Source of the DNA: Butyrivibrio sp.
GTDB lineage: Bacteria; Bacillota; Clostridia; Lachnospirales; Lachnospiraceae
Assembly: GCA_017470505.1 (NCBI GenBank)
Contig: JAFUYO010000042.1
Coordinates: 1 to 52,223, forward strand
Length of the DNA stretch: 52,223 nucleotides
Direction: 5' to 3'
Shown: positions 1 through 52,223 of the stretch, one piece after another
How the letters are laid out: each line of letters starts with the position of its first letter
Numbering within the stretch: position 1 is the stretch's first letter
Position numbers and translations under genes: made by a program
The notes under the pieces: generated by a model
Told to the model about the DNA's origin: nothing
What the model saw: the letters and a program-made list of their open reading frames with translations, nothing else
Databases searched by the model: none

Positions 1-704
1 GTCTCGTTCCCGCTGTAGTTGTTCATGAGGAAGACGCAGAGGTTTGCGAGGTCATCCACATAGAGGAACTCGCGCAGAGGACTTCCGTCGCCCCAGCACA
101 CAACATAGGGCAGGTTCTGCTCCTTGGCCTCGTGGAAACGGCGTATCAGAGCCGGCAGGACGTGTGAGTGTGTCGGGTGATAGTTGTCGTTGGGGCCGTA
201 GAGGTTGGTAGGCATAACCGAGATATAGTCGGTCCCGTACTGCCTGTTCAAATACTCGCAGTACTTGAGCCCGGATATCTTGGCGAGCGCGTAGGCTTCG
301 TTCGTCTTCTCAAGCTCTGACGTCAAGAGGCAGTCCTCCTTCATCGGCTGCGGAGCCATCCTGGGATAGATACAGGAGGAGCCGAGGAACTCGAGTTTTT
401 TGCAGCCGTTCTTCCAGGCGCTGTTTATCACGTTCATTTCCAGTATCATGTTCTCGTACATGAAGTCTGCGAGGGCCTCAGAGTTGCCCATGATGCCGCC
501 GACCTTGGCGGCTGCGAGAAATACATACTCAGGCCTCTCCTCTGCAAAAAAGTTCTCGACCTGATCCTGCCTCGTGAGGTCCAGCTCCCTGTGCGTCCTT
601 GTGATCAGGTTTTCATATCCCTGTTTCTTTAATTCTCTTACTATGGCAGAGCCCACCATTCCGCGGTGACCTGCCACATAAATTCTGGCGTTTTTTTCCA
701 TCAT
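1..704 (-). CDS. fcl: GDP-L-fucose synthase (partial, C-terminus beyond window)
   Basis: This short-chain dehydrogenase/reductase converts GDP-4-keto-6-deoxy-mannose to GDP-L-fucose by 3,5-epimerisation and NADPH reduction in the cytoplasm. About 234 residues are visible, reading leftward from an ATG pair at 704/701. The N-terminus has the nucleotide-binding motif GHRGMVGS (residues 12-19), followed by the family-typical [15 protein letters not shown] and the catalytic pair in YALAK. The segment [18 protein letters not shown] is characteristic of Fcl/WcaG. The gene lies 61 nt downstream of gmd on the same strand, so the two consecutive steps of the pathway are probably co-transcribed. The reading frame is open to base 1 and the remaining C-terminal part is outside the window. 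Identification is confident. Confidence 0.95.
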
Positions 705-765
705 AGTTATAAACCTTTGAAAAATCATTCTGCGTAAAATGTTCAGTTAATTCTGCTACAGTTCC

Positions 766-1857
766 TTACTTGTCAATTCCCTTCTCGAGGAACTCTGCAA
801 GATTGAATTCCACGTGTTCATTGGCTCTCTCAACGGCAACCTTGGCCATGTCGTGCTCGACCATGATGCGGACGAGGTCTTCAAAGCTGGTCTTCTGCGG
901 ATTCCAGTGGAGCTTCTCCCTGGCCTTGGTCGGGTCTCCCCAGAGATTGACAACGTCCGTAGGTCTGTAGAAGTCAGGCGATACCTCGATGAGGACTTTT
1001 CCTGTGGCCTTGTCGTACCCCTTCTCGTCTGCGCCCTCGCCCCTGAACTCGAGCTCGATCCCTGCGTAGTGGAAAGCGAGGAGAGCAAACTCCCTTACTG
1101 AGTGCTGAACGCCTGTTGCGATGACGAAGTCCTCAGGCACATCGTTCTGGAGGATGAGCCACATGCACTCGACGTAGTCCCTTGCGTAGCCCCAGTCGCG
1201 GAGGCTTGAGAGATTTCCGAGGTAGAGCTTATCCTGTTTGCCCTGGGCGATACGTGATGCTGCGAGGGTTATCTTCCTGGTGACGAAGGTCTCGCCCCGG
1301 CGCTCCGACTCGTGGTTAAAAAGAATACCCGAGCAGCAAAACATGTTGTAGGCCTCCCTGTACTCCTTGACGATCCAGAAACCGTAGAGCTTGGCAACAG
1401 CGTAAGGGCTGTAGGGGTGGAAGGGGGTCTTCTCATTCTGAGGAACCTCCTCGACCTTGCCGTAGAGCTCCGACGTCGAAGCCTGGTATATCCTGCAGGT
1501 AGATGCAAGTCCGCACTGGCGAACCGCCTCTAGGACTCTGAGTACGCCCGTCGCATCGACGTCTGCCGTAAACTCAGGCGAGTCAAAGGACACCTGAACG
1601 TGCGACTGCGCAGCGAGGTTGTATATCTCATCAGGGCGCACCTTGGACACAACGCCCAGTATGCTCATCGAATCGCCGAGGTCCCCGTAGTGGAGGTGGA
1701 AGTTGGGTTTTCCCTCGAGGTGAGCAATCCTCTCCCTGTAGTCGACGGATGACCTCCTGATTATGCCATGAACGTCATACCCCTTCTCAAGCAGAAACTC
1801 CGCCAGATACGACCCGTCCTGCCCGGTAATACCTGTAATAAGTGCTTTCTTTGCCAT
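766..1857 (-). CDS. gmd: GDP-mannose 4,6-dehydratase
   Basis: This enzyme makes GDP-4-keto-6-deoxy-D-mannose from GDP-D-mannose, the first committed step to GDP-L-fucose. The protein has 363 residues, the usual length. It carries GITGQDG (residues 9-15) for NADP binding, the STSELYG segment containing the catalytic Thr/Ser-Glu (about 128-130) and the YxxxK pair Y152/K156 in SPYAVAK. The start at 1857 is chosen because AAAGGAGAT lies just upstream; an in-frame GTG further upstream at 1884 has no such site and would add nine residues not typical of the family. It is upstream of fcl in the same direction. Both genes diverge from the long plus-strand run that begins at 2085. Confidence 0.97.
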
Positions 1858-1978
1858 AAAAAATATCTCCTTTATCGCGACCACGCGCGATAGTCTTATC
1901 TATAATAGTACGCATATCAAACTACTGCACTTCCTATACTTTACTATATATTCATATATTAATGCAAATACCTTCAAA

Positions 1979-2023
1979 GATACAATTCTGCCCCCACCGG
2001 GCGGACCGGGGCTAAATTGTATC
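1979..2023. promoter_or_regulatory. GC-rich inverted repeat in divergent promoter region
   Basis: The arms GATACAATT and AATTGTATC pair perfectly, continue with an inner GCCCC/GGGGC pairing and close over a short GC-rich loop. The repeat sits immediately upstream of the -35 box at 2025, between the divergent gmd and 2085 genes. It could be a regulator-binding site or part of a leader on the minus strand. No T-run follows on either side, so it does not look like a terminator. Confidence 0.5.
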
Positions 2024-2024
2024 G

Positions 2025-2053
2025 TTGAAAGCAACGCCTTAAACGTGTAAAAT
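2025..2053 (+). promoter_or_regulatory. Predicted sigma-A promoter for the 2085 operon
   Basis: TTGAAA at 2025-2030 and TAAAAT at 2048-2053 are separated by exactly 17 nt, close to the TTGACA/TATAAT consensus. The start codon is about 30 nt downstream of the -10 box. The -35 box overlaps a small hairpin (CGTTG, loop AAAG, CAACG at 2023-2036). I saw no equally good promoter for the divergent gmd gene, although the AT-rich stretch 1890-1975 probably holds it. Confidence 0.55.
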
Positions 2054-2084
2054 ATGGGATAGGAATGTGCATATATGAGGTAAA

Positions 2085-3020
2085 ATGATGAAACTTTTGT
2101 CTGTAATAGTTCCCTGCTTCAACGAGCAGGAGAATATATCGGATTTCTACACTGAGCTCATGAAGACGAACAGCTTCTTTTTCAAGCGCGACGTCTCGAT
2201 AGAGCTTCTGTTTATAAATGACGGCTCGACCGACGAGACAGCTGCCCGGGTAAAGGAACTTATCAAAAAGGACAGAAGAGTCCACATCGTCACGTTCTCC
2301 CGTAACTTTGGAAAAGAAGCTGCTATCTTTGCGGGACTCCAGCACGCAAGGGGAGACTACTGCGTCATCATGGACTGCGACCTTCAGGATCCGCCGTCTC
2401 TCCTTCCCGAGATGTTCACTGCAATTGTGGAGGAAGGGTACGACAGTGCCGCCACAAGGCGGGTCGACAGAAAGGGCGAGCCGCCCATCAGATCTTTTTT
2501 TGCGAGGCAGTTCTACAAGGTCATCAATAAGATTTCAAGCGCCGACATCGTGGACGGCGCAAGGGACTACCGCATGATGACGAGGCAATTCGTGGATGCG
2601 ATCCTATCGATGCAGGAGTACAACAGATTCTCCAAGGGAATATTCGGCTGGGTCGGCTTTAGCACCAAGTGGATAGAGTTTGAGAACGTTGAGAGGCGAA
2701 AGGGCGAGACCAAGTGGTCCTTCTGGAAGCTGGTCCTGTATGCGATTGACGGCATCATCGCCTTCTCGGAGGCACCCCTTGCGATAGCTTCGTTCCTCGG
2801 GCTGTTCTTCTGTTTCGTCGCCTTTGCGTTTATCATTTTTACCATTATCAGGAAAAAAGTATTTGGAGATCCCACGAGCGGCTGGCCTTCTCTTGTCTGT
2901 ATCATGCTGCTGATTGCGGGGCTCCAGCTGTTCTTTATCGGCGTTGTGGGGCAGTATCTGTCCAAGACCTACCTTGAGGTCAAGCGGCGTCCAATCTACA
3001 TTGTAAAAGAGGAAAAGTAA
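2085..3020 (+). CDS. GT2 family polyprenyl-phosphate glycosyltransferase, GtrB/DPM1-like
   Basis: The 311-residue protein has an N-terminal GT-A domain opening with SVIVPCFNEQENI, with the nucleotide-sugar-binding FINDGSTDET (about 44-53) and metal-binding DCDLQDPP (about 97-104). These are followed by the GETKWSFWKL segment and two C-terminal membrane spans (about 232-256 and 267-290). This architecture is that of GtrB/ArnC/YkcC proteins, which transfer a sugar from a nucleotide donor to undecaprenyl phosphate on the inner face of the membrane for later use by a GT-C enzyme. The start has a GAGGT site upstream. It is the first gene of the plus-strand run and its stop overlaps the next start by one base. 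The sugar specificity cannot be read from the sequence. Confidence 0.85.
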   Translation: MMKLLSVIVPCFNEQENISDFYTELMKTNSFFFKRDVSIELLFINDGSTDETAARVKELIKKDRRVHIVTFSRNFGKEAAIFAGLQHARGDYCVIMDCDLQDPPSLLPEMFTAIVEEGYDSAATRRVDRKGEPPIRSFFARQFYKVINKISSADIVDGARDYRMMTRQFVDAILSMQEYNRFSKGIFGWVGFSTKWIEFENVERRKGETKWSFWKLVLYAIDGIIAFSEAPLAIASFLGLFFCFVAFAFIIFTIIRKKVFGDPTSGWPSLVCIMLLIAGLQLFFIGVVGQYLSKTYLEVKRRPIYIVKEEK

Positions 3021-3766
3021 TGGTTAGTATCGTTGTCCCTGTGTACAATGCGGCAGATTATATAGAAAACACCATAAAGATGGTTTTCGAGCAGACTTAC
3101 ACGGACTGGGAGCTGATTCTGGTGGACGACAACTCATCGGATGGCAGCGTCTCTGTCATCGAGAGGATAATGGGTGAGAGCGACAGGGACATCAAGCTCT
3201 TTAAGCTGACGTACGACGCGGGCGCAGCGCAGGCGCGAAACACCGGCATTGACCACTCGGCGGGCAGGTACATCGCCTTCCTCGATGCGGACGATGTCTG
3301 GAAAAAAGACAAGCTGGAAAAGCAGATAGCATTTATGGAGTCTACAGGAGCAGCATTTTCTTTTCACTCCTACGAGTTTGGGGATGAGAATGCAAATCCC
3401 ACGGGGAAGGTGGTACACGCACCGAAGACCTTGAATTACAGACAGGCCCTCTCGAGGACCGTCATCTTCACCACAACAGTCATGTTTGACACGGAGAAGA
3501 TTGATATGGAGATAATCCATATGCCGCAGGTTCCGAGCGAGGACACCGCGACCTGGTGGAGAATACTGAAGTACGGCTACACCGCCCACGGCCTTGATGA
3601 GAACCTTGCGATTTACCGGAGGCCCAAAAAGAGCCTCTCGAGCAACAAGATAAAGGCCGTATCCAGGATATGGTTCCTGTACAGGAACATCGCCGATCTG
3701 TCGGTTTTAGAGTCACTATTTTATTTCGGAGGATGGGCTGTCAGAGCGACTCTGCGTAGGCTCTGA
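3020..3766 (+). CDS. Family 2 glycosyltransferase
   Basis: The 248-residue cytoplasmic GT-A protein begins VSIVVPVYNAADYIE. It has the donor-binding VDDNSSDGS (about 36-44), the metal-binding DADD (about 94-97) and SEDTATWWRIL, where the acidic residue is the likely catalytic base of inverting GT2 enzymes. There is no membrane anchor. The start codon overlaps the stop of the preceding GtrB-like gene (TAATG), indicating translational coupling. It probably adds one sugar to the lipid-linked oligosaccharide started by the priming transferase encoded next. Donor and acceptor are unknown. Confidence 0.85.
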   Translation: MVSIVVPVYNAADYIENTIKMVFEQTYTDWELILVDDNSSDGSVSVIERIMGESDRDIKLFKLTYDAGAAQARNTGIDHSAGRYIAFLDADDVWKKDKLEKQIAFMESTGAAFSFHSYEFGDENANPTGKVVHAPKTLNYRQALSRTVIFTTTVMFDTEKIDMEIIHMPQVPSEDTATWWRILKYGYTAHGLDENLAIYRRPKKSLSSNKIKAVSRIWFLYRNIADLSVLESLFYFGGWAVRATLRRL

Positions 3767-3781
3767 GGGCTTTAAAGGGGT

Positions 3782-5185
3782 ATGAAAAACAGAGAATCCA
3801 AAAAGAGAATTCTTGTTCTGCTACTGGCGTTTGTTGGGCTGTGCATGCACACTTTAGTGTATGCCTGGTTCTGGTTTAATGTCTACTACCCGGAGGTCTC
3901 AAGACCCCATATCAGCGTGGACGGGTATCAGTTGGGTAACGGGTTAAAGCTCTACTTCCGAGGCCATTTGTTGATCCTCGCCATATATTTTATACTGCTC
4001 CTTTTTTTCTCAAACACCTACGGTGGGCTCAAAATAGGGTATCTGCGCCCTATGGACGTCTTCTTTTCCCAGATTTTCGCCCTCTTCATGGTCAATTTCA
4101 TCTCGTACTTCCAGATCTCGCTCCTGAACAACTGGCTGGTGCAGGTTGTTCCGATCTTCGAGATCTTTGTATTGGAGCTCATAATAGCGTTTCTGTGGGC
4201 GCACATCACAAACGCCATATATATGCGGATCTTCCCGCCGAGGAACCTTCTGCTCGTCAGCGGCGTGTACCCTGTCGACGACATCGAGCAGAAGTTCAAC
4301 ACCAGGAAGGACAAGTACCGCATCGTCAAAAAAATGAATATCTCCGAGGGAATTGATGCCATATACAAGGAGTGCCTCGGACAATACGACGGCGTCGTTA
4401 TCTGGGATGTGCCCTCCGAGTTCAGGAACGGGCTTGTCAAGTACTGCTACGGCAGGAACATCAGGATCTATGTGATGCCCAAGATAACGGATGTGCTGTT
4501 AAAGGGCTCGGCGCAGCTCCACCTCTTTGACACGCCGGTCCTGCTCCTGAGGGAGTACTCGATCAAGGTTGAGCAGAGGGCGATAAAGCGCCTCTTTGAC
4601 ATCCTGCTCTCAATCCTTCTCATCGTGATAACTTCGCCCATCATGCTGATAACAGCCATCATCATCAAGTGCTACGACAAGGGGCCTGTGCTGTACAGGC
4701 AGGTGCGCTGCACCAAGGACATGAAGGAATTCAAGATCATGAAATTCAGGAGCATGAGGGTGGACGCAGAAAAAGACGGAGTGGCGAGGCTCGCTGCCAA
4801 GAACGACTCGAGGATAACGCCTGTTGGCAAGGTTATCCGCTCCTGCAGAATAGATGAGCTTCCGCAGCTCTTTAACATCCTCGCAGGCGATATGTCCTTC
4901 ATCGGGCCGCGCCCCGAAAGACCCGAGATCATAAGGCAGTACCTCGACGAGCTCCCGGAATTTGCCTTCAGAATGAAGGTCAAGGCCGGGCTTGCGGGCT
5001 ATGCGCAGGTCTACGGCAAGTACAACACGACTCCCTACGACAAGTTAAAGCTCGATCTGACCTACATCGAGAACTACTCCGTGTGGCTCGACATAAAGCT
5101 CATGCTCCTCACGGTGAAGATCCTCTTTACCCCAGACAGCACTGAGGGCGTTGAGCAGAACCAGGTCACGGCGCAGAAGAAATAA
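3782..5185 (+). CDS. Undecaprenyl-phosphate sugar-1-phosphate transferase, long membrane type
   Basis: The 467-residue protein starts glycan assembly by moving a sugar-1-phosphate from a nucleotide donor to undecaprenyl phosphate. About four N-terminal membrane spans (to about residue 145) are followed by a Rossmann-like cytosolic region. The bacterial sugar transferase domain (about 265-460) has the re-entrant hydrophobic helix, KFRSMR, the catalytic Asp-Glu pair in CRIDELPQLFN, MSFIGPRPERPE and KAGLAGYAQV. This is the WbaP/CpsE-like polytopic architecture, unlike the short PglC-type enzyme at 32595. The best ribosome site, AAAGGGG, is unusually close to the ATG (about 1 nt); TGAGGG farther upstream is the alternative. 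The substrate sugar is unknown. Confidence 0.9.
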   Translation: MKNRESKKRILVLLLAFVGLCMHTLVYAWFWFNVYYPEVSRPHISVDGYQLGNGLKLYFRGHLLILAIYFILLLFFSNTYGGLKIGYLRPMDVFFSQIFALFMVNFISYFQISLLNNWLVQVVPIFEIFVLELIIAFLWAHITNAIYMRIFPPRNLLLVSGVYPVDDIEQKFNTRKDKYRIVKKMNISEGIDAIYKECLGQYDGVVIWDVPSEFRNGLVKYCYGRNIRIYVMPKITDVLLKGSAQLHLFDTPVLLLREYSIKVEQRAIKRLFDILLSILLIVITSPIMLITAIIIKCYDKGPVLYRQVRCTKDMKEFKIMKFRSMRVDAEKDGVARLAAKNDSRITPVGKVIRSCRIDELPQLFNILAGDMSFIGPRPERPEIIRQYLDELPEFAFRMKVKAGLAGYAQVYGKYNTTPYDKLKLDLTYIENYSVWLDIKLMLLTVKILFTPDSTEGVEQNQVTAQKK

Positions 5186-5189
5186 AATA

Positions 5190-5237
5190 GGGGATTGCCG
5201 CTTTAAAGAGGAAGCTGATGCTGTGCGGTGGCTCCCC
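5190..5237 (+). other. Intercistronic hairpin
   Basis: In the 75-nt gap after the priming transferase, GGGGA...CCGC pairs with GCGG...TCCCC, giving an imperfect stem around an A-rich loop. No T-run follows, so it is more likely an RNA-processing or stability element than a terminator. The ribosome site of the next gene (AAAGGTG) lies just downstream, outside the stem. Confidence 0.4.
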
Positions 5238-5260
5238 ACAAATGATAAAGGTGTCAGGTG

Positions 5261-6085
5261 ATGGAGACAGAGAGACTTCAAATTCTCATATCGTCAGTCA
5301 ACAAGGATGCAAAAGAGCTCGTAAAGCGCATGAAAGCAGAGTCCGGAGGCGTCGTTATAAATGAGCGGATAGGGGATGACGCTTTTCCTGTGGAAGCTGA
5401 GAGGAGCTACTCCTTTGATGAGGGAGGGCACCCGATAAGAGTTATAAACCTCGATGTTGCGGGAGTGGGTGTTTCCAGGAACACGGCGCTTATTTCGGCA
5501 GAGAGCGAGCTCATACAGTTTGCGGATGATGATATTGTCTATGATGAGGGTTATGCCGGGAGGATAGTGCAGGAATTTGATGCACATCCCGAGGCGGATA
5601 TCCTTCTTTTTAATGTGAAGCAGCAGAAGGGGCGGGAGACCTACCACAACACTGACTATGCGAGGGTCTCCTGGTACAATTACGGGCGCTACCCTGCCTA
5701 TGCTATCTGCGCCCGCAGGGAAAAGCTCATAAATTCGGGCGTTCGTTACTCCCTTTTGTTTGGTGGCGGAGCCCCGCACATGAACGGTGAGGACTCGCTC
5801 TTTCTGCACGACTGTCTGAAGGCAGGGCTACGGATATACAGGACCGATGTGCTTATCGGCGAGGAGCTCTCGGGAGAGTCCACCTGGTTTAAGGGCTACA
5901 CCGACAAGTTCTTTTTTGACAGAGGGGTGCTGTACCACTTCCTCTATGGGAGAGCGGCTTTTCTCTGGGGTTTTAGATTTCTTTTTAAAAACAGGAATGA
6001 GATGTGCAGGGAAATGGGTCTTTTGAAATGCTACAGGCTCCTTCTTGACGGAGTGAAATACGGAAGGGACAACTATGATGAGTAA
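5261..6085 (+). CDS. Probable GT-A fold glycosyltransferase (GT2-like)
   Basis: The 274-residue protein has no clear signal or membrane segment. The family-typical parts are ISSVNKDAKEL at the N-terminus, VGVSRNTALISAESELIQFADDDIVYDEGY (about 70-99) with an Asp triplet in the position of the GT-A DxD motif, and GGAPHMNGEDSLFLHDCLKAG, where ED could be the base. It is a divergent GT2-like enzyme. The ATG at 5261 is preferred because AAAGGTG is 8 nt upstream; an adjacent in-frame GTG at 5258 would add one residue. The end overlaps the next gene by 11 nt. Function is inferred from motifs and context only. Confidence 0.7.
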   Translation: METERLQILISSVNKDAKELVKRMKAESGGVVINERIGDDAFPVEAERSYSFDEGGHPIRVINLDVAGVGVSRNTALISAESELIQFADDDIVYDEGYAGRIVQEFDAHPEADILLFNVKQQKGRETYHNTDYARVSWYNYGRYPAYAICARREKLINSGVRYSLLFGGGAPHMNGEDSLFLHDCLKAGLRIYRTDVLIGEELSGESTWFKGYTDKFFFDRGVLYHFLYGRAAFLWGFRFLFKNRNEMCREMGLLKCYRLLLDGVKYGRDNYDE

Positions 6086-6962
6086 ACCTTTTTTTACCAT
6101 AATCGTGGTCTCATACAACGCAGGAGAGCGGATAGAGAGGACGCTTGAGAGTATAATGACGCAGAGCTTTGACGGGTTCGATGTCCTCATCAAGGACGGG
6201 ATGAGTACAGACGGCTCTGTTGAGAAAATCAAGGATAAGTACGGCATCGATTCGTCGGGTGTCAGCTCAGACAAAAAGATCACTCTCATTGAGAGCTGCG
6301 ACAACGGCATCTACCACGCGATGAACATTGCGGTGTCGCACCTTGGAGAGAGAGCTCTGGAGGTGAAGGCCGGCGAGACGCCATCCTACATCTTCTTTTT
6401 GAACTGCGGAGATCTGTTCAGGGACAGAGACGTCCTCAAAAACGTACACCGATTTATCTGCGAGAGGGATGCGAGGGAAGGGACGACCGTTCCTGCGATC
6501 TACTACGGCGATATTTTCGATGTTTCGGCGGGCGCGAAGGTGCCGTCAAACCCGAGGATCGACGACTACGCCTGCTACCGGAACGTGCCGTCGCACCAGG
6601 CGTGCTTTTACGATGAGAGGCTCATGTACAGAAATCCCTTCAATCTGCAGTTTCAGGTAAGGGCTGACTACGAGCAGTTTTTGCGCTGCTTTTACAAAGA
6701 GAAGGCGGATGCGGTTTACATGCCGCTTATTGTCGCCGACTATGAGGGCGGAGGGTTTTCTGCCCAAAACAGGAAGATTTCCGAGGAGGAGAGAAAGAAC
6801 ATCATACAGATGTACCTGCCCGCCTCCAGGATCAGAAAATACGATCTTCTGCGCGTTCTGACTTTGTCACGGGTGAGGACGGTCCTTGCCGAGAGCAGGG
6901 CTACGTCCGGCGCCTACAACGCTGTGAAAAACCTTATCTACAGCATCAGGAGCAGGAGATGA
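6075..6962 (+). CDS. Family 2 glycosyltransferase
   Basis: The 295-residue protein begins PFFTIIVVSYNAGERIERTLESI. It has the donor-binding IKDGMSTDGS, the conserved NGIYHAMNIAV and FLNCGDLF in place of the classical DxD. It resembles the WcaA/WcaE-type GT2 enzymes, in which YGD and VRADYEQFLR are also typical. No membrane spans are evident. The start lies inside the end of the preceding gene, so the two are translationally coupled; a second ATG immediately follows the first. Sugar specificity is unknown. Confidence 0.82.
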   Translation: MMSKPFFTIIVVSYNAGERIERTLESIMTQSFDGFDVLIKDGMSTDGSVEKIKDKYGIDSSGVSSDKKITLIESCDNGIYHAMNIAVSHLGERALEVKAGETPSYIFFLNCGDLFRDRDVLKNVHRFICERDAREGTTVPAIYYGDIFDVSAGAKVPSNPRIDDYACYRNVPSHQACFYDERLMYRNPFNLQFQVRADYEQFLRCFYKEKADAVYMPLIVADYEGGGFSAQNRKISEEERKNIIQMYLPASRIRKYDLLRVLTLSRVRTVLAESRATSGAYNAVKNLIYSIRSRR

Positions 6963-6963
6963 C

Positions 6964-7018
6964 ATATATTTCTAAACAGGTCCATAAATATATAGTCGCG
7001 GCAGAAAGTTTTGCCGTG
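6964..7018 (+). other. Two intercistronic inverted repeats
   Basis: The 76-nt gap contains ATATATTT (6964-6971) facing AAATATAT (6986-6993). Next comes CGCGGCA (6997-7003) facing TGCCGTG (7012-7018) with one G-U pair. The second stem ends just before the AAGGAG site of the TTG-initiated gene at 7039 and could influence its translation. No T-run follows. Confidence 0.4.
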
Positions 7019-7038
7019 GCGGTTAAGGAGCTTGTAAA

Positions 7039-8331
7039 TTGAGAGTTCTCTGGCTTTGCAATATTATGCTCCCGACCTATGCCATAGCCCACAATCTGGA
7101 GTACTCATCCAGGGAGGGATGGCTGACCGGGTGCCTCAACAGAATAGCTGCCGGAAAAAAGGACGATGATGAGATAACCCTGGCGATATGCTTCCCTGCC
7201 GATAGTGAGATTGCTTTTTCAAAAGAGGAGATCGACGGCATCACCTACTACGGTTTTACGGAGGACTTGAACCACCCCGAGATCTACGACGGCAGCATAG
7301 AAAACAGATTTCATGTGATACTGGACGACTTTGCACCCGATATTGTTCACATATTCGGAACCGAATTTCCCCATGCGCTCGCGATGCTGAGGGCCCTCGG
7401 GCGCCCTGAGAGGGCGCTTCTCGGGATACAGGGAGTGTGCTCGGTGATCGCACAGGAGTACATGGCGGGAATTCCGGAGTACGTGCAGAAGGCATCGACC
7501 TTCAGGGACAGGATAAAGTCCGACAGCCTCATTCAGCAGCAGGAGAAATATCGTATCCGCGGCGAGCACGAGAGGGAGGCGATAATGCTCTCAGGCAACA
7601 TCACCGGCAGGACCTCTTTTGACAGGGAGGAGGTTTTGAAGATCAATCCCTCCGCGAGATATTTTTCGATGAATGAGACCATGCGTCCCTGTTTTTATAT
7701 GGGCAAATGGAGTGAAAAGAGCTCCGAGCCCCACCGCATTTTTCTCTCGCAGGGCGATTACCCGCTTAAAGGATTTCACTTCGTGCTCGAGATAATGCCC
7801 GCTCTCCTTGAGAGATACCCGGATGCGGAGCTCTGTGTTGCGGGCAACAATATAATAGGAAAGGGCGGGAGCAAGTACCCGTATTTCCTGAGGGCGAGCG
7901 CCTACAGCAAGTACATAAAGAGCCTGATATCAAAGGGGCACCTCAAGAAGAAAGTCAGGATGCTCGGTATGCTCACCGACCAGCAGATGAAGGAGCAGAT
8001 GCTGAAGAGCTCAGTTTTTGTCTGCCCTTCGGTAGTGGAAAACTCACCAAATTCGCTGGCTGAGGCCATGCTCCTGGGGATGCCTGTTGTGGCATCGAGG
8101 GCAGGCGGGATCCCTGATATGGTCTCTGAGCACAAGGACGGACTGTTGTTCGAGAAGGGGAACTCTGAGGATCTCCTGAAAAAAATACTGCAGATATGGG
8201 ATGAGCCAGTGATAGCTGCGGTCTACGGCGACAACGCCAGCTCCCACGCGCGTATCACCCACAACGCGGATGCGAATTACAAGACGCTCATGGAGATATA
8301 CAGGACGATTTATGCGGGTTACGACGACTGA
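7039..8331 (+). CDS. Family 4 (GT-B) glycosyltransferase
   Basis: The 430-residue retaining-type GT-B enzyme has an N-terminal acceptor domain starting RVLWLCNIMLPTYAIAHNL. Its C-terminal donor domain contains FLSQGDYPLKGFH, AELCVAGNNI and the E-x7-E signature in VVENSPNSLAEAMLLGMPVVAS (about 335-356). The start codon is TTG at 7039, supported by AAGGAG at 7025-7030 and by the fact that this is where the conserved Rossmann strand begins. It is soluble or peripheral at the cytoplasmic membrane face. A terminator-like hairpin follows at 8355-8396. Substrates are unknown. Confidence 0.87.
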   Translation: MRVLWLCNIMLPTYAIAHNLEYSSREGWLTGCLNRIAAGKKDDDEITLAICFPADSEIAFSKEEIDGITYYGFTEDLNHPEIYDGSIENRFHVILDDFAPDIVHIFGTEFPHALAMLRALGRPERALLGIQGVCSVIAQEYMAGIPEYVQKASTFRDRIKSDSLIQQQEKYRIRGEHEREAIMLSGNITGRTSFDREEVLKINPSARYFSMNETMRPCFYMGKWSEKSSEPHRIFLSQGDYPLKGFHFVLEIMPALLERYPDAELCVAGNNIIGKGGSKYPYFLRASAYSKYIKSLISKGHLKKKVRMLGMLTDQQMKEQMLKSSVFVCPSVVENSPNSLAEAMLLGMPVVASRAGGIPDMVSEHKDGLLFEKGNSEDLLKKILQIWDEPVIAAVYGDNASSHARITHNADANYKTLMEIYRTIYAGYDD

Positions 8332-8354
8332 CGATGGCGATACCCGGGGAAGGT

Positions 8355-8396
8355 GCAAAGCAATGCACGAAAGGCCTGCATTGCCTGCGTTTTCTT
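8355..8396 (+). terminator. Possible intrinsic terminator or attenuator
   Basis: GCAATGCA (8360-8367) pairs perfectly with TGCATTGC (8377-8384) over a 9-nt loop. The stem can be extended past a bulge by outer GCA/TGC pairs, and GTTTTCTT follows at once. This resembles a weak rho-independent terminator in a 212-nt gap between two glycosyltransferase genes. It may reduce rather than stop transcription into the rest of the operon. Confidence 0.5.
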
Positions 8397-8441
8397 CCCT
8401 GTACTCGAAAAATCATTCTACAGCAAATTGTATTTTTATTT

Positions 8442-8470
8442 TTGCGCAGTTCCTTAAGGAACTGTACAAA
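8442..8470 (+). promoter_or_regulatory. Perfect 18-bp palindrome between promoter-like boxes
   Basis: CAGTTCCTTAAGGAACTG at 8447-8464 is a perfect 18-bp palindrome with no spacer, as expected for a dimeric DNA-binding protein site. It lies between a -35-like TTGCGC (8442-8447) and a -10-like TACAAA (8465-8470) separated by 17 nt; each box matches consensus at about four of six positions. A related TTCCTTAAG inverted repeat recurs at 14108-14131, and a similar one at 44017-44065. The rest of the gap (8471-8535) is AT-rich with nothing recognised. Confidence 0.4.
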
Positions 8471-8543
8471 AGTACCTTTATGATCTGTTTGATTTTTTCA
8501 CTGAATAAAAAGGTTAAAGCTCAGAAATATATAAGGAGGAGGC

Positions 8544-9749
8544 GTGGTAGTATCTTTTGTTTCTAATTACATAAACCACCACCAGCTCCCTTTTTGCGAG
8601 GCGATGAAGAGGCAGATTGGAGATGGCGGGAGCTTTTACTTCATCCAGACCATGCCAATGGAGGAAAAGCGCCGGCAGATGGGCTGGGGCGTCGACGAAA
8701 AGGCTCTCAGCTACCTGGTTCTTTATTATGAAGAGCCTGAGCGCGCTCAGGACCTCATAGAGAAGAGCGACGTTGTCCTCTTTGGCTGGACGGGCGGCGT
8801 CATAGATGATATCGAAAGAAAGCGTCTCTCATCGGGAAAGCTCGCCTTCAGGGTTTCGGAGAGGATATACCGCGAGGGGCAGTACAGGGCGATAAGCCCG
8901 AGGGGGCTTATGAGCAAGTACAGAGAGCACTTCGTCTACAGGAGTAAGCCTGTCTATCTCCTCTGTACAGGCGCCTATGTGGCGTCGGACTTTGCGCTCA
9001 TAAAGAGCTACCCCGGCAAGATGCTGAAATGGGGGTACTTCCCCGACGCATCAAAGGGCGCAGAGATGGGGACAGGTGGAGACCAGGATGTTGACAGCCC
9101 TTTAAGATTCTGCTGGGCGGGAAGACTCATAGATTTAAAGCACCCCGAGTTTGCCGTAAAGGCCGCTTCGGACCTTAAAAAGAGCGGTATACAGTTTACC
9201 ATGGATATCGTGGGCGGCGGGCCCCTGCTTGAGAGCATCAGGAAGATGGCGGCGTCCTTGAATGTTGCAGACAGCGTCAATATAACAGGGGGCAAGGCCC
9301 CGTATGAAGTCCTTGAATATATGAGACGGGCTGACATCTTTCTCTTTACGAGTAACTACTTAGAGGGGTGGGGAGCTGTCGTCAACGAAGCGATGCAGTG
9401 CAGCTGCGCCGTTGTTGCGTCAAACGAGGCGGGCTCTGTTCCGTTTCTCATTGAGGATAAGGTCAACGGCCTTGTATATGAGAACGGGGACTACAGCTCT
9501 TTTGGGGAGAAAGTTCTTTTCCTGGCAGGCCACAGGGAACTTATTACTGAATATAAGAAAAAGGCCAAAGAGACCATAGATAGGAAATGGAACGCAGAGG
9601 TTGCGGCGAGGGAGCTTTTAAGGTTCAGTCGCGAGTTTCTCTCAGGAAGAACGCCCTCTTTTGCAGTGGACGGGCCTGTAAGCCAAGCGCAGGTCCTGAA
9701 GGCGCCCGGATTTGTGCGCACCCTCCAGGAGAGGAACCATCTGGAGTGA
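8544..9749 (+). CDS. Family 4 (GT-B) glycosyltransferase
   Basis: The 401-residue protein has the GT-B layout. The N-terminal half begins VVSFVSNYINHHQLPFCEAM. The donor-binding half contains FCWAGRLIDLKHPEFAVKAA, IVGGGPLLESIRKMA and the E-x7-E region in SNYLEGWGAVVNEAMQCSCAVVAS. Initiation is at GTG 8544 behind a strong GGAGGAGG site. The N-terminal segment is typical of a subgroup that folds without a DxD motif. The gap upstream contains a terminator-like hairpin and a promoter-like palindrome, so this gene may head its own transcription unit. Donor and acceptor are unknown. Confidence 0.85.
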   Translation: MVVSFVSNYINHHQLPFCEAMKRQIGDGGSFYFIQTMPMEEKRRQMGWGVDEKALSYLVLYYEEPERAQDLIEKSDVVLFGWTGGVIDDIERKRLSSGKLAFRVSERIYREGQYRAISPRGLMSKYREHFVYRSKPVYLLCTGAYVASDFALIKSYPGKMLKWGYFPDASKGAEMGTGGDQDVDSPLRFCWAGRLIDLKHPEFAVKAASDLKKSGIQFTMDIVGGGPLLESIRKMAASLNVADSVNITGGKAPYEVLEYMRRADIFLFTSNYLEGWGAVVNEAMQCSCAVVASNEAGSVPFLIEDKVNGLVYENGDYSSFGEKVLFLAGHRELITEYKKKAKETIDRKWNAEVAARELLRFSREFLSGRTPSFAVDGPVSQAQVLKAPGFVRTLQERNHLE

Positions 9750-9807
9750 TGTTTATCAGGTTCAATTGAGCAAGTCCGTAACGCCCGATAACACATAAAG
9801 GAAACAC

Positions 9808-10821
9808 ATGGAAAGAAACAGTAAGACCATTTCGATCATAATACCCGCATACAACACGGAGGGGCTCCTTGATAAGTGTGTAAGGAGCGTCGCTGCGCAG
9901 GACTACCCCGCTGACCTTCTTGAGATCATAGTCGTTGACGATGGCTCGACAGACAGGACAGGCGAGATCGCGGATAATCTGGCAGCGGAATTTGAGAACG
10001 TCACAGTCATCCACAAGGAAAACGGCGGATCGAGCAGCGCAAGAAATGTCGGGATCGCCGCTGCAAAGGGGGAGTACCTGGGCTTTGTCGACAGCGACGA
10101 CTATATATCGCCGGAGATGTACTCAAAGCTTATGGATGCAGCCCTTCGGCACGGCGCTGACATGGTGCAGGCATCGAGGGATGAGATATCGGAGGACGGG
10201 AAAAGACTCCCCGACGTTGTGATCCCTCCTGACGGGGAGAAGGTCATAACCCCCGAGGAGCACCTAAAGAGCCTTCTTCTTCACACGGGAGATGCGTCCT
10301 TTTGCACGAAGATAACGAGGAGAAGTTTTTTTACGGAAAAGATGAGATTCCCCGAGGGGGAGCTCAACGAGGACTTCTACCTCATGATACATATGCTTGA
10401 GAAGGTAAATAAGCTTGTGCTCCTGCCCGGGCAGTACTACCACGTCTTTTACAGGAGCGGCAGCAATTCGCGAAAGAAAAAAGATGAGAAAGACTACTTT
10501 CCTCCCGTTTTCACGGATATTGTCAGAAACGCTGACGTGGCGGAGAGGATAGTCAGAAGAAATCACCCGAAGCTCCTTCCGATAGCAAGGCGCTTTGGCT
10601 TTGTGCAGAGGCTGGACTTCCTGCTGCACATCCCGATTTCGAAGATGACGAAAGAAAACGTTTTCTACCGCAGGGTTGTTGACGACCTGCGACGCGCTTT
10701 TTTTGAGATGCAGAGGAACAAATACCTCGCCAAAAAGCAGAAGGTCTACCTTGCCCTTTTGTCCATAGCTCCCAAATTTGTCAGAAAAACTCACGCCCGG
10801 ATAAGGAGACTTGACTCATAA
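9808..10821 (+). CDS. Family 2 glycosyltransferase
   Basis: The 337-residue GT-A enzyme starts KTISIIIPAYNTEGLLDKCVRSV. It has VDDGSTDRT (about 45-53), GGSSSARNVGIAAAKGEYLGFVDSDDYI with the metal-binding DSDD (about 91-96) and NEDFYLMI with a likely catalytic acid. The C-terminal 100 residues are basic and may associate with the membrane. The ribosome site AAGGAA precedes the ATG. It belongs to the first assembly block and probably elongates its lipid-linked glycan. Specificity cannot be predicted. Confidence 0.87.
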   Translation: MERNSKTISIIIPAYNTEGLLDKCVRSVAAQDYPADLLEIIVVDDGSTDRTGEIADNLAAEFENVTVIHKENGGSSSARNVGIAAAKGEYLGFVDSDDYISPEMYSKLMDAALRHGADMVQASRDEISEDGKRLPDVVIPPDGEKVITPEEHLKSLLLHTGDASFCTKITRRSFFTEKMRFPEGELNEDFYLMIHMLEKVNKLVLLPGQYYHVFYRSGSNSRKKKDEKDYFPPVFTDIVRNADVAERIVRRNHPKLLPIARRFGFVQRLDFLLHIPISKMTKENVFYRRVVDDLRRAFFEMQRNKYLAKKQKVYLALLSIAPKFVRKTHARIRRLDS

Positions 10822-10823
10822 TA

Positions 10824-12527
10824 ATGAAGAAAACAGTATTTGGACTGATTTTAATCATATCTCTCTGCGTGAGCATTTTTTATGGCTATCAGAAGGCAGG
10901 GTTTCACGAGGATGAGTACTACACCTATTTTTCATCGAACAGGAGCATCGGCCTGTACCAGCCTGACAGAGAGTGGCAGGATCGCCAGACCATACTCGAT
11001 GAGTTTTCGGTAAAAGAAGGTGAGGGCTTTAACTACGGGCTCGTTAAGCTCGTCCAGTCCTGGGATGTGCACCCGCCTGTGTACTACTATATTTTTCACA
11101 CCTTCTGCAGCCTGGTCCCAGGTGTCTTCTCCAGGTGGCCGGGGCTTATCACTAACCTCTTTGCCTTTGCTTTGTCGTTCATTGTTCTTGTTCTGATAAT
11201 GGAGAGGCTGAAGCTCCCACTTTATACAGAGGCGATGGTCCTCATGTTCTGGGGGCTGAACCCTCAGACCATATCGTGCAACATGCTGATCAGGATGTAC
11301 GCATGGCTCACCCTTGCTGTATTTGCCTGCGCCTACGTCCACATAAGGCTCCTTCAGGAATACAACAAAAACTACGCCTCTGTAAAGCACTTCGTTACAG
11401 AGAGCATCCTGCCCGTGATGGTTGTCGGATTCGTCGGCTTTCTCATTCAGTATTTTTTCATATTCTTTTTCTTTGTGATCGGATTTGTGACCTTTGTCTA
11501 TATCCTTTTTTTCAGAAAAAATATCCGGAATGCGTTTTTGTATGCTGCAGGCTGCGCAGTTTCACTCGCACTTGCGGTGATGTACTACCCCGCATCCCTC
11601 CACCATATGCTGGGAGGCTACCGGGGAAATGAAGCAGCAGGGAGTTTTCTGGACATCCCCGGCACCTGGGAGAGACTCTCTTTCTTCTTTGGACTTTTTC
11701 GCGACTTCGTCTTCGCGGGAGGACTTGTTCTGATAGTCCTGATCCTCTTTGTCTGCGGGATCTTCAAGATGCTGCAGGAAAGAGCCCCCCACAAGGCAGG
11801 CGCGGGAATGGGACCGATTGAAGGAAAGAGAAAAGACAGTAAGCCGGTTGCTGAAAACACAGATGCGGCGACAAAAAACAGGAAAGGGGCAGAAGGTGAG
11901 GGCAGGATCCATCTGACTGCAGCAAGGAAAAAAGCCCGGCTGCCGCGCCCCGAAGTCGAGGCCCTTACCTGTGCTTCGATTGGGTACTTCCTTCTGACAT
12001 CCAAGACCGCGCTCCTCGTGGGAGCGGCCTCAAACAGATATGAGATGCCGATCTACGGACTTCTGATCCTTCTCATATTTATGGACGCCGACTACATACT
12101 CTCATCCGTCGCCGGGAAAAAACTCCTGACCGTGTTCTACGCCTTTTGCCTGCTGCTTCTAATTAAAGGGCACTTCTACGACAGGAACATCCTCTTTCTC
12201 TATCCGGAGGACACAGTAAAAATAGCCTACGCCGCAGAGAACTCATCTGAAGTGGCTATCGTTATGTTTAACCCCGGGACCCCTCAGAACGTCTGGCGCC
12301 TCACCGACGAGCTCCTCATGTACCCTTCGGTCTTCTACATGGACGAAGAAAACCTATCGCCCATAACCGACCCGCGCATAATAAAGGCAACCAAGATCAT
12401 CCTCTACGCCGCCGACTCCGACTCCCAGAGCGAGAGCTTTAAAAACCTCCTCACCTCCTGCCCGCACCTCACCACCCTGCAGAAGGTCTCAGTCGAGGAC
12501 ATGTGGATCACCTATGTAGTAAACTAA
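10824..12527 (+). CDS. GT-C-like polytopic membrane protein
   Basis: The 567-residue protein has about ten membrane spans and an acidic motif, HEDEYYTY, in the first extracytoplasmic loop just after the first span (residues 28-35). This is the position of the catalytic acidic residues in GT-C enzymes such as ArnT/PMT, which use polyprenyl-phosphate sugars outside the cell. A charged, low-complexity cytoplasmic stretch (about 318-382, rich in Lys, Glu, Gly and Ala) interrupts the helices; I know of no family with this feature. The stop TAA is the edge of a MITE-like insertion. Function is inferred from topology. It may be a glycosyltransferase that uses the product of one of the GtrB-like enzymes. 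Confidence 0.6.
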   Translation: MKKTVFGLILIISLCVSIFYGYQKAGFHEDEYYTYFSSNRSIGLYQPDREWQDRQTILDEFSVKEGEGFNYGLVKLVQSWDVHPPVYYYIFHTFCSLVPGVFSRWPGLITNLFAFALSFIVLVLIMERLKLPLYTEAMVLMFWGLNPQTISCNMLIRMYAWLTLAVFACAYVHIRLLQEYNKNYASVKHFVTESILPVMVVGFVGFLIQYFFIFFFFVIGFVTFVYILFFRKNIRNAFLYAAGCAVSLALAVMYYPASLHHMLGGYRGNEAAGSFLDIPGTWERLSFFFGLFRDFVFAGGLVLIVLILFVCGIFKMLQERAPHKAGAGMGPIEGKRKDSKPVAENTDAATKNRKGAEGEGRIHLTAARKKARLPRPEVEALTCASIGYFLLTSKTALLVGAASNRYEMPIYGLLILLIFMDADYILSSVAGKKLLTVFYAFCLLLLIKGHFYDRNILFLYPEDTVKIAYAAENSSEVAIVMFNPGTPQNVWRLTDELLMYPSVFYMDEENLSPITDPRIIKATKIILYAADSDSQSESFKNLLTSCPHLTTLQKVSVEDMWITYVVN

Positions 12528-12631
12528 TGGTGTTAGTCGTAAAAAGGGTCGTTATTATGATTTTTCACAATTTCGTCTATTGATGAATGGGTGTTCCGAA
12601 TAATCACCGACCCATTTTCATACTAACACCA
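12528..12631. mobile_element. MITE-like palindromic element with 6-bp flanking repeats
   Basis: This 104-bp element has perfect 10-bp ends TGGTGTTAGT and ACTAACACCA, with further inner pairing (GGGTCG facing CGACCC). It is flanked directly on both sides by AACTAA (12522-12527 and 12632-12637), as expected for a target-site duplication. The left copy includes the stop codon of the preceding gene, so an insertion here would leave that protein intact. It encodes nothing. A non-autonomous transposable element is the simplest reading; no transposase is in the window. Confidence 0.55.
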
Positions 12632-12672
12632 AACTAATAAGTCAGCGGTTCTCTTGAGTAGCCGAAATCTCA

Positions 12673-12853
12673 GGTCAGGGCAGACATAAATCCGGATGCG
12701 AATCATTTTGACGAGGAGATGATTTATCGGATGAAAAAATGAATGCTTCGTGACTTTTCCGAATAACATGAGAGGAGCGAAGCATTCATTTTTGAATCCT
12801 GATAAATCACGACACAGTCAACGTGAGCAGACGGATTTATGTCTGCCCTGACC
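12673..12853. repeat. 181-nt near-perfect hairpin / long inverted repeat
   Basis: The outer arms, 12673-12694 and 12832-12853, are perfect 22-bp inverted copies starting GGTCAGGGCAGACAT. A second nested stem pairs GATTTATC and AATGAATGCTTCG (12721-12750) with CGAAGCATTCATT and GATAAATC (12778-12808), closing on a 27-nt loop. Between the two stems, TTGAC faces GTCAA. There is no reading frame of note. It could be a miniature transposable element, a bidirectional terminator separating two operons or a structured RNA. It lies in the only gene-free gap over 300 nt (12528-12972). Confidence 0.65.
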
Positions 12854-12890
12854 GGGACGCCTGACTATCAGAACTAAATTGCAACACTAC

Positions 12891-12929
12891 CGCACTTTTT
12901 TTGACCTTTAGTGCGTAATATTATATAAT
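12891..12929 (+). promoter_or_regulatory. Strong sigma-A promoter with flanking inverted repeat
   Basis: TTGACC (12901-12906) and TATAAT (12924-12929) are spaced by exactly 17 nt, the best promoter seen in the window. CGCACT (12891-12896) and AGTGCG (12910-12915) form an inverted repeat that straddles the -35 box and could be an operator. The start codon of the dehydratase gene is 43 nt downstream of the -10 box. This promoter probably drives a large part of the right-hand 39 kb. Confidence 0.75.
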
Positions 12930-12972
12930 CATGTCGTCAGGCACTCGCCTGCACATAAGGAGACATATATAA

Positions 12973-13983
12973 ATGGACAGATCAATGATCGATAATAAAA
13001 CAATTCTGGTAACAGGGGGAACGGGCTCCTTCGGACACTGCTTCACCGAGTATGTCCTTCAGCACTATAACCCCAAAAAGCTCATCATCTACTCCCGCGA
13101 TGAGTTCAAACAGTTCACGATGTCCAATGAGAAGATCTATAAGGACAACGCTGATAAGATGAGATTTTTCATCGGTGACGTCAGGGACGGCGCAAGGCTT
13201 GAGAGGGCGTGTGAAAATGTAGACTACATTGTTCATGCCGCAGCGCTTAAGCAGGTTCCTGCGTGTGAGTACAACCCCGATGAGGCAATAAAGACCAATA
13301 TAACAGGCGCACAGAGCGTTATCAACGCAGCGCTGAACACAGGTGTAAAGAGGGTGGTTGCCCTCTCAACCGACAAGGCGGTCAATCCCGTGAACCTCTA
13401 CGGAGCGACCAAGATGGTTTCCGATAAGCTCTTTATCGCGGCAAATGCCTATGCCGGAGCCAAGGACATCAACTTCTCGATCGTCCGCTACGGAAATGTC
13501 GCAGGCAGCAGGGGCTCTATCATCCCGTTCTTTAAAGAGCTGCTTGACCGCGGCGAGAAAGAGCTTCCGATAACTGACTACAGGATGACGAGATTCTGGA
13601 TCAGTCTGCCCGAGGGTGTTGAGCTCGTACTCAAGGCTCTGGCTGAGTCAAACGGAGGAGAGACCTTCATCAGTAAGATCCCCTCTTTTAATATCAGGGA
13701 TCTGGCTGAGGCCATGTGCCCCGGAATAAAGACAGTTGAGGTCGGTATCCGTCCCGGTGAGAAGCTGGACGAAGTCATGGTCACAACCGAGGATGCTCCT
13801 TTTACCTATGAATTTGACAAACACTTTATCATATACCCGCAGGTGATCTTCAATGAGCGCCAGGCTCCGGATCCCAATGGGAAGAAGGTTCCCGAGGGCT
13901 TCTACTACAGCTCGGGCAACAACAGGGAGTGGATGAGTATCGAGGACATCAGAAACAGACTCTCCGAAGCTGTAGACCACTGA
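12973..13983 (+). CDS. UDP-GlcNAc 4,6-dehydratase, inverting (PseB/FlaA1-type)
   Basis: The 336-residue soluble SDR enzyme has GGTGSFG (residues 15-21), SRDEFKQ and MSNEK typical of the CapD/PseB group, and the catalytic Ser/Asp/Lys segment LSTDKA (131-136). The tyrosine of YxxxK is intact (Y143, K147). That Ser-Tyr-Lys arrangement marks the short inverting enzymes (PseB, FlaA1, CapE), whereas the long membrane enzyme at 29334 has Met in place of Tyr. The product would be a UDP-2-acetamido-2,6-dideoxy-4-ketohexose, a precursor of pseudaminic acid, FucNAc-type or aminodideoxy sugars. AAGGAG lies 10 nt before the ATG. It is the first gene after the promoter at 12901. Confidence 0.88.
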   Translation: MDRSMIDNKTILVTGGTGSFGHCFTEYVLQHYNPKKLIIYSRDEFKQFTMSNEKIYKDNADKMRFFIGDVRDGARLERACENVDYIVHAAALKQVPACEYNPDEAIKTNITGAQSVINAALNTGVKRVVALSTDKAVNPVNLYGATKMVSDKLFIAANAYAGAKDINFSIVRYGNVAGSRGSIIPFFKELLDRGEKELPITDYRMTRFWISLPEGVELVLKALAESNGGETFISKIPSFNIRDLAEAMCPGIKTVEVGIRPGEKLDEVMVTTEDAPFTYEFDKHFIIYPQVIFNERQAPDPNGKKVPEGFYYSSGNNREWMSIEDIRNRLSEAVDH

Positions 13984-14004
13984 CATCATAATATAAGGTA
14001 AGGC

Positions 14005-14131
14005 ACTGTAAATTCAGACAAACAGATTGTGAAATAATTTGTTTACAGTTCCTAAGCATGGAGTCGGAAGCACCGGGTTCTTAGTGGCCGATGCTTCCGA
14101 TGTTTTGCTTAAGGAACTACGGTTCCTTAAG
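14005..14131 (+). promoter_or_regulatory. Three consecutive hairpins in a 173-nt leader
   Basis: Hairpin 1: ACTGTAAA (14005-14012) with TTTACAGT (14042-14049). Hairpin 2: TCGGAAGCA (14064-14072) with TGCTTCCGA (14092-14100), followed by TGTTTTG, so it is terminator-like. Hairpin 3: CTTAAGGAAC (14108-14117), loop TACG, GTTCCTTAAG (14122-14131). The ribosome site of the TTG-initiated gene at 14157 follows. The order suggests attenuation or translational control, but no known riboswitch was recognised. Confidence 0.5.
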
Positions 14132-14156
14132 AGAAACGGAAGGAGAGCGGCACACT

Positions 14157-15221
14157 TTGCTGGAACTAAGTGTTATCGTGCCTGTGTACAACATGGCATC
14201 GGACGGAAAACTTAAGTTTTGCCTGGACAGCCTGATCGCCCAGACAATGCCGGAGGGGAGCTACGAGATTATAGCGGTAGATGACTGCTCGACGGATGAG
14301 TCCTGGGATATACTGAGGGACTACATGGAGAGGTACCCCGGTAAGTTCATCGCGGTTCACTCGGATGTCAACCTCCACCAGGGCGGCGCTAAGAACATCG
14401 GACTTGCCAGGGCGCGCGGAGAGTGGCTCGGCTTTATCGACGCAGACGACTGGGTTGTGCCAACCTACTATGAGAGACTTATCAGAAAGGCCAGAGAGAC
14501 CGGAGCCGACATGGTTGGGTGCGACTACTGCCTCACCCATGAGCACAGCTATAAGGTGGGCGAAATTGTCCACAACAACAGCTTTGACCAGACAGGCCCC
14601 CTTGACAAAACAAGGTACAAAAAGCTCCTCATAGAGACAGGAAGCCTTGTCGTGAAGGTCTACAAAAGAGAGCTTATAGTCGGGGATTATGAGCACGGCA
14701 CCAGGGAAAAACTCGATATTTTTCCCGAGAACATATTCTACGAGGACAATGCTGTCTGCAACAACTGGATGATCAGGGCCACACACTTTGAGTACATTCA
14801 GGAGCCGCTCTATTTTTACTACCAGCACGGCACATCCACCGTGCACAGCATCTCAAAGAAAAACCTTGAGGACAGGATGGAGGCGGGAAGGCTCCTCCTT
14901 GAGACCGCGAAAAAAGAGGGCTATTTTGACGAATACCGCCCTGAGATAGAGTTTCAGTTCACTGTCCTTTTTTACGTGAACACCCTGTTTTCCGCAATGC
15001 CAAGAAAGTACAGGGTGCAGAACTGCTACAGCTTCACAAGAGAGCTCGGCAGGCAGATGAAAGAGACTTTTCCGGATTTTCAGAAAAATCCTTATTATAT
15101 AGAAAAAATTCATCCGGAGGAAAAAAAGCTCATCTCCCTCCAGATGAAGTCACACCTTCTTTTTTACATATACTACAGACTGCTGTGGTTCTACAGAGAC
15201 ATGAGAGCCGCAGCGAAGTGA
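14157..15221 (+). CDS. Family 2 glycosyltransferase
   Basis: The protein has about 354 residues from the proposed TTG start. That start is chosen because AAGGAG (14140-14145) precedes it and the conserved LSVIVPVYNMA strand begins two codons later; an upstream in-frame ATG at 14091 lies inside a hairpin and would add a non-homologous tail. GT-A motifs are VDDCSTDES, GGAKNIGLARARGEWLGFIDADDWV with DADD as the metal site, and FYEDNAVCNNWM. The C-terminal third is basic with aromatic patches, as in many capsule GT2 enzymes. It is separated from the dehydratase by a structured leader. Specificity is unknown. Confidence 0.83.
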   Translation: MLELSVIVPVYNMASDGKLKFCLDSLIAQTMPEGSYEIIAVDDCSTDESWDILRDYMERYPGKFIAVHSDVNLHQGGAKNIGLARARGEWLGFIDADDWVVPTYYERLIRKARETGADMVGCDYCLTHEHSYKVGEIVHNNSFDQTGPLDKTRYKKLLIETGSLVVKVYKRELIVGDYEHGTREKLDIFPENIFYEDNAVCNNWMIRATHFEYIQEPLYFYYQHGTSTVHSISKKNLEDRMEAGRLLLETAKKEGYFDEYRPEIEFQFTVLFYVNTLFSAMPRKYRVQNCYSFTRELGRQMKETFPDFQKNPYYIEKIHPEEKKLISLQMKSHLLFYIYYRLLWFYRDMRAAAK

Positions 15222-15313
15222 CCGGAACAATTTACCTGACTGATTTTCCGAATGCTGCCTGATGAGCCCTGACAATTGTGAGAAGCGCTCGAATACGGCA
15301 GCAGTGATCGGTC
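15220..15313 (+). other. Intercistronic inverted repeat
   Basis: GACCG at 15220-15224 faces CGGTC at 15309-15313, and inside them GCTGCC (15254-15259) faces GGCAGC (15297-15302). The element begins in the stop codon of the glycosyltransferase and ends before the ribosome site of the ABC transporter. The pairing is imperfect, so this is a weaker example of the intercistronic hairpins seen through the region. Confidence 0.35.
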
Positions 15314-15333
15314 GTTTGAAGGGAAAGGGCTAG

Positions 15334-17082
15334 ATGCGAAAGATATACGGCAAACTGAAAGTGCTCCTCGATGCAAGGCAGAAGAGGCAGATGGTGGGCA
15401 TCGTCATTCTGATGCTGATCGGCGGCGTTCTGGAGTCGCTCGGTATAGCCATGATCGCCCCTGTCATGCAGGTGGTCGTGGACCCGCAGCAGGTTCAGGA
15501 GAACAGGATACTCTCGGGCATATATGATTTTTTTAACCTTAGCAGCACTACTCAGCTGGCGGCACTTATCATGGTGGCGCTGATTCTTGTGTTTGTGATA
15601 AAGAACATCTTCCTGTACTTCATGAATGTGGTCCAGCTGAGATTCGTCTACACCAACCAGTTCGCCACATCCAGGCGCATGATGATAAACTTCATGCAGC
15701 GCCCCTACGAGTACTACTTAAACGCGGACACGACGGTCATCCAGAGGAATATCACATCGGACGTCAACAATCTCTACGCCCTGATACTGAGCTGCCTGCA
15801 GCTCATCAGTGAGATGATAGTCTTCGTGTGCCTTGTTGCGATCCTCTTAAGCCAGGACGCAAGGATGACAATTACGATTGCGACGCTCCTTGTCATAGTC
15901 CTTCTTGTCATCAAGTTTTTCATAAAGCCTGTCATGGTAAAGGCAGGGCAGGACAATCAGGACTACTACAGCGGCCTGTACAAGTGGATCTACGAGTCGG
16001 TGACAGGCATCAAGGAAATCAAGGTCGCAAACAAGGAGAACTACTTTATAAACGGCTACGCGGACTGCGGCGCGGGATATGTAAACGCGGTTCAGAAGTA
16101 CAATCTGTACAACTCAACGCCCAGGCTCCTCATCGAGACGATAGCAATAGCGGGCATGGTCGGATATATGCTCGTTGTGATGCTGAACGGCACGAGCCTC
16201 ACATCCCTCCTTCCGCAGATGACAGTCCTTGCAGCAGCTGCCGCAAGGCTTCTTCCGAGCGCGAACAGGATCAACAATTATCTGACGTCGATCGCCTATT
16301 TTGAGCCTTTCCTCGACAACGTCTCGGACAACCTCCAGATGGAGATCCACGATGAGTCAATATCCTACGACAGCGAGAAATACCGCGAAAAGTCCGAGGT
16401 TACAAAGCTCCCTGTCAAAAAGACGATCACGCTTTCTGACATCACCTACAAGTACCCCGGAACCGACAAGCTAATCCTGGACGGAGCATCGATGGAGATC
16501 CCAGTCGGTAAGAGCGTCGGGATCGTGGGAACCTCCGGCGCAGGCAAGACGACTATTGTGGACGTTCTCTTGGGGCTCCTCATCCCCGAAAAGGGCGTTA
16601 TCATGGCAGACGGAGTGGACGTCAACACCAATTACCGCGGGTGGCTCAAGAACATCGGATATATCCCCCAGACCATTTTTATGACGGATTCAACCATCAG
16701 GAAGAATGTGGCTTTTGGCGTTCCCGATGACGAGATAGATGACAACAAGGTGTGGCAGGCTCTTAAGGAGGCTGCCCTCGATGAATTTGTAAAAGAGCTC
16801 CCGGAGGGGCTTGACACCCAGATCGGCGAGCGTGGGATAAGGCTCTCCGGCGGGCAGAGACAGAGAATAGGAATAGCAAGGGCCCTCTTTGAGGACCCGG
16901 AGGTTCTGGTCCTCGACGAGGCTACATCTGCCCTCGACAACGACACAGAGGCCGCGATAATGGACTCGATCAACCGCCTCCACGGCAGGAAGACGCTTGT
17001 CATCATTGCCCACAGGCTCCAGACCATAGAGAAGTGCGACATGATCTACAATATCGGCGAAGGGAAGGCTACGCTTAAATGA
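15334..17082 (+). CDS. ABC transporter, fused permease/ATPase (lipid-linked glycan flippase, PglK/MsbA-like)
   Basis: The 582-residue half-transporter has an N-terminal six-span membrane domain (to about residue 320) and a C-terminal ATPase with Walker A GTSGAGKTT (about 400-408), LSGGQRQRIGIARAL (about 505-519) and Walker B VLVLDEATSALD (about 526-537). A homodimer would move a lipid-linked oligosaccharide across the membrane, as PglK does for the Campylobacter heptasaccharide. No Wzx-type flippase is visible in the window, so this is the best flippase candidate for the Pgl-like cassette at 29334-35411. The next gene overlaps its end by 4 nt (ATGA). Export of another substrate cannot be excluded. 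Confidence 0.85.
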   Translation: MRKIYGKLKVLLDARQKRQMVGIVILMLIGGVLESLGIAMIAPVMQVVVDPQQVQENRILSGIYDFFNLSSTTQLAALIMVALILVFVIKNIFLYFMNVVQLRFVYTNQFATSRRMMINFMQRPYEYYLNADTTVIQRNITSDVNNLYALILSCLQLISEMIVFVCLVAILLSQDARMTITIATLLVIVLLVIKFFIKPVMVKAGQDNQDYYSGLYKWIYESVTGIKEIKVANKENYFINGYADCGAGYVNAVQKYNLYNSTPRLLIETIAIAGMVGYMLVVMLNGTSLTSLLPQMTVLAAAAARLLPSANRINNYLTSIAYFEPFLDNVSDNLQMEIHDESISYDSEKYREKSEVTKLPVKKTITLSDITYKYPGTDKLILDGASMEIPVGKSVGIVGTSGAGKTTIVDVLLGLLIPEKGVIMADGVDVNTNYRGWLKNIGYIPQTIFMTDSTIRKNVAFGVPDDEIDDNKVWQALKEAALDEFVKELPEGLDTQIGERGIRLSGGQRQRIGIARALFEDPEVLVLDEATSALDNDTEAAIMDSINRLHGRKTLVIIAHRLQTIEKCDMIYNIGEGKATLK

Positions 17083-18200
17083 AAAAGAGAAATCCCGGCT
17101 TTGAGCTTCTCCGCATAATCGCCATGTTCATGATCCTGTTCCTCCACTATAACCAGCACACCGGCGCTCTCCTCAAAGTGGGAGAGAATTACAGCGCAGT
17201 TAAGATATTTGCCAATATAATCGAGTCTTTTTGCATCGCGGGCATAAACACCTATGTGCTCATAAGCGGATTCTTTTTATCCAAGGGAAGGCCCAGGATC
17301 ACAAGGCTCTTAAACCTTCTATTGCAGGTGTACTTTTACACCCTTGTGATATCCGTAGCCATGATGGCTGTCGGCTCCTACGCCTTAAGGGAAGGAAATT
17401 TTGTGTACAAGCTATCGCAGTACATCTTCCCGATATCCACCGAGCACTACTGGTTTGTCACTGCCTATGTGATAATGTATGTGCTATCGCCCGTCATGAA
17501 CGCAGCCGCGGAGCACCTTACAAGGCGGCAGCTGAAAGCTGTTATAATCGGGCTCCTTGTGTGGTTCTCGTTTATAAAGAGCTTTGTGCCGCTCCTCTTT
17601 CCCACGGACAGGTTCGGCTATGACTACGGGTGGTTTATCTGCCTGTACCTGATCGCGGCATATATCCGCAGGTACGACGTTGCGCTGTTTGGCTCGGCCC
17701 AAAAGAGCGCCGTGGTCTATCTCGCATCGTGCTGCTGCATAGCCGCAATGAGCATATCTCTGTACTTTGTTAACCTCAGATGGGGCGGCTTTGTACACTA
17801 TCAGACCGTTCCCTTTGGATACAACTTCTTCTTTACGCTGACGGCTTCGCTCGGGCTCTTTTCCTTCTTCCGCAACTTCAGGATGAAGGAGGGAAAATTT
17901 GCGGACGCAGTGAGGTTCATCGGTCCCTTGACCTTCGGCGTTTATCTTCTCCACATGCATGTGGAGATCAGGGACAGATGGGTCGACTGGATAAGCGCAC
18001 TTTTTGGGAAAGCGCCTATGGACAACATCCTGCTCTTTTCCTGGCACGCAGTAAGGACCGTAGTTATAGTCTTTGCTGCCGGGATATTTGTCGACTGGGT
18101 CAGGAAACTTATTTTTGACTATCTTTCGAGAGCGATTCGGAATACATGGATTTCAAAGAAGCTATTCAGACTTGATGAGGAAATATGGAAGCAAACCTAA
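17079..18200 (+). CDS. Membrane acyltransferase (acyltransferase family 3)
   Basis: The 373-residue integral membrane protein has about ten spans. It begins NPGFELLRIIAMFMILFLHYNQHTG, which contains the conserved Arg and the His of the acyltransferase-3 family (OatA/WecH/NolX-type). These enzymes transfer acetyl or other short acyl groups to sugars at or across the membrane. It is translationally coupled to the ABC flippase (ATGA overlap) and overlaps the next gene by 16 nt. This suggests O-acylation of the exported glycan. Acyl group and acceptor are unknown. Confidence 0.85.
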   Translation: MKKRNPGFELLRIIAMFMILFLHYNQHTGALLKVGENYSAVKIFANIIESFCIAGINTYVLISGFFLSKGRPRITRLLNLLLQVYFYTLVISVAMMAVGSYALREGNFVYKLSQYIFPISTEHYWFVTAYVIMYVLSPVMNAAAEHLTRRQLKAVIIGLLVWFSFIKSFVPLLFPTDRFGYDYGWFICLYLIAAYIRRYDVALFGSAQKSAVVYLASCCCIAAMSISLYFVNLRWGGFVHYQTVPFGYNFFFTLTASLGLFSFFRNFRMKEGKFADAVRFIGPLTFGVYLLHMHVEIRDRWVDWISALFGKAPMDNILLFSWHAVRTVVIVFAAGIFVDWVRKLIFDYLSRAIRNTWISKKLFRLDEEIWKQT

Positions 18201-19924
18201 GGAGCTTTTTTTACAAACTGAAAAAATTCCAGACTCCGCTCGAGAAAAGCGTATTTCCGATAGTCCTTCTGCTGTATCCTCTCCTGGGGGCAGGGGAGGG
18301 GCTCGACATAACGGATACGTCCTACAGCCTTGCAAACTATGAGTTTCTGGACAAAATAGATCCGATGTGGGCGCTGTCAACCTTCCTGTCGAACTTAACG
18401 GGCGGCGCGATCATGCACCTTCCGGGCGCGGGGTCGATGCTCGGGATGAACATCTACTGCAGCTTTGTCATCAGCGGCATAGCGCTTATTTGCTACTATC
18501 TGCTCTCCAAGTGGGAGCCGCACTGGATGATATTTCTGGGGGAGTTTATCGCGATCAGCCTCTGCTGGTGCCCGAGGGTCATCCTCTATAACTACCTGAC
18601 CTACCTCTTTTTCAACATGGGTCTCTTACTGCTCCTTATCGGGATGTTTGACTGGAGGAGGCAGAATATTTTTTTATTTTTGGCAGGTGTCTGCCTTGGG
18701 CTTAATGTGATGGTCCGCTTTCCCAATATCACTGAAGCTGCGCTGATACTTGTGCTGTGGTTCTACGAGGCGATAACAGGCGATGAGTTTGTAAAGGCCC
18801 TTAAAAAGACACTTATCTGCATAGGCGGATATGCGGCAGGGGTCCTTGTACCCTTACTCTTTATCATGGCAAAGTACGGGGCGACTTCCTACTTTGAGAT
18901 GATAGGGAGCCTGTTTGGAATGACGGGAGGAGCCTCTGACTACACAGCGGGAGGAATGCTATCATCGATCATTTCGGCGTACCTGACAGCGTGCGCCGAC
19001 ATGCTGATAATGATACCGTGCGTGGCTGCCGGCATCATCATGTTCCGGCTCTTTAAGGGAAGATTTGTACTGACAAAAAAGCTTTTGTACGTGCTGGGGA
19101 TCCTGATCCTTGTCAGATATTTCTTTTCCACGGGCACGTTTACAAGAAATTATTACTACTACGACTCTGTATTTGGCGCAGCCATGATGTTCGTGATATT
19201 CTCGCTCATCCTCGGCGTCATCGGAAGTCTCGGAATTTTAAACGGAAGCCGCCAGGAGAGGGCACTATCGTTTTCCATGGTGCTCGTGATACTGATAACT
19301 CCGCTCGGGAGCAACAACTACACCTACCCAGTCATCAACAACCTCTTCTTCGTGGCACCGGTGAGTCTGTGGATGTTCAGACGCCTCATGTTCAGACTGG
19401 GGGACGGCGATCTTCACTTTGCCTGGCAGGGCATGGTCACAATGGTCATAGCATACCTTCTGGTGCAGGGGACGATCTTTCGCGCACTCTTTGCCTTCGG
19501 AGACGGGATGGACTCTCAGGTTCGCGATTCATTCAGTACAGTGCCCAAAGTATCCGCAATGAGGACAACGAGGCAGAAAGCGGAGGATCTGGACGAGCTG
19601 GCAGAAGCGCTTAATTCGTCGGGACTTCGAAGCAGGAAGGCAATATTTTTCGGCGCAGTTCCGGGGCTGTCCTACATCTTTGACATGGAGCCCGCGATCG
19701 ACACGGTATGGCCCGACCTTGACAGCTACGGGACGGATAAGTTTGTGACGCAGCTAGAGGTCGTATCAGAAGCAAAAGGCGCTCTTCCTGTTATAATAAA
19801 GGGCAGGGGAGCAGTAGAGTATGCCTCCTATTCATCCAAGGAGGAGGAGCTCTTGGACTTTATGTATGAAAACGGGTATAATTTAATCTTTGAAAATGAC
19901 AGCTATGAACTTTATGCAGATTGA
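18185..19924 (+). CDS. GT-C-like polytopic membrane protein
   Basis: The 579-residue protein has about eleven predicted membrane spans. The first extracytoplasmic region carries DITDTSYSL, an acidic motif where GT-C glycosyltransferases keep their catalytic residue. The last 130 residues form a soluble, probably extracytoplasmic domain with FGAVPGLSYIFDMEPAIDTVWPDLDS. It starts 16 nt inside the acyltransferase gene and is followed at once by a GtrA-like gene. By context it could transfer a polyprenyl-phosphate-linked sugar delivered by the GtrA/GtrB homologues. I do not recognise a named family; the function is inference. Confidence 0.6.
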   Translation: MEANLRSFFYKLKKFQTPLEKSVFPIVLLLYPLLGAGEGLDITDTSYSLANYEFLDKIDPMWALSTFLSNLTGGAIMHLPGAGSMLGMNIYCSFVISGIALICYYLLSKWEPHWMIFLGEFIAISLCWCPRVILYNYLTYLFFNMGLLLLLIGMFDWRRQNIFLFLAGVCLGLNVMVRFPNITEAALILVLWFYEAITGDEFVKALKKTLICIGGYAAGVLVPLLFIMAKYGATSYFEMIGSLFGMTGGASDYTAGGMLSSIISAYLTACADMLIMIPCVAAGIIMFRLFKGRFVLTKKLLYVLGILILVRYFFSTGTFTRNYYYYDSVFGAAMMFVIFSLILGVIGSLGILNGSRQERALSFSMVLVILITPLGSNNYTYPVINNLFFVAPVSLWMFRRLMFRLGDGDLHFAWQGMVTMVIAYLLVQGTIFRALFAFGDGMDSQVRDSFSTVPKVSAMRTTRQKAEDLDELAEALNSSGLRSRKAIFFGAVPGLSYIFDMEPAIDTVWPDLDSYGTDKFVTQLEVVSEAKGALPVIIKGRGAVEYASYSSKEEELLDFMYENGYNLIFENDSYELYAD

Positions 19925-19947
19925 GACATAGTTTAAAGGAGATAAAT

Positions 19948-20427
19948 ATGGCTGAAACAAATAAAGAAAAGAAAAAGGATATTTTCGACAGGATGATGTC
20001 GCTTCCCGTCCTCAATATCTTTGAACCCTTCTACAAAAAACACAAGGAGGTACTGATGTACCTTCTGTTCGGAGGACTTGCGTTTTTCCTGAACCTGGGG
20101 CTCTTTTTCCTGCTCGATAAGACGGGCATGAACGCGCTCCTAAACAACTGCATCTGCTGGGTTGTGTGCGTGCTCTTCCAGTTCTTTACCAACAGGACCT
20201 GGGTCTTTGACGCGGAGGTCGACTCCAGGGAAGGCTTTTTTAAGCAGATGGGCTCGTTTTTTGCCGGAAGGCTCTTTACCCTCGTGGTGGAAGAGGTTAT
20301 ACTTGCGGTATTCATAACACTTTTGCATCTGCCGTCAATGCCGGTAAAGCTCTTTGCTCAGGTTGTTGTCATTGTGCTCAACTACATCATCAGCAAGCTC
20401 ATAGTGTTCAAAAAGGAGAAGAACTAA
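19948..20427 (+). CDS. GtrA-family membrane protein
   Basis: The 159-residue protein has four membrane spans, beginning EVLMYLLFGGLAFFLNLGLFFLLDK, and the family-typical NRTWVFD between spans two and three. GtrA proteins are thought to help flip polyprenyl-phosphate sugars made by GtrB so that a membrane transferase can use them outside. The ATG at 19948 is chosen because AAAGGAG stands just before it; an in-frame TTG at 19921 would add nine unlikely residues. The GtrB partner is probably at 24064 or 2085, and candidate transferases are the GT-C-like proteins around it. Confidence 0.88.
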   Translation: MAETNKEKKKDIFDRMMSLPVLNIFEPFYKKHKEVLMYLLFGGLAFFLNLGLFFLLDKTGMNALLNNCICWVVCVLFQFFTNRTWVFDAEVDSREGFFKQMGSFFAGRLFTLVVEEVILAVFITLLHLPSMPVKLFAQVVVIVLNYIISKLIVFKKEKN

Positions 20428-20430
20428 ACC

Positions 20431-21567
20431 ATGCGTATCAACTTTAACGTTCCTCCCTTTACGGGAAAAGAATACGAATATATAAAGGAATGTGTCAGGG
20501 ATCAGAAGATCTGCGGAGACGGCAAATACACAGCCCTCTCCAACGAGTGGATAGAGAAAAAGACAGGTGTCAGAAAGGCGCTTCTGACAACGAGCTGCAC
20601 CCACGCAACTGAGATGAGCGCTATCCTTGCGGGTATAAAGGAGGGGGATGAAGTCATAATGCCCTCCTACACCTTTGTGTCGACAGCAAACGCATTTGTC
20701 TTAAGGGGCGCCAGGGTTATTTTCGTCGACATAAGGCCCGACACCATGAACATAGATGAGAACCTGATAGAAGCGGCCATCACTCCGAAGACGAGGGCAA
20801 TCGTTCCCGTCCACTACGCAGGAGTAGGGTGCGAGATGGACACCATCATGGACATCGCAAAGCGCCACAACCTCCTCGTCATAGAGGACGCAGCCCAGGG
20901 AATCATGGCGACATACAAGGGCAAGGCCCTCGGCGCTATCGGAGATTTTGGAAACTACAGCTTCCACGAGACCAAGAACTACAGCATGGGAGAGGGCGGA
21001 GCTCTGCTTCTGCGCGATGACACCTACGTGGATGACGCGATAATCGTAAGGGAGAAGGGAACCAACAGGACGCTTTACAAGCTCGGCAAGGTCGACAAGT
21101 ACAGCTGGATATCGCCGGGATCATCCTATCTTCCAAGTGATATGAACGCAGCCTATCTCTACGCCCAGCTCGAGGTGGCAGATGAGATAAACAGCGCAAG
21201 ACTTGACCACTATGACCGTTACTATGAGGCATTAAGGCCCCTTGAAGAGAAGGGACTTATTGAGCTTCCATACGTGCCGAAAGAGTGCGTACACAATGCC
21301 CACATGTTCTATATTAAGTGCAAGGACTTCGAGGAGAGATCGGGGCTTATAAAGTATCTGACATGGAACGACATCCTGCCCGCATCCCACTATGTGCCTC
21401 TCCACTCATCCAAGGCAGGGCTCATCTACGGCGAGTTCAGGGGTGAGGACAAATATACCACCAGAGAGAGCGAGAGGCTCCTGCGCCTTCCCATGTACTA
21501 CAGGCTAACAGACGATGACCTTGACGAGGTTGTTATGAGAGTTAAGGAGTTCTATAAATTCACATGA
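20431..21567 (+). CDS. wecE: dTDP-4-keto-6-deoxyglucose aminotransferase (WecE/RffA-like)
   Basis: This 378-residue PLP enzyme of the DegT/DnrJ/EryC1/StrS family is expected to make dTDP-4-amino-4,6-dideoxy-D-galactose (Fuc4N) from dTDP-4-keto-6-deoxyglucose with glutamate. The match to Escherichia coli WecE, recalled from memory, is close through long blocks such as GDEVIMPSYTFVSTANAFV (72-90), VDIRPDTMNIDE and TAAI-type VHYAGVGCEMDTIM. The PLP lysine is K182 in FHETKNYSMGEGGA. RmlA and RmlB, which would supply the substrate, are not in the window. The gene is coupled by 4-nt overlap to a membrane protein. A GNAT acetyltransferase follows at 23483 and might acetylate the new amine. Confidence 0.9.
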   Translation: MRINFNVPPFTGKEYEYIKECVRDQKICGDGKYTALSNEWIEKKTGVRKALLTTSCTHATEMSAILAGIKEGDEVIMPSYTFVSTANAFVLRGARVIFVDIRPDTMNIDENLIEAAITPKTRAIVPVHYAGVGCEMDTIMDIAKRHNLLVIEDAAQGIMATYKGKALGAIGDFGNYSFHETKNYSMGEGGALLLRDDTYVDDAIIVREKGTNRTLYKLGKVDKYSWISPGSSYLPSDMNAAYLYAQLEVADEINSARLDHYDRYYEALRPLEEKGLIELPYVPKECVHNAHMFYIKCKDFEERSGLIKYLTWNDILPASHYVPLHSSKAGLIYGEFRGEDKYTTRESERLLRLPMYYRLTDDDLDEVVMRVKEFYKFT

Positions 21568-23369
21568 ACAGAAAACTAATTGTCAGCTTCATAGCACCTT
21601 TTTTGCTTACTCTTGCGCTGGTGGCACTTTCAGCTTTTTTTGGAGATTTTTACTTTGACCTCAATGACGACGTCCTGATGAAGGACATTTTATCCGGCGC
21701 CTACACCGGGACGCCGGAAGGTCATAACATACAGATGCTGTATCCGGTCAGTTTCGCGATCGCCGCTATTTACAGGATCGCCCCCGCCTTCGACTGGTAC
21801 GGCATCTTTTTGTGTCTCTGCCAGTTCCTCTGTGTGTTTATCGTGATAAAGAGGATAATGGACAGGCAGGATAGGGACACACGCAAAATAGCGGTGGGAG
21901 TCCTTACTCTCATCATTATCTGCGGGTGCTTTTTTGCACACCTTGTATTTGTGCAGTACACCTTCACCTGCGGACTTTTGTCGGCTACTGCGGCCTTCCT
22001 TGTCATGACTCACAGAGAGGAGGATAAATGGGGCTTTGTCCTTCCTCTCATCCTGATAATCCTTGCGTACCTCATAAGGAGTGAGATGCTGCTCTTAACC
22101 CTGCCCGTCGTGGGTGTCGGGATCCTCATTAAGTGGGGGCTTACCCGCCTTGACATAAAGCCGTACTACAGTGAGGGCGTAGAGATTTCAAGGTACGGGG
22201 ATAAAAAGAAGCTCTTTAAGAGATATGTCTTTCTTTGTGTTGCGATAATTGCAGGCCTTGTAATCTCGCAGGCTCTGCACATGGCAGCGTACAGCGGCGC
22301 CGATTGGAAAGCCTTTAATGCGCTCTTTGACGCGCGGACTGAGCTCTACGACTTTCAGTATATCCCCGACTATGCCGAGAATAAGGAGTTTTACGATCGT
22401 GTAGGGATATCGGAGGCTGAGCAGAAGCTCCTTATAAACTATAATTTTGGAATCGATGACGAGATAGGGACTGAAGTCCTGAGCGCGGTAGCCTCATATG
22501 CCGCAGGCCTTCGCACTGAGACCACGCCTCTTCCTGTTGCGCTGATACAGAGCATCCCGGGGTATCTGTACAGACTTCGGCACATCGCTTTCTGGGACAG
22601 TTACGAGTATCCCATGACGGATTCACCTCTTAACATGATTACAGGAGTTTTTTACATCGGAGCGCTTATCACCCTCCTCGCAGGGAAAGAGAAGGATAAA
22701 AAGCTGTTTGGCTTTTGCGGGCTCATCCTTTTATTTGCATGCAGGAGCAGCCTGTGGCTGTATATAATCGTAAGGGGGCGCGACCCCATCAGGATAACCC
22801 ACCCCCTGTATCTCATGGAGATGGCAGTGCTTCTCGGGATGATTGTCATGGGAAGTAAAGATAAGAAAGCCTGCTTATTTGCATCCCTCATAGTATCAGC
22901 TGTTATCGCGGGAATTTTCATCCCGAACCAGATATCTGTTGTGAAAAGCGAGATGGAAGAGAGAGCTCTCATGCGCTCGCACTACGACGAGCTCTATGAA
23001 TATTTTAAAGAGAACAGCTCCTCCTTTTATTTTGTCGATGTCTACACCTCGGTCTCAGCTACTGATGAGGGCGAGAAGACTTTTTCTGAGAAGATGTTTG
23101 AAAATGTGGACAACAGCGCCTATAACCACGACCTGATGGGAGGATGGGCAAGTAAAAGCCCTCTCTACTACGAGAAGCTTTCCCGGAATAACTTCTCGTC
23201 GATGCAGGATGCGCTTTTGCAGGACGGGGTCTTTTTTGTAGCCAGGGAGTCCTCCGACATAGAATGGGTAAGCGAGTACTATGAGGACAAGGGCATAAAG
23301 TGCAGTATCGAAAAAACGGACACCGTTGCAGACGTCTTTAATATATACAGGCTGTCTAAGGATGAATAA
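21564..23369 (+). CDS. GT-C-like polytopic membrane protein
   Basis: The 601-residue protein has about eleven spans. After the first span come FYFDLNDDVLMKDILSG and YTGTPEGHNIQMLYPVS, an acidic motif and a conserved-looking region placed as in GT-C glycosyltransferases. The last 125 residues (from about 475) are soluble and probably extracytoplasmic. The start overlaps the stop of wecE by 4 nt (ATGA), so synthesis of the aminotransferase and this protein is coupled. That pairing hints that it handles a Fuc4N-containing donor or acceptor. Family assignment is not certain. Confidence 0.6.
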   Translation: MNRKLIVSFIAPFLLTLALVALSAFFGDFYFDLNDDVLMKDILSGAYTGTPEGHNIQMLYPVSFAIAAIYRIAPAFDWYGIFLCLCQFLCVFIVIKRIMDRQDRDTRKIAVGVLTLIIICGCFFAHLVFVQYTFTCGLLSATAAFLVMTHREEDKWGFVLPLILIILAYLIRSEMLLLTLPVVGVGILIKWGLTRLDIKPYYSEGVEISRYGDKKKLFKRYVFLCVAIIAGLVISQALHMAAYSGADWKAFNALFDARTELYDFQYIPDYAENKEFYDRVGISEAEQKLLINYNFGIDDEIGTEVLSAVASYAAGLRTETTPLPVALIQSIPGYLYRLRHIAFWDSYEYPMTDSPLNMITGVFYIGALITLLAGKEKDKKLFGFCGLILLFACRSSLWLYIIVRGRDPIRITHPLYLMEMAVLLGMIVMGSKDKKACLFASLIVSAVIAGIFIPNQISVVKSEMEERALMRSHYDELYEYFKENSSSFYFVDVYTSVSATDEGEKTFSEKMFENVDNSAYNHDLMGGWASKSPLYYEKLSRNNFSSMQDALLQDGVFFVARESSDIEWVSEYYEDKGIKCSIEKTDTVADVFNIYRLSKDE

Positions 23370-23397
23370 ATCTCGTAACTATTCCGAGCCAAGACCC

Positions 23398-23415
23398 GGA
23401 AACGCTCGCGTTTCC
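23398..23415 (+). other. Intercistronic hairpin
   Basis: GGAAACG (23398-23404) and CGTTTCC (23409-23415) form a perfect 7-bp stem with the tetraloop CTCG. Outer bases CCGA and TCGG (23384-23387, 23422-23425) may extend it. No T-run follows. It lies in the 113-nt gap between the membrane protein and the GNAT gene, of which the remainder shows nothing recognisable. Confidence 0.4.
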
Positions 23416-23482
23416 TCGTTGTCGGATATCTGCCAAATGAAAACATTTAAAAATGCATCTGCCCGGGTTTAAAGGAATTCAA

Positions 23483-24010
23483 ATGTGTGAAAACAGGATC
23501 CTCATAAGAGGAGAGAAGGTGTGCCTGCGGCTCATGGAGGAGAACGACTTCCCCCTCATAGTCAGTTGGCGAAATAAAGAGCACGTCAGGAAAAACTTCA
23601 TATACAGGGAACCTTTCACCCTTGAGGGGCAGTACGAGTGGAAGAGGACCATGATTGACACGGGCAGGGTTGTCCAGTTCATGATCTGCGAAAAAAACAC
23701 CCTCACCCCCGTCGGATGCGTATACTTAAGGGACATCGACATGGATGAGAAAAGGGCCGAGTACGGGATTTTTATCGGAGAAAAAGAGGCTCTTGGGCGC
23801 GGCTACGGGAATGAGAGCGCATCTCTAACCGCTTGCTACGCTCGGGATGAGCTGCACCTTGAAAAGCTGATGCTCCGGGTTTTTACCAGAAATACCGCAG
23901 CGATAAAGAGCTATGAGCACGCAGGCTTTACAAGGAGCATGGATATCCCCGATGTTGAGTGCAGCGATGGTCAAAAAGATGATATGATAATTATGGAACT
24001 TCGTTTATAG
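23483..24010 (+). CDS. GNAT acetyltransferase (RimJ/RimL/PseH-like)
   Basis: The 175-residue soluble protein has the GNAT core: VCLRLMEENDFPLIVSWRN near the N-terminus, GCVYLRDIDMDEKRAEYGIFIGEKEALGRGYGNESASL with the acetyl-CoA pyrophosphate loop (G-RG-GNE), and VFTRNTAAIKSYEHAGF at the end. ATG 23483 is preferred because AAAGGAA precedes it; an upstream ATG at 23453 lacks a site. In this setting it probably N-acetylates the 4-amino group of a dideoxy sugar nucleotide, as PseH and WecD do. Which donor it uses (WecE or PglE product) is not readable. No PglD homologue is present, so it could also fill that role. Confidence 0.75.
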   Translation: MCENRILIRGEKVCLRLMEENDFPLIVSWRNKEHVRKNFIYREPFTLEGQYEWKRTMIDTGRVVQFMICEKNTLTPVGCVYLRDIDMDEKRAEYGIFIGEKEALGRGYGNESASLTACYARDELHLEKLMLRVFTRNTAAIKSYEHAGFTRSMDIPDVECSDGQKDDMIIMELRL

Positions 24011-24017
24011 AGAAAAG

Positions 24018-24044
24018 GTTACTGCCAGGAAATAAGGCGGTAAC
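24018..24044 (+). other. Intercistronic hairpin
   Basis: GTTACTGCC (24018-24026) pairs with GGCGGTAAC (24036-24044) using one G-U pair, with a 9-nt A-rich loop. It fills most of the 53-nt gap before the next glycosyltransferase. No T-run follows. Confidence 0.45.
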
Positions 24045-24063
24045 GGGAAAGAGGCATACAGAT

Positions 24064-25008
24064 ATGTCCGGTAAGCTTATCAGCTTTGTCATTCCCTGCT
24101 ACAGGTCCGAGAAGACCCTTGGGGGAGTTGTAAAAGAGATAGATGATACCTTCAGTAAGCTCGATAAATATGACTGCGAGATCATACTTGTAAACGACGG
24201 ATCGCCCGACTCAACCTGGGATGAGATCAGAAAGATTGCAGGCGCAAAAAAAGGAAACGTAGTCGGAATAAACTTTGCCAAAAACTTCGGGCAGCACGCA
24301 GCCATAATGGCGGGGCTAAAAGAGAGCAGAGGGGATTATGTAATCTGCCTTGATGACGACGGGCAGACCCCTGCGAGCGAGGCGCCAAAGCTCCTATCCG
24401 CCCTTGAAAACGGGGCTGATGCCGCCTATGCCAGATACAGCAAAAAGCAGCACAACGTATTCCGTAATTTCGGGACGGCGATGAATGAGTGGATGGCTCA
24501 CGTCATGCTGGGAAAGCCCAAAGATCTCTATGTGTCGAGCTACTTTGCGGTTAAGCGCTTTGTTGTAGACGAGATGGTGAGGTACGAGAGCTCCTACCCC
24601 TACGTTATAGGGCTCGTTCTTCGGACCACCGGCAATATCGTAAACGTCGATGTGAACCACAGAAGGCGAGAGGTCGGACAGAGCGGCTACACCTTCACAA
24701 AGCTCCTTGCTCTCTGGATAAACGGCTTTACCGCCTTTTCGATAAAGCCCTTAAGGATAGCGACCTTTACAGGCGTTGTATTTGCAATACTTGGATTTAT
24801 CTACGGAATTTATACCGTTATCAAGAAGTTCGTGGTGTCGGATGTGCCTGTCGGCTTTTCGGCTCTTATGAGTGCGGTCATTTTTATCGGCGGAATGCTC
24901 ATGCTGATGCTGGGAATGATAGGGGAGTATCTGGGAAGGCTCTACATATCCCAGAACAAAAATCCGCAGTATGTGATACGGGAGACGACCCGCGATGGAG
25001 AGAAATAA
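24064..25008 (+). CDS. GT2 family polyprenyl-phosphate glycosyltransferase, GtrB/ArnC-like
   Basis: The 314-residue protein has an N-terminal GT-A domain with SFVIPCYRSEKTLGGVVKEI, LVNDGSPDSTWDEI (about 43-56), GINFAKNFGQHAAIMAGL and the metal-binding DDDGQTP (about 97-103). Two C-terminal spans follow (about 236-257 and 269-292), then GEYLGRLYISQNKNPQYVIRE. It transfers a sugar, or an aminosugar as in ArnC, to undecaprenyl phosphate. The gene overlaps the next membrane protein by 14 nt and lies 3.6 kb from gtrA. It differs clearly from the GtrB-like enzyme at 2085, so two polyprenyl-phosphate sugars may be made. Confidence 0.87.
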   Translation: MSGKLISFVIPCYRSEKTLGGVVKEIDDTFSKLDKYDCEIILVNDGSPDSTWDEIRKIAGAKKGNVVGINFAKNFGQHAAIMAGLKESRGDYVICLDDDGQTPASEAPKLLSALENGADAAYARYSKKQHNVFRNFGTAMNEWMAHVMLGKPKDLYVSSYFAVKRFVVDEMVRYESSYPYVIGLVLRTTGNIVNVDVNHRRREVGQSGYTFTKLLALWINGFTAFSIKPLRIATFTGVVFAILGFIYGIYTVIKKFVVSDVPVGFSALMSAVIFIGGMLMLMLGMIGEYLGRLYISQNKNPQYVIRETTRDGEK

Positions 25009-26638
25009 AGAAAACCATATGGCCCTTGTCATGTCGGGGCTGTTCGGCATTATTTCGTCGGCTTTTTTAATATTCGGCTACCAGCTGGAAACTCAGGACT
25101 ACATTGATGTCTTATCCGGCAACACCCCTTTCTTCTTTGCGGCCTTTATATTTGTCATAACCCTGGACACCTACCACGTCTGGAGGAACTATGACAGCAC
25201 CGACAGCGGCGGAAGGCTCTTCGGTTTTATAAAGCTGCCGAAGTGGGAAAAAAGAGTTTCTGTTTCAAAGAGGGAATTCCGGATAAACTTTGCGATTTTG
25301 TCACTCCTTACCCTGCCGGTGTTTTTGGGAGAGTTTCCGGGATTTTTTGTGTACGACGCGCAGGAGGAATTAAACGAAGTCTTAACGAGGAGCTTTACGA
25401 CGCACCATCCGCTTCTGCACGTACTTCTGATGGGCGGAACGGTTGCTCTTTTTCACAAAATATCGGGCTCATGGAACATCGGGATCGCGGCGTATATACT
25501 GCTTCAGATGCTTGTGATATCGCTGATACTCTCATACATTGTTACTATGCTCATGAAGTCAGGGATCGGAAAGAGGGCGAGATTTCTTTTTGTCATCTAC
25601 TACGGAGTGTTTCCGCCGATCGTCATGTACAGCCTCTGCTCGTGCAAGGACGGCCTGTTTTCAGCGCTCCTCCTGTTGTTAACGGCTCTTTTGATCGAGC
25701 TTGTGAGGGACCCGGAAGGCTTTATCGGAAGCAGGATAAAGGTTTTCGCTTTTGTTCTGACAGCGACTCTTATGCCGTGCTTTCGGCACAACGGGTTCTA
25801 CGCATACCTTGTATTTGTGCCCTTTGCCCTCATATATTTCAGAAAGAGGCTAAAGAGCCTTCTGCCTGTAATGCTCGTCGTTCCTGTCGTGCTCTACCTT
25901 GTTCTGTCACAGGCTCTTTCTGTTATCTGCCACGCAGCGGGGACGCACCACCAGGAGATGCTGACGGTCCCTATTATGCAGATAGCAAGGGTCTACGCCT
26001 ATGAAAACGGGAGTATCTCAGGTGAGGACAGGGAGGTCATAACCGCCTACATCCCTGAAGAAGACCTCATGAAATACACGCCCAGGGTCTCCGACCTTGT
26101 GAAGGTGAACTTCAACAACGACCTCTATGAAAAGAACAGTGCGGATTTCTGGAAGGTCTGGTACAGACTTTTTTTGCAGCACCCGCTTGCGTACATAAAT
26201 GCCTGGATGCTCACAAGCTACGGCTACTACTACCCGCCGGCAATTATTAACGTTTACAGGGGAAACACGGTCTACACCTTCACCTACGATGTGAGCTCGT
26301 ACTTCGGCTATGAAGTTGAGCCGCCGGGGGTTAGGACGAGCTTCATAAAGCCGATAGACGACCTCTACAGATATATTTCAATCGGCTCATTTCAACAGGA
26401 TATGCCGATACTTCATCTTTTCTTTTCGCCGGGGCTCTATGTCTTTATCTATATGTTTGTGTTTGCCTACAGGCTCTCAAAGAAAAGAATTGGCGGCGTG
26501 CTGCCGTTTCTGCCGATGATACTGACCTTCTGCACCGTGCTTCTGGGGCCGACTTACCTTATCAGGTACGTTCTGTATCTGTGGCTGTGCCTGCCGCTGC
26601 TTGTGATAACAGGCAATAGAAGCTTTAAGTTTGAATAA
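24995..26638 (+). CDS. Polytopic membrane protein, DUF6020-like, possible GT-C
   Basis: The 547-residue protein has about ten membrane spans. A conserved-looking segment FFVYDAQEELNEVLTRSFTTHHPLLHVLLMG follows the third span, and KDGLFS and CFRHNGFYAYLVF come later. These are features I associate with the DUF6020 membrane proteins, whose function is unproven. The acidic motif YDAQEE in an extracytoplasmic loop would suit a GT-C glycosyltransferase. The start overlaps the GtrB-like gene by 14 nt, so the two probably act together: one makes the polyprenyl-phosphate sugar, the other transfers it. The family name is from memory. Confidence 0.6.
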   Translation: MERNKENHMALVMSGLFGIISSAFLIFGYQLETQDYIDVLSGNTPFFFAAFIFVITLDTYHVWRNYDSTDSGGRLFGFIKLPKWEKRVSVSKREFRINFAILSLLTLPVFLGEFPGFFVYDAQEELNEVLTRSFTTHHPLLHVLLMGGTVALFHKISGSWNIGIAAYILLQMLVISLILSYIVTMLMKSGIGKRARFLFVIYYGVFPPIVMYSLCSCKDGLFSALLLLLTALLIELVRDPEGFIGSRIKVFAFVLTATLMPCFRHNGFYAYLVFVPFALIYFRKRLKSLLPVMLVVPVVLYLVLSQALSVICHAAGTHHQEMLTVPIMQIARVYAYENGSISGEDREVITAYIPEEDLMKYTPRVSDLVKVNFNNDLYEKNSADFWKVWYRLFLQHPLAYINAWMLTSYGYYYPPAIINVYRGNTVYTFTYDVSSYFGYEVEPPGVRTSFIKPIDDLYRYISIGSFQQDMPILHLFFSPGLYVFIYMFVFAYRLSKKRIGGVLPFLPMILTFCTVLLGPTYLIRYVLYLWLCLPLLVITGNRSFKFE

Positions 26639-26706
26639 GAGAGAGCTGTGTGTTAATATGACATCCAAACAGCCATTATATATTGAGATAGGAAAGCGCG
26701 TTTTAT

Positions 26707-29337
26707 ATGAGAAAAGTTATCAGTCAGAAGACTGCCGTGAAGGCGGTTGTCCTGATTCTTTCATTAATTGTTATATTGCTGATTTTTCCGGCAAGAGTAT
26801 TTACCGGTATCCTCTCTGAAAAGGGAGGAGAGGCGGTAGCGGAATCTCCTGCGATAAATCTTGAACACAACAACATCATGCAGGAGTTCACGGCGCAGTA
26901 CAAAAGGCTCAGCTCAGTCGATATCTACGTGACGAATGTCGAGAAGGGAAGATATATATCCTGCCTTCTCTACGATGAGAACGGCGGAATAGCCCTGAGA
27001 GTCTTTGCGGATACCAATGAATTCACAATCCCGGGCTATGTGAACATCCCTATGGAAATAAACCTGGAGGTTGGCAAAAACTACTCGATAAAGCTACAGG
27101 AGTGCAGGTCGAAGTACACTGTCGGGTATGAGGACATATCCTCCTCATCACCCTATGTCGGGAACCTCACCGACAACTATGTGAATGTTGAGGGGATGCA
27201 CCTCGCCGCAGGATATAACTACAGGCTTCCTCTCTCAAAGGGGACGTCGCTCATTCTGATAGCGGCAGTAGCTGCGATAGCTCTTTTGCTGTGCGCATTG
27301 GCTGACATTTACTATAAGAAGAACCCTGACAAAAATATGCCCCTCACGGTGGGACAGGTGTTCCGCGTCACTGCAAACCCGATTGCGGGAGCCGTTTTTG
27401 CAGCCCTCATGATAATGGTATTTCCCTTAAAGATATTTGACTCAAGGGCGGTTGATATCATTTTCTACGAGCTGGGACTTCTCATAACCGCGGGGGTTGT
27501 CTTTTATGCGATAAACCACAAGGCAGTAAAACGCAGCATAGGCGTGTCATTCTGGCAGAGCCTTCATGTGGAGGACAGGCTGCAGTACATTCTCATCATG
27601 TTCTCCATGGCCATGGCGCTGTGGTATGCCTGCATGTACATGAACGACCTCTACGACATCTACCACACGATCTCCGAGAGGCACATGACTTTCTGGCTCC
27701 TTGTTATGATGGTCCTCACCTTTACGAGAAAGAAAGTTCTGAGGTTTTATAATCTTCTCTGGCTTGTGTGCTCGGGGATAGGCGGCGCATACTACTACAG
27801 CGTAAACCAGATGCCCGATACCGAGAAGGAGTACGACCTTCACAACATCATACTCAAATACAGCATCTATATCTTTATCCTGGCAGGGCTCCTTGTGATC
27901 AACTTCATAAGGGCGCTTGTCCTTGCCATCAGGAAAAAGAGATACGAAAGCGGCGGAAAAACATCGGAAAAGATAGCGGTGTCGCCGTTTGGAGTTTTGC
28001 TCCTGATCTTTTTCATCGCCATCATCGTATTCAGAAATACAAGGGTGTGGGGAATTTACCTTGCCCTCACCTACACCTGCCTGTATATAAGGCTCGCGCT
28101 CTGGGGCAAGAAAAAGGACTACTACAAGATACTCTCCGGCGGCCTTATGATGAACTTTGCAATCTCGCTCATCTACTGCTTTATGCACAGATACTTCGCG
28201 GGCTATGTAAGCGGAAGATTTGCCTTCCTCTTCCACACGGTGACGGTTACGGCTGAGTACTTCACATTCATGGGAGCTGCCGCTGCGGTTCTCCTCGTTG
28301 TGAAGATAATATCCCTCCCTGCAAAGACAGACCTTAAGGGGGTATTTATCTCTGCGTGGAAGGAGATGGCGCTCTTTGGATTTACCATGTCCTATGCGAT
28401 ATTTACGGTGTCGAGGACTGCGTATCTTGCGATAATCGTAAGTCTCCTCCTTGTCATCTGCGTGGTCATTGCCTGCAACAAAAAGCAGTTTATGCGGATA
28501 GTGGCCGTTTTTGTGCTGTCACTCATTGTCTCTTTCCCCTCGGCGTTTACGCTGCAGAGGATACTTCCGACAATTGTTGCGGACCCCGTGTTCTATCCGA
28601 TCGACGACACGGATGAGTTTGTCAGGGGCGGCGGAGACTGGGACTCCACCAATTTCATGTGCGTTGAGAGATTTGTAAATCTCTTTGAGAGCAAGATCCT
28701 GGGAATGGATGTCGGGACCTATGAGTACCCGATTGACAGATACAACTACGCAGATGACGGCAGGGGTGAGCCCCTCTACGATGGCTACGGGCGTCCCTAC
28801 GACGAGAGCCCTGATAATCCGGCCAACATGGAGACGGGGAGTATCGATCCTGTATATTCAGATCGCCTCCTTGCATCATCTGCCTTCACAACAGCGGAAG
28901 AGCGCATTCTTTTCGAGGAGATGGAGGACTACGTGGACACATCGAATATAGTGGATGTCATCTCAAACGGCAGGATAACGATTTTCAGGTCCTACTTAGA
29001 GCAGATGAATCTGTGGGGACACGAGGAGATGGGAGCGCTTCTCCCTAACGGAGAGATCGCTGTCCACGCACACAATACATACCTGCAGGTAGCTTACGAC
29101 CACGGAGCGGTTGTGGGGATACTCTTTGCTGTCACAATGATCTCGGCTCTCGTTACATCAATAAGCTACTACAAAAAGATGAGGAAGACAGATGAGCTCT
29201 CACTTGTCAGCTGCGCCGTGATAATAGGCTTCATGGTCGCGGGCATATCCGAGTGGGTCTTCCAGTATTCGAATCCTATGACGGCGGCACTGATGCTCTC
29301 AGTGGCACCTCTGACATTTAAGGTCAAAGTAAAATGA
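26707..29337 (+). CDS. O-antigen ligase/polymerase-like membrane protein with N-terminal extracytoplasmic domain
   Basis: At 876 residues this is long for the WaaL/Wzy superfamily (usually 400-600). After one span (about 10-30), residues about 45-160 form a beta-rich extracytoplasmic domain with no named family recognised. About thirteen spans follow. The large periplasm-type loop (about 640-800) ends in HAHNTYLQVAYDHGAVVGIL, the signature of O-antigen ligases and polymerases. It would polymerise a lipid-linked repeat or ligate it to a surface acceptor. The ATGA overlap with the PglF-like gene links it to the Pgl-like cassette. Whether it is polymerase or ligase is undecided. Confidence 0.78.
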   Translation: MRKVISQKTAVKAVVLILSLIVILLIFPARVFTGILSEKGGEAVAESPAINLEHNNIMQEFTAQYKRLSSVDIYVTNVEKGRYISCLLYDENGGIALRVFADTNEFTIPGYVNIPMEINLEVGKNYSIKLQECRSKYTVGYEDISSSSPYVGNLTDNYVNVEGMHLAAGYNYRLPLSKGTSLILIAAVAAIALLLCALADIYYKKNPDKNMPLTVGQVFRVTANPIAGAVFAALMIMVFPLKIFDSRAVDIIFYELGLLITAGVVFYAINHKAVKRSIGVSFWQSLHVEDRLQYILIMFSMAMALWYACMYMNDLYDIYHTISERHMTFWLLVMMVLTFTRKKVLRFYNLLWLVCSGIGGAYYYSVNQMPDTEKEYDLHNIILKYSIYIFILAGLLVINFIRALVLAIRKKRYESGGKTSEKIAVSPFGVLLLIFFIAIIVFRNTRVWGIYLALTYTCLYIRLALWGKKKDYYKILSGGLMMNFAISLIYCFMHRYFAGYVSGRFAFLFHTVTVTAEYFTFMGAAAAVLLVVKIISLPAKTDLKGVFISAWKEMALFGFTMSYAIFTVSRTAYLAIIVSLLLVICVVIACNKKQFMRIVAVFVLSLIVSFPSAFTLQRILPTIVADPVFYPIDDTDEFVRGGGDWDSTNFMCVERFVNLFESKILGMDVGTYEYPIDRYNYADDGRGEPLYDGYGRPYDESPDNPANMETGSIDPVYSDRLLASSAFTTAEERILFEEMEDYVDTSNIVDVISNGRITIFRSYLEQMNLWGHEEMGALLPNGEIAVHAHNTYLQVAYDHGAVVGILFAVTMISALVTSISYYKKMRKTDELSLVSCAVIIGFMVAGISEWVFQYSNPMTAALMLSVAPLTFKVKVK

Positions 29338-31295
29338 AAGACAGAAAAGAACCTTTTAATTTTCAGAAGTTTTACAGAAGAATAGGGCTTATCGTCTATG
29401 ACGTGATCAGTATCATCATGGCCAGCTATGTCGCCATTCTCATGAGATATGAGTTCAGGGTGGAGGCAATACCTGACCATTTCATGGCACCCGTCAATAC
29501 CTTTTTGCCCATTAACATAATCATAACCATAATTATTTTTTACCTGTTCAGGCTCTATGACAGCCTCTGGGCCTACGCCGGCGAAAAAGAGATGCAGAAC
29601 CTCGTGGTTGCCTGCGTGATCTCCGGCTTTATCAACGCGGTGGGGCTTCAGTTCTTTAAGTCGGACATTCAGCCTGTTCCGCAGAGCTACTACTTTTTGT
29701 ACACGTTCCTCCTCATAACGGCGATCTTTGTCAGCCGCTTCTCCTACAGGTTTTTCAGGACGCAGAAGCAGAGGTCGGGAAACAGGAACAACAACAAGGC
29801 GGTGATGATAATCGGCGCAGGCGAAGCTGCGAACATCATCATCAAGGAGATAATAACCAGCAACTACTCCACCATGTCGATCAAGTGCATCATAGACGAT
29901 GACACAAATAAGTGGGGCAGGTATATCCAGGGAATCCGCGTTGTCGGAGGGCGTGACAGGATAGTTGAGTGCGCGGACCTCTACGACATAGATGAGATCA
30001 TCGTGGCCATCCCCTCGGTGTCCAGGAAAGAGATGCGAAAGATCCTGGATATCTGCAAGAACACCAACTGCAAGCTCCGCTCCCTCCCCGGAATGTACCA
30101 GCTCGTAAACGGTGAAGTGAATGTATCGAGGCTGCGCGACGTGGAGGTCGAGGACCTTCTGGGAAGAGACCCCATATCTGTTGATATGGATTCCATCGCG
30201 GGCTATGTCCAGGGTAAGAGCGTCATGGTTACGGGAGGAGGCGGCTCGATCGGGTCAGAGCTGTGCAGGCAGATCGCGGGGCACAATCCAAAGCGCCTCA
30301 TAATCGTCGACATCTACGAGAACAACGCCTATGAGATACAGCAGGAGCTGAAGGTGAAGTACCCCGAGCTCGACCTTGTGGTGCTGATAGCTTCAGTCAG
30401 AAACACGCTCCGCATAAAGAGGATATTTGAAAAGTACAGGCCCGACATCGTCTACCACGCAGCAGCCCACAAGCACGTGCCGCTGATGGAGGACTCTCCG
30501 ACAGAGGCTATTAAGAACAACGTCTTTGGCACCTGGAAGACAGCACTTGCTGCTGCTGAGTGCGGGTGCAAAAAGTTTGTCATGATATCCACAGACAAGG
30601 CGGTCAATCCCACCAATATCATGGGTGCGAGCAAGAGGATCTGCGAGATGATAGTGCAGACCTTCAACAACCACTATGACACTGAGTTCGTGGCGGTGAG
30701 ATTCGGAAATGTGCTCGGCTCAAACGGCTCGGTAATACCTCTTTTCAAAAAGCAGATTGCTGCGGGAGGTCCCGTAACCGTAACTGACCCCGAGATTATC
30801 AGATACTTTATGACGATCTCAGAGGCGGTATCGCTTGTTTTGCAGGCAGGAGCCTTTGCAAAGGGCGGCGAGATCTTCGTACTCGATATGGGTGAGCCCG
30901 TCAAGATCCTCGACCTTGCGGAGAACCTCATAAAGCTCTCAGGCTACAAGGTAGGCGAAGATATCAGGATCGAGTTCACGGGACTAAGGCCCGGTGAGAA
31001 GCTCTACGAGGAGATGCTCATGGACGAGGAGGGGCTTCAGGACACCGCCAACAAGATGATCCACATAGGAAAGCCGATAGAGCTCGACGAGATGAAGTTC
31101 TTCTCTCAGCTTGAGAAGCTGAACACCGCAGCCAGACAGGAGTCCCCCGAGATAAGGGACCTTGTAAAGGAGATCGTGCAGACCTATCATCCCGACGTTC
31201 ACAAGTACACGATGACGAGGGAGAGAAAGGCAGCTCTCTTAAAGGCCACAGAGAAGATCAATGCAGACGCAATGGGAGGTAATCCATGGAACTGA
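29334..31295 (+). CDS. pglF: UDP-GlcNAc 4,6-dehydratase, membrane retaining type (PglF/WbpM/CapD-like)
   Basis: The 653-residue enzyme has four N-terminal membrane spans (to about 140), a first Rossmann-like region with IIGAGEAANIII (about 159-170) and a catalytic SDR domain with TGGGGSIGSELCRQI (300-314). Its catalytic segment reads ISTDKAVNPTNIMGASK: Met430 stands where short dehydratases have Tyr, with K434. This Ser-Met-Lys arrangement is known for the long PglF/WbpM group. The product is UDP-2-acetamido-2,6-dideoxy-4-ketoglucose, the substrate for the aminotransferase encoded next, whose start overlaps by 10 nt. Identification as a retaining dehydratase is firm; the exact pathway is inferred from the cassette. 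Confidence 0.92.
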   Translation: MKDRKEPFNFQKFYRRIGLIVYDVISIIMASYVAILMRYEFRVEAIPDHFMAPVNTFLPINIIITIIIFYLFRLYDSLWAYAGEKEMQNLVVACVISGFINAVGLQFFKSDIQPVPQSYYFLYTFLLITAIFVSRFSYRFFRTQKQRSGNRNNNKAVMIIGAGEAANIIIKEIITSNYSTMSIKCIIDDDTNKWGRYIQGIRVVGGRDRIVECADLYDIDEIIVAIPSVSRKEMRKILDICKNTNCKLRSLPGMYQLVNGEVNVSRLRDVEVEDLLGRDPISVDMDSIAGYVQGKSVMVTGGGGSIGSELCRQIAGHNPKRLIIVDIYENNAYEIQQELKVKYPELDLVVLIASVRNTLRIKRIFEKYRPDIVYHAAAHKHVPLMEDSPTEAIKNNVFGTWKTALAAAECGCKKFVMISTDKAVNPTNIMGASKRICEMIVQTFNNHYDTEFVAVRFGNVLGSNGSVIPLFKKQIAAGGPVTVTDPEIIRYFMTISEAVSLVLQAGAFAKGGEIFVLDMGEPVKILDLAENLIKLSGYKVGEDIRIEFTGLRPGEKLYEEMLMDEEGLQDTANKMIHIGKPIELDEMKFFSQLEKLNTAARQESPEIRDLVKEIVQTYHPDVHKYTMTRERKAALLKATEKINADAMGGNPWN

Positions 31296-32572
31296 AACCC
31301 TTTGAAAAGAAACTGTATCTCTCCTCACCAACAACCCACGGCGAGGAGCTAAAGTATATACAGGAGGCCTTTGACACCAACTGGCTGTCGACTGTAGGCG
31401 CCAATATCAACGAGGCTGAGAAACTGATCTGCGAAAAGATTGGCTGCAAAAATGCAGTGGGCTTATCAAGCGGAACTGCAGCCCTGCACCTCGCAATAAG
31501 GCTCGCCGCAGAGAAATTATACGGACAGCCCAAGGTAGGGCACGGCTCCCTCGAGGGAAGGAGAGTCTTCTGCTCCGACATGACCTTTGATGCTACGGTA
31601 AACCCCGTTGCCTATGAGGGCGGAGAGGCTGTCTTTATCGACACTGAGTACGACACCTGGAACATGGACCCTGTCGCCCTTGAAAAGGCCTTCGAGATGT
31701 ACCCCGATGTGAAAATGCTCGTAATCGCCCACCTCTACGGGACTCCGGGAAAGGTCGATGAGATCAGGAAGATCTGCGACAGAAACGGCGCCCTCATCGT
31801 AGAAGATGCGGCGGAGAGTCTCGGTGCGACCTATGATGGCAGGCAGACAGGCATATTTGGCGACGTGGGAGTCATCTCTTTTAACGGAAACAAGATAATA
31901 ACAGGCTCATCCGGCGGAATGTTGCTGACAGACTCAGACGAGGACGCGGACAAGATCAGGAAGTGGTCCACCCAGTCGAGGGAGGATGCGCCCTGGTACC
32001 AGCACGAGGAGCTTGGCTTTAACTACAGGATGAGCAACATCATCGCGGGGATGATACGTGGTCAGATACCACACCTTGATGAGCACATTGCGCAGAAAAG
32101 AGCTATTTACAACAGATACAGGGAGGGCTTTAAGGACCTTCCCGTCACGATGAACCCCTACGATGAAGTAAGGTCAGAGCCAAACTTCTGGCTCTCATGC
32201 ATGCTGATCGACAGTGACGCTATGTCAAGGCAGGTCAGGGGAGAGAGAGATGTTCTCTACGAAAAGACTCCGGGTAAGAGCTGCCCTACAGAGATCCTTG
32301 ATACGATCGCGAAGTATAACGCGGAGGGACGCCCCATCTGGAAGCCCATGCACATGCAGCCGATTTACAGAATGCACGCTTTTGTGACGCGTGACGGCTC
32401 AGGCCGGGCAAGGAGTAACGCCTACATCGATGAGGGAGCAGTATCCGATATTGGAATGGATATCTTTGACAGGGGGCTCTGCCTTCCTTCCGACAACAAG
32501 ATGACCCCCGATCAGCAGGATATGATAATAGAGATCGTGAAGAGGTGTTTTGTAGAGCATCCCATGATGTAG
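31286..32572 (+). CDS. pglE: Sugar-nucleotide aminotransferase (PglE/UDP-bacillosamine type)
   Basis: The 428-residue DegT/DnrJ/EryC1/StrS enzyme begins KKLYLSSPTTHGEELKYIQEAFDTNWLSTVG, as in PglE-type transaminases. SSGTAALHLAIRLA (61-74) binds the cofactor phosphate, VEDAAESLGATYDGRQTG (172-189) stacks on the ring and the PLP lysine is K203 in SFNGNKIITGSSGG. It should aminate C4 of the PglF product to UDP-4-amino-4,6-dideoxy-GlcNAc. Two inserts (about 80-95 and 270-330) make it longer than the usual 380-390 residues. It sits between pglF and pglC, the order expected for a bacillosamine cassette. Confidence 0.88.
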   Translation: MELKPFEKKLYLSSPTTHGEELKYIQEAFDTNWLSTVGANINEAEKLICEKIGCKNAVGLSSGTAALHLAIRLAAEKLYGQPKVGHGSLEGRRVFCSDMTFDATVNPVAYEGGEAVFIDTEYDTWNMDPVALEKAFEMYPDVKMLVIAHLYGTPGKVDEIRKICDRNGALIVEDAAESLGATYDGRQTGIFGDVGVISFNGNKIITGSSGGMLLTDSDEDADKIRKWSTQSREDAPWYQHEELGFNYRMSNIIAGMIRGQIPHLDEHIAQKRAIYNRYREGFKDLPVTMNPYDEVRSEPNFWLSCMLIDSDAMSRQVRGERDVLYEKTPGKSCPTEILDTIAKYNAEGRPIWKPMHMQPIYRMHAFVTRDGSGRARSNAYIDEGAVSDIGMDIFDRGLCLPSDNKMTPDQQDMIIEIVKRCFVEHPMM

Positions 32573-32594
32573 AACATCCGTGTAGAGGAGATTT

Positions 32595-33227
32595 ATGTAT
32601 AAGAATTATATCAAGCGTTTTCTGGACATAATAATTTCGGCACTGGTGCTGGTCCTCTTTAGCTGGCTCTACGTGATACTTGCTATCCTTGTGAGAATAA
32701 AGCTCGGGAGCCCCGTTCTCTTTAAGCAGCCGCGCCCCGGCAAGGACGAAAAGGTCTTTAACCTCTACAAGTTCCGCACCATGACGGATGCGCGCGACAA
32801 GGACGGGAACCTTCTTCCCGATGAGGACAGACTCCCTGAGTTTGGAAAGAGGCTCCGCGCGACGAGCCTTGACGAACTGCCGGAATTTCTTAATATCTTG
32901 AAGGGCGATATGAGCTTTGTGGGACCGCGCCCCCTCCTGGTAAAATATCTTCCTCTCTACAATGAGGAGCAGAGGCACCGCCACGATGTGAGGCCGGGAC
33001 TCACCGGCTGGGCTCAGGTAAACGGCAGGAACCTACTCTCGTGGGAGGACAGATTTGAGAAGGACGTGTATTATGTCAGACACGTCTCCTTCCTCTTTGA
33101 TTTAAAAATAGTGTTTATGACGGTGGCTGTCGTGTTCGGACACCGCGGCATCAGCAGCGGGTCAGATGCGACGATGGAGGCCTTTACGGGAACGAAACCA
33201 AAGGACACGGATCAGGGAAATTCCTGA
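32595..33227 (+). CDS. pglC: Monotopic phosphoglycosyl transferase (PglC-like)
   Basis: The 210-residue enzyme has a single re-entrant N-terminal helix (about 10-35) and no extra membrane domain, the PglC architecture. It carries SPVLFKQPRPGKDEKVF, YKFRTM, the catalytic pair D93-E94 in SLDELPEF, MSFVGPRPLL and RPGLTGWAQVNGRN. In Campylobacter PglC moves diacetylbacillosamine-1-phosphate from UDP to undecaprenyl phosphate, and the genes upstream make exactly that kind of donor. It therefore starts a second lipid-linked glycan, independent of the polytopic enzyme at 3782. A strong AGAGGAG site precedes the ATG. Confidence 0.92.
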   Translation: MYKNYIKRFLDIIISALVLVLFSWLYVILAILVRIKLGSPVLFKQPRPGKDEKVFNLYKFRTMTDARDKDGNLLPDEDRLPEFGKRLRATSLDELPEFLNILKGDMSFVGPRPLLVKYLPLYNEEQRHRHDVRPGLTGWAQVNGRNLLSWEDRFEKDVYYVRHVSFLFDLKIVFMTVAVVFGHRGISSGSDATMEAFTGTKPKDTDQGNS

Positions 33228-33253
33228 TTGTTTTCACATAGAGAGGGATATGG

Positions 33254-34249
33254 ATGAACATATTATTCTGTAGCGTCGGAAGGCGCTGCGCACTATTAAA
33301 GGATTTCAGGAACACACTTGGCGACAGGGTGCATATAGTGGTCACGGACAACAGCCTCTATGCGCCCGCCCTCACCTTTGCGGACAAGAGCTACAGGGTT
33401 CCGCTCATAACCGATGAGAACTATATACCGACTATTCTGGAAATCTGCAGAAGGGAAAAGATAGACGCGGTGACAACCCTGATCGATCCCGAAATCGCCA
33501 TACTTGCTGAGCACAGAAGTGAGTTTGAAGAGCTCGGGGTGACTGTCCTTGCGCCCTACCTTGAGACGGCGAGCCTTTGCTTTGACAAGTACGAGATGTC
33601 AAAGTTCCTGACTGAAAAAGGGATAAACACGGTGAGAACCTACGGTTCTTTTGATGACTTCAAGGCCGGCTTCGATAAGGGAGAGATCACCTTCCCTGTA
33701 TTTGTAAAGCCCAGGTGTGGAAGCGGCAGCGTCGGAGCAAGGAAGGTCGAGAACATGGAGCTGCTTAAGGACCTCACGGACAGGGATGAGACTCTGATTA
33801 TACAGGAGCTCATGACGGGGGGCGACATGGACGCCGATATCTACGTGGATACAATAAGCGGAGAGCCTGTAGCGATCTTTTCAAAGAAAAAGATATCTAC
33901 CACGATTGGCGGCGCCAACAAGACAATCTCCTTTAAGGACCCCGCCCTCTTTGATTTTGTAAAGGATGCGCTGAAGGCATTTAAGTTCTGCGGGCCTCTG
34001 GACATGGATCTCTTTTACCAGGATGGGAAGTACTTTTTATCCGAGGTGAACCCCAGATTTGGCGGAGCTTACCTTCACGCCTACGGGGCGGGCGTAGATT
34101 TTGTGAAGCTCATCTACAACAACGTGGCAGAGAAAAAGGTGAACGATCCGGTAATCGGCGAGTACGAGGAAAATGTCGTGATGATGATGTACGACAGCGT
34201 CGTCATAGAAAAGCTGAAAAACCTTGAAGAGCGGATGGAAGAAATATAA
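33254..34249 (+). CDS. ATP-grasp family ligase
   Basis: The 331-residue soluble protein has an N-terminal pre-ATP-grasp domain (NILFCSVGRRCALLKDFRN), a central ATP-binding region (VFVKPRCGSGSVGARKV, about 152-168; IIQELMTGGDMDADIYVD, about 182-199) and a metal-binding tail (LDMDLFYQDGKYFLSEVNPRFGGAYLHAY, about 249-277). ATP-grasp enzymes join a carboxylate to an amine or thiol through an acylphosphate. It stands between pglC and the PglA-like gene, the place where PglD might be expected. One hypothesis is that it acylates the 4-amino sugar with an amino acid or other carboxylate. The carboxylate and acceptor cannot be read from the sequence. Confidence 0.82.
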   Translation: MNILFCSVGRRCALLKDFRNTLGDRVHIVVTDNSLYAPALTFADKSYRVPLITDENYIPTILEICRREKIDAVTTLIDPEIAILAEHRSEFEELGVTVLAPYLETASLCFDKYEMSKFLTEKGINTVRTYGSFDDFKAGFDKGEITFPVFVKPRCGSGSVGARKVENMELLKDLTDRDETLIIQELMTGGDMDADIYVDTISGEPVAIFSKKKISTTIGGANKTISFKDPALFDFVKDALKAFKFCGPLDMDLFYQDGKYFLSEVNPRFGGAYLHAYGAGVDFVKLIYNNVAEKKVNDPVIGEYEENVVMMMYDSVVIEKLKNLEERMEEI

Positions 34250-34310
34250 GAAAACGCTGGTTGATTCTGCGTTTTTCTGACGATATTCAGGATTAAAGGT
34301 GGTGTGTCTG

Positions 34311-35411
34311 ATGAGGATCCTTCTTCTGTCAAATTACGCAAACGGAATATATCTTTTCAGAAAAGAGCTCATAGAGGCTTTTCGGGATGACGGGCACGAG
34401 GTGACAATATCCGTTCCGCCGGATGAGAACTGTGAAAAGCTGCGAGGTCTTGGCTTTAAGGTTGTTGAGACTGATCTGAACCGCCACGGCATGAACCCTG
34501 TTGCGGACTTTAAGCTCTTCCTTTCGTACCTGGGGCTTATTAAGAGGACAAAGGCGCAGGTCGTCCTCACCTACACGGTAAAGCCGAACATCTACGGAGG
34601 ACTTGCTGCAAGAGTCATGAGAGTGCCCTACATCTGCAACATAACGGGGCTCGGGAAGGCGATAGAGAAGGGAGGCGTTTTGAGCCGCGTTCTGATACTC
34701 ATGTACAGGGTCGCAACGAGCCGCGCACAGAAGGTTTTTTTCCAGAATGAGAAAAACAGGGATGTGTGTCAAAAAAGGGGCGTTGCGAAGAAAAACGCTG
34801 ACCTTCTTCCGGGCTCGGGCGTAAACTTAACTGAGCACCCAAAGAGGGACTACCCCGATGAGCAGAGCGGGATAAGGATTCTCGCTGTCCTTCGCATCAT
34901 GAGGGACAAGGGAGTCGGCGAGTTGCTAGATGCGGCGAAGAGGATATCCGGAAAATATGAAAACGTTCACTTCGAGCTCGTCGGCGAGTACGAGGAGGAT
35001 GAGAGAGATAACTTTGAGCCGCGCATAAAGGAGCTTGAAGATAGAGGAATACTTAAGTACTACGGACACATCGACAACGTCGAAGAGGTGATGTCAAAGA
35101 GCCACATAATAGCGCACCCTTCCTACCACGAGGGCATGAGCAATGTCCTTTTAGAGGCTGCGGCCTGCGGAAGACCCATCCTTGCAAGTGACGTAAGCGG
35201 CTGCAGGGAGGCAGTCATTGAAGGTAAGAGCGGCTTTTTGTTTGAGCCCGAGAGCGCGGATGCACTTGCAGATGCTGTTGAGAGGATCCTCACACTCTCA
35301 CCTGATGAGAGGCGAATGATGGGAGAAGCCGGGCACGAGTACATAAAGGAGCACTTTGACAGGCAGATCATTATAGATAAGTACAGGCAGGAGCTGACAA
35401 CTGAATTGTAA
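34311..35411 (+). CDS. Family 4 glycosyltransferase, PglA-like
   Basis: The 366-residue GT-B enzyme starts RILLLSNYANGIYLFRKELIEAF. It has TYTVKPNIYGGLAARVMRVPYICNITGLG, typical of the PglA/CapM-like group that adds a HexNAc to a lipid-linked bacillosamine-type sugar. The donor domain ends with the E-x7-E region in AHPSYHEGMSNVLLEAAACGRPILASD. ATG 34311 is chosen because AAAGGTGG is 8 nt upstream; in-frame GTG codons at 34299 and 34302 overlap that site. By position it would add the second sugar onto the PglC product. The donor sugar (GalNAc in Campylobacter) is only a guess here. Confidence 0.85.
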   Translation: MRILLLSNYANGIYLFRKELIEAFRDDGHEVTISVPPDENCEKLRGLGFKVVETDLNRHGMNPVADFKLFLSYLGLIKRTKAQVVLTYTVKPNIYGGLAARVMRVPYICNITGLGKAIEKGGVLSRVLILMYRVATSRAQKVFFQNEKNRDVCQKRGVAKKNADLLPGSGVNLTEHPKRDYPDEQSGIRILAVLRIMRDKGVGELLDAAKRISGKYENVHFELVGEYEEDERDNFEPRIKELEDRGILKYYGHIDNVEEVMSKSHIIAHPSYHEGMSNVLLEAAACGRPILASDVSGCREAVIEGKSGFLFEPESADALADAVERILTLSPDERRMMGEAGHEYIKEHFDRQIIIDKYRQELTTEL

Positions 35412-35458
35412 CAACGCAGGTGTTACTTAAAAGCAACTTTATCAATCTTCCTGTCTGA

Positions 35459-35547
35459 TTGACATAAGTAGTATAATGAATATGGCTATGTGTAATTTTT
35501 TGAGTGATATTCTCACAGGTTTTTTAGAGAGGTGAGATTTTAGGAGG
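35459..35547 (+). promoter_or_regulatory. Promoter-like boxes and alternative hairpins before the UDP-HexNAc dehydrogenase gene
   Basis: TATAAT at 35472-35477 is a perfect -10 box but its -35 partner is weak; TTGACA at 35459-35464 is only 7 nt away and would need TATGGC (35481-35486) as -10. Downstream, TCTCAC (35511-35516) can pair either with the upstream GTGA (35504-35507 region) or with GTGAGA (35532-35537), and TTTTTT lies between the two options. The AGGAGG site at 35542-35547 follows. The layout would suit attenuation. The earlier part of the gap has GTAACA/TGTTAC (35408-35426) around the previous stop codon. Confidence 0.4.
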
Positions 35548-35555
35548 ATACACAG

Positions 35556-36872
35556 ATGGGTTTATATGAGAAACTCCTTTCGGGAGAAGAAAAGCTTTCA
35601 CTGGTTGGACTGGGATATGTCGGAATGCCTATCGCAGTCGCCTATGCCAAAAAGATCAAGGTTGTCGGCTATGACTTCAACGCTGCCAAGGTTGATCTCT
35701 ACAAGAAGGGCATCGACCCTACAAGAGAAGTGGGTGACGATGCGATAAAGCAGACGACGGTTGAGTTTACCGCAGATCCTGAAAAGCTCCGTGAGTGTAA
35801 ATTCCACGTGGTTGCGGTTCCGACGCCCGTCAATGACGACCACACACCGGATCTTTCGCCGGTTGAGGGCGCGAGCCACACTTTGGGCAAATATCTCACA
35901 AAGGGCTCCATCGTTGTCTATGAATCCACGGTCTATCCGGGAGTTACAGAGGATATATGCGTACCGATTCTCGAGGAGGAGTCCGGACTTAAGTGCGGCG
36001 TTGACTTCAAGATCGGTTATTCGCCCGAGCGTATCAATCCCGGAGACAAGGTTCACAGGATTGATACCATCACCAAGATCGTATCCGGTATGGATGAGGA
36101 GACTCTGGACGAAGTCGCCAAGGTCTACAGCCTCGTAGCGCTTGCAGGAGTTTACAAGGCTCAGTCCATCAAGGTCGCCGAGGCTGCCAAGGTAATCGAG
36201 AACAGCCAGAGGGACATCAATATAGCATTCATGAATGAGCTCTCCATGATCTTCCACCGCATGGGGATAGATACGAAGAGCGTCCTGGAGGCAGCAGGAA
36301 CCAAGTGGAACTTCCTCCACTTCTTCCCGGGACTTGTCGGAGGTCACTGCATCGGCGTTGACCCCTACTATCTGACCTACAAGGCAGAGGAGCTCGGATA
36401 TCACTCACAGATCATCCTCTCCGGAAGGCGCATCAACGACGACATGGGCAAGTACATCGCCGAGTCGTGCGTAAAGAGGCTGATCGCGCAGGACATACCT
36501 GTTAAGCATGCAAAGGTGGCGATCCTTGGTTTCACCTTCAAGGAGAACTGCCCTGACACGAGAAACACAAAGGTTATTGACATATATAACGAGCTCGGCG
36601 AGTACGGCATTAAGCCTCTGGTTGTAGATCCTCAGGCTGACTCGGACGAAGCAAAGAGGCTCTACGGCATCGAGTTTGACAGCCTCGACAAAGTTAAGGA
36701 CATGGACGCTGTCATCGTCGCCGTGGCACACGAGGATTTCAAGGATTACAAGGCAGAGGACATCGCAAAGTTCTTTAACCCCGCCCACAAAACAAAAGTC
36801 TTCCTTGACATCAAGGGCATCTATGACATGAACGATTTCGCTTCGCCCCGGTTTGACTATTGGAGACTATAA
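35556..36872 (+). CDS. tviB: UDP-N-acetylhexosamine 6-dehydrogenase (TviB/WbpO-like)
   Basis: The 438-residue enzyme oxidises C6 of UDP-GlcNAc or UDP-GalNAc to the uronic acid using two NAD+. It shows GLGYVGMP (18-25), PTPVNDDHTPDL, ESTVYPGVTED, YSPERINPGD, AGTKWNFLHFFPG and the catalytic Cys265 in GGHCIGVDPYYLTYKAEELGYHSQIILSGRRIND, all typical of the TviB/WbpO/CapL subgroup rather than UDP-glucose dehydrogenase. A strong AGGAGG precedes the ATG and a promoter-like leader lies upstream. With the epimerase at 36950 it would give UDP-GalNAcA, a possible target for the amidotransferases at 44082 and 49983. Confidence 0.92.
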   Translation: MGLYEKLLSGEEKLSLVGLGYVGMPIAVAYAKKIKVVGYDFNAAKVDLYKKGIDPTREVGDDAIKQTTVEFTADPEKLRECKFHVVAVPTPVNDDHTPDLSPVEGASHTLGKYLTKGSIVVYESTVYPGVTEDICVPILEEESGLKCGVDFKIGYSPERINPGDKVHRIDTITKIVSGMDEETLDEVAKVYSLVALAGVYKAQSIKVAEAAKVIENSQRDINIAFMNELSMIFHRMGIDTKSVLEAAGTKWNFLHFFPGLVGGHCIGVDPYYLTYKAEELGYHSQIILSGRRINDDMGKYIAESCVKRLIAQDIPVKHAKVAILGFTFKENCPDTRNTKVIDIYNELGEYGIKPLVVDPQADSDEAKRLYGIEFDSLDKVKDMDAVIVAVAHEDFKDYKAEDIAKFFNPAHKTKVFLDIKGIYDMNDFASPRFDYWRL

Positions 36873-36949
36873 ACAGATGCGAAGCGGTGCGATCCGTATA
36901 GCTGCCACACACGTGAGTATGCTACACTTTTGCAGAAAGGACACCTACT

Positions 36950-37924
36950 ATGGGTTTTACTGAATTACAGTTTCCTGAGACTTCCGTCTTTCTTGTGACG
37001 GGAGGCGCAGGCTTTATCGGATCGAATATATGCGAGGCACTCCTTAATAAAGGGCTTACGGTCAGGTGCCTTGACAACCTCTCAACGGGCCATATTGAGA
37101 ACATTCAGCCATTTATGGACAACCCGAAATTTACATTTTTGCAGGAGGACATCCGCGACCTCGACGCCTGCATGAAGGCGACAGAGGGGGTGACCTACGT
37201 ACTTAATGAGGCGGCCTGGGGAAGCGTACCCAGGAGCATAGAGATGCCTCTTTTGTATGAGGAGATCAATATCCGCGGGACGCTCAATATGATGGAGGCA
37301 TCGAGGCAGAACGGCGTAAAGAAATTTGTCTACGCGTCGAGCTCATCAGTCTACGGCGACTCCACCACCCTTCCCAAGAAGGAGGGCCAGGAGGGCAATG
37401 TCTTATCCCCATATGCTCTGACCAAGAGGACAGACGAGGAGTACGGCAAGCTCTACAAGAAACTATATGGCCTCGACACCTACGGACTTCGCTATTTCAA
37501 CGTATTCGGACGAAGGCAGGACCCCAACGGCGCATACGCAGCGGTCATCCCCAAGTTCTTAAAGCAGCTCATGAACGGGGAGCAGCCCACCATAAACGGC
37601 GACGGCAAGCAGTCCAGGGACTTTACCTATGTTGACAACGTAATTGAGGGGAACCTCAGAGCGTGCCTCGCATCCTCTGACGCAGCAGGAGAAGCCTACA
37701 ACATCGGCGCAGGCGGAAGAGAGTACCTCATAGACGTATACCATCATCTGACAGGGGCTCTCGGCGTTGATATTGAGCCCATCTTCGGACCTCCCAGAAA
37801 GGGAGACATAAGGGATTCAAACGCCGACATAGAGAAGGCGAGGAAAAACCTTGGGTATGATCCCTCCTACGACTTCAAGGCGGGAATTGAGCTCGCCATC
37901 GAGTGGTACAAAGAAAACCTGTAA
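36950..37924 (+). CDS. tviC: UDP-HexNAc(A) C4 epimerase (TviC/WbpP-like)
   Basis: The 324-residue extended SDR has the NAD motif TGGAGFIGSN (17-26), DNLSTG, a YASSSSVYGDS serine region (about 128-138) and the catalytic Y155/K159 in SPYALTK. NEAAWGSVPRSI and RYFNVFGRRQDPNGAYAAVIPKF are typical of the TviC/WbpP/Gne group that interconverts GlcNAc and GalNAc forms, including the 6-carboxylate. It is 77 nt downstream of the dehydrogenase. The pair reproduces the tviB-tviC arrangement of Vi antigen and of wbpO-wbpP in Pseudomonas O6. Confidence 0.9.
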   Translation: MGFTELQFPETSVFLVTGGAGFIGSNICEALLNKGLTVRCLDNLSTGHIENIQPFMDNPKFTFLQEDIRDLDACMKATEGVTYVLNEAAWGSVPRSIEMPLLYEEINIRGTLNMMEASRQNGVKKFVYASSSSVYGDSTTLPKKEGQEGNVLSPYALTKRTDEEYGKLYKKLYGLDTYGLRYFNVFGRRQDPNGAYAAVIPKFLKQLMNGEQPTINGDGKQSRDFTYVDNVIEGNLRACLASSDAAGEAYNIGAGGREYLIDVYHHLTGALGVDIEPIFGPPRKGDIRDSNADIEKARKNLGYDPSYDFKAGIELAIEWYKENL

Positions 37925-37943
37925 GATAAGTTCCGTATCTTAC
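37921..37943 (+). other. Hairpin overlapping a stop codon
   Basis: GTAAGATA (37921-37928) and TATCTTAC (37936-37943) form a perfect 8-bp stem over a 7-nt loop. The stem includes the stop codon of the tviC-like gene (37922-37924) and ends 21 nt before the next ATG. Terminating ribosomes would disrupt it, so it could tune translation of the deacetylase gene. No T-run follows. Confidence 0.5.
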
Positions 37944-37964
37944 GCACATGAGGAAAGCAGTGTA

Positions 37965-38708
37965 ATGCGCATCGCTATCAGAATGGACGATATCACACCT
38001 GATATGGACTGGGAGAAGTTTGAACGCTTCAAGGCCCTCCTCGATAAGAGCGGCATAAAACCTCTTATTGGTGTGGTTCCGGATAACAGGGATGAGAAAC
38101 TAAAAAAGAACCCGAAACGCGATGACTTCTGGCAGTACATTACAAGGCTCCGGGAGGATGGATGGGTTATAGCCATGCACGGCTTAAATCACCTCTACAC
38201 TACCTCTGACGGAGGTCTTTTTCCGATAGGAAACAAGTCTGAATTTGCGGATCTCCCCTTTCAGAGGCAGATGGAAATGGTATCAGAGGGCAAGAGTATC
38301 CTTCTTGCAAACGGGATAGAGACGGACATATTCATGGCCCCGTCCCACTCATTTGACAAGAACACGATAAGAGCCCTCAAGGAAAACGGTTTCACCGGGA
38401 TAACAGACGGCTTCGGGAAGGCGCCCTATAAGTTACTTGGAATGGTTTTTTACCCGATCTCTGCGGTCAGGAAAAAGAGCCTTGAGGACACAGGGGACGG
38501 GATCGTGACCTTCGTGTACCACGCGAACACCATGAACGACAAAGACTTCGAAGCGCTTGAAAAACTTCTTTTATCCGGAAAAGCGGTGTCATATTCAGAG
38601 TTTTTTGGTGCGGAGGTACAAAACCGCAGCTTTATTGGAAATGCAGTGCAGTTTTTGACGGCTAGCGCCAAGAGGATGGCAGTTAACATCCGTAGAGGAA
38701 GAGGATAA
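37965..38708 (+). CDS. Polysaccharide deacetylase-like protein (DUF2334 type)
   Basis: The 247-residue protein has the NodB-like plan: an N-terminal acidic motif RMDDITP (about 5-11), the metal-binding HGLNHLY with two His four residues apart (about 66-72) and APSHSFD (about 124-130). It probably removes an N- or O-acetyl group from a sugar; DUF2334 enzymes are mostly uncharacterised. ATG 37965 is chosen because the conserved beta strand IAIRMDD starts there and AGGAA precedes it. No signal peptide is seen, so it would act in the cytoplasm, for example on a lipid-linked or nucleotide-linked HexNAc. It follows the UDP-HexNAcA genes. Confidence 0.75.
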   Translation: MRIAIRMDDITPDMDWEKFERFKALLDKSGIKPLIGVVPDNRDEKLKKNPKRDDFWQYITRLREDGWVIAMHGLNHLYTTSDGGLFPIGNKSEFADLPFQRQMEMVSEGKSILLANGIETDIFMAPSHSFDKNTIRALKENGFTGITDGFGKAPYKLLGMVFYPISAVRKKSLEDTGDGIVTFVYHANTMNDKDFEALEKLLLSGKAVSYSEFFGAEVQNRSFIGNAVQFLTASAKRMAVNIRRGRG

Positions 38709-38712
38709 TCAA

Positions 38713-39990
38713 ATGGGAGATAAGAGCGGACCCATCCGCGTGCTTCACGTGCTCGGAGGACTGGGGGTAGGCGGCGCTGAATGCCGGATCATAGATCTAT
38801 ACAGAAACATGGACAGGAATAGGATCCAGTTTGATTTCCTTGTCCACTATTCACCTTTAGAAACTGGAAAAAAGAGTCCGACTTCTGATGAACTGATGGC
38901 AGTTCGAGAGCCGGACTATTTTGATAATAGCGTACTTAGACTTGGGGGAAGGATTTTCTGCCTTCCGAAGTTTACGGGTACGAACATCCTCGATTACAAA
39001 GCGGCGATAAAAAGGCTCTTTGAGGAGCACAGCGGCGAGTGGAAGGTGGTGCAGGGGCACATGACGAGCACTGCGGCGATCTACCTTCCCATCGCCAAAA
39101 AAGCCGGGGTTCCGATCTGCATCGCCCACGCCAGAAGCGCCGGAGTCGACAGTGGGATAAAGGGGATGGCGACGAAGTTTTTCAGAACGCCCTTAAAAAA
39201 GCCCGGAGTCACCGACTACAACTTTGCCTGCTCAAAGGAGGCCGGAATTGCGGTATTTGGACAGGACCTTGTCGATGCGGGGAGCGTCCGCATAATACCA
39301 AATGCGATTGACCTTCGGAAATTCGCCTACAACGAGGAAGTCAGAAACAGGATAAGAGCTGAGCTCGGCGTATCAAACGCCCTGGTCATCGGCCATGTCG
39401 GGAGCTTCCGCTACGCCAAGAACCACGAGTTTCTCTTAAATGTCTTTGCGCAGCTCTGCAGGCTGATCGACAACGATGACCTCAATCAGTTCAGCATGCT
39501 CCACGGTATGAGGCTGCGGCTTCTTATGCTGGGCAAGGGGCAGCTGATGGATGAGATGAAGGAGCTTGCAAAGACGCTCCACATTTACGACAGGTGCATC
39601 TTTGCCGGCAATAAGTCAAACGCCGGCGAGTACTACCAGGCGATGGACTACTTCTGCTTCCCATCAAGGTATGAGGGACTTCCGGGGAGCGTCATAGAGG
39701 CGCAGGCCTCGGGCCTTCAGTGCCTCGTATCGGACAGCGTTACGCCGGAGGTGAACGTAACGGAGCTCGTATCAATGCGCAGCATCAGCTCTGAGCCGAG
39801 GGACTGGGCGAGGAAGATGATTGACGACCTGCTCCTTAGAGGAGATATCAGAAGCGATGTCTACAAGTACTCAATAGGCGACAGAAATGAGAGCTCCGAG
39901 CACATCTTAAGCAGGCTCCGCTCTGCGGGCTTTGATGTGAAGGCGCAGGCCAAAGAGCTTTCATTGTTCTATGAGAGAGGGCATTTTTGA
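38713..39990 (+). CDS. Family 4 glycosyltransferase (EpsF-like)
   Basis: The 425-residue GT-B enzyme starts IRVLHVLGGLGVGGAECRIIDLYRNMDRNRIQFDFLVH, a pattern shared with EpsF-type exopolysaccharide transferases. It has SVRIIPNAIDLRKFAYN, IGHVGSFRYAKNHEFLL and the E-x7-E region in FPSRYEGLPGSVIEAQASGLQCLVSD. It begins 4 nt after the deacetylase gene and its stop overlaps the next start (TGATG), so the whole group 37965-43239 looks like one translationally coupled operon segment. Donor and acceptor are unknown. Confidence 0.87.
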   Translation: MGDKSGPIRVLHVLGGLGVGGAECRIIDLYRNMDRNRIQFDFLVHYSPLETGKKSPTSDELMAVREPDYFDNSVLRLGGRIFCLPKFTGTNILDYKAAIKRLFEEHSGEWKVVQGHMTSTAAIYLPIAKKAGVPICIAHARSAGVDSGIKGMATKFFRTPLKKPGVTDYNFACSKEAGIAVFGQDLVDAGSVRIIPNAIDLRKFAYNEEVRNRIRAELGVSNALVIGHVGSFRYAKNHEFLLNVFAQLCRLIDNDDLNQFSMLHGMRLRLLMLGKGQLMDEMKELAKTLHIYDRCIFAGNKSNAGEYYQAMDYFCFPSRYEGLPGSVIEAQASGLQCLVSDSVTPEVNVTELVSMRSISSEPRDWARKMIDDLLLRGDIRSDVYKYSIGDRNESSEHILSRLRSAGFDVKAQAKELSLFYERGHF

Positions 39991-41189
39991 TGGCTGACAA
40001 AAAGAAAAATCTCCTTCTGATGGTTCCCATGCTCCATCAGGGCGGATTTGAGAGAGTCTGCATCAAGACCGCGAGGCTGATGCAGGAATTCTACAACGTA
40101 CATATTCTCATCTTCAGCTCCAAAGACATCAACTTCGATGTGACGGGGCTTGATGTGATAGACATAGACATTCCTGCCAAAAAGGGGATGTTCAACAAGA
40201 TAATCAATGTATTTAAGCGTGTCATCAGGACCCGTAGCATAAAGAAGGAGCTCCATGCCGACATCTCCTACAGCTTCGGCAGCAGCGCCAACTATGTGAA
40301 CGTGCTCTCTAGAGGGAAAGAGAGGGTATTAACGGGCCTTCGCTGTCAGACCGATATGGAGAGCAAGAGGCAGGTGAAGCTCTTTTGCAAGGGCTCTACG
40401 CAGGTTTTGTCCTGCTCCAAGGAGATCGTGAGGCAACTTCAAAAGGACTTTAATTATGGCAGGAGCACCTACATATACAACCCGCTGGACATAGCGGACG
40501 TCGAGAAAAAGGCAGGAGAGACTATTACCGACTATCCATTTAATGGGAATGGCCTTGTTACCTTCTCATGCATGGCAAGAAACGACTACATAAAGGGAAT
40601 CTGGCACCTTGTCAAAGCTTTTTATCTGGCGCAGAAAGAAAGCCCCAATATCAGGCTCATCATCATGGGAGCCGGAAACTGGGACAGGTACAAAAAGATG
40701 GCAAAGTCCCTTGGCATCAGCGACAAGGTCGCTTTCATGGGGCTTAAAAAGAATCCCTTCCCCTATGTCGCTTCCTCCGACATCTACGTCTGCAGCTCCA
40801 ACCATGAGGGCTTTCCAAACGCGGTCCTGGAGGCCATGGCTCTCAAAAAGCCCGTTATCTCCGCTGACTGTAAGACCGGTCCAAGAGAGATACTGCTCTC
40901 GGAATCGGAGTACGAGGATCTGATAGAGAGAATCCCTGACGGAGCGAGCACGACAGAGACCATAAGAGGCGAGTACGGGATCCTGGTTCCCGATATGGAT
41001 GAGAGAGAGGACTATGATCCCGGGCACAATACAGACGGCGAGCGGATGCTGTCAAGAGAGATGGTCCGCCTTGCAGCTGATAAGGCGGAGAGAGATAAGT
41101 ATTCCGGGAAGGCCTTCGAGAGGGCGCTCTTCTACACGCCTGAGAAATACAAGAAAAGTATCCACGAGATTTTCAAGAGGTATGAGTGA
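39990..41189 (+). CDS. Family 4 glycosyltransferase (PglH/PglJ-like)
   Basis: The 399-residue GT-B enzyme begins NLLLMVPMLHQGGFERVCIKTARLM. It has SCSKEIVRQL, TYIYNPLDI, SCMARNDYIKGIWHLVKAF and the E-x7-E segment SSNHEGFPNAVLEAMALKKPVISADCKTGPREIL. The last motif, with C-x-x-GPREI, is typical of PglH/PglJ enzymes that add alpha-linked HexNAc to a lipid-linked chain. It resembles the proteins at 42127 and 46674. An insert with a duplicated acidic stretch (about 310-345) is unlike the paralogues. The ATG overlaps the previous stop; a TTG one codon earlier is the alternative. Confidence 0.85.
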   Translation: MADKKKNLLLMVPMLHQGGFERVCIKTARLMQEFYNVHILIFSSKDINFDVTGLDVIDIDIPAKKGMFNKIINVFKRVIRTRSIKKELHADISYSFGSSANYVNVLSRGKERVLTGLRCQTDMESKRQVKLFCKGSTQVLSCSKEIVRQLQKDFNYGRSTYIYNPLDIADVEKKAGETITDYPFNGNGLVTFSCMARNDYIKGIWHLVKAFYLAQKESPNIRLIIMGAGNWDRYKKMAKSLGISDKVAFMGLKKNPFPYVASSDIYVCSSNHEGFPNAVLEAMALKKPVISADCKTGPREILLSESEYEDLIERIPDGASTTETIRGEYGILVPDMDEREDYDPGHNTDGERMLSREMVRLAADKAERDKYSGKAFERALFYTPEKYKKSIHEIFKRYE

Positions 41190-42124
41190 TGCATTACAAG
41201 GTAGTTGTTTTTGGAGTTAAGGACACATCGGAAAACATCATCGAGTTTATAGAGAACGAGATCTGCAGGGTGGACCTCGTCATTACAATAGCCGGCAAGG
41301 TACTTGAGCACAATCAGGTTTCGGGCTTTAAGGGGCTCTCTTTCCTCACGGATAAGTTCGGGATCCCCGTATATGAGGCTGACAGCTATTTTCTGAACGA
41401 TGAAAAGACAAAAAAGTTCATTTCAGAGAACACCTTTGACATAGGCATCGTTATGGGCTGGCAGAGGCTGATCCCCAGGGAAGTCCTTGACTCTTTTAAA
41501 GAGGGAATCTTCGGCTTCCACGGAAACTGCGGGTACCTGCCCTTCGGAAGGGGAAGGTCGCCCTTAAACTGGTCGATCATTTTGGGAGATACCAGGTTTA
41601 ACTTAAACCTCTTTAAGTACGACGAGCACGCCGACTCCCCCAATGTCTTTGCGACCGAGATGTTCCAGATAAATGCGCATGACGACATCAGATCGGCCCA
41701 GTACAAGAACATGATCTGCTCCAAGAACCTCATCAAAAAGCTCCTCACAACCTATATGGAAAATGGGAGCGTCACCATACATACAGATTCAAAAGACTTC
41801 GATTCATGGTACAATAAACGTACAGCAGCTGACGGACGGATTTCATTCAGGGACAGGACGAGGGATATCTACAACCTGATCCGCGGTGTTGCAGCCCCCT
41901 TCCCCGGCGCCTTCTGCTATGCTGATACAGAGGATGATGAGCACTTAGTCAGAATATGGCAGGCTCATCCCTTCGATGAGATGATAGATTTTTCGGCCTA
42001 CGCTCCCGGCGAGATCGTCGATATCTTTGACGGGAAGCTTGTTGTGAGGACTGTCGACGGATCACTTCTGATCGATAAGTACGAGAGCGAATATCCTCTT
42101 AAAAAGAAAGTGATATTACTGTAA
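41189..42124 (+). CDS. Formyltransferase-like protein (possible sugar N-formyltransferase)
   Basis: The 311-residue protein has the formyltransferase fold: YKVVVFGVKDTSENII at the start, IGIVMGWQRLIPREVLDSF, the catalytic region FGFHGNCGYLPFGRGRSPLNWSIILGD (His about 111) and the acid in DEHADSPNVF (about 149). A C-terminal domain (from about 210) resembles that of methionyl-tRNA formyltransferase. The asparagine usually two residues before the catalytic His is replaced by Gly, as I recall for some other sugar formyltransferase-like proteins. Given the 4-amino sugars made here, N-formylation of such a sugar using formyl-tetrahydrofolate is likely. The start overlaps the preceding stop. Confidence 0.7.
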   Translation: MHYKVVVFGVKDTSENIIEFIENEICRVDLVITIAGKVLEHNQVSGFKGLSFLTDKFGIPVYEADSYFLNDEKTKKFISENTFDIGIVMGWQRLIPREVLDSFKEGIFGFHGNCGYLPFGRGRSPLNWSIILGDTRFNLNLFKYDEHADSPNVFATEMFQINAHDDIRSAQYKNMICSKNLIKKLLTTYMENGSVTIHTDSKDFDSWYNKRTAADGRISFRDRTRDIYNLIRGVAAPFPGAFCYADTEDDEHLVRIWQAHPFDEMIDFSAYAPGEIVDIFDGKLVVRTVDGSLLIDKYESEYPLKKKVILL

Positions 42125-42126
42125 AC

Positions 42127-43239
42127 ATGAAGAGCATTGCATTTCATTTAAACTGCCTGGTGCAGGGCGGAGCTGAGAGAGTGGTCTCAAACCTTGCAAA
42201 CCGGTTCGCCCAAGAGGGCATAAAGGTCTATGTCGCAACCGAATGGGTGGACGAGAACGAGTTTAAGCTGGATGAGAGAGTCACGAGAGTCCACGTAGGC
42301 CTTCGCAAAGAGGATGAGAAAAAGAACAGGATAACAAAGTTCTTTTTGCGAGTTAAGTACCTCAAGGAGTTCGTAAAAGAGTATCACCCGGACGTTCTCG
42401 TTGCCTTTGCGCAGAGAGCTAACTACAGGGCTCTGATGGCTGCGGGAAAGGGCGACGTGCCGGTTGTGATATCGATAAGGACGGACCCGAAAGGCCACTA
42501 CGACGCCTTCTCCGACAAGGTTCAGATAAAGTGGCTCTTCCCGAGGGCGTCAGGCTGCGTATTCCAGACGACCGGGCAGAAGGAGTTCTTTAAGCCGTAC
42601 CTTCAGGACAACTCGGCTATCATCTTAAACCCTGTAAACCCCAAGTACTTTGACGCTCCTCACTACCCCGAGAGGGAAAAGAGCGTAGTCCACCACGCAA
42701 GGCTCGTCGACTTCAAAAATCAGCCGCTTTTGTGTGAGGCTTTTATAGAGGTTCACAAAAAGCACCCGGACTATGTGCTGAAGATCTACGGCCCCGACTC
42801 TTTTGACGGGACCAAAGAGATACTTGATAAGATAATAGCGGACAACCACGCAGAGGACTACATCCTCCTGATGGGAGGGTCCGATGAGCTTGAAAAAGAG
42901 ATACCAAAGGGCGCTGTATATGCCTTTACTTCCGACTGGGAGGGCCTTCCAAACTCTCTCCTTGAAGCGATGGCGATGGGAATGCCATGTGTCGCGACGG
43001 ACTGCCCCTGCGGCGGGCCGAGGACCGTCATGACTGACGGGGAGAACGGGCTCCTCGTTCCCATCAAGGACAAGGATGCGCTCGTAAAGGGAATGCTCCG
43101 CCTCATTGAGGACAGGGAGCTCGCCGAGAGGCTTGGCAGGAACGCCGCTAGGATAAAAGAAATAACAAACGGCGATGCGGTTTTTGTACAGTGGAGAGAT
43201 TACCTTGACAAGGTGATAGCAGAAAGAAAGAAGAGATAG
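42127..43239 (+). CDS. Family 4 glycosyltransferase (PglH/PglJ-like)
   Basis: The 370-residue GT-B enzyme starts KSIAFHLNCLVQGGAERVVSNLANRFAQEGIKVYVAT. The conserved parts are VVISIRTDPKGHY, IILNPVNPKYF, VVHHARLVDFKNQPLLCEAF and the E-x7-E segment TSDWEGLPNSLLEAMAMGMPCVATDCPCGGPRTVM (about 265-300). It is closely related in layout to the enzyme at 46674 (same CPCGGPR motif). In the Campylobacter pathway such enzymes add successive GalNAc residues. It starts 2 nt after the formyltransferase-like gene, without a strong ribosome site, so translation is probably coupled. Confidence 0.87.
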   Translation: MKSIAFHLNCLVQGGAERVVSNLANRFAQEGIKVYVATEWVDENEFKLDERVTRVHVGLRKEDEKKNRITKFFLRVKYLKEFVKEYHPDVLVAFAQRANYRALMAAGKGDVPVVISIRTDPKGHYDAFSDKVQIKWLFPRASGCVFQTTGQKEFFKPYLQDNSAIILNPVNPKYFDAPHYPEREKSVVHHARLVDFKNQPLLCEAFIEVHKKHPDYVLKIYGPDSFDGTKEILDKIIADNHAEDYILLMGGSDELEKEIPKGAVYAFTSDWEGLPNSLLEAMAMGMPCVATDCPCGGPRTVMTDGENGLLVPIKDKDALVKGMLRLIEDRELAERLGRNAARIKEITNGDAVFVQWRDYLDKVIAERKKR

Positions 43240-43241
43240 AT

Positions 43242-44003
43242 ATGTTTTCATTTGAGGATTACAGACAGATAATCAGGATAATCAGGGAGAGCGGGCGCTA
43301 CTGCACCTACGAGGAGGCGCTGGGCAAGGATGAGTTCATCATCATGAGGCACGACGTGGAGTACTCTGTTGAGAGAGCACACGCTCTTTCCAAGGTTGAG
43401 GAGAGCATGGACTTTCGGTCGACCTTCTTTTTCCAGTGGACCAACAACTCCTACAACATTTTATCGAGGAAGAACAGGGACATCCTGACGGATATGCACG
43501 AGAGGGGGCAGAGCATAGGTCTTCACTTTGCTCTAAACGGAATGACCGACATGAAGCTCATCCGCGACAGGATCAGGCAGGAGATCGATATGCTCAGCAA
43601 TATGCTTGGCTTTGAGATAAACTCCTTTTCAATCCACAGGCCATCGCCGAGCGTCCTTGCAGAGAACATCAAGCTGGACGGGATATTGAACGCATACCAG
43701 GACGAGTTCTTTTCCTTCGACCCCAAGGCTACACCCGAGTCGGTGCTCGAAGTCAAGTACATGTCGGATGCCAATCACATCTGGAGATACGGCTATCCCG
43801 ACGAGAAGACCATAAAGAGCCACAAAAAGGTGCAGATACTGACCCACCCCTTCGCCTGGACCAAGAAGGGGTATGACAACCTTAATAACTACAAGGCTCT
43901 TGTAAATGAGAAATATGTTGAGCTCCTTGACTCGATCGACAACGAGTGCAAGGACTTCGGGCCACTTCGGGATAACTTTGACAGACTCCCTGTTGATATG
44001 TGA
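43242..44003 (+). CDS. Polysaccharide deacetylase-like (NodB-fold) protein
   Basis: The 253-residue protein carries a partial NodB signature: EFIIMRHDVEYS (about 30-41) in the place of the TFDD motif, SIGLHFALN (about 91-99) with one of the usual metal His residues, and NSFSIHRPSP (about 127-136). Members of this group occur widely in glycan clusters but are largely uncharacterised. No signal peptide is visible. It would deacetylate a sugar in the cytoplasm or may have lost that activity, since the HxxxH pair is not obvious. It starts 2 nt after the glycosyltransferase stop. Confidence 0.65.
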   Translation: MFSFEDYRQIIRIIRESGRYCTYEEALGKDEFIIMRHDVEYSVERAHALSKVEESMDFRSTFFFQWTNNSYNILSRKNRDILTDMHERGQSIGLHFALNGMTDMKLIRDRIRQEIDMLSNMLGFEINSFSIHRPSPSVLAENIKLDGILNAYQDEFFSFDPKATPESVLEVKYMSDANHIWRYGYPDEKTIKSHKKVQILTHPFAWTKKGYDNLNNYKALVNEKYVELLDSIDNECKDFGPLRDNFDRLPVDM

Positions 44004-44016
44004 CCAAAGATGCAGC

Positions 44017-44065
44017 CCTTAGGAAAACACTGATGACTACGGCGGCTGACGACAACTTCCTAAGG
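44017..44065 (+). other. Intercistronic hairpin with TTCCTAAGG arms
   Basis: CCTTAGGAA (44017-44025) and TTCCTAAGG (44057-44065) form a perfect 9-bp stem over a 31-nt loop in the 78-nt gap before asnB. The arms resemble the TTCCTTAAG palindromes at 8447 and 14108. No T-run follows; AGGAGAG, the ribosome site of the next gene, is immediately downstream. Confidence 0.45.
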
Positions 44066-44081
44066 CACAGGAGAGAATAAG

Positions 44082-46028
44082 ATGTGCGGAATCTGCGGAT
44101 ACGTTTCCAAAAAAAGAATAACTGAAGATGACCTGCGCATCATGAACGATACGATGTACCACAGGGGACCTGATGACAGCGGAGTCGAGATTTTTCAGGG
44201 AAGGGACGGCTATTTTGTGGGGCTCGCCCAGAGGCGCCTTGCAATCCTTGACCTCTCGCCCTCAGGGCACCAGCCAATGCACTCGCAGGACGGGAGACTC
44301 TCCGCCATCTTTAACGGAGAGATATACAACTTCCTTGAGCTGAAGGACGAGCTGACTGACTATCCGTATAAGTCGACCTGCGACACGGAGGTGATAATCG
44401 CAGCCTACCTTAAGTGGGGTATCGACATGGTGGATCACATTCACGGCATGTTTGCGATAGCGCTCTATGACAGGGAAGAGGACGCCGTCTACCTCATAAG
44501 AGACAGGATTGGCAAAAAGCCGCTCTTTTATTGGCTCGATGGGGATGGAATCGTCTTTGCGTCAGAGCTTAAGCCCATTATGAAGTGCCCGGGCTTTAAG
44601 GGCGACATACGGCGCCAGCTCCTTCCGAGGTACCTGTATCAGCAGTACATCAGTGCGCCCGAGACGATCTTTACCGATGTGTACAAGCTTGAAGCAGGCT
44701 CTGTCCTCAGCTTTAAGGGCGGCGAGATAAAGAAGTGGAAGTACTGGGACGTAAAGGATGTGTACAGGGAAAAACTTAAGGACCCTGTGACAGACTATAA
44801 CGAAGCCAAGGAGGGGCTGAAGGACAGGCTCAAAAAGTCGGTCTTGAGGAGAATGATCGCGGATGTTCCGCTGGGAACTTTTTTGTCGGGCGGCTACGAT
44901 TCATCCCTTGTAACAGCGATAGCCCAGGAGCTGTCGGATGAGCCTGTCAGGACCTTCTGCATCGGCTTCAATGTGCCGAGCTACAACGAGGCCGAGTACG
45001 CCAAAGAGATAGCAACTTACCTTGGCTGCAACCACACCGAGATGTACATCTCGGAAAAAGAGATGTTTGACCTCGTCTCGAGCATCCCTCAGTACTACGA
45101 CGAGCCTTTTGCGGACAACTCGGAGATACCGTCCATGCTGGTAAGTAAGCTCGCCAAAAAGGACGTCACCGTTGCGCTTTCAGGCGACGGGGGCGATGAG
45201 TTTTTCTGCGGTTACAATGTATATGACAACGTATATCAGGCTCAGCTTTTGGAGTTTCCCGGGGCGGTGGTAAACGCGGTCGGCAAGATTCCCCTTGGCT
45301 CAGGAAGGCTTATCGACAGGATGCCCTTCAGGGTAAAGGTCGTCGCCGGAAACAGAGACCCGGAGACCAAGACGCAGCTGGTGTCTGAGGGCTATATCAG
45401 GGCATCACACGCATTTCTGCACGGAAAAGAGACGCTGGACGTGCCTGTAAGTGCTCAGGACTATCTGGGAACAGACTTTAATCTTGCAGCGAATGAGGCG
45501 CCTGTCCTCTACCCTACAGAGACCACCTATGGCGTGGGTAACTTCCAGGCAAGGCGTATGCTCCTTGATATGGACACGTACCTTCCCGAGGACATACTGG
45601 TCAAGATGGACAGGGCATCCATGAAGTACTCACTCGAGAACAGATGCCCTATAATGGATACGGAGGTCATGGAGTACTCCTTCAGGATTCCGCACAAATT
45701 CAAGTATTACAAGGGCGACAAGAAGCACATATTAAAGGATATCGCCTGCGATTATATCCCGAGGGAGCTCCTCGAGAGGCCAAAGACCGGCTTTGGAGTT
45801 CCGATGGACAGCTGGCTCAGGGGCCCGTTAAAGGAGGCGCTCCTCGACTACAGCAGTACGGCGTTTTTAAAGAAGCAGGGAATATTTGATGCGGACTACG
45901 TTTCGCGCTTTATAAACGACTACATCGTAAAGGGAGACGCAGGACCCTCAACAGGGGCGAATTTCAGCAAGATAACGTGGTCGTTCTTTATCTTCCAGCA
46001 GTGGTACAACTACTACCACATGCTGTAA
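44082..46028 (+). CDS. asnB: Asparagine-synthase-like amidotransferase (glutamine-hydrolysing)
   Basis: The 648-residue enzyme starts MCGICGYVS, giving an N-terminal nucleophile Cys after Met removal, with RGPDDSG (28-34) and FNGEIYN in the glutaminase domain. The synthetase domain has the ATP pyrophosphate loop SGGYDSS (269-275), FCIGF and LSGDGGDEFFCGYN. Homologues in glycan clusters, such as WbpS and WbtH, are thought to amidate HexNAc-uronic acids. The nearby dehydrogenase/epimerase pair could supply such a substrate. True asparagine synthesis cannot be excluded from sequence alone. A second copy is at 49983. An acyl carrier protein gene follows after 16 nt. Confidence 0.88.
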   Translation: MCGICGYVSKKRITEDDLRIMNDTMYHRGPDDSGVEIFQGRDGYFVGLAQRRLAILDLSPSGHQPMHSQDGRLSAIFNGEIYNFLELKDELTDYPYKSTCDTEVIIAAYLKWGIDMVDHIHGMFAIALYDREEDAVYLIRDRIGKKPLFYWLDGDGIVFASELKPIMKCPGFKGDIRRQLLPRYLYQQYISAPETIFTDVYKLEAGSVLSFKGGEIKKWKYWDVKDVYREKLKDPVTDYNEAKEGLKDRLKKSVLRRMIADVPLGTFLSGGYDSSLVTAIAQELSDEPVRTFCIGFNVPSYNEAEYAKEIATYLGCNHTEMYISEKEMFDLVSSIPQYYDEPFADNSEIPSMLVSKLAKKDVTVALSGDGGDEFFCGYNVYDNVYQAQLLEFPGAVVNAVGKIPLGSGRLIDRMPFRVKVVAGNRDPETKTQLVSEGYIRASHAFLHGKETLDVPVSAQDYLGTDFNLAANEAPVLYPTETTYGVGNFQARRMLLDMDTYLPEDILVKMDRASMKYSLENRCPIMDTEVMEYSFRIPHKFKYYKGDKKHILKDIACDYIPRELLERPKTGFGVPMDSWLRGPLKEALLDYSSTAFLKKQGIFDADYVSRFINDYIVKGDAGPSTGANFSKITWSFFIFQQWYNYYHML

Positions 46029-46044
46029 ACAAAAGGAGAGAGTT

Positions 46045-46287
46045 ATGACGAGAGAAGAAGTATTTGAGAAACTAAATGCAGTTTTTAGAGATGTGTTTGA
46101 GGACGAGAGTATTACCGTCAATGATGATACTACGGCGGATGATATTGAGGACTGGGATTCGCTGGAGCATATTAACCTGGTGAATGCTGTCGAGCAGGAG
46201 TTTGGGATCAAGTTCAACATGGGGCAGATCGTGTCCATGAAGAATGTCGGCGAGATGGTGAATATCATCATTGAGAAGCTCGGGTAA
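46045..46287 (+). CDS. Acyl carrier protein
   Basis: The 80-residue acidic protein has the carrier-protein helix pattern and the phosphopantetheine attachment site Ser39 in DIEDWDSLEHINLV. It carries an acyl group as a thioester. Located away from fatty-acid genes and beside VOC, FkbH-like and MBOAT genes, it is most likely a dedicated carrier for an unusual acyl group destined for the polysaccharide. AAAGGAGAG precedes the ATG. It is comparable in role to DltC of D-alanylation, but the loader here would be the FkbH-like enzyme at 48167. Confidence 0.92.
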   Translation: MTREEVFEKLNAVFRDVFEDESITVNDDTTADDIEDWDSLEHINLVNAVEQEFGIKFNMGQIVSMKNVGEMVNIIIEKLG

Positions 46288-46297
46288 GGGTGAGGAT

Positions 46298-46687
46298 ATG
46301 AAGATACATCACGTCGGATACCTGGCCAAAAACATAGAGAAGACCAGAAAGAAGTTTCTCGAGCTCGGGTACGGGGTTGAGAGGGAAGTTATGTACGATG
46401 AGTACAGGCAGATCGACATTGAGTTTTTGAAAAACGGGGACTACAGGGTTGAGCTGATACAGCCAAAGAGTGAAGACTCTCCCATGTTCCCTCTCTTAAA
46501 GCGCTTTAAGAACTCGCCCTATCACTTCTGCTACGAGGTAGCGGACCTTGAGCAATCGGTTGAAGAGCTGTCGCAGATGGGCTATACCGTAATTCAGGAG
46601 ATAGCGCCGGCGCCTGCAATTGACGGCAGAAAAGTAGTTTTTTTGAACAATATCAGTATGGGGATCATCGAACTTGTCGAAGCATGA
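46298..46687 (+). CDS. VOC-superfamily protein (methylmalonyl-CoA epimerase-like)
   Basis: The 129-residue protein begins MKIHHVGYLAKNIEKTRKKFLELGY and has two beta-alpha-beta-beta-beta units. Four candidate metal ligands are present: His in IHHVG, Glu in RVELIQP (about 57), His in PYHFCYE (about 80) and Glu in GIIELVE near the end. This is the pattern of methylmalonyl-CoA epimerase and glyoxalase I. Next to an acyl carrier protein, it might epimerise or rearrange the carried acyl group. ATG 46298 is chosen over an upstream in-frame codon that overlaps the ACP gene, because AAGGGTGAGG precedes it. The substrate is unknown. Confidence 0.78.
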   Translation: MKIHHVGYLAKNIEKTRKKFLELGYGVEREVMYDEYRQIDIEFLKNGDYRVELIQPKSEDSPMFPLLKRFKNSPYHFCYEVADLEQSVEELSQMGYTVIQEIAPAPAIDGRKVVFLNNISMGIIELVEA

Positions 46688-47894
46688 GCAGCATACACAA
46701 AAGCATATAGCAATGTACATAGGTTCACTTCAAAAGGGCGGAGCCGAGAGGGTCATGTCGGGCCTCTCGGACTTCTTTTTTGAAGAGGGATACAGAGTAA
46801 CCCTTGTTACGACCTATCTTGCGCCCAACGAGTACGAGGTGAGGCACGCAGCTTGGAAGGCGGTCCCTGCGGGGGCTCCGAGGGCAGAGCTCGTGGCTGA
46901 TCTCGACGAGAATCCCGTCTGGGTTGACCCTGAGGGCGGCGAAGAGGGAGGCATAAAGAGGGTATTCTCGGCTCTTTTAAAAAGTGAACAGAAAGGGCGG
47001 GTCACTAACCTGCGCCTTCGCCACCAAAAGCTAACGGACATCTGGAAAGAGCTGAAGCCCGATGTCGTCCTGAGCTTTATGGGAAAGAACAACATCATGG
47101 CGATCTCCACCGCGACAAGGGAGGGGATAAAGGTAGTTGCATCCGTCAGGGCTGACCCCGATATGGAGTACGGCTCAATTTCGCTAAAGGCCGGTATGCT
47201 CTCAACCTTCGGCAAGGCAGCAGGCATCGCCGTGCAGTCGAGCGGAGCCATGAATAAGTTCCCCGGCTTTATCAGGAAGAAGTGTACGATACTTCCAAAT
47301 CCCATGGACATATCTTTTGTGAGAAAGAGATATGCCGGAGAGAGGGAGAAGAGCATAGTCATGGTGGCGAGGCTGAACGCCAACAAAAACCAGGCAATGG
47401 TCATGGAGGCCTTTGCAGAGGCGACGAAGGATAAATTCAGTGACTACCGCCTCGTCTTTTACGGCGACGGCCCCGACAGGCTATCGCTTCAGCGAAAGGC
47501 AGCATCACTTGGGATCGGCGAGAGAGTAGATTTTAAGGGAAACGTAAAGCACGTCGCTGAGCACATAGAAAAGGCGAGGATATTCGTGCTCGCATCCAAC
47601 CACGAGGGCATGCCCAACTCCCTCATAGAGGCGATGAGCCTGGGCCTTGCCTGCATCTCCACCGACTGCCCCTGCGGCGGCCCAAGAGACCTTATAAAGG
47701 ACGGCTACAACGGCCTCCTCGTCCCCGTCGCCGACAAAGAAGCCATGACCACCGCCCTAATAAGTCTCATGGAAAACGACAACCTTGCAGAAAACCTCGG
47801 CAAAGCAGCCACCAATATCCAGAAGAAATTCGCACCCGACGTTGCCAATCTCGCCTGGAAACAGTATATTGATTCTATACTGAGATATGATTAA
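46674..47894 (+). CDS. Family 4 glycosyltransferase (PglH/PglJ-like)
   Basis: The GT-B enzyme has about 406 residues. IAMYIGSLQKGGAERVMSGLSDFFFEEGYRVTLVT opens the acceptor domain. VVASVRADPDMEYGS, TILPNPMDISFV, VMVARLNANKNQAMVMEAF and the E-x7-E segment ASNHEGMPNSLIEAMSLGLACISTDCPCGGPRDLI mark the donor side. The start is uncertain: TTG 46674 keeps the whole first beta strand, while ATG 46713 would trim it; neither has a good ribosome site. A segment of about 45 residues (about 50-100, acidic then basic) is longer than in the 42127 paralogue. A 272-nt structured gap follows. Confidence 0.85.
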   Translation: MSKHEQHTQKHIAMYIGSLQKGGAERVMSGLSDFFFEEGYRVTLVTTYLAPNEYEVRHAAWKAVPAGAPRAELVADLDENPVWVDPEGGEEGGIKRVFSALLKSEQKGRVTNLRLRHQKLTDIWKELKPDVVLSFMGKNNIMAISTATREGIKVVASVRADPDMEYGSISLKAGMLSTFGKAAGIAVQSSGAMNKFPGFIRKKCTILPNPMDISFVRKRYAGEREKSIVMVARLNANKNQAMVMEAFAEATKDKFSDYRLVFYGDGPDRLSLQRKAASLGIGERVDFKGNVKHVAEHIEKARIFVLASNHEGMPNSLIEAMSLGLACISTDCPCGGPRDLIKDGYNGLLVPVADKEAMTTALISLMENDNLAENLGKAATNIQKKFAPDVANLAWKQYIDSILRYD

Positions 47895-47905
47895 GTCAGA
47901 ATCCA

Positions 47906-48130
47906 GGGCTGAGCAAATGTATATCGGTCACGGTATGCATGAGAAAAACGTCGGCACTTTGAGCAGAGCACTTGGCGATGTATTTTAGAGCCTAGTGCGA
48001 GCCATGGGGGACCACTTGACGAGGTATTTTCGAGTCTAGTGGGGCATCCCAAGGTGGAGCTCCTTAGTACCGCTACGTTTTTCTTTGTGCGAGAGCGCCA
48101 TACCGTGACAGATATACATTTGCTCAGCCC
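47906..48130 (+). ncRNA. Candidate structured RNA: long closing stem with two matching hairpins
   Basis: The 272-nt gap (47895-48166) holds no gene. A 32-nt arm (47906-47937, starting GGGCTGAGCAAATGTATATC) pairs with 48099-48130 with one mismatch. Inside are two hairpins with the same layout: GCACTTGGC/GCCTAGTGC (47968-47998) and CCACTTGAC/GTCTAGTGG (48012-48042), each closing on a 13-nt loop containing GTATTTT. Differences in the stems are compensatory (G-C versus C-G, G-C versus A-T), as are the inner loop bases (T-A versus G-C). Another stem (AAGG/CCTT around 48051-48065) may exist. I recognise no known RNA family. A transposable repeat is the alternative. Strand is assumed to follow the operon. 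Confidence 0.5.
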
Positions 48131-48166
48131 GGACCTACCTAAACAGCAGCACAGCAAGAGGACAGT

Positions 48167-49969
48167 ATGAAAGACCTTGAATATCCCTTTGACGGCAACT
48201 ACATAATGAAGAAGAAGCGGAGCCTCAAAAAGGCTCTTTTAGCTGACGGCTCAGACCGTATCCACAAAAAGATTGCCGTCCTCGGCGGCTCCACAACCCA
48301 CGATATCATAGCCGTCTTAGAGCTCTTTTTGCTGAACTTTGGCATCGAGCCCGAGTTCTACGAGTCGGAGTACGGGCAGTACTGGCAGGATGCCATGTTC
48401 CCGACAGACGAGCTCTTATCGTTTTCGCCGGATATCATCTTCATCCACACATCCAACAGGAACATTCTGGATTACCCTGAGATCGGCGATACTGCACCAG
48501 AAGTAAATGCAAAGCTTGAAAAGGTCTTTTCGAATTTTCAGACCATGTGGAAGAAGCTATCAGAGACCTTCAACTGCCCGATTATACAGAACAATTTTGA
48601 GATGCCTTTTTTCAGGCTCATGGGAAACCGCGACGGAGTCGACATTCACGGAAGACTTCGCTTTATTCACAGACTGAATGAGCGCTTTGCGGACCACGCA
48701 TCAAACTGCGAGACCGCGGGTGAGAGCTTTTTTATAAATGACATCAATTACCTCTCTGCCTGTTACGGGCTCGATGAGTGGTCAGATCCGCAGGCGTGGC
48801 ATATGTACAAGTACGCCCTCTGCATCCCTGCGATCCCCTGCCTTAGCTACAACGTCGCAAACATCATAAAGTCCATCTATGGCAAGAACAAGAAGGGACT
48901 GGTGCTCGACCTCGACAACACCCTCTGGGGCGGAGTTGTGGGAGACGATGGAGTAGACGGGATAGAGATAGGACAGGAGACGAGCCTTGGGCAGGTCTAC
49001 TCTGAGTTTCAGAACTATGTTAAGATGCAGAAGGACATCGGCGTAATCCTCGCAGTTGACTCCAAAAATGAGCACGAAAATGCGATCGCGGGGCTAAATC
49101 ACCCCGACGGAGCTCTTCGCCCCGATGACTTCGTCTCGATAAAGGCCAACTGGGAGCCAAAGAGCGAGAACTTCAAGTCGATCGCAAAAGACCTCAGCCT
49201 CCTTCCCGAGTCTCTCGTATTCGTTGACGATAACCCCGCTGAGAGGGAGATCGTGACAGCGCAGCTTCCCGGAGTATCAGCGCCTGCACTCGATGCGCCC
49301 GAGCACTACATCAGGTATATCGACCACGGCGGATATTTTGAGGTGACATCTCTTTCCGAGGACGACAAAAAGCGCAACGAGATGTACATGGCAAACAGAA
49401 AGAGGACGGAGCTCCTTGAGAGCTTTGCCGACTACGGCGAGTACCTGACGTCCCTCGAGATGGAGGCGCAGATAGGGCCGTTTGATAAGATGTATTTCCC
49501 GAGGATAGCGCAGCTGACCAATAAGAGCAACCAGTTTAACTTAACCACCAGGCGCTACTCCCAGGATGATATAGAGAAGGCGGCAGAGGATGAGGGAAAC
49601 ATCACTCTCTGCGGGCGATTAAAGGATAAATTCGGTGACAACGGGATAGTTTCCCTCGCAATCGGAAATATCAGGGGAGAGGTGCGCGACGAGCTCCACA
49701 TTGTTCTGTGGCTTATGAGCTGCAGGGTCTTAAAGCGCGACATGGAATTTGCCATGATGGATGAGCTTGTCGCTGCGGCGCTTGAAAACGGCATCAGCTC
49801 CATTTTCGGCTACTACTATCCGACCGCCAAGAATAAGATGGTTAAGGATTTTTATCTGCTTCAGGGGTTTGAGAAGATATCAGAGGATGCGGACGGAAAT
49901 CTCACCTTCAGGCTCGACATCAGCGGCGGGTACATCAGGAAAAACAAGTATATAAAGATTATCAGATGA
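48167..49969 (+). CDS. HAD-IIIC FkbH-like protein
   Basis: The 600-residue protein has three parts: an SGNH-like N-terminal region (IAVLGGSTTHDI at about 36-47), the FkbH-type HAD domain with motif I LVLDLDNTLWGGVVGDDG (245-262), AVDSKNEHEN (296-305) and FVDDNPAERE (352-361), and a GNAT-like C-terminus (QLTNKSNQFNLTTRR onward). Characterised FkbH proteins take D-1,3-bisphosphoglycerate, remove phosphate and load glyceryl onto an acyl carrier protein. An ACP gene lies 1.9 kb upstream and an MBOAT acyltransferase downstream, so glyceryl (or a similar hydroxyacyl) transfer to the glycan is a reasonable hypothesis. Family assignment is firm; the product is inference. Confidence 0.9.
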   Translation: MKDLEYPFDGNYIMKKKRSLKKALLADGSDRIHKKIAVLGGSTTHDIIAVLELFLLNFGIEPEFYESEYGQYWQDAMFPTDELLSFSPDIIFIHTSNRNILDYPEIGDTAPEVNAKLEKVFSNFQTMWKKLSETFNCPIIQNNFEMPFFRLMGNRDGVDIHGRLRFIHRLNERFADHASNCETAGESFFINDINYLSACYGLDEWSDPQAWHMYKYALCIPAIPCLSYNVANIIKSIYGKNKKGLVLDLDNTLWGGVVGDDGVDGIEIGQETSLGQVYSEFQNYVKMQKDIGVILAVDSKNEHENAIAGLNHPDGALRPDDFVSIKANWEPKSENFKSIAKDLSLLPESLVFVDDNPAEREIVTAQLPGVSAPALDAPEHYIRYIDHGGYFEVTSLSEDDKKRNEMYMANRKRTELLESFADYGEYLTSLEMEAQIGPFDKMYFPRIAQLTNKSNQFNLTTRRYSQDDIEKAAEDEGNITLCGRLKDKFGDNGIVSLAIGNIRGEVRDELHIVLWLMSCRVLKRDMEFAMMDELVAAALENGISSIFGYYYPTAKNKMVKDFYLLQGFEKISEDADGNLTFRLDISGGYIRKNKYIKIIR

Positions 49970-49982
49970 TCATAGGTATTTT

Positions 49983-51920
49983 ATGTGCGGAATTTGCGGA
50001 CTTATCGGATATAAGAAAGATGCGGCCCCTGTCATCCACAGGATGAACGAGAGGATGATACACCGCGGCCCCGACGATGAGGGGATCTATATAAGTGATG
50101 ACCACAAAGTGGCGCTTGGACACAGGCGCCTTGCAATTGTCGAGCTCTCCAAAAAGGGAGCCCAGCCAATGACGTCTCTTAGCGGCAGGTTTACCCTGGT
50201 CTACAACGGTGAGATTTACAACGCAGGCCTTCTCAGGGAAAAGCTCCTCTCTGTGGCGTCACAATCCGGCACTGTTTTCGGGACATGCGGCGCAGGAATT
50301 ACTTTTCGCGGAAGCTCCGACACCGAGGTTTTACTTGAGTCCATCGAGAGATTCGGAGTAAAAAAGACGCTGGAAACAGCGAAGGGAATGTTCGGCTTTG
50401 CAATCTACGACAGGGAGAATAACACTGTGACCCTTGCCCGGGACAGGGTCGGCGAAAAGCCCCTCTACTACGGGTACGTGGGCGGCGCCTTCGCATTTGC
50501 CTCGGACCTTGGGAGCATCAGGGTCATCGACGGATTTGACAACGCCATAAATACAGATGTTCTGGATATATATTTCAGGGACGGCTACATTCCCGCTCCC
50601 TACTCTATTTACAGGGATATTTACAAGCTCGATGCAGGGAAGATATTGACCATAAATGTCTCTGACCTCACAACTCGTGAAGAGACCTGCTTCTCGATGG
50701 CAGAGATTGCCAAAAAGGGGAGCGAGAGTCCCTTTGACGGAAGCCCCATAGAGGCGGCAGATGAACTTGAGAGGCTCTTAAAAGAGTCGGTAAAGGGACA
50801 GATGATCGCCGATGTTCCGCTTGGGGCATTCCTCTCTGCAGGCATCGACTCATCAACCATCGTATCCATCATGCAGTCCGTATCCGATAGGAAGGTCAGG
50901 ACCTTCACTATAGGCATGGAGGATGAGAGGTACAACGAGGCGAAGATAGCGGGAGAGATCGCATCGCACCTTGGCACCGATCACACGGAGCTCTACATAA
51001 CAGAAGCTGACGCAAAGGCCGTCATTCCGGGCATCGCCCGCATGTTTGCGGAGCCCTTTGCGGACTCATCGCAGATACCGACTTTCCTTGTCAGCAAAAT
51101 GACGAGGCAGTATGTGACGGTATCGCTCTCGGGTGATGGAGGCGATGAGCTCTTTTGCGGCTACAACTCCTACGAATCTGTGGGACGGATCTGGGGTAAG
51201 CTTCATAATCTCCCCTATCCTGTCAGGAAGGCTACGAGTTCAGCCCTCCTTGCCGCAATGTCAGGCAGGATAAAGAGCGGCGCATTTAATCAGACTGAGT
51301 ACGCAAAGGCGGTATACCTCGTAGCAAAGTCCCCCTCCGATGTCCACAGGATGGAGCACCTCTCTGACCCTCTGATATCAAAGATAAGCCTTACGCACGG
51401 CCACATAAGCGAAAAGTGCATGGACCACAGCGGAGTATACCTTGGCGATCCGTTAAAGGATGTTCGGCTCATGGATATGCTCGTGTATCACCCCGACGAC
51501 ATTCTGGTAAAGGTCGACAGAACTGCCATGGCGGTATCGCTCGAGAGCAGGGTGCCAATGCTTGATAAGGACATACTTGAGTTTGCTTTTTCTCTCCCGA
51601 CACCCTACTTAAGAGATGAAAAGACTTCAAAAAAAGTCTTAAGAGATGTATTATACCGTTATGTGCCCAGGGAGATGATGGACAGACCCAAAAAAGGCTT
51701 CTCCATCCCAATAGCGAAGTGGCTCCTTGAGCCTGATTTAAGATCCTGGGCAGAAGATCTTTTGGATGAAAAAAAGGTAAGTCAATCGGGTATACTCGAT
51801 TCTGACGTTGTACATAAGATATGGACGGACTTTACCGAAAAGGGGATATACAGGGTGCAGATATGGTATATCCTAATGTTCCTTGAGTGGTATGAAGATG
51901 AGTACAGACATTCCTTATAA
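49983..51920 (+). CDS. asnB: Asparagine-synthase-like amidotransferase (second copy)
   Basis: The 645-residue enzyme begins MCGICGLIGYKK (nucleophile Cys2), with RGPDDEG (28-34) and YNGEIYN in the glutaminase half. The synthetase half has SAGIDSS (285-291), where Ala replaces the second position of the usual SGGxDSS loop, then FTIGMEDERYNEA and LSGDGGDELFCGYN. An insert at about 92-108 (QSGTVFGTCGAGITF) is absent from the copy at 44082. Both copies may amidate different uronic acids, or this one may amidate an ACP-bound or sugar carboxylate. It starts 13 nt after the FkbH-like gene and is followed by the MBOAT gene. Confidence 0.88.
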   Translation: MCGICGLIGYKKDAAPVIHRMNERMIHRGPDDEGIYISDDHKVALGHRRLAIVELSKKGAQPMTSLSGRFTLVYNGEIYNAGLLREKLLSVASQSGTVFGTCGAGITFRGSSDTEVLLESIERFGVKKTLETAKGMFGFAIYDRENNTVTLARDRVGEKPLYYGYVGGAFAFASDLGSIRVIDGFDNAINTDVLDIYFRDGYIPAPYSIYRDIYKLDAGKILTINVSDLTTREETCFSMAEIAKKGSESPFDGSPIEAADELERLLKESVKGQMIADVPLGAFLSAGIDSSTIVSIMQSVSDRKVRTFTIGMEDERYNEAKIAGEIASHLGTDHTELYITEADAKAVIPGIARMFAEPFADSSQIPTFLVSKMTRQYVTVSLSGDGGDELFCGYNSYESVGRIWGKLHNLPYPVRKATSSALLAAMSGRIKSGAFNQTEYAKAVYLVAKSPSDVHRMEHLSDPLISKISLTHGHISEKCMDHSGVYLGDPLKDVRLMDMLVYHPDDILVKVDRTAMAVSLESRVPMLDKDILEFAFSLPTPYLRDEKTSKKVLRDVLYRYVPREMMDRPKKGFSIPIAKWLLEPDLRSWAEDLLDEKKVSQSGILDSDVVHKIWTDFTEKGIYRVQIWYILMFLEWYEDEYRHSL

Positions 51921-51999
51921 AGCGTTCAGGTAGTGAGTGCTGACAGGTGATGCGAAAAAATGTACTTGTAGGTCTGCCCGGACCCGACAGGTGTTTTAG

Positions 52000-52223
52000 A
52001 TGAGCGTTACATCGTTCTATTTTCTGTGCTTTTTTGCACTTGTTTTAATCATATATTACCTCGTTCCTGTATTTACAAAGGGGCGCGGACAGTGGGTGGT
52101 GCTACTTATCTCCGGCATCGCCTTTTATGTGATGTCACAAAATCCTGCGCTGATACTCTATCCCCTCTCTTCATCACTCATAACCTGGCTCCTTCTAAAG
52201 CTCCTTGAAAAGGTGCCGGATGA
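52000..52223 (+). CDS. MBOAT-family membrane acyltransferase (partial, runs off window)
   Basis: The first 74 residues are present, starting MSVTSFYFLCFFALVLIIYY. Two long hydrophobic helices and the segment WVVLLISGIAFYVMSQNPALILYPLSSSL match the N-terminus of MBOAT proteins such as DltB and AlgI. These enzymes pass an acyl group from a cytoplasmic carrier through the membrane to an extracellular polymer. The start is ATG 52000 with an AGGTG site at 51989-51993. The catalytic His is beyond the window. Together with the ACP and FkbH-like genes it suggests an acyl-transfer system. The 79-nt gap upstream contains only a weak inverted repeat (GGTC/GACC). Confidence 0.75.
   Translation, partial: MSVTSFYFLCFFALVLIIYYLVPVFTKGRGQWVVLLISGIAFYVMSQNPALILYPLSSSLITWLLLKLLEKVPD

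Follow-up and report, generated by a model that had tools for sequence, protein, structure and literature searches.

The window, i.e. the whole stretch of 52,223 nucleotides analysed here, is a Butyrivibrio contig (C21) in full and ends where the contig ends. It carries genes for an acyl carrier protein (ACP) with Ser39, a VOC protein with four presumed metal-ligand residues and an FkbH-type loader, followed by the start of an MBOAT gene (Table 1). This set had been named in the original prediction and is confirmed by profile scores and conserved residues. That prediction had not mentioned the GT4 and AsnB-like genes which interrupt the module in the window; the GT4 gene is an operon neighbour outside the minimal module. 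Judged by their profile matches, sugar dehydratase-type, DegT aminotransferase and initiating sugar-phosphate transferase genes further upstream probably form a glycan initiation block. For the VOC gene we use the ATG at 46298 as start, the ORF tool giving TTG at 46271. The host is a rumen-type gut bacterium, where the module is a conserved gene set.

Table 1. Features of the locus and their profile matches
Feature	Position	Strand	Evidence or remark
Glycan initiation block (probable)	29334..33227	+	PF02719, PF01041, PF02397
Sugar formyltransferase-like gene, same operon	41186..42124	+	PF02911 55 bits, PF00551 27.5 bits
Second AsnB-like amidotransferase, directly upstream of ACP	44082..46028	+	PF00733 306.5 bits
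ACP, dedicated, Ser39 in DSLEHI	46045..46287	+	PF00550 27.5 bits (cut-off 20.8)
VOC, glyoxalase I / methylmalonyl-CoA-epimerase fold	46298..46687	+	PF13669 77.2 bits (cut-off 27)
GT4 glycosyltransferase, between VOC and FkbH	46674..47894	+	PF00534 131.4 bits
FkbH-type loader	48167..49969	+	TIGR01686 267.9 bits (cut-off 146.65)
FkbH N-terminal domain	within 48167..49969		PF21211 32.7 bits (cut-off 27)
AsnB-like glutamine-dependent amidotransferase, operon neighbour	49983..51920	+	PF00733 324.5 bits
MBOAT N-terminus	52000..52223	+	in frame on C46 to end FIYKDF
MBOAT portion on C46			PF03062 54.8 bits (cut-off 27)
SGNH-like gene	C46:1454-2557		after MBOAT

The MBOAT stub alone matches no model because the window ends there. 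Another contig of the same genome, C46, starts with an exact copy of the last 141 window bases and supplies the rest of the frame, which by arithmetic comprises 510 codons when joined; the SGNH-like gene follows. Given this overlap and the PF03062 match, the MBOAT frame is intact and of the right family, and not broken, as the prediction had allowed for.

Next, we examined whether the core genes stay together elsewhere. A total of 110 FkbH loci (109 distinct) was assembled: 30 come from Butyrivibrio and 80 are the best among the 594 or more present in genome_contigs, with a single locus belonging to both sets. An ACP gene lies near FkbH in 101 of the 110 and an MBOAT gene in 89, and 47 contain uninterrupted same-strand runs of FkbH, ACP and MBOAT, so that the co-occurrence expected by the prediction is indeed found in other genomes. 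In 36 of the 110, an uninterrupted run is accompanied by an SGNH or DHHW gene. All 30 Butyrivibrio loci fetched have an MBOAT gene within 8 kb of FkbH. Since MBOAT density is 2.24 per Mb (473 matches in about 211 Mb from 61 same-genus genomes), only about 0.04 would be expected per 16 kb, and the proximity of FkbH and MBOAT evidently exceeds chance. The module occurs in many clostridia, with assemblies mostly from gut and rumen according to their titles.

Among 38 same-genus genomes, every one of the 23 MBOATs scoring above 330 bits has an FkbH partner, which for 22 of them lies on the same contig and for that of the window is reached via the contig overlap; as a control, neither ACP nor FkbH was found at any of 23 other MBOAT loci. 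Stand-alone runs exist as well, the clearest (L114, a four-gene module of Butyrivibrio sp. XPD2002) having a SpoU methylase, a PAP2 gene and a class I tRNA synthetase as neighbours; at least one of the 47 uninterrupted runs is situated amid housekeeping genes. In Butyrivibrio, FkbH and MBOAT are uninterrupted in 7 of 30 loci, most having intervening genes, and four (L054, L055, L059, L066) carry MBOAT on the strand opposite to FkbH. No MBOAT was detected within 8 kb in 21 of the 80 genome_contigs loci, and nine of these 21 belong to the 47 loci with at least 5 kb on both sides.

The ACP retains Ser39 in all 102 aligned sequences (window included), and the window ACP reaches the cut-off of none of the nine ACP models listed, a set that includes no DltC model. 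The FkbH protein consists of an N-terminal extension, a HAD-IIIC domain (DLDNTLWGG, SKN, DDN) and a C-terminal part with Cys519 (SCR). Residues D248, D250, K300, D354, D355 and C519, which we take to be the HAD catalytic residues and the C-terminal cysteine, are invariant in 10 aligned sequences. By its sequence, this protein would charge the ACP with an acyl group of glyceryl type. The passages cited describe FkbH proteins, mostly by prediction, as loaders of glyceryl or glycerate (PMC7489565, PMC10143770); for glyceryl-S-ACP, PMC4552970 cites Sun et al. 2008.

In the MBOAT proteins, His273 and His330 are present in all 67 aligned sequences. The protein of the window genome ends in FIYKDF; tyrosine occupies the fourth position from the end in all 60 frames of 485-539 codons, and the presumed shuttle tyrosine is found in 99% of the 67. 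Within this MBOAT group, the strict pattern FxYxxF fits 21 of 28 sequences from Butyrivibrio and 34 of 43 from genome_contigs; truncated frames account for some of the exceptions. A fused-shuttle mechanism has been demonstrated for PatA/PatB (PMC12148441). As the motif also occurs in MBOATs using acetyl-CoA, it is no proof of an ACP donor.

Extension beyond the contig end, suggested in the prediction as a way to confirm the full MBOAT and any DltD-like partner, yielded the MBOAT and an SGNH-like partner; the DltD family (PF04914) is absent from the window genome's protein and matched one of 15 relatives (E 0.033). S55, D283 and H290, candidates for the Ser/Asp/His residues of an SGNH protein, are invariant in the 15 aligned SGNH-like sequences, five of which match GDSL PF13472 with E values between 2.6e-5 and 0.5. 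The window genome's own protein matched no Pfam family, and a PDB search with the alignment gave nothing meaningful, the best hit (E 0.045) being a designed protein. Besides this pairing of MBOAT and SGNH-like protein, the same loader is accompanied in 13 runs by a second partner type, formed by a second MBOAT group and a DHHW/AlgX-like protein.

VOC H5, E52, H76 and E125, presumably the four metal ligands, are the same in every one of 32 aligned rows, which comprise the window, PDB 3hdp and 30 VOCs from the loci. The VOC shares 66 of 126 residues with 3hdp, named Glyoxalase-I, and scores below the equivalog cut-offs for both glyoxalase I (TIGR00068, 23.2 vs 120) and methylmalonyl-CoA epimerase (TIGR03081, 54.2 vs 114.95); membership in the latter family was rejected on this score. 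Near FkbH, VOC was found in 31 loci (window included) and MaoC in 25, 17 of these with SDR; the two never occur together in 111 loci (window included), and 55 of the 111 have neither. In sister genomes (L050, L052, L053, L056, L057), MaoC and SDR stand in place of VOC, and at least nine swaps between VOC and MaoC were counted on the FkbH tree. Tailoring enzymes are exchangeable beside the same loader. As these genes (VOC, MaoC, SDR and a split transketolase) vary across loci, different genomes probably deliver different groups. Residues of VOC, MaoC and SDR are themselves conserved in the alignments.

Some of these genes are turned: FkbH lies on the opposite strand within the operon in three Butyrivibrio loci, and VOC in nine of 11 VOC-bearing genome_contigs loci. 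Flanking inverted pairs, examined in all three FkbH-turned and five of the nine VOC-turned loci (the five longest pairs where there were more), measure 18-23 bases with 74-89% matched (L054, L059, L069, L074, L091); in L072, none surrounds the turned gene among the matches listed. The pairs are short and imperfect; we treat the turned genes as rearrangements and regard an invertible switch as less likely. Likewise, a 32-base inverted repeat at 47906-48130 is no part of the module, as it belongs to a dispersed element with 14 matches in the genome, three of them the element itself.

Taken together, these results make it likely that the locus encodes a transmembrane hydroxyacylation module, in which a group passes from FkbH over ACP to MBOAT/SGNH and on to an external glycan. 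With acyl group, VOC role and acceptor as we infer them, four steps can be envisaged. FkbH, following the chemistry of its family, would take glyceryl from 1,3-bisphosphoglycerate, release phosphate and load the dedicated ACP. The VOC protein would then tailor the ACP-bound 2-hydroxyacyl thioester, plausibly at C2; in sister loci, this task would fall to MaoC with or without SDR. MBOAT, as its conserved residues suggest, would accept the group from ACP on the tyrosine in the FIYKDF at its own C-terminus. Finally, the SGNH-like partner would receive it as a serine ester and esterify the extracellular glycan.

It is rather unlikely that, with the ACP-to-MBOAT route as proposed, the substrate of FkbH is not glyceryl but a different acyl phosphate or hydroxyacyl group. 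The variable tailoring genes and the placement of the loader by sequence alone would fit such a substrate; on the other hand, TIGR01686 is well over its cut-off, HAD motifs and Cys519 are intact, and the VOC resembles glyoxalase I, whose product is likewise a 2-hydroxyacyl thioester. The family descriptions, mostly predictions in the passages cited, also point to glyceryl or glycerate (PMC7489565, PMC10143770, PMC4552970).

We consider unlikely, too, that two separate decorations are encoded, FkbH-ACP serving a cytoplasmic acyltransferase acting on a nucleotide sugar while MBOAT/SGNH O-acetylates from acetyl-CoA. A cytoplasmic ACP route has been proposed for the Flavobacterium psychrophilum O-antigen, with ACP WfpD and PglD-like transferase WfpG (PMC6519341, passage cited), non-Dlt MBOAT/SGNH pairs are described as acyl-CoA users (PMC12148441, likewise), and the window operon includes the DegT aminotransferase and formyltransferase. 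Such a division does not agree with FkbH-ACP-MBOAT(-SGNH) runs that stand alone away from glycan clusters, nor with an MBOAT group paired with FkbH in 23 of 23 cases while the 23 other MBOAT loci lack ACP; moreover, no PglD-like transferase is among the 18 window proteins scanned, which cover the stretch past its initial 29 kb apart from two glycosyltransferases. Ordinary lipid or polyketide chemistry with a fatty or polyketide acyl chain on the ACP, of which ACP, MaoC and SDR may also be parts, is highly improbable, given an ACP that falls short of each ACP model listed and stand-alone runs made up of loader, ACP, MBOAT and SGNH with no further gene.

Within the hydroxyacylation module, we tentatively propose, as a possibility that may well fail, that a widespread form of surface acylation is powered by a glycolytic acyl phosphate in place of an ATP ligase or acyl-CoA and that swappable tailoring cassettes choose the displayed hydroxy acid. 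Jointly, and just as tentatively, VOC might yield the other glyceryl enantiomer, MaoC with SDR lactyl, and no cassette glyceryl. The module predicts that surface glycans bear esters of glycerate or lactate. It may also offer a lead toward further glycans that carry glyceryl, among them native gellan, which is known to have an L-glyceryl ester and whose transferase is named only as an activity in the passage cited (PMC9737242).

The claim that no pathway with this set of parts has been described agrees with our search: among the literature matches listed (open-licence full texts), no title or abstract start describes the combination. One paper on aeruginosins has FkbH, MBOAT and ACP together, but in the part concerned the roles of FkbH and MBOAT are separate. 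The Campylobacter jejuni FkbH-domain gene cj1302 is named in a flagellar glycan paper, with no MBOAT in the passage cited (PMC7099621). The F. psychrophilum WfpD/WfpG locus shares a glycan locus owning an ACP; there, a UDP-sugar is proposed to be N-acylated in the cytoplasm, the group added being of fatty-acid type, and the passage cited mentions neither FkbH nor MBOAT (PMC6519341). Tetronate and methoxymalonyl polyketide systems forming glyceryl-S-ACP share FkbH and a stand-alone ACP (PMC7489565, in part); whereas glyceryl enters a polyketide there, the FkbH-ACP pair is here coupled to a membrane acyltransferase. PatA/PatB-type MBOAT/SGNH O-acetyltransferases (alginate, cellulose, secondary wall polymers) share the fused C-terminal shuttle and, presumably, the SGNH-type partner, but are described as using acyl-CoA without a carrier protein (PMC12148441, in part), in contrast to the dedicated ACP and loader found here.

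Another close parallel is Dlt (DltA, DltC, DltB, DltX, DltD), where a thioester on a carrier protein likewise serves as donor and is followed by an MBOAT, a tyrosine shuttle and an SGNH-type partner, the last of these being presumed here. The original prediction of an FkbH loader and ACP feeding a Dlt-like MBOAT route is well supported, given the intact MBOAT and the co-occurrence; Dlt itself had to be dropped. The MBOAT falls below the DltB equivalog cut-off (TIGR04091, 135.7 vs 375 bits), and no DltA exceeds its cut-off in the 84% complete genome (best 293.8 vs 559.85 bits). Here FkbH takes the place of the DltA ligase, the shuttle tyrosine lies on the MBOAT's own C-terminus and optional enzymes would tailor the ACP-bound group, all unlike Dlt. 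The module would act in the manner of Dlt, though it is no Dlt system; if true, it would be a second carrier-fed branch, present in many clostridia, that draws its acyl donor from glycolysis and can exchange its chemistry. What appears new is that a carrier-held small hydroxy acid from sugar metabolism would be attached to extracellular sugars.

The ACP, VOC and FkbH genes and the MBOAT start, from which the original prediction composed its acyl-transfer module, are real genes, all on the same strand of the window, with a GT4 glycosyltransferase gene and an AsnB-like gene interleaved among them. The window is a complete contig, C21, but the MBOAT gene could be followed further, as had been proposed: C46, another contig of the same genome, opens with the final 141 bases of the window (0 mismatches). 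Its part of the frame starts at base 2, is 482 codons long and completes the MBOAT; an SGNH-like gene comes next. Since genes for a sugar dehydratase, aminotransferase, initiating transferase, glycosyltransferases and formyltransferase lie upstream on the same strand, the window operon probably builds a surface glycan. Also upstream on this strand is an ATP-grasp protein gene (33254-34249) with a PylC-like N-terminal domain. A 225-base stretch in the gap separating the GT4 and FkbH genes (47906-48130) has 32-base inverted ends that are 97% complementary. It is a dispersed repeat: its own genome contains 11 other matches, and 12 of the 21 genomes searched contain matches.

Positions of the acyl-transfer genes in the window
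Gene	Position	Strand
ACP	46045-46287	+
VOC	46298-46687	+
FkbH	48167-49969	+
MBOAT start	52000-52223	+

Of 61 same-genus genomes, the window's own counted, 31 encode an FkbH relative of at least 59% identity. Besides the window's own FkbH, 35 matches of at least 34% identity and one 70-residue fragment were found, and 30 of the 35 loci were fetched. The neighbourhood is conserved within the genus: ACP and MBOAT lie near FkbH in 30/30 of these Butyrivibrio loci each, and an SGNH-like gene in 28/30. Match tables of 38 same-genus genomes, compared by reading, contain 23 MBOATs that score above 330 bits. Every one is associated with FkbH: in 22 cases both genes share a contig, and for the window's MBOAT the link is the overlap with C46. 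The converse is incomplete in these genomes: the MBOAT accompanying FkbH in G030, G008:C69 and G005:C3 (genomes or genome:contig) is weaker or of a different kind, and the FkbH gene of G017 runs off a short contig; among listed MBOATs below 330 bits, one more lies near FkbH (G005:C3, 285 bits). Of the SGNH matches, 18 are in a single piece and exceed 330 bits; 17 of them adjoin an MBOAT of the higher-scoring set, and the eighteenth starts at a contig edge in a genome 66% complete. One SGNH-like match (G035:C22:167117-168223) has two in-frame TAG codons and is possibly decayed. A second class of FkbH-domain proteins (26-29% identity, open frames of about 1,270-1,300 codons) occurs in eight same-genus genomes, for example at G007:C1:122769, G050:C10:170475 and G051:C30:28273.

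In genome_contigs, a wider contig collection, at least 594 FkbH relatives were detected and the best 80 retained, their titles being mostly Lachnospiraceae, Oscillospiraceae and other clostridia. Near FkbH, these 80 loci contain ACP in 71 (within 5 kb), MBOAT in 59 (8 kb), and VOC in 11 and MaoC in 19 (9 kb). Among the 47 with at least 5 kb on both sides, MBOAT is present in 38 and absent in 9. The 110 loci of both sets are 109 distinct ones, the Butyrivibrio sp. XPD2002 locus being counted twice (L114, L036). Uninterrupted same-strand runs of FkbH, ACP and MBOAT were found in 7/30 Butyrivibrio and 40/80 genome_contigs loci, and with an SGNH or DHHW gene included in 7/30 and 29/80. In 13 cases the genes are arranged differently, as MBOAT-DHHW-FkbH-ACP; the one DHHW protein scanned matches PF14286, and ALGX just over the cut-off. 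Some runs stand alone. The clearest, L114, has genes for a SpoU methylase, PAP2 and a class I tRNA synthetase around it; further examples are accompanied by ABC transporter and recombinase genes (L143) or a MatE gene (L129), or lie next to a Na/H exchanger, with a GT2/GtrA gene two places off on the opposite strand (L139). In four loci (L078, L081, L087, L097), FkbH lies upstream of a phosphofructokinase-, dnaX- and recR-like block (names judged from sequence), with ACP in three and no MBOAT within the fetched flanks. In the Butyrivibrio loci L054, L055 and L059, FkbH alone is on the opposite strand of an otherwise intact operon.

By density, about 0.04 MBOAT would be expected per 16 kb. Two kinds of control MBOAT were examined: the first 20 in the list of 473 Pfam MBOAT matches from the genus, all in relatives, and three more from the window's own genome. 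Their flanks spanned about 7-10 kb (below 1 kb on one side of the own-genome locus L045). No ACP, FkbH, VOC, MaoC or SDR was detected around any of these 23, and the same scan recovered the expected genes in four positive loci. The second MBOAT group, that paired with a DHHW/AlgX-like protein, is the best match of every control MBOAT, and the controls therefore do not sample every MBOAT type.

The tailoring genes VOC and MaoC do not occur together near FkbH: with the window included, 31 loci have VOC, 25 MaoC, none both and 55 neither (Fisher p ~1e-4, kinship disregarded). A quick tree of FkbH implies at least nine exchanges between VOC and MaoC. The window's nearest relatives by tree path carry VOC (L049) and MaoC with SDR (L050), the latter pair occupying the ACP-GT4 gap, which is the VOC position in the window. 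Of the 25 loci with MaoC, 17 also have SDR nearby. Among the 11 genome_contigs loci with VOC, 9 have it on the strand opposite to FkbH (L069, L072, L073, L074, L076, L077, L091, L099, L108). Transketolase-like genes, perhaps another acyl source, lie near FkbH in L068, L083, L092, L097, L098, L105, L106, L117, L137, L138 and L148; they occur in 10/80 genome_contigs loci, 8 with MaoC, and the one scanned (L068) matches PF00456.

Key residues are conserved: ACP Ser39 (102/102), VOC H5, E52, H76 and E125 (all 32 rows), MaoC D47 and H52 (25/25), SDR Y156 and K160 (17/17), MBOAT H273 and H330 (67/67), and the HAD motifs and Cys519 of FkbH (ten aligned sequences). A tyrosine is fourth from the MBOAT end in all 60 frames of 485-539 codons. 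Strict FxYxxF ends 21/28 Butyrivibrio and 34/43 genome_contigs MBOATs, the misses being truncated frames or SIYDDF, FIYARI, FLYARY and SLYAQF. The closest solved relative of the VOC protein is named glyoxalase I (66/126 residues identical). The product of glyoxalase I is a 2-hydroxyacyl thioester, the same chemical class as glyceryl-S-ACP; this fits VOC acting at C2 of the acyl group, short of proving epimerisation. MaoC plus SDR could yield lactyl, through loss of the 3-hydroxyl and reduction of the product.

The ACP adjoins an MBOAT that carries a shuttle tyrosine of its own and has an SGNH-like partner. Glyceryl-type transfer is the simplest model suggested by these sequences: a group loaded by FkbH onto the ACP would cross the membrane to a glycan via MBOAT and its partner. 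FkbH proteins are described, mostly from prediction, as loading glyceryl or glycerate onto carrier proteins (PMC7489565, PMC10143770); an experimental paper is Sun et al. 2008, as cited in PMC4552970. The C-terminal shuttle motif is shown acetylated in PatA (PMC12148441). The model leaves unexplained FkbH loci with no nearby MBOAT, FkbH and MBOAT on opposite strands, and the many loci devoid of a tailoring gene.

A literature search of open-licence papers gave no description of the FkbH-ACP-MBOAT combination among the hits listed. The module resembles the D-alanylation system Dlt in its manner of working, but falls outside Dlt on DltA, DltB and DltD. The most fitting place for it is within MBOAT/SGNH acylation, as a variant fed by a carrier protein.
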